NCBI GenBank assembly: GCA_026392045.1
Contig: JAPLCU010000024.1
Span: 1-42,068 of the forward strand
DNA from: Armatimonadota bacterium
Lineage (GTDB): Bacteria > Armatimonadota > UBA5829
Length of the DNA: 42,068 nucleotides
Direction: 5' to 3'
Position 1 is the stretch's first letter. Each line of letters begins with the position of its first letter. Both the position numbers and the translations under genes were made by a program. The notes under the pieces are model-generated. The model was not told where the DNA came from and did no database searches. It worked only from the letters and a program-made list of their open reading frames with translations. Of the stretch, positions 1 to 42,068 are shown one piece after another.

Positions 1-1
1 A

Positions 2-406
2 AACAACATGGGTATGCCGCTGCCTAAGGGCAAGATTCGGGTGTATAAACTCGACGACACCGGCGGCCAGCAATTCATCGGCGAGGACCAGATAGACCAC
101 ACACCCAAAGATGAAAAGATCCGGCTGTATATCGGCGATGCGTTTGATGTGGTAGGCGATTATAAGCGCACTGATTATAAGAAAATCGCCAACAATGTTG
201 TAGAAGAGAGCTTTGAAGCTGTTATTCGAAACCATAAAGACAAGGCAGTTGAGGTCAAAGTGGTTGACCATGTGTGGTCTGATTGGACTGTGACCGCAAA
301 GAGCCACGAGTTTACAAAGAAAGATGCCAGCACCATAGAATTTCCCGTAACTGTGCCAGCGAATGGCGAGACCAAAATCACCTATACCATTAGGACTAAA
401 TGGTAA
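2..406 (+). CDS. DUF4139-type protein, C-terminal fragment cut by window edge
   Basis: The reading frame is open to the left edge, so the first visible ATG at 8 is almost certainly internal. The visible 134 residues match the conserved end of DUF4139 proteins: a 'GMPLPKG' turn, then 'RVYK', 'IGEDQIDHTPKDE', 'GDAFDVVG' and a final beta-sandwich block ending in 'TYTIRTKW'. DUF4139 proteins are usually secreted or membrane-associated beta-rich proteins of about 450-700 residues with no established function; that is family knowledge. The gene ends at TAA 404-406, followed by a hairpin terminator shared with the convergent gene at 510-2060, which is itself a DUF4139 relative. No catalytic residues are visible. 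The identity of the tail is fairly secure; the full length and role are unknown. Confidence 0.8.
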   Translation, partial: NNMGMPLPKGKIRVYKLDDTGGQQFIGEDQIDHTPKDEKIRLYIGDAFDVVGDYKRTDYKKIANNVVEESFEAVIRNHKDKAVEVKVVDHVWSDWTVTAKSHEFTKKDASTIEFPVTVPANGETKITYTIRTKW

Positions 407-430
407 ATCGGATGTTGGTCTAAAATAATT

Positions 431-460
431 AGCCCCCTACTTTACTCAAAGCAGGGGGCT
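431..460. terminator. Bidirectional hairpin terminator between convergent genes
   Basis: Arms AGCCCCCT (431-438) and AGGGGGCT (453-460) form a perfect 8-bp GC-rich stem, extended inside by CTTT/AAAG (440-443 with 448-451) after one mismatch, leaving a 4-nt loop. Both flanks are AT-rich (TAAAATAATT on the left, ATTATTGATAATT on the right), so it can serve the plus-strand gene ending at 406 and the minus-strand gene ending at 510. Confidence 0.8.
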
Positions 461-509
461 ATTATTGATAATTCTGCTACCAACGGGTTCCCGAAGCATC
501 CAACAAACC

Positions 510-2060
510 TCAGTTTGAAGGCACATAACGCTCGTATGTGTAGCTTAAGGTTTTCGTTTCACCTGCTCCGAGCTTGATCTTCCAATGAATTGCAGCGGTT
601 CTTTCTATCAGCTTAAGGTTCACGGTGTCGATCTGGACAACTCCGTCGTCTGAGACCTCAATAGGCTTCCCTTTGACATTAAAGTCTATGGTAAGCTCGG
701 CGGTTTTTTCGCCGTAGTTCTTAAGCTCCAGTTTTCCGGTCACAGTGACAAGATCATAGAAATAGTCGGACGATGTTGGCGAATATGCCTTGAGTTTTCT
801 GTCAGTCTCAGCTTCTTTCTGCTCGTGAGTAATGTTAATTGCCGTGGTGACAGGGAACTCGCCTTTGCCGCCTTTCGGAACATATTTTAGCAAGTCTTCG
901 CTGAGCGCGTTTCCATCGCTTATCGCCAGGCAAGGGCCGGTGGTCCAGGCGCTTTCTGTGTTATTCTGCAGAACTAAGAAGTGGCGGACCTCCTCAGGCG
1001 GTGACCAGCGGTATGAATGACTGTACTTAATGCGTTTTACGAATAAAGTCACAATAATCTTTTCGCCGCGCCGCAGGGTGAGGTCTTTGCGCGTATATAC
1101 GGTGTAATCAGTTGCGCCGGTTCCCTCCCACTGGGGAAGGTTTCCGGTAGCTTCGCTTATCTCACGCCCGACAGAATCTGCTGGCTTATCGAAACTAAAC
1201 TTTTCCTCGACAATACTGCCTCGGTTCATCATCTGGTTCGAAAGCCCGGGCGGCGCAACTGCAGCGCCTATGGTGCGGATAATCTGACCGACCGCTATTG
1301 GCGCGAGGTATTCAGTGTGCAGGAAGTTGGGGACACCCACAACGAAGTTCACATCGCAGTGCACCAGATCTTCTGCTTCATTTACCACCGTGCCCCTGAG
1401 CGTAAGCTCGGCATTTTCATCGTCAATCAGCTTCAGCGTGTATTCCGGTATCCATGTCACCCCTTTGCGCAGGTATGCCATTCCGAGGGTTGTTTTCGCG
1501 GGGGACTTGCCGCTGTCGCAGGAAACGTGCACCCGAAGCGGGTTATCCAGCACTTGGAGTTTCTTGACCCCTTCCAGCAGCACAGCGGAACTGCCTGCCT
1601 CGGTATTTAGCACCACATATTCCGAGCCTACGGAGACCAGTTTGCCGCAGCTTGTGTATTCTTTTCCTTCGCGCAGATAGGTTAGCTGCACCGTGAGGAA
1701 CTTGCAGCTATCAAGACGTGATTTCTTTGAGGCTGTGTCTTTTGGCGCGTCCTTGCCGTCGAATTCCACAATCTCGCCGGGGCCGGCGCCAACTACGTCT
1801 ACAGTCTCGTCCGGCTTGTGTGAAAATATGGCAAGTGTCCCGAATGCCGCCGGCGGTACTGCATCGGATACACACCAACCATCCCTAAGCGCTACATCTC
1901 CCTGACGCATAAAGAATCCCAACCCATTCTTAAAAACCGTCACAGAGGTCACATGCGATTTCCACAAATACGCATTCTCTTTGTCCTGGGCTCCCGCCGC
2001 TGCCTGAAGCGTGGCCGTTATTAGCCACGCTATCAGCAATCTCGATAAGGTTCTTTTCAT
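510..2060 (-). CDS. Secreted DUF4139-family protein
   Basis: The start is the ATG at 2058-2060, because AAAGGAG lies about 7 nt upstream and the protein then opens with a clean signal peptide (MKRTLSRLL..., cleaved near AGA-Q, about residue 24). An upstream TTG at 2129 would place a non-signal extension in front. The mature protein is about 490 residues of beta-rich sequence. The N-terminal block 'HVTSVTVFKNGLGFF' (about 33-50) and the central block 'YLRKGVTWIPEY...VVNEAEDL...VVGVPNF' (about 195-245) are the usual DUF4139 signatures. No enzyme motif is seen. It faces the DUF4139 fragment at 2-406 tail to tail, so the pair may be old duplicates, although the C-terminal ends differ clearly. Function is unknown; a cell-envelope location is inferred from the signal peptide. 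Confidence 0.8.
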   Translation of the reverse strand: MKRTLSRLLIAWLITATLQAAAGAQDKENAYLWKSHVTSVTVFKNGLGFFMRQGDVALRDGWCVSDAVPPAAFGTLAIFSHKPDETVDVVGAGPGEIVEFDGKDAPKDTASKKSRLDSCKFLTVQLTYLREGKEYTSCGKLVSVGSEYVVLNTEAGSSAVLLEGVKKLQVLDNPLRVHVSCDSGKSPAKTTLGMAYLRKGVTWIPEYTLKLIDDENAELTLRGTVVNEAEDLVHCDVNFVVGVPNFLHTEYLAPIAVGQIIRTIGAAVAPPGLSNQMMNRGSIVEEKFSFDKPADSVGREISEATGNLPQWEGTGATDYTVYTRKDLTLRRGEKIIVTLFVKRIKYSHSYRWSPPEEVRHFLVLQNNTESAWTTGPCLAISDGNALSEDLLKYVPKGGKGEFPVTTAINITHEQKEAETDRKLKAYSPTSSDYFYDLVTVTGKLELKNYGEKTAELTIDFNVKGKPIEVSDDGVVQIDTVNLKLIERTAAIHWKIKLGAGETKTLSYTYERYVPSN

Positions 2061-2131
2061 GATAGATCTCCTTTGGTTTGGTTTTTCGGTTCCAATAGTT
2101 AGACACTTGAGATTGGAAAGTGTGAACAAAA

Positions 2132-2160
2132 CTTATAATGGAAACTGAATAAATTGACAT
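2132..2160 (-). promoter_or_regulatory. Putative sigma70 promoter for the DUF4139 gene
   Basis: On the minus strand, ATGTCA (2155-2160) and TATAAG (2132-2137) are separated by 17 nt. The -10 matches consensus at 5 of 6 positions and the -35 at 4 of 6. The predicted start lies near 2125, giving a leader of about 65 nt to the ATG at 2060. Sequence match only. Confidence 0.45.
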
Positions 2161-2200
2161 GCGCCCTGATTTCTCGCTTCTTCATCCCCTTCACGTTTTC

Positions 2201-2230
2201 TTGACTTCTCCTGTTGCAGTGAGGGATAAT
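2201..2230 (+). promoter_or_regulatory. Putative sigma70 promoter for the LutB/LutA-like remnant
   Basis: TTGACT (2201-2206) and GATAAT (2225-2230), 18 nt apart, each match consensus at 5 of 6 positions. The ribosome binding site (CAGGAG at 2237-2242) follows almost immediately and the ATG is at 2249, so the leader would be very short. It shows that the remnant still has a credible promoter. Confidence 0.5.
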
Positions 2231-2248
2231 TGGTGACAGGAGATATCG

Positions 2249-2713
2249 ATGGCAGAAAGTAAAGCTCACCGCAAACATATCCGCCAGGCTCTGAATGACG
2301 AAAACCTCCAGATAGCCCTCAATCGGGCAGAATCAGCTTATCGAGCAGCACGAGAAGCCGCTATATTGCATCAAGTGCGGAGCGTGTCTGAATTTGTGCC
2401 CTGTCTACAGGTAAGAAGCCTTAAGACATCAGACCGCTCGCACGCTTTGATCCAAAGAACTGGCGCCGAATTGGTTGAGATGGCCTGTTGCGATGAGTGC
2501 TGCGGGTTTGCAGGCAGCTTCACATTCAAGCAGCCTGGCGTCTCCAGCGCTATTTTGAACAGAAAATTGGTCCATATCGAGCAAACAGGCGCGCAAATTG
2601 TTGCCACCGACTGCCCAGGATGTATCATGCAGCTTCAGAGCGGACTTCTGGACAGGTGTGCTATCGAGGTGCGCCACACCGCTGAACTTATTGCAGACGT
2701 GCTGGAGAAATAA
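2249..2713 (+). pseudogene. Chimeric remnant: LutB-like N-terminus joined to LutA/GlcF-like CCG domain
   Basis: The 154-residue product combines two ends of a much longer Fe-S lactate/glycolate-type oxidase subunit. Residues 1-40 (KAHRKHIRQALNDENLQIAL...) resemble the start of LutB/LldF proteins, which are about 450-480 residues long. Residues 70-154 match the second cysteine-rich CCG domain of LutA/LldE/GlcF, with 'CDECCGFAGSF' near 80 and 'TDCPGCIMQLQSG' near 120. The LUD body, the ferredoxin-type 4Fe-4S region and the first CCG domain are absent. The likeliest history is an in-frame internal deletion in a fused LldF-LldE-type gene. A good SD (CAGGAG, 6 nt before ATG) and a promoter remain, so the peptide may still be made. 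It ends 9 nt before the end of the convergent epimerase gene. A real small CCG-domain protein cannot be excluded. Confidence 0.6.
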
Positions 2714-2722
2714 CGGCGTGTG

Positions 2723-3757
2723 TCAAAAGCGCTGATATCTAAGCTGCTCCAGTCCCTCTTCTCTTGTAATCGCGCGATGCCCAGCGCGCTCGAACAGACG
2801 CACCATCTGGCCATTACCAAAATCTAAATTGCGGCTAACAGAATAAAGAGCGTATAGAGAAGGGTCGGCGACTGGATGGTCTAAGTTTAGAACATTGGAA
2901 ATTGTTGAGATTGCCGCTCCAAGCATTTTGCCGAGCCACATCGGCAGCGTGACACTGCGCAGCTTTTTCTCTGGCAGATAAATGGATGCTATCATGCGAT
3001 AGAAGTCGTCAATCGTTGTAATTTCGCTATCCAGCACGTTTATCGCCTGCCCCGCCGCTTCAGACATCGCCCCCGCGAGGTATATCCCGGCCGCAACGTT
3101 GCTCACATGAGCCAGCGGCCAACGGTTTTGTCCTAGCCATTTGCCAAAATGGATGATATAGGGCGAAGATTTAAGAAAGCTTACGATTCGAGGCGTGAGT
3201 GTGGGATCTCCAACCCCCCATACCGCAGCGGGCCTTATTATGGAAAAGCGCTCAGGCGGCAGCGTTTTTTTGATCCATTCTTCGGCAGCGATTTTATACT
3301 CTGGATATGGGTTCCTGGCGTTATTGATCAAGGGGAGCTCGTTCTCGCTCTCGCCGTTGAAATCACGCATTCCGTAGACATCGGTGGTCGATATGAACAC
3401 GAATCGGCCAACATCCATGCGGCTTGTCATTTCGCAGAGGTTCTTTACTGATTCGAAGTTTACCTGCCGGAACTCACTGCGCCTTCCAACGTCCGATGCC
3501 CGACCCGCGCAGTGCGCGATAACGTCCAATTTGGCCTGGCGCTCATTGGTTGCCTGCGTTAAATTGCGCTCTATTTCATCAAAGTTCTTGAGATCACCAC
3601 GGATTAATGTGACCCTACCTGAGTCGGCCATTTCAGCGAGAAACGGAGATGCTTTTCGATGAACAAGAGCGAAAACATGCCATCCGTGCTCAATAAACTC
3701 GCGCGCCGTGTTTTCGCCTATGAACCCAGCGGCGCCTGTGATGAATGCGTTTGGCAT
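2723..3757 (-). CDS. NAD(P)-dependent epimerase/dehydratase (3-beta-HSD/ceramide-reductase-like)
   Basis: This 344-residue extended short-chain dehydrogenase carries the Rossmann glycine motif TGAAGFIG at residues 7-14 and the catalytic YxxxK (Y-P-E-Y-K) near residue 153, with 'VFISTTDVYG' upstream supplying the usual Ser/Thr. The C-terminal half is hydrophobic and resembles 3-beta-hydroxysteroid dehydrogenase-type enzymes. It is the last gene of the minus-strand operon: its ATG (3755-3757) directly abuts the TAG stop of the alpha-oxoamine synthase gene. Known biology: in Caulobacter, an SDR of this type beside serine palmitoyltransferase reduces the 3-keto group during ceramide synthesis. 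By analogy (inference) this enzyme may reduce the 3-oxo product of its neighbour. A sugar or sterol substrate cannot be excluded from sequence alone. Confidence 0.82.
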   Translation of the reverse strand: MPNAFITGAAGFIGENTAREFIEHGWHVFALVHRKASPFLAEMADSGRVTLIRGDLKNFDEIERNLTQATNERQAKLDVIAHCAGRASDVGRRSEFRQVNFESVKNLCEMTSRMDVGRFVFISTTDVYGMRDFNGESENELPLINNARNPYPEYKIAAEEWIKKTLPPERFSIIRPAAVWGVGDPTLTPRIVSFLKSSPYIIHFGKWLGQNRWPLAHVSNVAAGIYLAGAMSEAAGQAINVLDSEITTIDDFYRMIASIYLPEKKLRSVTLPMWLGKMLGAAISTISNVLNLDHPVADPSLYALYSVSRNLDFGNGQMVRLFERAGHRAITREEGLEQLRYQRF

Positions 3758-5020
3758 CTATATAATCCCATGCTTCCTGCCGAGATCGCCGATGATCTTG
3801 AGCGCTTCGTCCATATCTGCCTGGGTGAGAGAGCTCATCACGCAAAGGCGCAGACGGCATTCCTTGCGGCGCACTGCTGGGTAGGTTACGACATTGGTAT
3901 ATACGCCCTGCCGCCGTAGATCGTTGTTAAACCTGCCCATAACATCTTCGTCGCCGACTATAATCGGGATGATTGCGGACTCGGTGGCGCCGGTGTTGAA
4001 ACCCATATTCTTCAGGCCTTGGAGCATGTATCGGATATTATTCCAGAGAGCATCGCGCCCCGCCGCGTCTGCTTTCAAGAGTTTGAATACCTCAATCAAC
4101 CCTGCTACTACCGGCGCGGGGAGGCTTGTTGAGAAGAAATAAGTGCGCATATAGAGGCGCAGGTATTGGATAAGCCGAGCGCTTCCCGCAACATAGCCAC
4201 CCACCGCGCCGGGGGTCTTGCTGAGCGTGCCGAGATTGATATCGATCTTATCCATAACCCCATACGCTTCAGCGCTGCCTCGTCCGGTGGGGCCGACTAT
4301 GCCGAGACCGTGCGCGTCATCCACCATCACGCGGGCTCCGTAACGCTCAGCCAGCTCAACTATTTGATCAAGCGGCGCAATATCGCCGTCCATCGAGAAA
4401 ACGCCATCGGTTACAATCAACCGCCCGACCTGCGAATCCGGCAGAGCTTTAAGAACTCGCTCCAAATGCTGCATATTGCGGTGGAGATAGATTTTGACAT
4501 CCGCTCCTGAGAGCTTGCAGCCATCAAAAATCGAAGCATGATTGTAGGCATCGGCGATGATCACATCGCCATGCCCGCATAAACACGATATCACACCAAC
4601 ATTGGCCGAATATCCGCATGGAATGATGATGGCGTCTTGGGTTCCGTAGAAGTCCGCGATGCGTTCCTCCAGCTCTCTGTGCAAATCGGTGGTGCCTGCG
4701 TAAAGCGCCACTGCGCCCATTCCGTAGCCATACTTCTTGCACGCATCCACGGCGGCGCTAACCACTTCAGGATGTGTGGTAAGTGACAAATATGAATTCG
4801 AGCCAAGCATAATCACTTCATGCTTTTCGCCATCGGGTTCTCTCATAATCACCCTGTTTTTCACAGGGCCCATTATCTGCAGGCCAAGGCTTTGCGTGTA
4901 GTCGAGATGTTCAGACTCAAAAAGACCCGCCAACCCATCAATCTTGTCAAAAATATCCTTTTCGCCTCCACTGGGAAGATACTTCTCAAAATGTCCGGTT
5001 TTTTCTATGTTAACGCTCAT
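3758..5020 (-). CDS. Alpha-oxoamine synthase, serine palmitoyltransferase-like
   Basis: This 420-residue PLP enzyme of fold type I joins an amino acid to an acyl thioester with decarboxylation. Visible signatures in order: 'LGSNSYLSLTTHPEV' (about 72-86), 'YNHASIFDGC' with the PLP-stacking His (about 160), 'VDDAHGLGIVG' with the PLP Asp/His pair (about 235), and the Schiff-base lysine in 'GTLSKTPGAVGG' (about 270). Length and the 'GSNSYL' block resemble bacterial serine palmitoyltransferase more than 8-amino-7-oxononanoate synthase (BioF), and there are no biotin genes nearby. 2-amino-3-ketobutyrate CoA ligase remains an alternative. The start codon overlaps the TGA of the upstream remnant (ATGA), with AAAGGA as SD, so it is translationally coupled in the operon. 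The reductase directly downstream supports a 3-keto-sphingoid-type product (inference). Confidence 0.8.
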   Translation of the reverse strand: MSVNIEKTGHFEKYLPSGGEKDIFDKIDGLAGLFESEHLDYTQSLGLQIMGPVKNRVIMREPDGEKHEVIMLGSNSYLSLTTHPEVVSAAVDACKKYGYGMGAVALYAGTTDLHRELEERIADFYGTQDAIIIPCGYSANVGVISCLCGHGDVIIADAYNHASIFDGCKLSGADVKIYLHRNMQHLERVLKALPDSQVGRLIVTDGVFSMDGDIAPLDQIVELAERYGARVMVDDAHGLGIVGPTGRGSAEAYGVMDKIDINLGTLSKTPGAVGGYVAGSARLIQYLRLYMRTYFFSTSLPAPVVAGLIEVFKLLKADAAGRDALWNNIRYMLQGLKNMGFNTGATESAIIPIIVGDEDVMGRFNNDLRRQGVYTNVVTYPAVRRKECRLRLCVMSSLTQADMDEALKIIGDLGRKHGII

Positions 5021-5391
5021 TGCAGGTTTCCTTTCTTAGCATGGCAGCGAGTCGGTTGTTTGCTGTCGCAGTGTATGGTACACAAATTGCAGTTGGCGCA
5101 TTGCGAACGGGTGAATGTGCCATTCTTAATACGAATGGGGATGTCCGGCTCGCAAATCAGCGGTCGGCAAAGGGAAATAGCGTCCATGCCATGATTGGAT
5201 ATGATGCTGGTCATGCTTTCGAGGGTCCGTATGCCGCCTACTACAATAACCGGCATGCCGACCTCATTCTTAATCCGCACCGCAGCATCAAGGTTGTAGT
5301 TCTCAGTAAACGGAATGAACTGGCACCAGCATGCATGCATCAGAAGATGCACAGATATTACACATGTCTGATCAGAGATCAGACCGAACAA
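5017..5391 (-). pseudogene. Old-yellow-enzyme NADH:flavin oxidoreductase, C-terminal remnant
   Basis: Residues 28-124 match the end of the TIM-barrel of clostridial-type NADH:flavin oxidoreductases: 'PFTENYNLDAAVRIKNEVG', 'MPVIVVGGIRTLE', 'GMDAISLCRPLI' (FMN phosphate region) and the cysteine cluster 'CANCNLCTIHC'. Family members are about 330-420 residues, so the FMN-binding and substrate-binding first two thirds are missing. The only in-frame start is a TTG at 5389-5391, immediately after the stop of the ThiL-like gene. The preceding residues show no family similarity that I can see. Yet the downstream end is intact and its TGA overlaps the ATG of the synthase gene. It therefore looks like a deletion product in the middle of an otherwise intact operon, kept perhaps because it couples translation. 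Confidence 0.65.
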
Positions 5392-5394
5392 GCT

Positions 5395-6363
5395 CTACAA
5401 AAACAGCCGATTCGCCATAAGCATCACTTCTTTGATGTGCTGCTGAGCGCTGGCTGCTGCGCGTGGGCAGGGGGGCGGGTCGGTCATTTGTGTGTGCTCC
5501 CCGTTTCGTGAGAGAAAAATGCCGGAATTGTTGCTCGGGTGTACTTTGCCCACACATGTTGCTTCTATGTCGGGGCTTTCAACAGCCTCTGGCAATGTGA
5601 AAAGAAGTTCGTATTCACCCGCGCCGCCAAGAAGCGCAGCCTCCACCGGAAAACCCGCAGAACTGGCCGTCTGAATGACATCTGGCGCTAATGGCAGCCG
5701 ATCCAGATCAATTTCAAAGCACAGTTTTGGGCTCTGATCATGTAGCAGCCAAAGCGCGTCAAAGAATCCTCCGCTGGTGTCGATGCAAGCCGTGGCATGG
5801 CGCCTGATGAACTCAGCTTCGGTCAGCCTCAGCTCGAAACGCGGTGTTGGCGAATTTGTCAGCGCCGCCAGATTAGCATCTCCGAGATTACCCGTGACCC
5901 ATAGCGTTTGAGGTTCGGCAGGCGCTAATCGAGTTAATGCCTTGCCTCCTTGCACCTGTCCCATCGCAAATCCGCAGAATCGCCAGACATCCGCGCATCC
6001 AAAATCGCCGCCGCACAGGCTGCACTCGGCTTTTGCCAGTACATTGCTTATGCCCAACGCCAGTTTGGATACGAAAGATTCATCGACTGACTTAGGCAGC
6101 GAAACGGCATGCATGAACCAAAATGGGGCCGCACCGACCGCAAACAGATCGCTGATAGTTGCAACGGCAAGGTTCCATCCGAGCATTTCTGGGTTATCTG
6201 ATGTAAAAAGGTCCTCTTCAGGCGTAAACTCATCCATTGTAAGCGCCCAAAGCTGATCGCCGATGTGAATTAGCTCAGCGTCACTTGAAAAAATGGCGTT
6301 TTGCTGAAGCGGACTTCGCGCAAATGCCTTTGAAAAGCTTCTGATTATGTCATATTCACTCAT
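5395..6363 (-). CDS. ThiL/AIR-synthase-related ATP-binding protein
   Basis: The product, about 322 residues, has the PurM/ThiL two-domain layout: a modified acidic N-terminal motif 'SSDAELI' (GDDAA in ThiL), 'GWNLAVATISDLFAVGAAP', 'CGGDFG' (GGDT in ThiL), 'WVTGNLGDANLA', 'CIDTSGGFFDAL' and 'GGAGEYELLFTLP'. ThiL phosphorylates thiamine monophosphate, but several acidic residues differ here and no thiamine genes are nearby, so the substrate is probably different. I chose the ATG at 6361-6363, which overlaps the lipid-kinase stop by 8 nt, over an in-frame TTG at 6375. The C-terminal tail (HIKEVMLMANRLFL) is unlike ThiL. Its final 'MANRLF' resembles the opening of old-yellow-enzyme proteins, so the end of this gene may have been fused to the start of the deleted neighbour. 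Role in the operon unknown. Confidence 0.75.
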   Translation of the reverse strand: MSEYDIIRSFSKAFARSPLQQNAIFSSDAELIHIGDQLWALTMDEFTPEEDLFTSDNPEMLGWNLAVATISDLFAVGAAPFWFMHAVSLPKSVDESFVSKLALGISNVLAKAECSLCGGDFGCADVWRFCGFAMGQVQGGKALTRLAPAEPQTLWVTGNLGDANLAALTNSPTPRFELRLTEAEFIRRHATACIDTSGGFFDALWLLHDQSPKLCFEIDLDRLPLAPDVIQTASSAGFPVEAALLGGAGEYELLFTLPEAVESPDIEATCVGKVHPSNNSGIFLSRNGEHTQMTDPPPCPRAAASAQQHIKEVMLMANRLFL

Positions 6364-7267
6364 TAGATCCGCCAATCAGGGTGAGCGCTTGCGGCAATAT
6401 CTCGATACTTACGGGCAGATAGCCGCGTGGGTCGCCATCGAACTCGATTTCCGTCGACTCTTTTGAAGTCACAGTCACAGACCTGCATTCCTGAAGGAAC
6501 ATCCCCTTCGCACCGGTAACAGACCCTGAATAAAACTTCGGCAGCAAGCGAATGACGCCCATTCGGCCTTGCCCATGCATCGCAAAAACGCAGAGCTTGC
6601 CATCATCCGCGCTAATATCGAGCGCCAGTTTGAGGCCCGAGGCGATGTAAGGATTTTTGGCAATCGTCAGGTTATTTACGCCTGGCAGGCAGCAAATGTT
6701 CCCATCAATGTTAAGATCGATGTCCACACGGGCGTTTTTCGCCAGAGTATAGATAACTCCTGCACCAGTCCCCAGGCTGTCTCCCAAATACCTGCGCCAT
6801 TTATTGGCAAATCTGGCCACCGACGCGCCCATGCCTATGTTGCAACTGCACCCATAGTGCGCGGTGATCTGCCGTCCGCGTTCATCGTGATAGGTGATTC
6901 GCGCAACATCGACCTTTCTATTGCGGCCCGATAGAAGAGCGTTGACTGCCTGATCAGGCTCAATCGGAATCCCATGGAATTTGCAGAAATCCGGGCTGGT
7001 GCCGGAATACAGCACACCCATTTGCAGGTTTGGATTGCCTGATTGGATAACGCCATCGAGTATTTCATTGATGGTGCCGTCTCCGCCGACCGCCACCACC
7101 ACATCGAAATCGGCACTGCGCGCCAGCTCCATAGCACGACCCATTCCATCTGTGGACACGCAAGTAAAGTCTATATTTGTTCGTGTGAGTCCGGATTCCC
7201 ATATCCGCCAAAGCCGCTGTCCCTTGCCCGAGCGCGAACCTGGGTTCATAATAAGCATATATCTCAT
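6356..7267 (-). CDS. Diacylglycerol/ceramide kinase-type lipid kinase
   Basis: This 303-residue protein has the DAGK catalytic signature: 'MNPGSRSGKG' nucleotide-binding turn at about 7-16, 'VVAVGGDGTINEILDGV' at about 57-73 with the GGDGT motif, and a C-terminal 'EIEFDGDPRG' loop. Length fits the YegS/DgkB/CpgB group (about 290-310). These enzymes transfer phosphate from ATP to a lipid hydroxyl. Because the operon also encodes a serine palmitoyltransferase-like enzyme and a keto-reductase, a sphingoid or ceramide acceptor, as for the bacterial ceramide kinase CpgB, is an attractive inference. Diacylglycerol is the alternative. The start ATG overlaps the TGA of the radical SAM gene (ATGA), which indicates translational coupling. 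Confidence 0.85.
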   Translation of the reverse strand: MRYMLIMNPGSRSGKGQRLWRIWESGLTRTNIDFTCVSTDGMGRAMELARSADFDVVVAVGGDGTINEILDGVIQSGNPNLQMGVLYSGTSPDFCKFHGIPIEPDQAVNALLSGRNRKVDVARITYHDERGRQITAHYGCSCNIGMGASVARFANKWRRYLGDSLGTGAGVIYTLAKNARVDIDLNIDGNICCLPGVNNLTIAKNPYIASGLKLALDISADDGKLCVFAMHGQGRMGVIRLLPKFYSGSVTGAKGMFLQECRSVTVTSKESTEIEFDGDPRGYLPVSIEILPQALTLIGGSNE

Positions 7268-8565
7268 TTATAAATGCCCAGCTTTTTATAGAGAGGAGTT
7301 GGCTTGCCTTGTGGTAAATCTTGCGCGAGTTGTTCGGAAATCGCCTGAGGAAGCGGGGTATGCGTTAAAGAATGCTTATGAAACAGATTGTTTATCGGCT
7401 GCGCCTGAGTGCAGCATAGCCATTCAACGCAGGGAGTCGCAAAATATTCCCGCATCCGATTGTAGATGTCTATGAAAGGCTCATCTATTACGTTGCCGAA
7501 TGATAGGTTCAAAAACTCGCAAGGCTGAACTTCGCCGGTCGCGTTAACATAGAACCTGTCGACCCCGCCACACGTACAACCCATTACCAATTCGTCTTCC
7601 TCAAACACCTGCGCGGCAAGCGAAGGGTAGTTGTGCTTGGCGCTGGAGTTGTAGCGGATGTGTTCTTCCCGAAGCTTCTTAATGAGGTTCAAGTCGCTCT
7701 GCATTCCCTCCTCACGGCCAAGCCAGATCCCCGCCGGCTTCGGGTGGATAAGCTGGACATAATCAGCCTCCAACTCGCATGCCAGCTCCATCAATTGATC
7801 CAACCTGCCATTTCGCACTTCATCCTCTGAAAGAACGCAGTTGACCGCCCCGGAAACCCCCATCTGGCGGCACAACCGAAGCGCATCGCAGGCAATATCG
7901 AATGATCCAGGAACTCCAGTAAACGCATCGTGAATTACGGCATCAGGCGAGTGAACCGACACCATCAAGCCGAAAAGACCGGCGCTCTTAAGCTCTGACA
8001 TCATTTCCGCTGTAAGCTGCGCGCCGGTGGTATTAACCCATATCTCTGAGCGGCTGTCGAGTTCGCTCATCAGCCTGAGCAGCCTCGGATAGCGCACAAA
8101 CGGCTCGCCGCCTTCGATATCAAACATAGCGACGCCGTTGTCCTGGATAGCTCGCGCCGTTTGGCATAGCAGGTCTTCTTCAAGGTCTGGGCCGCCATCT
8201 CTTCGCTGATAGCAATGCTCGCATTTGTATGAGCATGCTTTTGTCATGGAGAAAACGACAGTCATCGCCCTCGCAGGCGTTCTTATTAGTTTGCTTTCTA
8301 TCGCATAATAAAAAGCAGGTGTTGGAAATGCGGGCAGATACAGATGAAGTTTGTATCCCTGGGCAACACGGACTACTTTGTTGTGCCGAAACACGAGAAG
8401 CAAGATCAGCGCGCGCCTTAGAAATCTAACATACGCTACAGGCGACCAGCCAAATAACCGAGGCGCTGCGACATATCTAATCGCTACATTCGTCGCAATA
8501 ATAATATAAGCCAAGAACTTGCCAAACCCGGTTATGTAGCGCCGCGACTGATTATCAGGCATCAT
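7264..8565 (-). CDS. Radical SAM protein with SPASM-like C-terminus
   Basis: The 433-residue protein has the radical SAM cluster motif 'CSYKCEHC' (CxxxCxxC, Cys at about 111, 115, 118), the 'IEGGEP' SAM-binding motif at about 150, and a SPASM-like auxiliary cluster region with 'GCTCGGVDRFYVNATGEVQPC' spacing at about 332-352 plus later cysteines ('CVEWLCC'). The first 100 residues are an extension rich in hydrophobic stretches (for example 'LAYIIIATNVAIRYV' and 'ALILLLVF'), so it may associate with the membrane. Family members carry out C-C, C-H or thioether chemistry on peptides, lipids or small molecules. No precursor peptide gene is visible here, so a lipid or prenyl substrate made by the neighbouring UbiA-type enzyme is a plausible inference. 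Both ends overlap neighbours by ATGA. Confidence 0.82.
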   Translation of the reverse strand: MMPDNQSRRYITGFGKFLAYIIIATNVAIRYVAAPRLFGWSPVAYVRFLRRALILLLVFRHNKVVRVAQGYKLHLYLPAFPTPAFYYAIESKLIRTPARAMTVVFSMTKACSYKCEHCYQRRDGGPDLEEDLLCQTARAIQDNGVAMFDIEGGEPFVRYPRLLRLMSELDSRSEIWVNTTGAQLTAEMMSELKSAGLFGLMVSVHSPDAVIHDAFTGVPGSFDIACDALRLCRQMGVSGAVNCVLSEDEVRNGRLDQLMELACELEADYVQLIHPKPAGIWLGREEGMQSDLNLIKKLREEHIRYNSSAKHNYPSLAAQVFEEDELVMGCTCGGVDRFYVNATGEVQPCEFLNLSFGNVIDEPFIDIYNRMREYFATPCVEWLCCTQAQPINNLFHKHSLTHTPLPQAISEQLAQDLPQGKPTPLYKKLGIYK

Positions 8566-9524
8566 GCTCTTGCATCCTTATACATGTCGAACAGGAATCC
8601 TATGAATATGTAGCTGGCGGAGAAGAGATAGAGGGCCAGCGAGCCATTGAAGATTGCGATCAACGTCACCTGACCCGCCACGCACGCTCTAATGTTGGTG
8701 ACGAGGCCAAAATATGTGCGTTCCCCCACCGGGCTGCGATAGTAAAGGACAGCGGTCCATAGCTGAAGAAAAATGGTCATCATCGCGCAAAATCTGAACT
8801 GCTCCATAAAGAGAATCTCGCTCAGTTTCATCCAGCCGATGGTGAGAAACAGGCAGTAAGTGAGCGTTGGTAGAAATGCCCCGACAATACCCGCGCGCCG
8901 CGCGACATTCAAACCATATTTCACAATAAAAGTCCTCTTGCCAGCGTCACGATCACCCTCATAGTCTTTGAAATAGGTGTAGTAGGTCATCAGGCCATTG
9001 AGCAAGGCGACCAATACAAATGCGCAGATGCGATTGGGAGTAAATACAGGATCAGGATTTGGCCCGGCGGCGAGAAACCCGTAAGCCGTGCACATTGCTA
9101 TGGATAAACCAAAAACCAGATTGCCGATAAGAGACCATGCCTTGGCGTATTCGTAGAGTATATTAAGCAAAACTCCGGCGATAACCGGTATTATCGACCA
9201 TGGATTAAGATAAAATGAGATAACAAGGACGCCGACGAGCAGCGCGGAAGATAGCCAAATCGCGGCCTTTGCATTGAGTTCGCCGGTGACCATCGGCCTG
9301 TTTGGAGCGTTGATGCGATCTTCGGGGAGCCCGAGATAATCGTTGAATATCTGGTTGACACCCCAACTCAGAAAGAGCACCGCAAGAATTATGGAACTAT
9401 GGAAATAGCTCACCTTGCCCGGGAACAGAAATTGGTAAAAAGAAACCCCAACCCAACCCGCAATGCCTGTTACAAACGCGTAATACAGGCGCATCGATTT
9501 GATGTAAGCTCGTAAGAACATCAT
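8562..9524 (-). CDS. UbiA-family prenyltransferase
   Basis: This 320-residue integral membrane protein has about nine hydrophobic segments. The first aspartate-rich motif is present as 'NQIFNDYLGLPEDRINAPNRP' (about 60-80) and the second as 'DYEGDRDAGKRT' (about 187-198), which hold Mg-diphosphate in UbiA/MenA/DGGGP-synthase enzymes. Motif one is atypical: the usual NDxxDxxxD is NDYLGLPED, with the middle acid displaced. The acceptor cannot be read from sequence; no ubiquinone, menaquinone or heme-A gene is adjacent. As the first gene of the operon it lies about 30 nt from a good promoter and overlaps the radical SAM gene by ATGA. Two ATG codons begin the frame (9524 and 9521); AGGA precedes at a rather long spacing. 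Confidence 0.85.
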   Translation of the reverse strand: MMFLRAYIKSMRLYYAFVTGIAGWVGVSFYQFLFPGKVSYFHSSIILAVLFLSWGVNQIFNDYLGLPEDRINAPNRPMVTGELNAKAAIWLSSALLVGVLVISFYLNPWSIIPVIAGVLLNILYEYAKAWSLIGNLVFGLSIAMCTAYGFLAAGPNPDPVFTPNRICAFVLVALLNGLMTYYTYFKDYEGDRDAGKRTFIVKYGLNVARRAGIVGAFLPTLTYCLFLTIGWMKLSEILFMEQFRFCAMMTIFLQLWTAVLYYRSPVGERTYFGLVTNIRACVAGQVTLIAIFNGSLALYLFSASYIFIGFLFDMYKDARA

Positions 9525-9552
9525 ATTTCGTAACCATCCTCTTTTCTGACTC

Positions 9553-9581
9553 AGTATATCAGGCAGGCTTGGTAGTTACAA
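9553..9581 (-). promoter_or_regulatory. Promoter of the UbiA-radical SAM-SPT operon
   Basis: On the minus strand TTGTAA (9576-9581) and TATACT (9553-9558) are exactly 17 nt apart. The -10 matches at 5 of 6 and the -35 at 4 of 6 positions. Predicted start near 9546 gives a leader of about 22 nt before the ATG at 9524. The divergent gene may use TATAAT at 9626-9631, but I see no good -35 for it. Confidence 0.6.
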
Positions 9582-9678
9582 GCTTTGCATACCTGCGGCA
9601 ACCAGCAGAATCTGAGATTATTCGCTATAATGAAACCGGGTAATAGGATAGGCGTCTAATATTTTGTGAGGTGAGAAT

Positions 9679-11262
9679 GTGGGATATTGTAAATTGTCTG
9701 TTTTCGTCATAGGTATATTAGTCAGCTTATTATGTAATTCTGCGCTTATTGCAGCGGCGCCCCCGGTTGCATCCGTCTTTGAAAGCAGCCTTTGGGCCAT
9801 ACCGGCAAATGCTGTCGATGCCAAAGTCGAAGCTGTCTTGAAAAAGCACGGGGCACAATTACGCAAACCCTGTTCGGATGAGGTTTTCATCAGACGCGCA
9901 TACTTGGATTTGATCGGCACGCTGCCTACCCCCAATGAAATTACGCCGTTTCTGCAAAGCAAGAGCAGCAGCAAGCGCGCCGAGATGATTGATACACTGT
10001 TTGCACGCGACGAATTCGCTGACTATTGGTCGATGAAGTGGTGCGATATTCTGCGGGTTAAGTCGGAGTTTCCCATAAACCTATGGCCAAACGCAGTGCA
10101 GGCTTATCATCGCTGGATTCACGATGCAATCCGCGAAAATCGTCCGTATGACAAGTTCGCCCGCCAGTTATTGACATCCAGCGGCAGCAATTTTCTGGAG
10201 CCGCCGGCTAATTTCTATCGCGCAGTTCAGGGCAGAGACTCCGCCTCTATCGCCAAAGCAGTGGCTCTCACGTTCATGGGTGTGCGGTTTGAGCGTTTGC
10301 CGAAAACCAGCCAATCCAACATGGGAGCGTTCTTTTCACGAGTCGGTTATAAGAAGACCGACGAATGGAAAGAAGAAATAGTATATCTAAATCCTGCCAT
10401 CACGGGGAGCATGAATGCTGTCTTTCCAGATGGCGCCGCTGTTGTCATACCTGCAGGCGCCGACCCGCGCGAAGTGTTCACGAATTGGCTGGTCGCGCCG
10501 ACCAACAAATGGTTTGCGCGCAATATCGTCAACCGAATCTGGTATTGGACGATGGGGCGCGGCATTATTGATGAGCCAGATGATATCAGGTCAGACAACC
10601 CTCCGGCGAGCGCTGAATTGCTTGCTTGTCTTGAGAAAGAACTGATAGATTCCCATTATGATCTTCGAAGCATTTATCGGCTGATACTGAATTCCCGAAC
10701 ATACCAGCAGTCTTCCGTTCCGTGCGGCGATACATCTGATCCGAAAATCCAATTTGCACATTACACCGTGCGCCGTTTGGATGCCGAAGTTCTGATTGAT
10801 GCGTTGTGCTGGATTGGTGGCGATGGAGCCGGTTACACCAGCGCCACGCCGGAGCCATACAGCTTCATTCCCAAGGAACAGCGGACAATAGCGCTGGCGG
10901 ATGGCAGCATCACAAGTCCATTTTTGGCAACATTTGGCCGCCCATCTCGTGACACGGGTCTGGAATCCGAACGCAATAACAAGCCGACCGATTCTCAGTG
11001 TTTATATCTGTTGAACTCCACCGATATTCAGCAGAAAATCGAAAAAAGCCCGCAGCTAACAAGGACAATCAACGCAAACAAGAAAAACATCCCTGCAATG
11101 ACACGGGATATATATGTGCTAATACTTTCGCGGCATCCCAGCCCTGAAGAATTGACCGCTACAGAGCAATACTTCAAGTCAAAAGGGCTATTTCCCGCGC
11201 AAGCGGGCAATGAACTTGCCTGGGCACTGATCAACAGCAAAGAATTTCTATACCGACACTAA
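9679..11262 (+). CDS. DUF1549/DUF1553 domain protein (planctomycete-type)
   Basis: GTG start at 9679 with GAGGTGAG just upstream. The N-terminus is a signal peptide (about residues 1-27, ending NSALIAAA). DUF1549 starts at 'DEVFIRRAYLDLIGTLPTPNE' (about 68-88) and runs through 'WSMKWCDILRVKSEF' and 'NRPYDKFARQLLTSSGSNF'. DUF1553 follows with 'PTNKWFARNIVNRIWYWTMGRGIIDEPDD', 'RTYQQSS' and ends 'ELAWALINSKEFLYRH'. The 527-residue length is short for this class, which often exceeds 800 and carries a CxxCH cytochrome module; none is present here. These proteins are exported and genomically paired with DUF1501 proteins; biochemical role is unknown. It heads a plus-strand run of four genes (9679-15344). 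Confidence 0.85.
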   Translation: MGYCKLSVFVIGILVSLLCNSALIAAAPPVASVFESSLWAIPANAVDAKVEAVLKKHGAQLRKPCSDEVFIRRAYLDLIGTLPTPNEITPFLQSKSSSKRAEMIDTLFARDEFADYWSMKWCDILRVKSEFPINLWPNAVQAYHRWIHDAIRENRPYDKFARQLLTSSGSNFLEPPANFYRAVQGRDSASIAKAVALTFMGVRFERLPKTSQSNMGAFFSRVGYKKTDEWKEEIVYLNPAITGSMNAVFPDGAAVVIPAGADPREVFTNWLVAPTNKWFARNIVNRIWYWTMGRGIIDEPDDIRSDNPPASAELLACLEKELIDSHYDLRSIYRLILNSRTYQQSSVPCGDTSDPKIQFAHYTVRRLDAEVLIDALCWIGGDGAGYTSATPEPYSFIPKEQRTIALADGSITSPFLATFGRPSRDTGLESERNNKPTDSQCLYLLNSTDIQQKIEKSPQLTRTINANKKNIPAMTRDIYVLILSRHPSPEELTATEQYFKSKGLFPAQAGNELAWALINSKEFLYRH

Positions 11263-11354
11263 ACTGAGCGTGCTGGGTAGGCTGCAGAGATTAGCCATGG
11301 TGCATCAGAGATTGCGCCCGAACTAATCTTGGTCAAATTAAAGGATTGATAGAT

Positions 11355-12647
11355 ATGAAAATACGTTCTGTTATAGCTTTCGTTTCATGTTTCGTTGTAT
11401 TCAGCAGCGTGGACGCTTTTACGGCTGATATGCCGTCAAAGCCGCATGCCAAGGCCGTTATTCAGATATGGCTGTGGGGCGGGCCTTCTCATCTCGATAT
11501 ATTTGACCCAAAACCCGATGCGGGATACGATTATTGCGGGCCGCTGGGTAAGCCGATTCAAACCAACGTGGAAGGCATCAAAATCGGTGAATTGTTGCCA
11601 TTGCTTGCAAAACAAGCAGACAAATACTCGCTTATCAGGAGCGTGACGCACGGCAGCAACGCGCACGAGACTGCGGCATATATGATGCAGACGGGGCATG
11701 AGCCTGGAGTTGGTTTGACCTATCCCACTCTAGGCGCTCTCGTGTCATATTTCAGGGGTTACAGCAACGGCTACAAAGGGCTGATCCCGCCGTATATCGT
11801 GCTTACTGAAGGCCAGGGTAGATTTGCCGAGGAAGGTTTTCTCGGCCCGAAATACAAACCATTCGTAACCGGAGGCGACCCAAGCAAGACGCCATTCGAG
11901 GTGGAAGGAGTCGTCGCTAAAGGCATTTCTGATCAACGCCAAAAGGACAGGCGCGAGTTGTTGAAATCTCTGGATTCCTTGGGCAAGGCAATACCTGATA
12001 ACCCTGATTTTGCTTTGCTGGAAAAGTGCCGAACCGGCGCTGACCAACTTATTTTGGGCAATGAGCGTAAAGTTTTTGATTTGTCAGAGGAATCTGCTGC
12101 CACGCGGGACAAATATGGGCGCAACAAATTCGGTCAATCCTGCCTTGCGGCGCGTCGGCTTGTTGAGCGCGGAGTGCGCCATATTACTATCAATTACTCG
12201 GGATGGGATACGCATAAGCAACAGTTCACCATATTCAACAGGAAGCTGCCCGAGCTGGACCAGGGTCTTGCGGCGCTTTTGCAGGATTTGTCCGATAAGG
12301 GCTTGCTGGATAGCACCATTGTGTTATGCTACGGCGAGTTTGGCCGAGCGCCGAAAATTGGGTGGGAAGCGCCTTGGAATGGCGGAAGAGGCCATTATGG
12401 CAAATGTTTCTCAGCCCTTGTGGCTGGCGGCGGATTCAAAGGCGGCCGTGTGGTTGGGGCATCGGATGCGACAGGCGAGAACGTGTTGGAACGGCCTGTT
12501 TATCCCCAGGATCTGATCGGCAGTGTCCTCGAACTGCTGGGCATAGACCCGGACGCAAAAATGCCGAATGACAAAGGGCTAGACATCAAGATCATGCCGT
12601 CAAAAGAGAACGGGCCCGGCAAAGGTCGGCTTAAGGAGATAATGTAG
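11355..12647 (+). CDS. DUF1501 domain protein
   Basis: I placed the start at the ATG at 11355, with AAAGGA (11340-11345) as SD, instead of an in-frame TTG at 11346. The 430-residue product begins with a signal peptide ending near 'SVDAFTA'. DUF1501 landmarks, related to the alkaline-phosphatase/sulfatase fold, are 'WLWGGPSHLDIFDPKPDA', 'THGSNAHETAAYMMQTG', 'GVRHITINYSGWDTH', 'YGEFGRAPKI' and 'GRGHYGKCFSALVAGGGFKGG'. The Asp/His set of the fold is thus largely present. DUF1501 genes follow DUF1549/DUF1553 genes in planctomycetes, as here with a 92-nt gap. A metal-dependent hydrolase role on polysaccharide or sulfated substrates is often suggested but unproven. Confidence 0.85.
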   Translation: MKIRSVIAFVSCFVVFSSVDAFTADMPSKPHAKAVIQIWLWGGPSHLDIFDPKPDAGYDYCGPLGKPIQTNVEGIKIGELLPLLAKQADKYSLIRSVTHGSNAHETAAYMMQTGHEPGVGLTYPTLGALVSYFRGYSNGYKGLIPPYIVLTEGQGRFAEEGFLGPKYKPFVTGGDPSKTPFEVEGVVAKGISDQRQKDRRELLKSLDSLGKAIPDNPDFALLEKCRTGADQLILGNERKVFDLSEESAATRDKYGRNKFGQSCLAARRLVERGVRHITINYSGWDTHKQQFTIFNRKLPELDQGLAALLQDLSDKGLLDSTIVLCYGEFGRAPKIGWEAPWNGGRGHYGKCFSALVAGGGFKGGRVVGASDATGENVLERPVYPQDLIGSVLELLGIDPDAKMPNDKGLDIKIMPSKENGPGKGRLKEIM

Positions 12648-12648
12648 A

Positions 12649-14817
12649 TTGAAGAGCATGACCAAGACACTAATTATTCGGTTATGGCTGATAGCAGGGC
12701 TGGCAGGATGTGCGAATGCGGCGCTGGGCGCTGAGCCATATATCGGCTATATCTACCCGGCGGGCAGCCAAAAAGGTAGTGTTGTGAAAGTCAATATCGG
12801 TGGGCAGCAGCTGCGCGGAGCGCGCGAAGTATACATTAGCGGCAAGGGCGCGCAGGCGGCAGTGCTCGCATATGAGAGTGCGGCCGGGCCACTTAACAAG
12901 ACACAGCAGGATGAGCTCAAACGCCGATTATCCGAACTGCAAACGCGGCGAGCGAACACACGAGTAAGGCAGAATAATAATGCAAAACTAGACCCTAATG
13001 CTCCCAGGATTGAATTGCCGGACATCCCTGAGCTGCGCAATCTTGAAACTCTGACACGCGACCAACTCACGAAGATCAGAGACAAGTTTCTCAATTTCAA
13101 TAAGAAAACAAAACCACCAATAGCCGAAACCGTAACGCTGGAGATAAAAATAGATGCCGACGCTGCCCCCGGTGACCGTGAGCTTCGCCTACTGACAGCA
13201 AATGGGCTCACCAATCCCATTGTCTTTCAAATTGGCCAGTTGCCAGAGGTTCAAGAGTCTGATCCGGACGATATTAACCCGGTTGTGCAGCCTGCCCTAC
13301 AGGCGCCGATTATGTTCAACGGCAGAATAATGCCTGGCGAAACAGATAGCTATTCACTTCAGTTGAAACAAGGTCAGAAACTGGTGATGTCGGCGCAGGC
13401 TCGGCATTTGATCCCATATCTCGCCGACGCGGTGCCGGGGTGGTTTCAGGCTCTTCTTAGCTTGAGCGATGCCAGCGGCAAAGAAGTTGCCAACTCAGAC
13501 CATTCGGGTTTTGATCCTGATCCGGTCATTAACTACACCGTGCCATCCAACGGAACTTATACGCTGATAGTTCGCGATACGCTCTACAGAGGCCGAAGAG
13601 ACTTTATCTATCGCGTGGTTGTGGCTGAAAATCAACCGGTTTTTGAGAATACAGCGCCAACTGAGATTTCCCAGATGCTAAGTCCTGAACTCCCAAAATG
13701 CAAGGAAATCGAACCAAATGATAAAGGGCAGCAGTCACAATCTGTAAAGTTGCCAAATATTGTGAGCGGCCGTATTGAGCGTGCGGGTGATGTTGATGTA
13801 TTTAAGTTCAGTGGTCGCGCCGGGGATGAGATTGTGGCGGAGGTTTATGCCCGCAGGCTCGGATCGCCCATGGATTCGCTGCTAAGATTGATCAGCGCGT
13901 CGGGCAAAGTTATTGCATTAAATGATGACTGCAAAGACTGCGCGATGGGCCTGCTTACACATCATGCGGATTCATATTTGACGGCTAAGTTGCCGACAAG
14001 CGGCGTGTATTTCGTGCAAATATCCGATGCTCAGCGCCACGGAGGCGACGACTACAATTATCAGCTGCGGGTAAGCCCAAAGCAGCCGGATTTTGCATTG
14101 CGCATAGCTCCGTCAAGCATAAATGTAGCTGCGGGATGCACCGTGCCCATAACGATATTTGCTTTCCGAAAAGACGGCTGGCAGGGCGATATAGATATAT
14201 CGTTAAAAAATGCCCCTGCCGGTTTTGCTTTGAATGGCGCACGGATTCCTGCGGGAAAAGATTGCGTGCGAATGACAATGAGCGCTCTGCCGCGAAGGCT
14301 GCGAGCCTCTTTCCAACCTGTCGCAATACAGCTCGAAGGCAAAGCGATCATCGGCGGCAAGACAATAGTGCGCGACGTGATACCCGCGCAAAATATGATG
14401 CAGGCCTTTGCCTATCAACACCTGGTGCCAGCGCAACAACTGCTGGCTATGCTACTTGCTGGCCGCAATGTGCCCACTATTTCAAGGTCGAGCAGCGGCA
14501 ATCTGCGTATACTTGCTGGCGGCGAGGTTCAGGTGGCTTTTTCAATAAGTCCGATGCCGAACACCCCAATCCAGGTGGTGATTAGTGAAGCGCCCGCTGG
14601 TCTGACTCTCGGTGACATCAAAACGACTTCCATCGGCGTGACTTGCACTATCAAAGCTGATCCAAAGCAAACCGGATACTCCGACAACTTGATTTTGGAG
14701 GTTTTCACCGATATTGAACGTGAAGGGGCAAAAGGAACCAACAAGCAACATATCTCTCTTGGAGTACTGCCGGCTATTCCGATTGAAGTTGCGCAAGCAA
14801 AGGCAATCCAACAGTGA
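12649..14817 (+). CDS. Exported protein with two bacterial pre-peptidase C-terminal (PPC) domains
   Basis: Probable TTG start at 12649, ten nt after AAGGAG (12633-12638); an ATG at 12658 is the alternative. It starts only 1 nt after the DUF1501 stop. Residues 1-28 form a signal peptide (ends NAALGAEP). The N-terminus 'IGYIYPAGSQKGSVVKVNIGGQQL' is the opening commonly seen in planctomycete PPC proteins. An Arg/Asn-rich, probably helical linker (about 80-165) follows. Two PPC-type beta domains then appear at about 213-327 ('GRIMPGETDSYSLQLKQGQ') and 350-475 ('EIEPNDKGQQSQSVKLPNIVSGRIERAGDVDVFKF'), and a beta-rich tail. No protease domain is visible. Presumably an exported partner of the preceding two gene products. 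Confidence 0.8.
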   Translation: MKSMTKTLIIRLWLIAGLAGCANAALGAEPYIGYIYPAGSQKGSVVKVNIGGQQLRGAREVYISGKGAQAAVLAYESAAGPLNKTQQDELKRRLSELQTRRANTRVRQNNNAKLDPNAPRIELPDIPELRNLETLTRDQLTKIRDKFLNFNKKTKPPIAETVTLEIKIDADAAPGDRELRLLTANGLTNPIVFQIGQLPEVQESDPDDINPVVQPALQAPIMFNGRIMPGETDSYSLQLKQGQKLVMSAQARHLIPYLADAVPGWFQALLSLSDASGKEVANSDHSGFDPDPVINYTVPSNGTYTLIVRDTLYRGRRDFIYRVVVAENQPVFENTAPTEISQMLSPELPKCKEIEPNDKGQQSQSVKLPNIVSGRIERAGDVDVFKFSGRAGDEIVAEVYARRLGSPMDSLLRLISASGKVIALNDDCKDCAMGLLTHHADSYLTAKLPTSGVYFVQISDAQRHGGDDYNYQLRVSPKQPDFALRIAPSSINVAAGCTVPITIFAFRKDGWQGDIDISLKNAPAGFALNGARIPAGKDCVRMTMSALPRRLRASFQPVAIQLEGKAIIGGKTIVRDVIPAQNMMQAFAYQHLVPAQQLLAMLLAGRNVPTISRSSSGNLRILAGGEVQVAFSISPMPNTPIQVVISEAPAGLTLGDIKTTSIGVTCTIKADPKQTGYSDNLILEVFTDIEREGAKGTNKQHISLGVLPAIPIEVAQAKAIQQ

Positions 14818-15344
14818 GCAATACAAAGAAAACCTGGTTTCGCATAGGTCCCGGATTAATAATCGCGCTAGCCATCTCCGTGCTTATCGGCTCGCAATGG
14901 ATTCGGACGAAGATTGCGCAGCACCAACAGCCCAGCTCCCGGCCGATAGTGGAAAGGCAGATCATATCCTCTTCTTATGATGAAAAGCTCGGCCCCACGC
15001 CCGAATTGAAATTCATCATTGAGCGCCGCGAAAAACTTCATCTGACCAATTTGCAGGCAGCGAAGCTCATGGCTCTTCAATCCAAGTGGGCAAAAGCCTA
15101 TGGCCCCAAGATTGCCCATGCCAACCAGGCTGCAGCAAAGACGCAGGAGTATCTCGACAACGCGAAAGGGCAATCGCGAACACCAGTCGCTCAGGTACAG
15201 ACCGAGGCTGCTCCTCTCATAGCTCTCTCACGCGAAATATCATCCGCCCGGCGCGCTTATTGGAATGAGGCTGCGAAACTTTTGACCTCTGAACAGCGTG
15301 CGAATTTGGAGAAAGAGCGTGAGGCTGATTGGGCGAGGAAGTAA
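14814..15344 (+). CDS. Membrane-anchored Spy/CpxP-like helical protein
   Basis: GTG start at 14814 overlaps the TGA of the PPC gene (GTGA), so translation is coupled. Residues 8-27 form one membrane segment (GPGLIIALAISVLIGS), and the remaining 145 residues are predicted helical and charged: 'ELKFIIERREKLHLTNLQAAKLMALQSKWAKAY' and 'SARRAYWNEAAKLLTSEQRANLEKEREADW'. The pairing of two 'L(T/S)xxQ'-like helices, 'HLTNLQAAKL' and 'LLTSEQRANL', resembles LTXXQ/Spy/CnrX-type periplasmic proteins, which act as chaperones or metal sensors. That assignment rests on pattern only. No metal-binding cluster is visible. It ends the four-gene plus-strand operon. Confidence 0.6.
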   Translation: MSNTKKTWFRIGPGLIIALAISVLIGSQWIRTKIAQHQQPSSRPIVERQIISSSYDEKLGPTPELKFIIERREKLHLTNLQAAKLMALQSKWAKAYGPKIAHANQAAAKTQEYLDNAKGQSRTPVAQVQTEAAPLIALSREISSARRAYWNEAAKLLTSEQRANLEKEREADWARK

Positions 15345-15410
15345 CTTGCATTGTTCGGGCGTCAACGATTTTTACTTCGGCCCCTACGGAACCGAAGCAA
15401 CGAAAGCCCA

Positions 15411-15485
15411 AGTGATGGGAGGGCGAGGCTCCCGCCGAGCCTTGCATCTGCGAAGGAATCGGCTCAGGGGGACCTTCGCCCTCCC
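15411..15485. repeat. Palindromic intergenic repeat element (REP-like)
   Basis: The arms GGGAGGGCGA (15417-15426) and TCGCCCTCCC (15476-15485) are perfect inverted copies. A nested GGCTC (15427-15431) pairs with GAGCC (15437-15441), and GGCTC recurs at 15461. The sequence is far more GC-rich than its flanks and lies between the stop of the Spy-like gene and the terminator of the convergent giant gene. It looks like a folded dispersed repeat; a second copy is not seen in this window. Confidence 0.55.
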
Positions 15486-15503
15486 GTGGACACAGCTCGC
15501 ACA

Positions 15504-15549
15504 CAAAAAAGCTGCACCGCTGCGCAATTTCTTGCGAGAGCGGTGCAGC
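15504..15549 (-). terminator. Rho-independent terminator of the minus-strand giant gene
   Basis: Perfect 11-bp arms GCTGCACCGCT (15511-15521) and AGCGGTGCAGC (15539-15549), with an inner CGCA/TGCG pairing. On the minus strand the stem is followed by TTTTTTGTG (complement of 15502-15510). It lies 43 nt beyond the stop at 15592. Confidence 0.85.
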
Positions 15550-15591
15550 CAATTGTCAGTGTTACCCGAAGGTAACTAAGTTGTTAGATGG

Positions 15592-18500
15592 TTAGTCGGA
15601 AGTGACACTCCCGTCAGGCAGAACCACGCCCGTGACCACTGCAATAGAGTCGGGCGGAAGTGACGTCGTACCATTGATTGTAACACCAGCGCTATAGCCA
15701 TCGCTAATCACGTAAGATGCTATATCTTTGGATATGATCTTACCCCAGACCTTGACACGCTTGCCGATGAGCATTCCGTCAGTCAGGACAGACTTGTTAT
15801 TGGCGCCATACACCGGGCCAGTAACTGGCGGGACATAGACATCGCCAACTCTGTCGACAACAACATCGTCAATGTAGAGGGTTCTACCAGCAATGGTTGT
15901 ACCCAGACCCATGATAAGATGTATGCCTGTCACGCCCTCAGGAATAGCCACGCGAACAGCCGTAAGCTTCCCGGCGTTGTTCCACAAGCGATAGTTCAGA
16001 GTCTGCTCCCATACGCCGGGAACAGGAGTATACATCCAGTTGGTGCCTAGGCCATCATAGCCCCACCAATCGCCAAAGTCGAAGCCGCACTGGCCTTCAC
16101 AATCTGTGGCATTGGTCTTGACCTTGAAGTAGACGTTGTAGGTGCTGCCAGCAACTACAGGGATAGTCTGAGAAAGGTAGCCATGATAGTAGTCAATGCC
16201 GGTCTTCGACGTCCAGGTAGCAGCATAGCTACCGGAGGCCTTGTCGGCAGTTGTAACACCTAGGTCAATGGTTTCAGGGTGATCACCCTCGAATACCCAA
16301 CCAGTAAGATCACCGGTCTCGAAGCCACCGTTCTGAATGTAGCTGGCGTCAGTTTCTGTCTTAGGAGTCAGAACGATATCATCCAGAGTAATCGTGCCGC
16401 TTGCTGCAGCCGATGTATCGATTGTCTGAGTGTTGTCACCCCAACCGAGGCCGTCAGCATATACTGAGGAATCCGCAGCAGGAGTGATGCCAATAACGGT
16501 ATACTTACCATCAGCATCTGTTACAGCAGCAGGACCGCCAACACCGATCTGAACAACAGCGTTGTAGATCGGGTTTGTACCGTCCGTAACAATACCCTTG
16601 ACGATATTGATCTGAGACATCTGGAAGTCGATACCCGTAATATCCTCAGTGCCGACATTCACTTCATACGTGCCGTCAATCGGGAGAACGGTCACGTGGT
16701 TAGCTTTGCTTGCACTGAGATAAACAGTGGTGTTAGCTGACGCAGTTGTTGTGTAATTACCATTTTCATCAGTAAGTGGCGAAGTGAGTCCGCCGATAAC
16801 CAGGGCTCCCTGAACAGGTGTGATACCGTCTTCGAGCGTTACTTTGCCGCTGATGTCGACGAATGTCGGAATATCTATCCCGAACTTAGCGCCAAGGTCT
16901 GATTGCAGCGCTTCGCGCTTTTCATCAGAGATAGCATCTTTGTAGACATACACATCGCCGATATTGCCGTTGAATGAACTCCAGTTATCCCAGACGTTGC
17001 GGCCTACGCCGATTAGATTCTGCCAGCTATTTCTGCCGTCTCCGCCAGTCAAGTCAGCATAGTAATTGTCGCCTAAGGCAGCGCCTGGCCAACCACTCTG
17101 TGCACCGTTAACATACAGTTTGGCTGAACCGTCAAGCTGACAAACGAGAGCAACAATGCTCTTCTGGCCATCAGGAATGATGGTACCAGTTCTTTGCCAA
17201 TCCCACGCTTTGCGGGCGACCATTACTTCGCCGGTAGCGTGGTCAACGCAAAGAGAGAGACCATTGTAGTAGAGGTTAACGATTTCGCCTCTAGGCTCGC
17301 CGCCAATTGTTGTATTGTATATCGGCTGCACTACAGCAACAACGCTGACGCCAGTAGCATCAACGCCTGCATTCGGCTGAACGGTGAAAGGACATCCAGT
17401 GAGGTTAAAACCATCGTTACCGATAGTATCATCACGGTTATTGGAAATCCATTTAACGCCGTCAACTGTGACAACGCGAGGAGTGAACATAGAAGTAAGC
17501 ATTGCGCCTACAGGATTGCCGAACACGTAGGTAGGTGTCCAGTTGCCAGTCAAGTCGCCATCTGCAAGAGCGCTGAACTGATCGACTGTTGCACAGAAGA
17601 AAACATCCCAATATGGGTTTGCAACGAGAGCGAAATCAGCAGTTGCGCCTGCTGTAGTAAGACTAACCCCCTGGTCTGCTGATACATCATAGCCAGCAGC
17701 ACCAGCGGCTATATACCAGTCGCCTATAGGAAGAGACTGGGAATAGCTGCCGTCCGGCAATGTAGTAGTATAGAAATCTGCGTCCTTTGACGCGTTTGCA
17801 GTAGTCTTGAAGTAGACCTTAGCGCCTTCGATTCCAAGAGTACTTACACTATCAGTTACTACGCCCGTGACAACGCCCAGATCAAGTAACTCAAAATAAG
17901 CTACTATGGTGGCATCAGCAGTCGGGGTAACTGTGCAGCTAGAAACAGCTCCCTGTGAAACTGTATCTACCGTCACGTCAGCAATCTTGTAACCAATAGC
18001 TGGTGTGATTATGAATTCCTGGCTGCTGCCATCGGCAACACCTACATCGCCAGCAGGGCTGATTGTTCCACCTTCGCCAGCAGATGCATTGACAATCCAA
18101 GCGACTCCATTGGAGTCAAATGGTATTTCGATGTAGTCCCAGTGAGGACCCCAGCCGATGTTGTTGCCCAATACAATCGTATTGTCCCCAGCCTTCAGAG
18201 CGATGTTCTTAAGGGTTCTGCCATAGTCTGGATCAGCGACCTGCGGGGCGCCTATCGTCCCCAGAGGAACACCGTTAACACTTATGTAGGTATCTCTATT
18301 GCCGTCCCAAGGCTGTCGATAGCCCATGGCCATCTCATACATGCCTTGTGTGGCTACATTGACAGTAAACGTAACCGAGGGAGCTTCCGTCATGTTGTAG
18401 CCCCATTGGCTAACCCGCTGGCCGTTTGATGCGTTTGCATCGTCCTCTATACTGCAACTGACCAGAACAGCAAGTTCAGCTTCGTAGCGCGTTGCCGTAA

Positions 18501-20625
18501 CAGGCGCATTCTCAAAAGAAGCTACGATTGTGTGAGTAGTAGTCACCGGGTCAAACGTGTAAGAAGAGATTGGTCCCTGAGGAACGTCGTCTACCACCAC
18601 GTCAAGGATCAGTTTGTCCCAATTGGGTGTGATTGTGAATGTTGGGCTATCGCCCTCAGCAATACTCACATCGCCGCTTGGAGTGATCTTTCCGCCTGGT
18701 GCAAGCGGATCAATAGATGCGGTGATTATATGTTTTGGAGGCTCCAAAGCCGCAACTTCAGCAGCGCTCAGCGCTCTGCTATAGACCTTGAGCTTAGCGA
18801 TAGCGCCATTTAAGCGCCAATAACTGTCGTTCCATATCCTGGCCGCACCAGCAACATCCGAAGTGCTGCCAACAAGGATCTGATCACCGGCAGCAATGTC
18901 GAGGGCTATAGCGCGGCTTGTTCCGTTAATAGCGCCGTCTGTGTAAATTGTCTCATTAGCGCCATCATACGTGACTGCGACATTGTGCCACGTACTTCCG
19001 CTGGGTATGGTGCTATAGCCCCAACCCGAGCCGTTATGGTCGACTGCCTTGTTGTTGACAAAACAGAATTCAGCGGACTTGGGATTACCATTCCACCAGC
19101 CGGCCCAAGACAGATAAGCGTTGTCGCCGTCCCATGATGCCATATTGGTTTTGTAGAGTGTGGCAACGACTGTCCATGCATGGCTACCAGCTAGTTCAGC
19201 CGGGGTAACTACGGTGCTACCCAGTGTTTGACTGTCAGCATCGCTCTGAGAAAGCGGAGCGAACTGAACGCACTTCTTGCCACCGATATTGGTGACGCTC
19301 GGACCTGTGCCAACTGTCCTCTTGTCGAAGGTTCCGCCGAGGGTTCCTTTGTTAACCCAACTTGACAATGAGCCAAGCTCAAGGCTTCCTACCGCAAGAT
19401 TGATTAGACAAGTAGGATCCGGATCGTATTCAGGATCATCGCCAATTACAAAGTTCTGGTCGATTGCCGGCGGGGAAATCCCATAAGGATACCCACTTTC
19501 AGGATCAATAGGATATGTAATACCAGTTGTGACTATTTTGCCTACAGGCATATTCTTAATAGCCAGGAAATAGCCCTGGGAACCTGGGGCGGCTAAAGCC
19601 ACTGTTACACTGTATTTACCATCTATCCCAGTTGGCGCGCTGTCGGTCGGGACCAGACTATGGTTAACAAAGTCACAAGCTGTCACTATAATTCCAGCTA
19701 CAGGACCAGATTCATCAGTAATAGTGCCCTCAATAGTGCCGGTTGTCACCCTGGGAAGCTCGATGTCCACGTCAGGAACATCCGCATCTACCACTACCAC
19801 ATCGGGAACTGCTGATGTCGTTGTATAAAGAGTCTTGGAAGCCGACACGGTGTACGTGCCCGCTGGAACTACGAACGAGTAATCGCCCGTTGATCCGACA
19901 ACGACTGGGGCAGTGGCGCCCGTGCAGGTGACTGTCGTACCCGTAGGGTCTGCCAAGTCGCTCAAAGTGATTGTGCCACTGATTGTGTAACCCATGGTGC
20001 TAAACTGACAATCGTCAAAATAGCCGCCAGGATTGGGGAAGCGTGCGTTTGTCGTCAAATCGCGGCCATACAGCATGAACCGCCCGTAGTTCACTTGATC
20101 GTTCGTGGCAGTCGGGCTGTTATAGACAAAGCTGCCTTGGATCACATTCCACGCGTCAGGGGTAATGACTGCCGCCGGATTAATGACTGCCGGATCACCT
20201 ATAGCATCAGGCAGCGCCCATACGAAGGGCGCCGTCATCATAGTGAACCCTATGGCGGCTACCGCCGTAGTGCCCTCCACGATTTCACTTGCCGGCACGT
20301 AGTACAGTGCATTATAGTAGTAAGTGGCGCCATGGATCAACGTCACGCCGCTCATGTTGTTCTGTGCGGCAACATTTACATAGGTAGGGTTGCCGAAGTT
20401 GGACCAAACCCAGTCACTTGGGTTGTCTACATTCTGGAAGGGATTCGCGATCCTCCCACCCGTGCCACCCCAGAAACTCCAGGGCGGAGCTTGTGCTGGG
20501 GTGTCTCCTGCCGTCTCAAAACCGGGGTTAACGCAATAGTTCAGCTGTGTTTGCGCAAAAGCCGAGCCAGCCATCATACCCAGGCAGAGAACGAGCAGAC
20601 ACATAAATAATACTTTTCTACTCAT
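15592..20625 (-). CDS. Giant secreted mosaic protein (CBM-like, LamG, carboxypeptidase-regulatory, InlB-like, OB modules)
   Basis: The ATG at 20623-20625 is chosen over a TTG at 20646, because AAAGGA lies between them and the protein then starts with a signal peptide ending GSAFA-Q (about residue 24). The 1677 residues are extracellular beta modules: CBM-like sandwich (about 30-205), CnaB/carboxypeptidase-regulatory repeats (about 210-290, 296-395, 918-1000, 1255-1420), LamG/concanavalin-like domains (about 405-628 and 1005-1245), InlB-like B repeats (about 632-706, 840-912), a CBM6/35-like domain (about 712-835), a second 'NGGFETGDLTGW' CBM (about 1425-1592) and a terminal OB-like module (about 1605-1677). 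No catalytic domain or cell-wall sorting signal is visible. Role inferred: glycan binding or surface scaffold. It is divergent from the metallopeptidase giant at 21306. Confidence 0.8.
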   Translation of the reverse strand: MSRKVLFMCLLVLCLGMMAGSAFAQTQLNYCVNPGFETAGDTPAQAPPWSFWGGTGGRIANPFQNVDNPSDWVWSNFGNPTYVNVAAQNNMSGVTLIHGATYYYNALYYVPASEIVEGTTAVAAIGFTMMTAPFVWALPDAIGDPAVINPAAVITPDAWNVIQGSFVYNSPTATNDQVNYGRFMLYGRDLTTNARFPNPGGYFDDCQFSTMGYTISGTITLSDLADPTGTTVTCTGATAPVVVGSTGDYSFVVPAGTYTVSASKTLYTTTSAVPDVVVVDADVPDVDIELPRVTTGTIEGTITDESGPVAGIIVTACDFVNHSLVPTDSAPTGIDGKYSVTVALAAPGSQGYFLAIKNMPVGKIVTTGITYPIDPESGYPYGISPPAIDQNFVIGDDPEYDPDPTCLINLAVGSLELGSLSSWVNKGTLGGTFDKRTVGTGPSVTNIGGKKCVQFAPLSQSDADSQTLGSTVVTPAELAGSHAWTVVATLYKTNMASWDGDNAYLSWAGWWNGNPKSAEFCFVNNKAVDHNGSGWGYSTIPSGSTWHNVAVTYDGANETIYTDGAINGTSRAIALDIAAGDQILVGSTSDVAGAARIWNDSYWRLNGAIAKLKVYSRALSAAEVAALEPPKHIITASIDPLAPGGKITPSGDVSIAEGDSPTFTITPNWDKLILDVVVDDVPQGPISSYTFDPVTTTHTIVASFENAPVTATRYEAELAVLVSCSIEDDANASNGQRVSQWGYNMTEAPSVTFTVNVATQGMYEMAMGYRQPWDGNRDTYISVNGVPLGTIGAPQVADPDYGRTLKNIALKAGDNTIVLGNNIGWGPHWDYIEIPFDSNGVAWIVNASAGEGGTISPAGDVGVADGSSQEFIITPAIGYKIADVTVDTVSQGAVSSCTVTPTADATIVAYFELLDLGVVTGVVTDSVSTLGIEGAKVYFKTTANASKDADFYTTTLPDGSYSQSLPIGDWYIAAGAAGYDVSADQGVSLTTAGATADFALVANPYWDVFFCATVDQFSALADGDLTGNWTPTYVFGNPVGAMLTSMFTPRVVTVDGVKWISNNRDDTIGNDGFNLTGCPFTVQPNAGVDATGVSVVAVVQPIYNTTIGGEPRGEIVNLYYNGLSLCVDHATGEVMVARKAWDWQRTGTIIPDGQKSIVALVCQLDGSAKLYVNGAQSGWPGAALGDNYYADLTGGDGRNSWQNLIGVGRNVWDNWSSFNGNIGDVYVYKDAISDEKREALQSDLGAKFGIDIPTFVDISGKVTLEDGITPVQGALVIGGLTSPLTDENGNYTTTASANTTVYLSASKANHVTVLPIDGTYEVNVGTEDITGIDFQMSQINIVKGIVTDGTNPIYNAVVQIGVGGPAAVTDADGKYTVIGITPAADSSVYADGLGWGDNTQTIDTSAAASGTITLDDIVLTPKTETDASYIQNGGFETGDLTGWVFEGDHPETIDLGVTTADKASGSYAATWTSKTGIDYYHGYLSQTIPVVAGSTYNVYFKVKTNATDCEGQCGFDFGDWWGYDGLGTNWMYTPVPGVWEQTLNYRLWNNAGKLTAVRVAIPEGVTGIHLIMGLGTTIAGRTLYIDDVVVDRVGDVYVPPVTGPVYGANNKSVLTDGMLIGKRVKVWGKIISKDIASYVISDGYSAGVTINGTTSLPPDSIAVVTGVVLPDGSVTSD

Positions 20626-20785
20626 TTTACTTCGTTTTCCTTTCAATTCATTAGTTTACTTTGATTCGTACACTGAAACTGATTGCATAGGCTTAACGCG
20701 AATGCAACCCAAAATCGGCTTGATATCGTATGTATTACCTTCGTCTCCCTCCTTTGATTAGACTAGATATCATGCCGTAAAATCC

Positions 20786-20808
20786 AATGCAGAGTTTGCC
20801 CCTGCATT
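20786..20808 (-). other. Leader stem-loop upstream of the giant mosaic gene
   Basis: Perfect 7-bp arms AATGCAG (20786-20792) and CTGCATT (20802-20808) enclose a 9-nt loop, GGGCAAACT on the transcribed strand. If the sigma54-like element at 20819-20836 is used, transcription would start at about 20810 and this hairpin would form the very 5' end of the message. Between it and the start codon lies a strong SD-like AAAGGAGGG (near 20747-20755) with no start codon at usable distance. Confidence 0.4.
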
Positions 20809-20818
20809 CTTTGACAGT

Positions 20819-20836
20819 TTGCACATTTCGTGCCAA
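20819..20836 (-). promoter_or_regulatory. Putative sigma54 (-24/-12) promoter
   Basis: On the minus strand, TTGGCACGAAATGTGCA contains GG at -24 and GC at -12 separated by exactly 10 nt. The upstream half is a full TTGGCACG match and the downstream half is GTGCA instead of TTGCA. The leader to the ATG at 20625 would be about 185 nt. RpoN control of PEP-CTERM/exopolysaccharide genes is known in other bacteria. The same bases form a hairpin, which could equally explain the symmetry. Confidence 0.45.
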
Positions 20837-20981
20837 ACTCATCCATCCGGCCAAGGATAGTTAATCCCGCCGGTTATAGCCCAGCGTGGATTACAAGAAC
20901 CCGTGCCTCAGTGCGAACTGCCGTTTTGGTTGTTACATATAAGCTCAGATAGCTCAATTAAGTAATGCTATGAGATTATAT

Positions 20982-20997
20982 TTACAATCATTTGTAA
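20982..20997. promoter_or_regulatory. TTACAA-N4-TTGTAA palindrome, putative operator or enhancer site
   Basis: The arms TTACAA (20982-20987) and TTGTAA (20992-20997) form a dyad. It overlaps the -10 and start region of the sigma70 promoter at 20996-21024, where it could act as a repressor operator. It also lies about 160 nt upstream of the sigma54-like element, where an enhancer-binding protein would sit. No regulator is assigned. Confidence 0.45.
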
Positions 20998-21024
20998 TAT
21001 ACCTCGGGTATTGCCCTTTGTCAA
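20996..21024 (-). promoter_or_regulatory. Near-consensus sigma70 promoter for the giant mosaic gene
   Basis: On the minus strand the -35 is a perfect TTGACA (21019-21024) and the -10 is TATATT (20996-21001, 5 of 6), with exactly 17 nt between. The predicted start is near 20989, giving a long leader of about 364 nt to the ATG at 20625. This is the best consensus promoter in the window. Confidence 0.7.
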
Positions 21025-21100
21025 GACCTATTTTCAAAATATTTTTAAGGAATATTGAAACGGGGGGTTATCATGCTGCTCATGCTTCGAGAGCCTCAGC

Positions 21101-21232
21101 ATGGCGAGGTGGAGACTCAGCATAGCATCCAATTTCTGGGATATCTGCACCGACGCCCACTGCTACCCCACGGGCGGCACAAGTAATGGCGAATACTGGC
21201 AGGCTCCATACAAATTATCCGAATTTATGTGA
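21101..21232 (+). pseudogene. Short remnant resembling the N-terminal block of a metallophosphoesterase
   Basis: A 43-codon frame from ATG 21101 to TGA 21230 reads, in its second half, 'NFWDICTDAHCYPTGGTSNG' and then 'EYWQAPYKLSEFM'. The D-A-H triplet fits motif I (DxH) of calcineurin-like phosphoesterases, and the following Gly- and Tyr/Trp-rich pattern is plausible for a truncated copy. No SD precedes it. It lies in the 659-nt gap between the two divergent giant genes, which otherwise holds only regulatory signals. I judge it a degraded fragment; chance is possible. Confidence 0.3.
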
Positions 21233-21305
21233 TATAGTGAGGATAGTGTCCGTGTGCTATTAGTTATTGTATGCGGATTTTATGCACGACTAAAAAGGAG
21301 AATCA

Positions 21306-24300
21306 ATGACCATGCGTAAACACCTCTACCGATCGTGGCTCCTGTTGCCCTTAATCGGACTCAGCAGCATCTTCGTCTCATCAGCTTCGATGAGTACAAT
21401 CTACCTGGACAATCAGACGGATCACTCGAACCAGGCTCTGGACACCGAAACCAGGCGTTCAGACCACTTCAGGATCGCCTTCGGTCATTATAACAGGGAT
21501 TTCGGCACCCCTGTGACCGAGCAATTAATTCAGGGCAATTTGCAGATGTTCGAGCATCTTTGGCAGCGAAATATTGTCGAAAATGGCTTGAATGACATGG
21601 GACAAAGCGCTATTCTTGCGCTGAGAGACGGCAATTATTATAAAGTCAACTTCGTCATGCTTATGACTTGGAACGACGGCGGCGGAGGCGGAGCTTATAT
21701 GTCTATGGACTCAATGGGATTCTCTTGGGCCATGGCAAATGCGGGATACTGCCGATACGATCCGCCTTCAGGCGCAACACCGCACGAAATCGGACATGCC
21801 TGGGAAGGCCAGGCTAGGGGTTTTAACGGTTCTAATAGCTCAGGCGCGTGGTGGGAATGCACCGCCAACTGGTTCCAGCTCCAGCTATTAAATGAATATC
21901 CGACGGATGGCATCATCTATAATGGAATGTATTACCCATGCCACGGTAGGGATTATTATGGATGCTTTACGATCTGGGAGGCTTTTGTGGAAGACCCCAG
22001 ATATGGAATGGCATACGTAAATAGTGTCTGGACTGATGCTACAGCGGATCAACAGGTGAACGAATATATCATTGAGCGAATGGCCAGAGTCGACACTTCC
22101 GGATCACCCGACAAGATCGGGGCAAACAGGGATATGTGGGGCAATATCGCCAAAAAGCGCGTCACTTGGGACTTTGCAAGAGGACAGTGGTTTGCTCAAG
22201 AGAATATGGCTGAAAGCGATTCGAATTACTGGGGATGGTATCAAAGGTGCCGCACCCCTCTTGTGAAGATGCCCGGGGTCAGTGGAATATACAGGCCCAC
22301 GAGAAGCCACATCCCAATGGAATATGGCTTCGATATCATTCCTTTGACAGCTAACGCCGGAACTACGGTTAGCTGCAATTTCCAGGGGCAATGTGATCCT
22401 GTCAGACAGTCCGACTGGAGAGCGTGCCTGGTGGCTGTCAACAACAGTGGCGAACCAAAATATTCAAGTTTATGGAACATGGGCACGAACTCGATTACCC
22501 TATCTGCTGACGAAAGCAAGCTCTATCTTGTGGTTACGGCGACACCCAAACCGATGAGTGTCAATGTATGGAATGCATATATACTTGATAGCGGGGCTCA
22601 GTTCCCATATACAATGTCATTCACCAATGCAACTCCCAAGAATGTTATCTACCCCGCCTACGCCGGGGCGCATTCTCATCATGCAAACGGCGGCGGGATC
22701 GTTCAATCCGGCGCAGTAGTTGCCAGCACTGCCTATGTCGGCCCTAACGCTCAGGTTCTCGACACCGCGCACGTCAACGGCTATGCCAGAATCGAAGATT
22801 ATGCTGTTGTCCGAAACAACGCAGTTGTCGAAGGCAATGCCGTTATATCCGGCCATGCGATGGTTCAGGACAGCGCACATGTTTATGGCAATGGTAAAGT
22901 CAGAGACTGGGCAAGAGTATTCGGCGATGCTCAGGTATATGACGAAGCAAAAGTCATCGAACACGCCAACTTTGGAGACAGCGGCAATGTTGCTCACGGA
23001 TGCGCTGTTGTTAAGGGTACATCTTATGTATACAGCCCTTCAGATTTCCTTGGTTCGATTATCGTTGATGGCGACACTGCCAATGGCAACGGAACGACGC
23101 TCGCCGACCATGGAGTTCACTTCGGCTGGCAGTGGGGACAAAACCAGTCGATTTTCACCAGCCTTGTGGAAAACAACTACATTTACGCGCAGCATACTTT
23201 TGAAATAGAAAACGCTGTATGGGCAAAAGACGAATATGGCATAAATCACGGTTTCCTGATGAATGGATGTCGAGCTGCGAAAGACACCGCCGCCCCCACA
23301 AGAGGCGGCAGAGTATTGCCGCTGGACGGTGTGAGCCAGTATGTTGAGCTGCATAACAGCGTCAACGACTTCAAGGAAACCGCCATTAGTGTTTGGGTTA
23401 AATGGACAGGCTCAGCAAATGATCAGCGCATTTGGTCTATGGGCGATGGCGCCAGCAAATATATGTATCTGACCCCCAAAGATACTTCAACGGGCAAATT
23501 GAGATTTGTCATATCTAATGGCACGACCACTGAGTCTTTGGACGGAGCAGCCGCAGTCACGGCTAACACCTGGACGCACATCGCTATCGTTTTCTCCGGC
23601 GCAACTACAACCAGCGCTCTTTATGTAAACGGCGTTTCGGTGGCTTCAAATGCTGCCGCAACCCTCTACCCAGATAGCGTGAACGCTCCTCTGATGGAAA
23701 ATGCGAACTATCTCGGCAGAGGAAACGCAGGCAACTACTTCCAGGGATATCTGGATGATTTCAGGGTTTACATGCATGCTTTGACTCCCGCTGAGATAAC
23801 AACTCTCTACGGAACAGCGGCTCCCGGAACAGTTAACATAACTGCCGATACAACGGCTCCGACACCGAATGCGGCCACATGGCTTGTTGCGCCCACTCCG
23901 GTTGCGCTAACCTTTGACCCTGTGACAAAATTGCCTGTGATTCAGAGCGATAATTCAATCACAATGAGCGCAACCCCGGGCACGGATGCAAGCGGATGGG
24001 TGGAGTATTACTTCCAGTGCACCTCCGGCGGCGGACATGATTCCGGATGGGTTTCATTCAACAAATACACCGATGTCGGCCTTACGCCAGGCGTCGCATA
24101 TACCTACGTTGTAAGAATGAGAGATAAAAACGCTAATACCACGGCGGATTCCGCACCGGCAAGCGCGACTACTCTCGTTTGCACCGCTCCGGCTCAGCCG
24201 ACATTCGCTTACGGGCCTGTTGGTATATCCAGCACTGCCGTAACAATGACCGCAAATAAGGTAACAAGCCCCAGTGGCAGGGTTGAATATAACTTTATCA

Positions 24301-27300
24301 AATTCATTCCAATCGTTGGCACAATAGGTTCCAGTGGATGGCAATCTTCATCAACTTGGACAGATACAGCTGTGTCATCCGGCACATTCTCCTACAAGTT
24401 TCAGGTCAGAGACGGCAGAGGCAATCTCAGCCCCTATTCTGCATCAGTTGCAATTAATGGAGCAAATGGAGATAAGGCAGCTCCGAAGCTTTCTATCCCT
24501 GTAGCGCAGTGGGGGATGATGCCTTACGCAACCATCGATAATAAAATTTCGATGACAGCCCGCGCAGCCACCGACCTCAACGGAGTGCAATATCTCTTTG
24601 AATGCACAAGCGGCGGCGGCCCGAACAGCGCATGGCAGGACGGAACGACATTCGTCACATCGGCGCTGGCTGATGGAACCTATTCATATCGTTACAAAAC
24701 AAGAGATAAGTCCACCAGCTTTAATGAATCTGGATACTCAACTACATACAGCGCAACCATCAAACCAACAACCGGTTTCCACAACTATACATTTAGTGAG
24801 GTGCCGACGCTGCCGGATGATTATCTTGTGAAATTCACCGGAATCGTCACCCAGGTTAATACAGATAACTATATCGTAAAAGACCCGGCCGGCAGCGCTA
24901 CGATAAAAGTCTATCCTAACACCTATGGAATGACCACAAACTCATCGCTGCTGTTCACCAATGTGTCTGTTGAAGGTCATATGTGGACATACACCCCAGG
25001 CGTTAAGGTTGTCAGTTATGCAACGGTCGCCAGCGAAGGCGGCGGAAGCACCCTGCTAATAACCGGAAAGGTCACCAACTCTTCTGGTGTTGGTATCTCC
25101 GGCGCAAAGGTCTACTTCGCATTGAGCCCCAACGCATTTGCTAATCCGATCACAACGGCAACCACTAATTCACTTGGCAACTACAGCAGAACCATTATGG
25201 ACGGCACTTGGTATATTGCTGCATCCGCGGATGATTATAACCCCTCAGCCGATCAAATTGTGACGGTAAGCGGCGCGAGCGTGCCGAATGTCAATTTCAG
25301 CCTTGACCTTTCTCCAAAGGTCTCAGGCAGGGTTTCTGATGTTTCCGGAGTTGGTATTAACGGAGGGACGGTCTACTTCTCCAAGGTTGCGGGCGCTGTA
25401 ACAAACTACACCTACAAGGCAACAACCGATTCACGCGGCAACTACATCAAGGGTATTCCTGATGGCGCCTGGTATGTAGCAGCAAATGCTCCGGGTTACG
25501 CGAACTCAACTGAGCGGACAATCACAGTAGCCGGAAATCCGATCTCGGGTATTGATTTCACTTTGACCCTCGGCGGAGATGGTCTCAAGGGCGAGTATTT
25601 TGACAATGATAACTTCACTTCTCTGATGATAACAAGAGTCGATACCAGCATTAACTTCGATTGGTCTGGTGTTGCGCCAGATCCATCAATGGGCACGGAC
25701 ACTTTCTCTGTCAGATGGACCGGCTGGGTGAAGCCGAAATACACTCAGACCTACACATTCTATACGACCTCTGATGATGGCGTCAGACTCTGGGTCAATA
25801 ACACTCAGCTTGTCGACAACTGGACGGTTCATGGCTCAACAGAGAACTCCGGCACAATCGATCTCGTCGCCAATGCGTGGTATCCCATCAAAATGGAATA
25901 CTACCAGGGAGGCGGAGGCGCGGTTGCTAAATTAGAATGGCAGAGCGCGAGCCAGGGAAGACAGTTAATTCCGGCTGCCCAGCTCTGCAGCGCAACCAAT
26001 GCGGGTTATATGGTCTATGGCCAGGTGACTGACGATATCGGAAACGCTATTACAGGCGCTACGGTCTATTTCTCAACAACGGCCAATGCATCCGTATCGC
26101 CGACATACACAGCGACAACCGATTTCCAGGGCAAGTATAACAAGATCATACCTAATGGAGCCTGGTATGTCGCGTCCGGCAAGAGCGGATACACGACAAC
26201 GATCGATCAGACGGTCACGATGAACAACGCCAATATTGGGAATATCAACTTCTCTCTGATCCCAACGGTCACCCCGCTTAACGTCTTCTACAACTTTGAC
26301 GAAACAAGCGGAACAACGGTTTTGGACTCATCGGGCAATGCAAAAGACGGAACTCTAGTTAATAACCCGACAAGAATCGTGGGCAAGATCGGTAATGCGA
26401 TTAGCTTCGATGGAACTAACGATTTCATCTCGGTTCCCGCTTTGACTGAATATAACGCAATCAGCATTGCCGGCTGGATCAATCTTGCGAGCTTAGGCAC
26501 AGATACAACGGGAAGCTCGATTATAAGCAGTGAAGTGTCCAGCAGCGGCAGCCTTCAGCTTACGATATTGAAAGCAACCGGAAAGCTGCGCTTTTCTATT
26601 ATCGGAAACTCGCCTGCTGCGGTAGATTCCGACACCGGCTTGGGCAGCTCCGATTTCGGCAAATGGCGACATGTTGCAGTTGTATATGAAAGCGCATCGG
26701 GTGCGGTCAAGTTCTATATCAATGGAAACCTGATCTCGACGCAGACTTTCACAACTTCACGCACGCCGCTGCTTACAAATCTGCTTAGAATCGGAAGCTA
26801 TGGCGCTATCAGATGCTTTGACGGTAAGATGGATGATTTCCGCATCTATCGCAAGGCTCTGAATAGCGCTGAGATCAACAACCTGATTATTGACGGATCT
26901 TATGTGACCATCGGCGCCGCCAAGAAGCTGGACGACGGCGATTTTGTCGCGTTCAATCCCAAATCAGTCACTTACGCTCCGAGAAATACTTCCGGAGCAC
27001 GAACTACGACGTATTTCTATGTTGAGGAGACCAATCACTCGGCAGGCATCTTGGTAACCGATGGTCTCACAGGCCAAGACGCTGTCAATGAAAACGTAAC
27101 GGCGACATTTACAGGCATTATGCACACCAATCTGGCTACCGGCGAGAGATATGTTGAGCTGAACAGCCCTGCGACAGTCGGCGGAGCCAGTGTTGTAAGC
27201 CCTCTCGGTATGAACACCAAGTCTGTGGCAAATGACAAAGTTGTGTTGGGCTCGCTCGCTAGAGTTGCCGGAAAAGTGACTTATGTATCCCCTGACGGAC

Positions 27301-28130
27301 TCTATCTGAATATGTCCGACGGTTCAAATGCCGATATTACGGTTATCGTGGAAACCGGCACGCCGATCAGCAGAATCCATGTCGGCGATATAATTGTGGT
27401 TAACGGCGTTGTAAGCAAGATGGCGGGCACACCAAGCCCGCTAAGCATGTTACTCGTGCGCAGCATCACGAGACAGATTCCTCCTGACAATGGAGCTTCT
27501 CTGTTCTACAAGTTCGATGAGACTTCCGGCACATCAGCCTTTGACTGGTCTTATGGCGACAGAAACGGCACCCTGGTTGGCGCTGGCGCTACATGGTCAG
27601 CGGGTAAATACGGAAACAGCCTTACTCTGAGCGGCACAACCAGCTATATGACCATACCAAGCGGCGTGGTAAGCAGCTTGACCAACTTCACAATCGCAAC
27701 ATGGGTCAATGTGGATGTCGTAACGTCACTCACGAGAATATTCGACTTTGGAACCAGCACCACAAACTATATGTATCTGTCTCCAAAACATGCGAGTTCC
27801 AGCGGCAGGCTGCGGTTTGAAATCAGGGTCAATAGTGGAACTGCTCAAAACATAAGCTACTCTGCCGCCCTGCCTACCGGCTGGCATCATGTTGCCGTTA
27901 CACTCAACGGTAACACAGGCACACTCTATTATGACGGCGTATCTGTTGCAACCAATACCAGCATGACATTGCGACCTTCCGGTCTTGGAAACACAACTGC
28001 TAACTACCTCGGCAAGTCGCAGACTACATCGACTGCTACTCTGGATGGCAGAATCGACGACTTCCGAATCTATAACAGCGCATTGATCGCAGCCGATGTT
28101 CTGAAACTTTACAACGGCCTGCTCAACTAA
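21306..28130 (+). CDS. Giant secreted DUF6055-like metallopeptidase with beta-helix, LamG, PA14 and OB modules
   Basis: SD AAAAAGGAG precedes ATG 21306 by 6 nt; signal peptide about 1-28. Of 2274 residues, the first 440 resemble DUF6055 and contain a zinc-protease motif HEIGH (about 160-164), with a possible third ligand in 'WWECTANWF' (Glu about 183). Residues 465-575 are a hexapeptide-like ladder ('AVVEGNAVISGHAMVQDSAH'), predicted left-handed beta-helix. Then come LamG (about 670-835), Ig/FN3-like repeats (about 850-1150), an OB-like module (about 1160-1240), carboxypeptidase-regulatory repeats (about 1250-1335, 1337-1420, 1568-1652), PA14 (about 1425-1560), LamG (about 1660-1860), an OB pair (about 1870-2055) and a terminal LamG (about 2065-2270). 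No anchor is seen. Likely a secreted glycan- or glycoprotein-targeting peptidase (inference). Confidence 0.82.
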   Translation: MTMRKHLYRSWLLLPLIGLSSIFVSSASMSTIYLDNQTDHSNQALDTETRRSDHFRIAFGHYNRDFGTPVTEQLIQGNLQMFEHLWQRNIVENGLNDMGQSAILALRDGNYYKVNFVMLMTWNDGGGGGAYMSMDSMGFSWAMANAGYCRYDPPSGATPHEIGHAWEGQARGFNGSNSSGAWWECTANWFQLQLLNEYPTDGIIYNGMYYPCHGRDYYGCFTIWEAFVEDPRYGMAYVNSVWTDATADQQVNEYIIERMARVDTSGSPDKIGANRDMWGNIAKKRVTWDFARGQWFAQENMAESDSNYWGWYQRCRTPLVKMPGVSGIYRPTRSHIPMEYGFDIIPLTANAGTTVSCNFQGQCDPVRQSDWRACLVAVNNSGEPKYSSLWNMGTNSITLSADESKLYLVVTATPKPMSVNVWNAYILDSGAQFPYTMSFTNATPKNVIYPAYAGAHSHHANGGGIVQSGAVVASTAYVGPNAQVLDTAHVNGYARIEDYAVVRNNAVVEGNAVISGHAMVQDSAHVYGNGKVRDWARVFGDAQVYDEAKVIEHANFGDSGNVAHGCAVVKGTSYVYSPSDFLGSIIVDGDTANGNGTTLADHGVHFGWQWGQNQSIFTSLVENNYIYAQHTFEIENAVWAKDEYGINHGFLMNGCRAAKDTAAPTRGGRVLPLDGVSQYVELHNSVNDFKETAISVWVKWTGSANDQRIWSMGDGASKYMYLTPKDTSTGKLRFVISNGTTTESLDGAAAVTANTWTHIAIVFSGATTTSALYVNGVSVASNAAATLYPDSVNAPLMENANYLGRGNAGNYFQGYLDDFRVYMHALTPAEITTLYGTAAPGTVNITADTTAPTPNAATWLVAPTPVALTFDPVTKLPVIQSDNSITMSATPGTDASGWVEYYFQCTSGGGHDSGWVSFNKYTDVGLTPGVAYTYVVRMRDKNANTTADSAPASATTLVCTAPAQPTFAYGPVGISSTAVTMTANKVTSPSGRVEYNFIKFIPIVGTIGSSGWQSSSTWTDTAVSSGTFSYKFQVRDGRGNLSPYSASVAINGANGDKAAPKLSIPVAQWGMMPYATIDNKISMTARAATDLNGVQYLFECTSGGGPNSAWQDGTTFVTSALADGTYSYRYKTRDKSTSFNESGYSTTYSATIKPTTGFHNYTFSEVPTLPDDYLVKFTGIVTQVNTDNYIVKDPAGSATIKVYPNTYGMTTNSSLLFTNVSVEGHMWTYTPGVKVVSYATVASEGGGSTLLITGKVTNSSGVGISGAKVYFALSPNAFANPITTATTNSLGNYSRTIMDGTWYIAASADDYNPSADQIVTVSGASVPNVNFSLDLSPKVSGRVSDVSGVGINGGTVYFSKVAGAVTNYTYKATTDSRGNYIKGIPDGAWYVAANAPGYANSTERTITVAGNPISGIDFTLTLGGDGLKGEYFDNDNFTSLMITRVDTSINFDWSGVAPDPSMGTDTFSVRWTGWVKPKYTQTYTFYTTSDDGVRLWVNNTQLVDNWTVHGSTENSGTIDLVANAWYPIKMEYYQGGGGAVAKLEWQSASQGRQLIPAAQLCSATNAGYMVYGQVTDDIGNAITGATVYFSTTANASVSPTYTATTDFQGKYNKIIPNGAWYVASGKSGYTTTIDQTVTMNNANIGNINFSLIPTVTPLNVFYNFDETSGTTVLDSSGNAKDGTLVNNPTRIVGKIGNAISFDGTNDFISVPALTEYNAISIAGWINLASLGTDTTGSSIISSEVSSSGSLQLTILKATGKLRFSIIGNSPAAVDSDTGLGSSDFGKWRHVAVVYESASGAVKFYINGNLISTQTFTTSRTPLLTNLLRIGSYGAIRCFDGKMDDFRIYRKALNSAEINNLIIDGSYVTIGAAKKLDDGDFVAFNPKSVTYAPRNTSGARTTTYFYVEETNHSAGILVTDGLTGQDAVNENVTATFTGIMHTNLATGERYVELNSPATVGGASVVSPLGMNTKSVANDKVVLGSLARVAGKVTYVSPDGLYLNMSDGSNADITVIVETGTPISRIHVGDIIVVNGVVSKMAGTPSPLSMLLVRSITRQIPPDNGASLFYKFDETSGTSAFDWSYGDRNGTLVGAGATWSAGKYGNSLTLSGTTSYMTIPSGVVSSLTNFTIATWVNVDVVTSLTRIFDFGTSTTNYMYLSPKHASSSGRLRFEIRVNSGTAQNISYSAALPTGWHHVAVTLNGNTGTLYYDGVSVATNTSMTLRPSGLGNTTANYLGKSQTTSTATLDGRIDDFRIYNSALIAADVLKLYNGLLN

Positions 28131-28162
28131 CTAATCTGTGTGCATTGCGCACGCTTAAACAA

Positions 28163-28195
28163 GACAAAGACCCCGATTTAATCGGGGTCTTTGTC
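28163..28195 (+). terminator. Terminator hairpin built on the CCCCGATT palindrome
   Basis: A perfect 16-bp inverted repeat with a single central T: the left arm runs 28163-28178 and the right arm 28180-28195. Its core is CCCCGATTTAATCGGGG, and AAAGA/TCTTT flank the core to give a U-rich end. It lies 33 nt after the stop of the metallopeptidase gene. The same core recurs at 28206 and 28337. Confidence 0.8.
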
Positions 28196-28205
28196 ATCAT
28201 GAGGA

Positions 28206-28220
28206 CGATTTAATCGGGGT
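28206..28220. repeat. Partial copy of the CCCCGATTTAATCGGGG palindrome
   Basis: CGATTTAATCGGGGT repeats the central and right part of the palindrome but has lost the left CCCC arm, so it cannot fold by itself. It lies 11 nt after the full copy in the terminator. Confidence 0.6.
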
Positions 28221-28247
28221 TTCGGACGCTCCGCTTTCTGCTTTGAG

Positions 28248-28312
28248 GTCAGAATTGTGCATAATTACACATAAATAGTTGCCTTGCTAAAAATCGAATT
28301 CTCAACCATAAT
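28248..28312 (+). promoter_or_regulatory. Shared 40-nt activator box plus promoter, copy 1
   Basis: The box spans 28248-28287: GTCAGAATTGTGCA at its left end and TTGCCTTGC at its right end, with an AT-rich centre. Its right end overlaps the -35 TTGCTA (28284-28289). Exactly 17 nt later comes the -10 CATAAT (28307-28312). The predicted start is near 28319, about 60 nt before the first ATG of the double phosphoesterase gene. Copies 2 and 3 have identical length and spacing, which argues for a regulator-binding site over a chance repeat. Confidence 0.75.
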
Positions 28313-28336
28313 AGAACTAGAGCTAAAGTGCGTGAA

Positions 28337-28353
28337 CCCCGATTTAATCGGGG
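28337..28353. repeat. CCCCGATTTAATCGGGG palindrome in the leader of the double phosphoesterase gene
   Basis: A complete copy of the palindrome (8-bp arms around a central T) in the predicted 5' leader, between the promoter (start about 28319) and the SD GGGAGG near 28370. It could form a hairpin just upstream of the ribosome binding site. Together with the copies at 28171 and 28206 it marks a locally amplified dispersed repeat. Confidence 0.7.
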
Positions 28354-28380
28354 GGCTCTAAACCGAATGGGAGGAATAAA

Positions 28381-31300
28381 ATGATAAAGATGGAGGTAGG
28401 AAAGATGATAAAGAAAGTTTTGTCAATTGCTTTGCTGCTTATTTTGGCAGCTTCGGTAAGTAGTTTTGGCGCTACCAAGGTATTAAATACAGCCACTTCC
28501 GGCACTTCGATTGATCATGTACAAGTGTGGTTGAGCGGAGGAGCGGCTTTCAATGCTGGTTCGTATGCTCCTACCCCCACTGTTTACGCCTTGGCGGCAG
28601 CAAGTACAATGAAAGTGTGGGTAACCGGGAACTCAGGGACGATGACAGGCACTTATAACTCAGCCACGGTGACTTCGTATTGGGGAACGCCGACAGTCAA
28701 TTGGCAGAACTGGATAGGCGACAAGACCAGCAATGGCATCACAACTAAAGTTGCTGTAATGGAAGCTCCGTCCTATATCCATGGGTCTCAAATCGATTAC
28801 CGGATCAATTTCGTCTCCGATCCAGGTATAGGCGCAATAGTCAATATACAATACTACAAGGATGGTGCGCTTGTAGAGGTTAGAAAATACACAAAACTTA
28901 CAGCGCCCTCATCTACCGATATACCTAACGCAACAAATGCTACCTGGACCTTGGATAAAACCCCTGCAAATCAGGGTGTCTTTAACCCTGGCTTTATAGA
29001 TAAAGACGGCAATTCTACACCTACTTACGTTGACGTGGCAAATATCGCTGCACTGAAGACCAAAGTTGGTCAGACAGTCAGACTGACAGGTACCGTTACA
29101 GTTACCTGTGTAGGCAGCGGCCGATTCTTTGTTGGTGAAGAGACATACAAGGGCTGCATCAAGGTAGTTGGCGCCGACACTGTTACATCTGGCGGTTATG
29201 TCAAAAACCTGATTGGTACCGTTGCTGTGGATGCCTACGGTCAGTATACTCTCACACTCACCGCTCCTGTGGGCGCGGCAACAAGCGGCAATGCGATCAA
29301 GACTGTTGGTGTCAGTAACAAATCTGCTAAGACCGATGCTAAGCTTCAGACCAACCTTGTGAAGGTTTGGGGATTAGTTGGCGCTGGCGCTGATTATACA
29401 ATAAATGACGGATACAATGATCCGATAACAGTCAAGAAAGGCGTCGCAACCGAGCCGGTTGGCGTTGCTGCCATCAGGGGTGTTCTGTGGAAAGAAGCCG
29501 GAGCTGCGGTTCTCTATCAGAATTACACGCCTGCTCCAATACCCATATTTACCATAACGGCATCAGCCGGGGCTGGTGGAACGATCACCCCGTCCGGCGC
29601 GGTCGTGGTGAACCAAGGCGCCAACCAGACATTCACCATCGCTGCCGGCTCAGGTTACACCATTGCAGATGTGTTCGTCGATAGCGTTTCTCAAGGAGCA
29701 ATTGCAAGCTACACTTTCACCAATGTGACCGCTGATCACACCATCTCGGCGACGTTTGCTGCGTCTCCTACCTATACGATAACGGCATCAGCCGGAGCTG
29801 GCGGAACGATCACCCCGTCCGGCGCAGTCGTGGTGAACCAGGGCTCCAACAAGAGCTTCACCATCGCTGCCAGCCCAGGTTACAACATTACAGATGTGGT
29901 CGTCGACAGCGTTTCTCAGGGAGCAATCGCAAGCTATACATTCACTAATGTAACCGCCAATCACACCATCTCAGCGACGTTTGCTGTGTCTCCTACCCAT
30001 ACGATAACGGCAACAGCCGGGACTGGTGGAACGATAACCCCGTCTGGCGCGGTCGTGGTGAACCATGGCTCCAACCAGGCTTTTGCCATCGCTGCCGGCT
30101 CAGGTTACACCATTGCCAACGTGGTTGTCGATAGCGTTTCTCAAGGAGCAATCGCAAGCTACACGTTCAGCAATGTGATCATTGACCACACCATCTCGGC
30201 AACGTTCAATTCTACCAGCGGTCCAACACCTATTGCCTGCTACGAGTTCGAGAACAACGTCCTTGACACCCAGGGCGCATTCAATGGGACTGCATTCGGC
30301 ACTCCCACATACACGACCGGAAAAGTCGGGTTAAAGGCAATCCAGTTCAACGGCTCGACCCAGTATGTATCCATCGCAAGGCCGATCTCTGACGACTGGA
30401 CCATCTCCTTCTTCGTGAAAACCAACCAGACCAGCCCGACAGGGACCCAGTGGTATAACGGCAATGGATTGGTCGATGGCGAAGTGGGTGGGGCTGCGAA
30501 TGACTTCGGCGTCACGTATCTAAATGGCAAGGTGGCTTTCGGCGTGGGCAGCCCCGACACGACGATCCAGTCCACCTCGCCGATCAATACCGGCGGCTGG
30601 ATGCATGTGGCCTGCACACGCAACAGCGCTAATGGACAGATGAAGGTGTACATTAATGGAGGTTTGCAGACAACGGGAACCGGTCCTACCGGGGCAAGGG
30701 CTGCGCCTGCTAATCTACACTTCGGAAACCTGCAGACTACCATCAACTACTTCAGCGGCACAATCGACCAGTTGAAGATCTACAATACCGTCTTGAACAC
30801 CACGGACATTGTGGCCCTGGTGGCGGAGGGCGGCAATACTACTTGGTGGACCATCACAGCAACCGGCGGAATTGGTGGAACGCTCAGCCCGAGCGGAAAT
30901 GTGGCAGTGGCCCAGGGCGATAACCAGACATTCACGATCACACCGGGCGCAAACTATAGCATTGAAAGCGTGATCGTTGACGGTGTCCCTATGGGAACAA
31001 TCCCCAGCTACACGTTCTCCAATGTGAGCGCTAACCATACTATTTCGGTTACGTTCGAGGGGGTGGGCTTGTTCGGCGTCATTACCGGCCCTTATCTGCA
31101 GGCGATAACTCCTAACAGCGCCTACGTGTTGGTGGAAACGAACGCCACCGATCCCGTGACTATCGAGTGGGGCGAAGATGACAGATACGGCTTGATGTCT
31201 TACACGGAAAGCTATGAGCCAACTGACTCCGTGCCGACGACGTATGTTCATAATGTCAAGATACCCGGTCTTCAGGCCAACAGATTGTATCACTATTGCG

Positions 31301-34300
31301 TAAATGTTGCCGGCACCCTGGGCGCCGATCACACGTTCAAAACCGCTGTCAACCCCGGAACCCCCTATAGGTTCGCGATGACCTCCGATTTCAAAGGTGG
31401 AACAACGGTGCACGATGCTGTTTCATCACTGATCCAGGCCGCTAATCCGATGTTCTCGCTCTATGCAGGAGACCTCTCCAATACCGGCGTCTCTGACACT
31501 CTCAGGAGAGAGTTCTTCCGTGCTCCTGAACTTGCTTTGGATGCCAACGTGCCGTTCTTCAACTCTATTGGAAACCATGAAGGCTGGGGCGTCAGCGCTA
31601 AGGCGTTTACCCAGGCTCCTGCCTCAACTTCTGGAACCCAGGCTTACTACTCATTCGATTGGGGTGATGTTCACTTCGTATGCGTCAACAACTATTCTGA
31701 CGGCTATGGCGTGGGAAGCACCCAATACAATTGGGTCGCCGCCGATCTGGCAGCTTCCAACAAGCCCTGGAAGATCGTCTGGTGCCACAATCCTGCGTAT
31801 ACTTCTACGATAGAAGGCCACGGTGGAGATAATAACATGGTTGCAATGTCCGTAAACCTGTTCGTGCCAAACCATGTGGATATGGTGCTGAATGGTCACA
31901 ACCACTTCTATCAGCACAGCCTGGTGGATGGCATTCATCACATGATAGTAGGCTCCGCCGGCGCTGCCCTGTATACCCCTACTGACGGACCAAATACGGT
32001 ATTGTCTGCAAAGAGCTACTGCTATGCCATATTCAATGTAACCGCCACGACGCTCAACTATGTTGCCTATAACGATTCCGGCAACGTGCTGGAGACGATA
32101 AACCTGACCAAGCAGTTTACAATTGCAGGCAAGGTGAGCAATTCCGGCGGAACGGGGATTTACAATGCTGTAGTAACTGCAGGTGGGCCGTATTCCAATG
32201 TCGCTCCTGTGGTCACGGATTCTTCCGGCAACTACTCGCTTACGCTTCCCGGCCCGGGAACTTATGAACTCTATGCTGATGGTTCCGGCTACAACGCCAA
32301 CTTCAGCAATGTTAGCGTTCCCACATCAGGAACAGTTACCAGCAATCTAACATTAACGTCCGCTGCCGAGGCAGGCGTATATAACGGCAGCTTCGAGACA
32401 GCAGCCGGCAGTCTGCCGGATGGCTGGGAAACTTTTATTGAAAAGCCCACTGACGGCCTTGATTACTATGGCAACGCATGGCCTGATAAGCCTGGTATGT
32501 ATAACTTCAGCCGGTCAACTGCGGGCAATACCACTCCCGGCGGAACGGCTTCGGCGCTCCTTGGAACCGCAACCGGCGGCGCTCTGACGGACTATGGGAT
32601 TCTCCGCTGGGAGAGGTTCAGGGTATCGGGGGATGCTTGCACGGGTATTACCGAGACAACATTGGTCGATACGGCCAGAGCGTGGACCACCAACTACTGG
32701 TACGCAGGTGGAACAGGCTACGTTCAGATAGTCCATGGCGGCAATGACTCAGGCGCGGTCCCGACTATGGCGGGCGACTTCAAAGTATTATCCAACGATG
32801 CTACCACGCTTACAGTGGCGGCGGGAAGCAACCTGGCGACTTTGGGATATGCGGCGGGCGACCATTACAGGTTCGTGACGGAAGTCCGCAACTATTGGTA
32901 TACCGGAGGAATCAGGACCACTGCGGCTAGAAGAATACCCGTGGACCGAACGAAGGTCTATAACTTCTATCTGAAGCAAAAAACCACCTATTCCGGCTCA
33001 GAAAGCGAGAAGTGTCACCTTTGTGCCCTAATTTGGCGTGATTCGCTGGGTGTCGAGGTTGGGCGCTCCGAGTGGAGATGGCAGCCGTCCACTACGTTCA
33101 CTCAAAGCGCTCCAAGGCTGTTTCTTGCGCCTCCGATGGGAGCCGCAACTGTAGAGGTATGCGTCTATACGAGGTGTACGGATAATGCTAACAAGAACTG
33201 GGTCGATACAAGCTACATAGATGACGTGGTGATCGACCCGGTTCCCGTGACCGCTACCAGCAGCATCCAGTCGCTGGCTGACGGCACGCACGTGGTGGTA
33301 CCCGGTGATTTCACAAGTCTGGCTCCGAGAGACATCTCCGGAGAGCGATACACCAATTACTACTATGTCTCCGAGCCTGACGGCTCCGCGGGCATAAGAA
33401 TCCAAAACGCAGCGCCCAAGATGGACAATCTGAACGTGAATGAGATGGTTGCCGTGAGCGGCGCTGTTAGGTCAATCGCCTCGACTGGAGAGAAGTATAT
33501 CCAGGCGAATGTCACCGGCACTTCAGTGGTCGGGGGCGGCGCCACGCCGTCGACCATGACTGTCGCGTCCGTGCTGACTGATCCTAACGCGATGGGCAAG
33601 TTCGTCTCGATCACCGCTCAGATCAGCTCCATAGCCTCGGATGTCAGCTCGTTCAACATCACCGACGCCGGCAGCACCATCAAGGTGAACTCCGTGGGCT
33701 TCCCGCTGCTTGCCAGTTTTGCCAGTGTGGGCAATACCATCAAGGTCAACGGGGTGGTGAGCAAAGAAGGCTCGACCCGAGTGATCCTGATGATGAACTA
33801 CACGAAGCAGACCACGGCTTGGCCCGATAACGACGTCACCTGGTTCTCCATCTCGGATACACACTACGGCAGCGGCTGGGCTACACGACTGCTGCATAAA
33901 GAGAGAATAGCTGCGATGAACGCTTTGCCCGGCACGGCTTATCCGAGCGGCATCGCGGGAACGGTTGGAGAGTGTCGCGGCGTCACGGTAAGTGGCGACA
34001 TAACCGACAACGACAACGATAAGGCCGCGCAATTCGCCGAGTTCGCCATGGACTTTGGGCTGAGTGGTCAGAACCAGCTCCGTTATCCCGCTTACGAGGG
34101 GACGGGAAACCATGACGGCGGTCTCACTTTTGCCACCGCCGAGGGGATCATAAGGCGCAATCCAATCCGACCTAATGTCATCGGCATAGGCGGTGACGGA
34201 TGGGACTACTCCTGGGATTGGGGCAAGGTACACTGCATCGGGAGCAATGAGATCGGCTCCTACCTGAGAAGGGAAAGCCTGGACTGGATAGCGGCGGATC

Positions 34301-34632
34301 TAGCAGCCAACGTCGGAACGAGCGGTCGCCCAGTGGTGATAATCGCGCACGAAGGCTTTGACAGCTTCAGCTTCGCGTTCTCATCCAGAGGAGAGGCCAA
34401 GCGTCTGTATGACGTTATCAAGAACTACAACGTTATAGCTATTATCTGGGGACATACCGGCGGCTACGCTCAGTATAAGTGGGGCGGCATTGATGTGTTC
34501 GGTGTTGACGGCCCGATGGAGTGGTTCCACGTGTTCCATGTCACCCCGACTGAGCTGATTGTCACACGCAGACAGTGGTCAACTAATAATTGGAATTCAT
34601 GGACGTTCAGAAAGAATATCACAGGAATGTAA
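28381..34632 (+). CDS. Giant secreted protein with two metallophosphoesterase domains
   Basis: There are two plausible starts: ATG 28381 (SD GGGAGG) and ATG 28405 (SD GGAGG). The second gives the cleaner signal peptide (MIKKVLSIALLLILAASVSS). Numbering from 28381, the 2083 residues hold OB-like modules (about 215-390), three near-identical 75-residue InlB-like repeats (about 391-610), LamG (about 620-815), a fourth InlB-like repeat (about 823-895), and a purple-acid-phosphatase-like FN3 plus phosphoesterase (about 902-1240: GD about 1030, GNHE about 1064, GHNH about 1172; the first motif is SDFK, lacking His). Next come a carboxypeptidase-regulatory repeat, a CBM-like domain (about 1332-1620), an OB pair (about 1625-1810) and a second phosphoesterase (about 1819-2083: DTH, GD, GNHD, AHEG, then GHTG where GHxH is usual). 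Extracellular phosphate-ester hydrolysis is inferred. Confidence 0.85.
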   Translation: MIKMEVGKMIKKVLSIALLLILAASVSSFGATKVLNTATSGTSIDHVQVWLSGGAAFNAGSYAPTPTVYALAAASTMKVWVTGNSGTMTGTYNSATVTSYWGTPTVNWQNWIGDKTSNGITTKVAVMEAPSYIHGSQIDYRINFVSDPGIGAIVNIQYYKDGALVEVRKYTKLTAPSSTDIPNATNATWTLDKTPANQGVFNPGFIDKDGNSTPTYVDVANIAALKTKVGQTVRLTGTVTVTCVGSGRFFVGEETYKGCIKVVGADTVTSGGYVKNLIGTVAVDAYGQYTLTLTAPVGAATSGNAIKTVGVSNKSAKTDAKLQTNLVKVWGLVGAGADYTINDGYNDPITVKKGVATEPVGVAAIRGVLWKEAGAAVLYQNYTPAPIPIFTITASAGAGGTITPSGAVVVNQGANQTFTIAAGSGYTIADVFVDSVSQGAIASYTFTNVTADHTISATFAASPTYTITASAGAGGTITPSGAVVVNQGSNKSFTIAASPGYNITDVVVDSVSQGAIASYTFTNVTANHTISATFAVSPTHTITATAGTGGTITPSGAVVVNHGSNQAFAIAAGSGYTIANVVVDSVSQGAIASYTFSNVIIDHTISATFNSTSGPTPIACYEFENNVLDTQGAFNGTAFGTPTYTTGKVGLKAIQFNGSTQYVSIARPISDDWTISFFVKTNQTSPTGTQWYNGNGLVDGEVGGAANDFGVTYLNGKVAFGVGSPDTTIQSTSPINTGGWMHVACTRNSANGQMKVYINGGLQTTGTGPTGARAAPANLHFGNLQTTINYFSGTIDQLKIYNTVLNTTDIVALVAEGGNTTWWTITATGGIGGTLSPSGNVAVAQGDNQTFTITPGANYSIESVIVDGVPMGTIPSYTFSNVSANHTISVTFEGVGLFGVITGPYLQAITPNSAYVLVETNATDPVTIEWGEDDRYGLMSYTESYEPTDSVPTTYVHNVKIPGLQANRLYHYCVNVAGTLGADHTFKTAVNPGTPYRFAMTSDFKGGTTVHDAVSSLIQAANPMFSLYAGDLSNTGVSDTLRREFFRAPELALDANVPFFNSIGNHEGWGVSAKAFTQAPASTSGTQAYYSFDWGDVHFVCVNNYSDGYGVGSTQYNWVAADLAASNKPWKIVWCHNPAYTSTIEGHGGDNNMVAMSVNLFVPNHVDMVLNGHNHFYQHSLVDGIHHMIVGSAGAALYTPTDGPNTVLSAKSYCYAIFNVTATTLNYVAYNDSGNVLETINLTKQFTIAGKVSNSGGTGIYNAVVTAGGPYSNVAPVVTDSSGNYSLTLPGPGTYELYADGSGYNANFSNVSVPTSGTVTSNLTLTSAAEAGVYNGSFETAAGSLPDGWETFIEKPTDGLDYYGNAWPDKPGMYNFSRSTAGNTTPGGTASALLGTATGGALTDYGILRWERFRVSGDACTGITETTLVDTARAWTTNYWYAGGTGYVQIVHGGNDSGAVPTMAGDFKVLSNDATTLTVAAGSNLATLGYAAGDHYRFVTEVRNYWYTGGIRTTAARRIPVDRTKVYNFYLKQKTTYSGSESEKCHLCALIWRDSLGVEVGRSEWRWQPSTTFTQSAPRLFLAPPMGAATVEVCVYTRCTDNANKNWVDTSYIDDVVIDPVPVTATSSIQSLADGTHVVVPGDFTSLAPRDISGERYTNYYYVSEPDGSAGIRIQNAAPKMDNLNVNEMVAVSGAVRSIASTGEKYIQANVTGTSVVGGGATPSTMTVASVLTDPNAMGKFVSITAQISSIASDVSSFNITDAGSTIKVNSVGFPLLASFASVGNTIKVNGVVSKEGSTRVILMMNYTKQTTAWPDNDVTWFSISDTHYGSGWATRLLHKERIAAMNALPGTAYPSGIAGTVGECRGVTVSGDITDNDNDKAAQFAEFAMDFGLSGQNQLRYPAYEGTGNHDGGLTFATAEGIIRRNPIRPNVIGIGGDGWDYSWDWGKVHCIGSNEIGSYLRRESLDWIAADLAANVGTSGRPVVIIAHEGFDSFSFAFSSRGEAKRLYDVIKNYNVIAIIWGHTGGYAQYKWGGIDVFGVDGPMEWFHVFHVTPTELIVTRRQWSTNNWNSWTFRKNITGM
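29551..30225 (+). repeat. Three tandem 225-bp repeats encoding InlB-like modules
   Basis: Units begin at 29551, 29776 and 30001, so the period is exactly 225 bp (75 codons). Nucleotide identity is very high, for example GGAACGATCACCCCGTCCGG in the first two units and a close variant in the third. A diverged fourth copy starts near 30850 after an intervening LamG domain. High DNA identity indicates recent in-frame duplication and a hot spot for copy-number change. Confidence 0.85.
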
Positions 34633-34647
34633 TCGCACAGCATAAGA

Positions 34648-34686
34648 GCCTTTGGGACGGTTTCTGCCGCCCCAGAGGCATTTTTT
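34648..34686 (+). terminator. Rho-independent terminator after the double phosphoesterase gene
   Basis: GCCTTTGGG (34648-34656) pairs with CCCAGAGGC (34671-34679) including one G-T wobble, and CGG/CCG extend the stem inside after a mismatch around a 6-nt loop. The run TTTTTT follows at 34681-34686. It ends the message 16 nt beyond the stop codon and isolates the PEP-CTERM gene behind it. Confidence 0.85.
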
Positions 34687-34712
34687 GTCTACCCGAAACA
34701 GCTAAAGATTAG

Positions 34713-34777
34713 GTCAGAATTGTGCATGAATATGTATGAATTGTTGCCTTGCCAAGCAAACAGAAGCATGTTATCCT
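34713..34777 (+). promoter_or_regulatory. Shared 40-nt activator box plus promoter, copy 2
   Basis: The box spans 34713-34752, with the same GTCAGAATTGTGCA and TTGCCTTGC ends as copy 1. The -35 TTGCCA (34749-34754) is 17 nt from the -10 TATCCT (34772-34777). Predicted start near 34784 gives a leader of about 97 nt to the PEP-CTERM ATG. A 7-bp inverted pair TGACTGG (34793-34799) and CCAGTCA (34845-34851) could fold that leader. Confidence 0.75.
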
Positions 34778-34880
34778 ACAATTAGGACAAAATGACTGGC
34801 GATAGATAAGCCATTGAGTTTGTAGAAATGGGCATATTCTCAGACCAGTCAGATTAAATCCAACACTGGGAGGTAGAAAG

Positions 34881-35864
34881 ATGGTTAGAAAGAGTTTGAT
34901 TTTAGTAATTGTTTTGAGCGCTGCAATGATGCTTGCAGCCGGGTCGGCGTTTGCCTATTCATCGGCAGATTTGCTGTTCTCCGTGAAGACCAGCGATCTC
35001 GGGGATAGCGACAGCGCTATCTCTACTTGGGGGACGACGCCAGTGTTTACCGCAGTGAATGCCACTGCAGCAGTTACCAGCCCTAAGGCTCCCACAGTAG
35101 CAACACTAGCTGCTACTGTCGGTACGGGTAGCATAAAATGGGCAAAAACCGCTTATGCTGCTTTGGGCGGCACCACTCCCCCTGGCAACACAACAATCTC
35201 AAACAGCACCAGCGGCTTTACCGGCCCGCTCAATACCGGCATTGCCCATACCGGTTTCACCGTTGTTATGGCTGTAAGACCCGAACTTAACACCCTTGGA
35301 AGCAATGACTTCCGTAGTTTGGTGAACATTTACGCCAACGGGATGGGGCTGTTTATAAAAGACAACGGCGCGGTCTCTCTAAGGCTACAGACAACACAAC
35401 CCACCACCACTGCAAATGGCGCATCCACTACATATGGCGGAGTTGGCGCGCTAGCGAACAACACGCCGGTAGTAATGAGCATGGTTGTTAACGCTGATGG
35501 ATCTCACGATGTGTGGGCAGGCTCGACATGGCTCTTTGGTAGAACAACAGCCGTCGTTGGTTGGGATAACGCGATGCTGCTACCTAGTGTTAAAACACTG
35601 CCCCAGCCTTATACGCTAAGCAACAGAACTAGCATTGGTCTTGGAAGCGCTGGCGGCACTGCTCAGGCCGGGACTTCTGCATTTAGGGGCTACCTTGGCG
35701 ACTCGTATGTCTACACGACAGCGCTTACAAATGCAGAGCGCCTGGCGTTGGTTTCAGACGTTGAGATCAGCATGGGTATGGTAGCCATTCCGGAGCCCAG
35801 CAGCATTCTTGCTCTTTTGATGGGGCTTGGTTCTATCGCTGGTTTGAGAAGACGAAAACGATAG
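34881..35864 (+). CDS. PEP-CTERM sorted LamG-type protein
   Basis: SD GGGAGGTAG precedes ATG 34881. The 327-residue protein has an N-terminal signal peptide (about 1-25, ending GSAFA-Y), a single LamG/concanavalin-like domain (about 60-300) with the usual end 'GYLGDSYVYTTALTNAERLALVSDVEI', and a PEP-CTERM tail at about 303-327: 'IPEPSS', a hydrophobic segment and the basic end 'RRRKR'. PEP-CTERM proteins are processed by exosortase and often go to the outer surface or exopolysaccharide matrix (family knowledge). No exosortase gene lies in this window, so it must be elsewhere. Its own terminator and box-type promoter make it a single-gene unit, co-regulated in sequence with the two phosphoesterase giants. 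Confidence 0.88.
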   Translation: MVRKSLILVIVLSAAMMLAAGSAFAYSSADLLFSVKTSDLGDSDSAISTWGTTPVFTAVNATAAVTSPKAPTVATLAATVGTGSIKWAKTAYAALGGTTPPGNTTISNSTSGFTGPLNTGIAHTGFTVVMAVRPELNTLGSNDFRSLVNIYANGMGLFIKDNGAVSLRLQTTQPTTTANGASTTYGGVGALANNTPVVMSMVVNADGSHDVWAGSTWLFGRTTAVVGWDNAMLLPSVKTLPQPYTLSNRTSIGLGSAGGTAQAGTSAFRGYLGDSYVYTTALTNAERLALVSDVEISMGMVAIPEPSSILALLMGLGSIAGLRRRKR

Positions 35865-35882
35865 AATAACAAGATTTTGCTT

Positions 35883-35924
35883 TACCGCGGGGCGCAATGT
35901 CGTTGCATCTCGCGGTATTTTTTT
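35883..35924 (+). terminator. Rho-independent terminator after the PEP-CTERM gene
   Basis: TACCGCG (35883-35889) pairs with CGCGGTA (35911-35917), with an inner GCAA/TTGC stem. Seven T residues follow at 35918-35924. It lies 18 nt after the stop codon. Confidence 0.85.
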
Positions 35925-35967
35925 GATGTTAACCTATTGTGTCAAATCTTGGTGTATACTAAATGAG

Positions 35968-35990
35968 CCATCCTGAGGTTCTCGAAGGAC
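35968..35990. repeat. Imperfect palindromic repeat remnant upstream of the AraC-type gene
   Basis: CCATCCTGAGGTTCTCGAAG followed by GAC is an imperfect dyad (TCCTGAG against CTCGAAGGA). Similar CATCCTGAG...TCGAAGGA strings are common dispersed intergenic repeats in many environmental bacteria (general knowledge). Only one copy is visible here. Confidence 0.35.
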
Positions 35991-35996
35991 GAAATA

Positions 35997-36005
35997 TGGT
36001 ATAAT
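35997..36005 (+). promoter_or_regulatory. Extended -10 promoter for the AraC-type gene
   Basis: TGGTATAAT (35997-36005) is a perfect TGnTATAAT extended -10. There is no recognisable -35, as expected for this type. The predicted start near 36012 gives a leader of about 40 nt to ATG 36053. The 40-nt box is absent here, although ATTGTG and GCC in 35950-35970 resemble parts of it weakly. Confidence 0.55.
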
Positions 36006-36052
36006 GCATACAGTCTTAGCTCTACATAACATATATCATAGCTGTCATTAAC

Positions 36053-36886
36053 ATGTCTGATCACAATCTGTTAAACATTCCTCTGCATATTCCTACATCA
36101 GCAAGAGATGCGGCGTTAGTCACATCTGTAAATGCGTTCGTGCGCCACAACTTGCCCGACATGAGACATCGGCTGATATTCGTTAGAGAAGGCATTCTTC
36201 ATGTGCAGATTGCTCAAACCACCTACGCTCTGACCCAGGATCAAGTATTGATAATCAAAGCCAGCAATGCTTTTGTGAGAACTCATCCTGCAGACTCCCT
36301 GCTGCGCTACTACGCGCTGCGATTTTCCATTGATGATTCGCTGATATCTCGTGGTTTAGGGCTGGACATTCCCATCATGACAACGCTGGCAAGGCCTGAT
36401 CTGGTAGAAAAACTCTTCCTTATGCTGCTTGACGAACAAAGTGATGGTCTTGTCCAAGATCGATTTGCACAAATGTTGTTTGTGCAGATACTATCTGAGG
36501 TGGCCGATGGCGAACTGCGAAAGGCTGCGGCGCCCACGTGCTGCGTGCCTCTAGTGGAACACGCCAAGGCACACATACGTGCTCACTATGACAGGCAGAT
36601 CAGCACAACCACAGTAGCCAAATCGATTGATTGCAGCCCTGGCTATCTATCTCGAGCATTCCATGCATCAACCGGCGGCACGCTAACAGACTTCATCCAT
36701 GAAGTTCGGATGTTTCGGGCTCGGCTGCTTCTGACCGAGACAAACAAGCCTATCACACAGATCGCTCACGAATGTGGATTTGAAAACCCCAGCTATTTCC
36801 AACGGCTGTTCAATAAATATGAAGGTATGCCCCCCGGATCTTACAGAAAACAGCACTCGCGTATATACACCATAACCATCGAATAG
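36053..36886 (+). CDS. AraC-family transcriptional regulator
   Basis: The 277-residue protein has an N-terminal cupin-like sensor domain (about 20-110, containing 'LIFVREGILHVQIAQTTYALTQDQVLIIKAS') and a C-terminal AraC DNA-binding domain with two helix-turn-helix units. The first runs from about 180 ('TTVAKSIDCSPGYLSRAFH') and the second from about 230 ('PITQIAHECGFENPSYFQRL', then 'FNKYEGMPPGSYRK'). Members usually activate nearby promoters by binding direct repeats next to the -35, often in response to a sugar. No clear SD is visible before the ATG. It sits between the PEP-CTERM gene and the second phosphoesterase giant, amid three promoters with a common 40-nt box, so it is the obvious candidate regulator of that box (inference). 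Its own promoter lacks the box. Confidence 0.9.
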   Translation: MSDHNLLNIPLHIPTSARDAALVTSVNAFVRHNLPDMRHRLIFVREGILHVQIAQTTYALTQDQVLIIKASNAFVRTHPADSLLRYYALRFSIDDSLISRGLGLDIPIMTTLARPDLVEKLFLMLLDEQSDGLVQDRFAQMLFVQILSEVADGELRKAAAPTCCVPLVEHAKAHIRAHYDRQISTTTVAKSIDCSPGYLSRAFHASTGGTLTDFIHEVRMFRARLLLTETNKPITQIAHECGFENPSYFQRLFNKYEGMPPGSYRKQHSRIYTITIE

Positions 36887-36906
36887 TAGCATCACTCTCT
36901 TGGCAT

Positions 36907-36971
36907 GTCAGAATTGTGCAGGAAATACCCATAATCCTTGCCTTGCATACTCTGTTTTTTTGAGCCATAAT
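36907..36971 (+). promoter_or_regulatory. Shared 40-nt activator box plus promoter, copy 3
   Basis: The box spans 36907-36946, again GTCAGAATTGTGCA to TTGCCTTGC over exactly 40 nt. The -35 TTGCAT (36943-36948) and -10 CATAAT (36966-36971) are 17 nt apart. Predicted start near 36978 is about 25 nt before ATG 37003. Because the -10 covers an upstream ATG at 36970, that ATG cannot be the start codon if this promoter is right. Confidence 0.75.
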
Positions 36972-37002
36972 GAGAGTATATGGAAGAGGAGGTCTCACCC
37001 AA

Positions 37003-40000
37003 ATGAGAAGATTTACAACCAGCTTGCTGGTATTATTGCTCACAACCATTATTGCAGGGAGCGCACATGCGGCTTTAGTAATGGAACTACGCCCACAGGA
37101 CTATAATGGCACGCAGTGGCCGATCTATCAAGGCTCGCTGAAGGATGCCGATGTATCCAAGGCCTACTTTGCGCCAAATGGCACGCCCAAACTCACACCC
37201 AGCGTCGCCGGAACTCGCTATTCCGGCGTGGCGATGAACAACATGGTCTGGAACCAGTGTCTGGGCTTTGGAGGCCCGGTCGCCCCAGCCACTATCACCG
37301 GCGACAACCCGAGAACTATCGAGGTATGGTCATTCAATCCTGCCCTTTCCGGCGAAGAGACTCTGGTGGAGCTGAGCCATAACGGCGGGACCACAGGCCA
37401 GAACTTCGCGCTCGAAAACGGCGGCAACTGGGCTCTGAAAGGCAGCGGAACGGGCGATGTAACTGACTGGGTCTCCTCGAACAGAACAAACCGATGGGTG
37501 CACCTGGTCGTAACATACTCCGCTGGCGCAGCTAAGTTCTATGTCGATGGGGTCAACACTGTCACGAAGAATACCACTTACAATATCTTTGCGGGCGACT
37601 CTATTGCGATAGGCGCTCAGCGTTCAAGCGCTACCACAACATCCAACAGCATCTCTAATCTCAACGTCGCTGTTTATGTAGGCTATATCGGCAACGTGAG
37701 AGTATATGATAACGCGCTGACCGGGGCTGAAGTGAGCAGCCGGTTTGCTCTTGGTGTAAATGGCGGCGAATCGCTCGCTACCGTCTATACTGTTTCCGGC
37801 CAGGTCAACAATGGCTCAACCGGCATCGCCGGGGCTCTTGTATATTTCAGCGCATCCACGAATGCCTCATTGAGCCCGACTTATGTGGCGACGACAGATG
37901 CGAGCGGCAATTATTCTCAGGTTTTGCCTGCGGGCCAATGGTACATTGCTGCGGCAAAAGGGCGATACACTCCTAACCCAACAGCAGACACATCCCTCCT
38001 CTTGAGCGCTAATACATCTGGCGTGAATTTCTCACTTACATACATAACGACGCCGACAAAGCTCATAGACATGGACGGGGCACAGCTCGTGGGCAACGAC
38101 AACGACTTAATATCTACCTGGACAAACTCAGGCACGCTCGGAGGTACGTTTGCGCTTGATGGAACAGACCAGACAACGCGGCCCGTTCTGGCAACCGCCA
38201 TCGGCAAGCGCTGCATTCAATTCGACGGCGTCAACGATAGGCTCAAGCTTTTCAACGGAGCCACCCCCATTAATGCTCCATCGGGGCTTACAGGCAACAG
38301 CGACTGGACCGTATGCGGGTGGTATCTCAATCCATCGCTTAGCCAGACAGAATGCGTTTTTGGCTGGGCAAGCAGCGGCAATAAAGAGGGCGCCAGATGC
38401 GGCTTTATGTATGGCAGCCACAACGGCGATGGCGCGGTCATGCACGGCGCCGGCCCTTGGCTCAACGCCAATATGGCAATGATACCTCTTCCTACGACCG
38501 GTCTATGGCACCATATCACGGTGTCTTTCGATGGAACCGTCGAAAAAGTGTATGTGGATGGTGCGATCAATCAGACAGAGATTAAGAATCTTAGAATAGG
38601 AGCAGCCGAGCCATTCTCAATGGGCACATGGTTTGGCACTACCTCGGGCGGATCGCCCGGCACCTGGTACAGCGGCTCAATCGCTTCTCTCACGGTATAT
38701 GACCAGGTGCTGACTGATGCGGAGATCCTTGCTCTCGGTTTCCAGCAGATCTACACCATCTCTGGAACAGTAAAAGATAATAGCAATCAGCCAATAATGA
38801 GCGCAATGGTCTATTTCAAGGCTTCTACGAGCGCCAGTGTTGATCCAATGCTGGTTGGCACAACCGATGCGAGCGGCAATTACACGCAGCAGATTCCGCC
38901 AGGTAATTGGTATGTGTCGGTGATGAAGAGCCGATACACGCCCAATCCCGCGCCTGATATCCTGGCAGTTGTCACCACGGCGAATGTTACCGGCAAGAAC
39001 TTTACACTAACGCCGGATGCTGCGCCTCATAAGCTTATTGATTTGGATGCGAGCAGCCTTTCGACAGGTTCGCTTGCGTCGTGGACAAATACAGGGTCAC
39101 TTGGCGGAAACTTCGCTCAGGATGGCGCTGACCCCACAACCAACCCGACGGTTGCAACCGTCGCCGGTAAGAAAGCCGTGACATTCGATGGCAGCAATGA
39201 CAGGCTAAAGGCTTCATTCACCGCTCCGGCTGGTTTGACAAGCGGCAGCGACTGGACCGTATCGGCCAGCGTTTACAATCCTGCGATCGCAACCGAAGAA
39301 GCCTACCTCTGCTGGGCTCAGCGCGTCACGGCTTCCAAAGCGGCTGAATTTGGCTACGGGTCGTTGTATTCCGCTTACCATGTCACAAATAACATGGCAT
39401 GGGCTACCGTTCCTACCGCAGCATCGTGGCATCACGTAGCGGTAACTTACGACGGCTCAATCGAAAAAACTTACGTTGACGGAACCCTGAGCGTGCAGTC
39501 GAGCGCGAGGTATCTCAATATATGGGCGGGACAGCCTGCATTTGTCGGTGTGGCCTTCGATAACGCTTCTGGAACTACCAAGTCTCAGTGGTTCAGCGGC
39601 TCAATGGCAGCCCTGCAAGTCTATGACGAGGCTCTGACGGAATCAGAAGTTCGCGACATAGCAACGGTCACCATCTCCGGCAAAGTGACAGGACCAACGG
39701 GTTATGCGCTGCCGGGTGCAATCATAGGCTTTAAGAGCGCCTCTAAGACGACCGTTGGACTTGCCATAAGCGCAGCATCAGACGCTGACATCTACATTCT
39801 TGCTGACGGAGCTGGCAATTACAGCCTGCCGGTGTTGCAAGGCAACAGCTACTACATAGCAGCATGGAAAGACGGTTATACGCCCAGTGATGATATCGCA
39901 GTTATGGCTGATGTGTCGAAGTCTGTTATCATCCCCATCACAGATGAAGCTGGGGTCAATCTTGCTATGGGCAAAACCAAAGAAACCGGGAAACTATACG

Positions 40001-41913
40001 CCAGCCCTACGGGACTTGGCACAAATAGCGTCAACCTTGGTTTCGATGGCAATACTACCACCTATTTCGCTTGGACGACCTCTTCTCAGAAAGACTTAGT
40101 AATAGATGTCAGCAAGTCAGATAGCGCTGCTGATAGCATCAACGGCGTTACCCTGATCACGAGCACCCTGCGCATATATGATTGGGAGCTTTGGGTTGAA
40201 GACAACGCTGCGCCCATTGTTGCAAACACGAGAAATACCAGCGCGAACTGGACCAAGGTTTACCAGTCCATTGGCTCCTATGGCGGCTACGATAGGACTG
40301 CTTCCAACGGCCAGGTTGTGGACCCGGTCAGGATTGCGCCAACAAGCGCAAGAGGAGTTTGGCTGAAGATTATTTCCCCTTCCACCGAAGTCCGCCCGCT
40401 TGAGGTTATGGTGCATTCGAGCGGCGGCCCGGTGTCTATTGGCAGTTGCAAGACGCTGGAAGACGGTAGCTACATTGTTCTGAGCGGCAAGTCTGTGACA
40501 TTGGCTCCAAGAGACGGCGAAGGCATCCGCACCACAGACTACTTCTATATGGAGGACCTGGGGCGGACTTCAGCAATCCGTGTTAAAGACCCGACCGGTT
40601 ATCCTGACGCGCTCAAAGTGAATGACATGGTTTCAATCGCAGGCACGATGGCGACAGATTCAGTTACGGGCGAGCGCTACATCAACGCTGTGATAGTTCC
40701 TTCGGGCAGCGCGGGCACGGGCTTGGAGCCTTACGCAATGACAACCAAGACTGTGCAGACCGACAATAACGTGGTCGGGCAGTATGTCACAGTTGCGGGC
40801 AAGGTAAAGCAAGTTGCCGCTGATGGCACATGGTTCAATATTTCCGATGGCTTCAGCACCGAAGGAACCAAAATAAATGTTAAGGGCATACAGCTGCCGG
40901 CGAACCTTGCTTCTGTGAATGATATGATGATGGTCACTGGTGTAGTTAGCAAAGAGCAGACAGCCAATGGCATCCGCAGTGTGATTCTGCTGTTCAATTA
41001 CAGCAAATCAACCACATATTCCACCAGCGAGGTTACTTTCTTCACCACTTCAGACCTCCACTACGGCGTTTCGGGTACTGTTGCTGGTGCAGACCGAGGG
41101 ACAGTGGACATGATGAACGCGCTTCCTGGAACCGCTTATCCTACTGCATTAGGCGGGTTCGTGCAGACCCCGCGAGGTGTTGTTGAAATCGGTGACATTG
41201 CCGAAAGCGGAACAGCAGCTCAGTTTAACATGTTCGCTCTTGACTATGGGGTGAATGGTGAGGCAAGACTGCGCTATCCCGTCTACGAAGGCCTGGGGAA
41301 TCACGATGGCAGAGTTACAGGCGCCGTAGCGCCATTGATCAAAGCTCGGACTCTATTGAGACGTAATCTCACGGCGGTCTCATCCAATGGCATGCATTAC
41401 TCGTGGGATTGGGGCGGCGTACACTTTGTCCACTGCAACTTGTCTCCGACCGATGTCAATGAGACCACCTTCGTGGGGGACTTGAACTACGCGCTTGCGT
41501 TCCTGCAACAGGACTTGACTGCGAACGTGGGCAACAGCGGCAAACCGGTTGTCATCTTCCAGCACTTCGGCTTTGACGGTTTTAGCGCCGGTTGGTGGAG
41601 TGATAATGAACGGGCCAACTACTATAATGTTATCAAAAACTATAACATGATCGCAATCGCCCACGGTCACACACATGCAGCCGGAACCTACAAATGGAAC
41701 GGAATCGATGTATATCAAGACGGTGCAGGTCAGCGTGATCCGGATCCGGGAGAATGCTTCGTGTTCCGTGTCAGACAAAATCAATTGGCCGTTGCCCAGA
41801 GAATCTTCAACACAACCTCTCGAACGTGGGGATGGGGCACGACTTGGACAAAATCCATTACAATGCCGTCCCCAACTCAGGGCCAGCCCGGAAACCCGGC
41901 AATGCTTCCGTAA
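37003..41913 (+). CDS. Giant secreted LamG/F5-8-type C/OB metallophosphoesterase
   Basis: The start is ATG 37003, with AGAGGAGGTC upstream and a signal peptide (MRRFTTSLLVLLLTTIIAGS, then AHA). An earlier ATG at 36970 falls inside the promoter. The 1636 residues contain three LamG domains (about 25-250, 350-580, 675-885), carboxypeptidase-regulatory repeats between them (about 260-345, 583-670, 888-985), an F5/8 type C-like domain (about 985-1140, 'NLGFDGNTTTYFAWTT'), an OB pair (about 1145-1335) and a C-terminal calcineurin-like phosphoesterase (about 1343-1610). The phosphoesterase has DLH, GDIAE, GNHDG, FQHFG and GHTH, the full metal-ligand set. It is a close paralogue of the last 450 residues of the 28381-34632 protein, sharing 'MNALPGTAYP', 'YEG.GNHDG' and 'YSWDWG'. 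Extracellular phosphomonoester or diester hydrolysis inferred; substrate unknown. Confidence 0.87.
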   Translation: MRRFTTSLLVLLLTTIIAGSAHAALVMELRPQDYNGTQWPIYQGSLKDADVSKAYFAPNGTPKLTPSVAGTRYSGVAMNNMVWNQCLGFGGPVAPATITGDNPRTIEVWSFNPALSGEETLVELSHNGGTTGQNFALENGGNWALKGSGTGDVTDWVSSNRTNRWVHLVVTYSAGAAKFYVDGVNTVTKNTTYNIFAGDSIAIGAQRSSATTTSNSISNLNVAVYVGYIGNVRVYDNALTGAEVSSRFALGVNGGESLATVYTVSGQVNNGSTGIAGALVYFSASTNASLSPTYVATTDASGNYSQVLPAGQWYIAAAKGRYTPNPTADTSLLLSANTSGVNFSLTYITTPTKLIDMDGAQLVGNDNDLISTWTNSGTLGGTFALDGTDQTTRPVLATAIGKRCIQFDGVNDRLKLFNGATPINAPSGLTGNSDWTVCGWYLNPSLSQTECVFGWASSGNKEGARCGFMYGSHNGDGAVMHGAGPWLNANMAMIPLPTTGLWHHITVSFDGTVEKVYVDGAINQTEIKNLRIGAAEPFSMGTWFGTTSGGSPGTWYSGSIASLTVYDQVLTDAEILALGFQQIYTISGTVKDNSNQPIMSAMVYFKASTSASVDPMLVGTTDASGNYTQQIPPGNWYVSVMKSRYTPNPAPDILAVVTTANVTGKNFTLTPDAAPHKLIDLDASSLSTGSLASWTNTGSLGGNFAQDGADPTTNPTVATVAGKKAVTFDGSNDRLKASFTAPAGLTSGSDWTVSASVYNPAIATEEAYLCWAQRVTASKAAEFGYGSLYSAYHVTNNMAWATVPTAASWHHVAVTYDGSIEKTYVDGTLSVQSSARYLNIWAGQPAFVGVAFDNASGTTKSQWFSGSMAALQVYDEALTESEVRDIATVTISGKVTGPTGYALPGAIIGFKSASKTTVGLAISAASDADIYILADGAGNYSLPVLQGNSYYIAAWKDGYTPSDDIAVMADVSKSVIIPITDEAGVNLAMGKTKETGKLYASPTGLGTNSVNLGFDGNTTTYFAWTTSSQKDLVIDVSKSDSAADSINGVTLITSTLRIYDWELWVEDNAAPIVANTRNTSANWTKVYQSIGSYGGYDRTASNGQVVDPVRIAPTSARGVWLKIISPSTEVRPLEVMVHSSGGPVSIGSCKTLEDGSYIVLSGKSVTLAPRDGEGIRTTDYFYMEDLGRTSAIRVKDPTGYPDALKVNDMVSIAGTMATDSVTGERYINAVIVPSGSAGTGLEPYAMTTKTVQTDNNVVGQYVTVAGKVKQVAADGTWFNISDGFSTEGTKINVKGIQLPANLASVNDMMMVTGVVSKEQTANGIRSVILLFNYSKSTTYSTSEVTFFTTSDLHYGVSGTVAGADRGTVDMMNALPGTAYPTALGGFVQTPRGVVEIGDIAESGTAAQFNMFALDYGVNGEARLRYPVYEGLGNHDGRVTGAVAPLIKARTLLRRNLTAVSSNGMHYSWDWGGVHFVHCNLSPTDVNETTFVGDLNYALAFLQQDLTANVGNSGKPVVIFQHFGFDGFSAGWWSDNERANYYNVIKNYNMIAIAHGHTHAAGTYKWNGIDVYQDGAGQRDPDPGECFVFRVRQNQLAVAQRIFNTTSRTWGWGTTWTKSITMPSPTQGQPGNPAMLP

Positions 41914-41919
41914 TGCGAT

Positions 41920-42068
41920 GAAGGGCGCAATTGATAATTCTGAATTCTGAATTATGAATTCTGAATTAGGGAAGGGAGGGGAGTGCAAATCCGCCCGAAC
42001 AGGGAGCCGGCGGTTTCGGGAACAAGTTTCCCGAAAGACCGAAGGGCGCAATTGATAATTCTGAATTC
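41920..42068. repeat. Direct repeats of an AATTC-rich string flanking a hairpin
   Basis: The 28-nt string beginning GAAGGGCGCAATTGATAATT occurs at 41920-41947 and again at 42041-42068, offset 121 nt, the second copy running into the window edge. Between them lie further CTGAATT units and a hairpin: TTTCGGGAA (42014-42022) and TTCCCGAAA (42028-42036) pair perfectly around 5 nt. No gene is supported in 41914-42068. Confidence 0.65.

Follow-up and report, generated by a model that had tools for sequence, protein, structure and literature searches.

What the 40-nt block repeated in front of three genes of this locus does, and which protein would bind it, are the questions addressed here. The window, that is, the whole stretch of 42,068 nucleotides analysed, comprises all of contig C101 in a genome of 3.55 Mb and 206 contigs. 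The three genes headed by the block are predicted to encode very large or surface-directed secreted proteins. A sequence-only reading of the window had proposed that the block is a protein-binding site defining a hidden regulon around an AraC-type gene.

A conserved box upstream of three genes

The gapped box GTCAGAATTGTGCA-N17-TTGCCTTGC (40 nt) was recovered exactly, on the forward strand, by the window scan at the three positions given in that reading, 28248..28287 (box 1), 34713..34752 (box 2) and 36907..36946 (box 3). No other copy with up to three mismatches is present in the window, and none of 100 window shuffles contained one. In the 3.55 Mb genome, the 14-mer and gapped-box scans gave no further strict copies, and no full box within 3 mismatches was found elsewhere. 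Among the 291 genomes of the phylum that were scanned, the 290 others gave one stray 3-mismatch match to the full box.

The 14-mer GTCAGAATTGTGCA has a single one-mismatch match in its own genome, on C103, inside an apparent Lon-type coding region. The other genome matches with one or two mismatches are mostly intragenic, and only the one at C27:30056 lies in promoter register. A scan of public genome contigs with CAGAATTGTGCA-N17-TTGC returned 69 matches, one per contig and in unrelated taxa, which is uninformative because about 120 chance matches are expected for 16 fixed bases in 257 Gb.

The ends of the box are identical in every pair (14/14 on the left and 9/9 on the right, 23/23 together), while the N17 centre agrees at 10/17, 5/17 and 6/17 positions and the spacer between -35 and -10 at 4/20, 8/20 and 2/20. 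Since the ends have stayed identical while centre and spacer diverged, selection appears to act on the ends, which is the protein-site pattern that had been claimed. Inverted repeats of 6 bp are absent from the boxes. Judged by its conservation, the box is very probably a real promoter operator, predicted to be bound by a protein.

A dispersed short repeat or a chance recurrence is barely credible as an explanation. Dispersed palindromes are indeed present in the genome, and two lie close to box 1, but the box is missing from the shuffles and occurs just three times, each time immediately ahead of a gene and in the same register, so that its position and spacing refute this idea. The palindrome in question, YCCCGATTTAATCGGGR, was found at about 60 genomic sites but not once in the reversed control, and is thus a dispersed palindromic element. 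Its copies at 28171-28187 and 28337-28353 flank box 1, the second lying within the predicted 5' leader of the downstream gene.

Promoters and transcription units

Each box leads into a sigma-70-type promoter on the forward strand: TTGCTA-17-CATAAT at 28284..28312, TTGCCA-17-TATCCT with a TG preceding the -10 at 34749..34777, and TTGCAT-17-CATAAT at 36943..36971. The TTGC-type -35 followed after 17 nt by a -10, as described earlier, is therefore present at all three. The boxes end inside the weak -35 (TTGCnn), which their proximal part overlaps, and the 17-nt spacer is kept in 3/3. With the -10 set at -12 to -7, the box extends from about -71 to -32, and the part of it that is invariant on the left occupies -71 to -58. 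This predicted placement beside a weak -35 supports a class-II activator register.

The same promoters bear on control by sigma-54 with an enhancer site, as in proteobacterial PEP-CTERM genes (RpoN / PrsK-PrsR). The second of the three genes encodes a PEP-CTERM protein, and in Aquincola the PEP-CTERM gene pepA depends on RpoN (PMC9850573). However, the -24 GG / -12 GC element matches at best 6-7/11 positions near the boxes (7/11 being the best near any box), and a clear sigma-70-type -10 stands at fixed spacing. Sigma-54 control was rejected on these grounds and is extremely improbable.

A terminator-like hairpin at 34660..34679 (forward strand) separates the first target gene from box 2, which therefore probably begins a transcription unit of its own. 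The start of box 3 lies 20 nt past the stop codon of the AraC-type gene and, with the hairpin, this makes the boxes look like separate transcription-unit starts.

Target genes

The domain scans agree with the targets proposed before, two phosphoesterase giants with a PEP-CTERM protein between them. Target 1 (28381..34632, forward strand) encodes a secreted protein of 2083 aa that combines LamG and InlB-like repeats with two calcineurin-like phosphoesterase regions; a good Shine-Dalgarno accompanies an alternative start at 28405. Its InlB-type repeat copies at 29550-30206 are in tandem and share 86-88% DNA identity. Target 2 (34881..35864, forward strand) encodes the PEP-CTERM protein, of 327 aa. 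Target 3 is a secreted LamG / phosphoesterase giant on the same strand, listed as an open reading frame at 36970-41913. That start is doubtful because it overlaps the gene's own -10, and the true start is probably the ATG at 37003, behind GAGGAGG, which would place the gene at 37003..41913. Targets 1 and 3 are related as paralogues (41% over 479 aa), and target 2 has no evident paralogue relation to either.

According to the domain scans, the PSD1, PSCyt2, DUF1501 and PEP-CTERM gene families are present, and by these families the bacterium would probably be a planctomycete. The end of the contig (41679-42068) carries short repeats and overlaps the start of C45 over 282 bp at 97% identity; therefore C45, with SecA first, probably follows, and the last bases of the window may be an assembly artefact.

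Possible half-sites within the box

TTG-containing half-sites about 24 nt apart had been suggested. That repeat does exist, but the best one has a period of 21 bp, with 20/33 combined self-matches, the top value among offsets 11-30. By column shuffling, its p value is 0.005 at 21 bp and 0.015 at 20-22 bp, and becomes marginal when all offsets are counted. The repeat is strong only in box 2, where GTCAGAATTGT (34713) and GTATGAATTGT (34734) stand 21 bp apart and agree at 9/11 positions; the values for boxes 1 and 3 are 5/11 and 6/11.

The candidate regulator

The AraC-type gene reported amid the targets is borne out. The forward-strand gene at 36053..36886, between the boxes, encodes a 277-aa AraC-family regulator with a C-terminal double helix-turn-helix (PF12833, 82 bits against a cut-off of 33.6; PF00165, 55 bits against 26.6). 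The N-terminal ExsA_N match reaches 20.6 bits, below the cut-off of 27. Among the window proteins scanned, no other one carries a regulator-type domain.

Genome-wide there are two AraC-family proteins, this one and the product of L244:1427-2413 on the minus strand of contig C2, which are 29% identical to each other. The second AraC gene lies directly upstream of a member of the secreted-giant family, in the same orientation. The region before that giant, downstream of the second AraC gene, gives a 15/23 match to the box in promoter register, which is a hint only.

Because the family has only two members in the genome, one of which is encoded between the boxes, and because the geometry matches AraC/XylS sites, the AraC candidate is favoured. 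The box is thus reasonably likely to be the operator of an AraC/XylS-family activator, the 36053-36886 protein being the foremost candidate binder. Several findings count against the AraC reading: the 21-bp repeat is clear in 1/3 boxes, the box is absent upstream of the AraC gene itself, and most paralogues of the targets are without it.

A real activator site used by another regulator is a distinctly weaker possibility, though one to be kept in mind; this could be a response regulator or other factor from elsewhere in the genome, or else the AraC protein of C2. Nothing ties the 36053-36886 protein directly to the site, target sites occur on other contigs as well, and the AraC gene has no autoregulatory box. 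Direct repeats whose half-sites are spaced by about two turns are a feature of response-regulator sites as well. On the other hand, the window proteins scanned gave no second regulator domain, the AraC family is limited to the two proteins named, and the three strict boxes cluster around the 36053 gene and nowhere else.

Extent of the set in the genome

A sequence model built from the three boxes found two more sites in the genome, C27:23341 (E 0.004) and C27:30055 (E 0.28). In each, CATAAT stands 17 nt past a TTGCCA or TTGACG -35, and the genes that follow encode secreted LamG / carboxypeptidase-regulatory / CBM proteins. One of the C27 proteins is a clear paralogue of the window giant at 15592-20646 (minus strand), with which both C27 loci share upstream DNA. 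A wider model that included the paralogue promoters added C132 and C200, which are further paralogues; it also drifted to generic TTGACA/TATATT promoters with A-tracts, and matches below 20 bits were set aside. The left element matches at 11/14 positions at each C27 site (C27a and C27b), 10/14 at C200:38365, and 7/14 both at C132 and on the minus strand of the window. Generic promoters of the same genome reach at most 7/14, and a match of at least 11/14 is rare by chance: fewer than 3e-4 of random window positions reach it, and most of those are the true boxes. C27a, C27b and C200 have the same -35/17/-10 arrangement, before paralogous secreted giants.

The minus-strand promoter of the window (20991..21065, TTGACA-17-TATATT), before the giant at 15592-20646, is a degenerate relative and a paralogue of the C27, C132 and C200 promoters. 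The two promoters with the poorest left elements carry TTGACA and TATATT, which would be expected if the activator is dispensable there, in a sample that is small and non-independent.

Besides their promoter, five paralogous genes for secreted giants have a long 5' leader in common, e.g. GATTGTAAAGTATAATCTCATAGCATT...GGCAGTTTGTAACTGA, with 74-77% DNA identity where compared. The loci are 20650-21065 in the window (minus strand), L109:8343-8730 and 15056-15270, L179:7533 and L180:8366. The sharing would reflect either a recent duplication or a functional leader. The C27 paralogue of the giant at 15592-20646 is split into two overlapping frames (L109:8722-9846 and 9774-14906), which may be due to a frameshift, an assembly error or recoding.

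Another idea is that no dedicated regulator exists and that the boxes are left over from promoter duplication, having been retained as strong core promoters with an UP-element-like A/T-rich region and a -35. This is consistent with the paralogy of targets 1 and 3, with the A-tract AAAAATATTTTGAAAATA and TTGACA carried by the window-minus, C132 and C200 promoters, and with the many generic promoters of the genome that look alike. However, boxes 1-3 vary in their A/T-rich centre and keep the 14-mer at -71 to -58 unchanged, their -35 is weak, no evident paralogy connects target 2 with the two giants, and the flanks and spacers of the three boxes are dissimilar. By inspection, the A-tract AAAWWTWTTTTNNAAA is found in the window-minus, C132 and C200 promoters and not in boxes 1-3, for which an UP-element promoter was rejected. 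Relics of this kind are accordingly an improbable source of the boxes. Many promoters of the genome combine TTGACA/TATATT with an A-tract similar to AAAAATATTTTGAAAATA further upstream, in the manner of the E. coli UP element, among them L181:7392, L184:6244, L186:690, L186:847 and L191:6500.

Returning to the operator reading, the hidden regulon claimed at the outset is weakened. Strict copies number only three, all in the window, but weaker sites precede paralogous LamG/CBM giants, and the genome scan gave sites at the same promoter spacing on C27 (twice) and C200. The expectation that PEP-CTERM and phosphoesterase genes generally would carry the site did not hold. About 25 PEP-CTERM genes pass the cut-off in the genome, and searches of 1.5 kb on each side of the motif and with the strict genome-wide pattern placed no box near any but 34881; the phosphoesterase paralogues on C129 and C88 also lack it. 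Since most PEP-CTERM and phosphoesterase genes are without the box, the set is small and local and not a general surface-protein regulon.

Relatives in other genomes

No box was found in the fourteen family members searched, and the three-box model gave only chance-level matches on 40 relatives. An AraC orthologue in a similar neighbourhood was not found among the relatives, the nearest being 34% identical and located beside flagellar genes. The nearest AraC relatives elsewhere adjoin flagellar, glycoside-type or metabolic genes and not giants, with neighbours judged by eye. Because no relative has the box or a comparable AraC orthologue, site and regulator are not linkable by co-variation.

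Comparison with known systems

A close parallel is the AraC/XylS-type activator MtlR at PmtlE of Pseudomonas fluorescens, whose site spans at least 37 bp ahead of the -35, with a strong distal and a weak proximal half-site and an A-tract between them (PMC4514859). Its blocks lie at -72 to -58 and -50 to -36, the weak downstream half-site is required for regulation, and the distance from site to -35 equals that of the XylS and MekR sites (PMC4514859). Nevertheless, the MtlR half-site is AGTGC-N5-AGTAT..., and MtlR serves sugar-alcohol metabolism, not secreted giants. XylS uses two direct repeats, of 15 bp, upstream of the regulated promoter Pm, where the sites of XylS and RNA polymerase overlap (PMC5481539 and references therein). 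However, the TGCA-N6-GGTA motif is not repeated in the boxes, and XylS acts in aromatic catabolism with different sigma factors.

Among regulators of surface structures, the 36053-36886 protein aligns over its full length with Rns and CsvR, AraC-family activators of surface pili (phmmer, E about 1e-7), but the similarity is low, the site is different, and no pilus genes are present at this locus. TIGR04094, the YSIRK-adjacent regulator, is also an AraC-type regulator encoded beside a surface protein gene; here, the 36053-36886 protein scores 48.4 bits against a cut-off of 200, and with the HTH part only. The YSIRK-targeted antigen models did not match the targets. PrsK-PrsR / RpoN shares the regulation of a PEP-CTERM gene, but this locus has no sigma-54 promoter and no PrsR-type gene was found among the window proteins scanned.

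Proposed mechanism

In the proposed mechanism, two AraC monomers (or a dimer) would bind in tandem from about -71 to -36. The strong distal half-site would be GTCAGAATTGTGCA, at -71 to -58, and the weak proximal one would lie about 21 bp downstream and end against the -35. From there, the bound activator would bring in sigma-70-type RNA polymerase where the promoter has only a poor -35 (TTGCnn). The circuit would thereby turn on the three nearby genes for secreted or surface proteins, and probably also two or three of the paralogous giants on other contigs. We infer binding by the 36053-36886 protein, activation rather than repression, and the signal. The mechanism is of a known kind, ordinary bacterial activation; the novelty lies in the site, in the candidate pairing and in the targets. 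An open-access literature search found no work on AraC control of giant LamG or PEP-CTERM genes.

Little has been described of how this group controls its very large secreted LamG and PEP-CTERM proteins. It can be suggested tentatively, at somewhat less than even likelihood, that a local AraC activator controls scattered LamG/phosphoesterase giants and one PEP-CTERM protein, which would be a sigma-70/AraC alternative to RpoN/PrsK-PrsR; both AraC genes lie beside giants, hinting at recurring regulator-giant units. The gain is a concrete, testable operator, together with a candidate for its regulator and a few listed targets.
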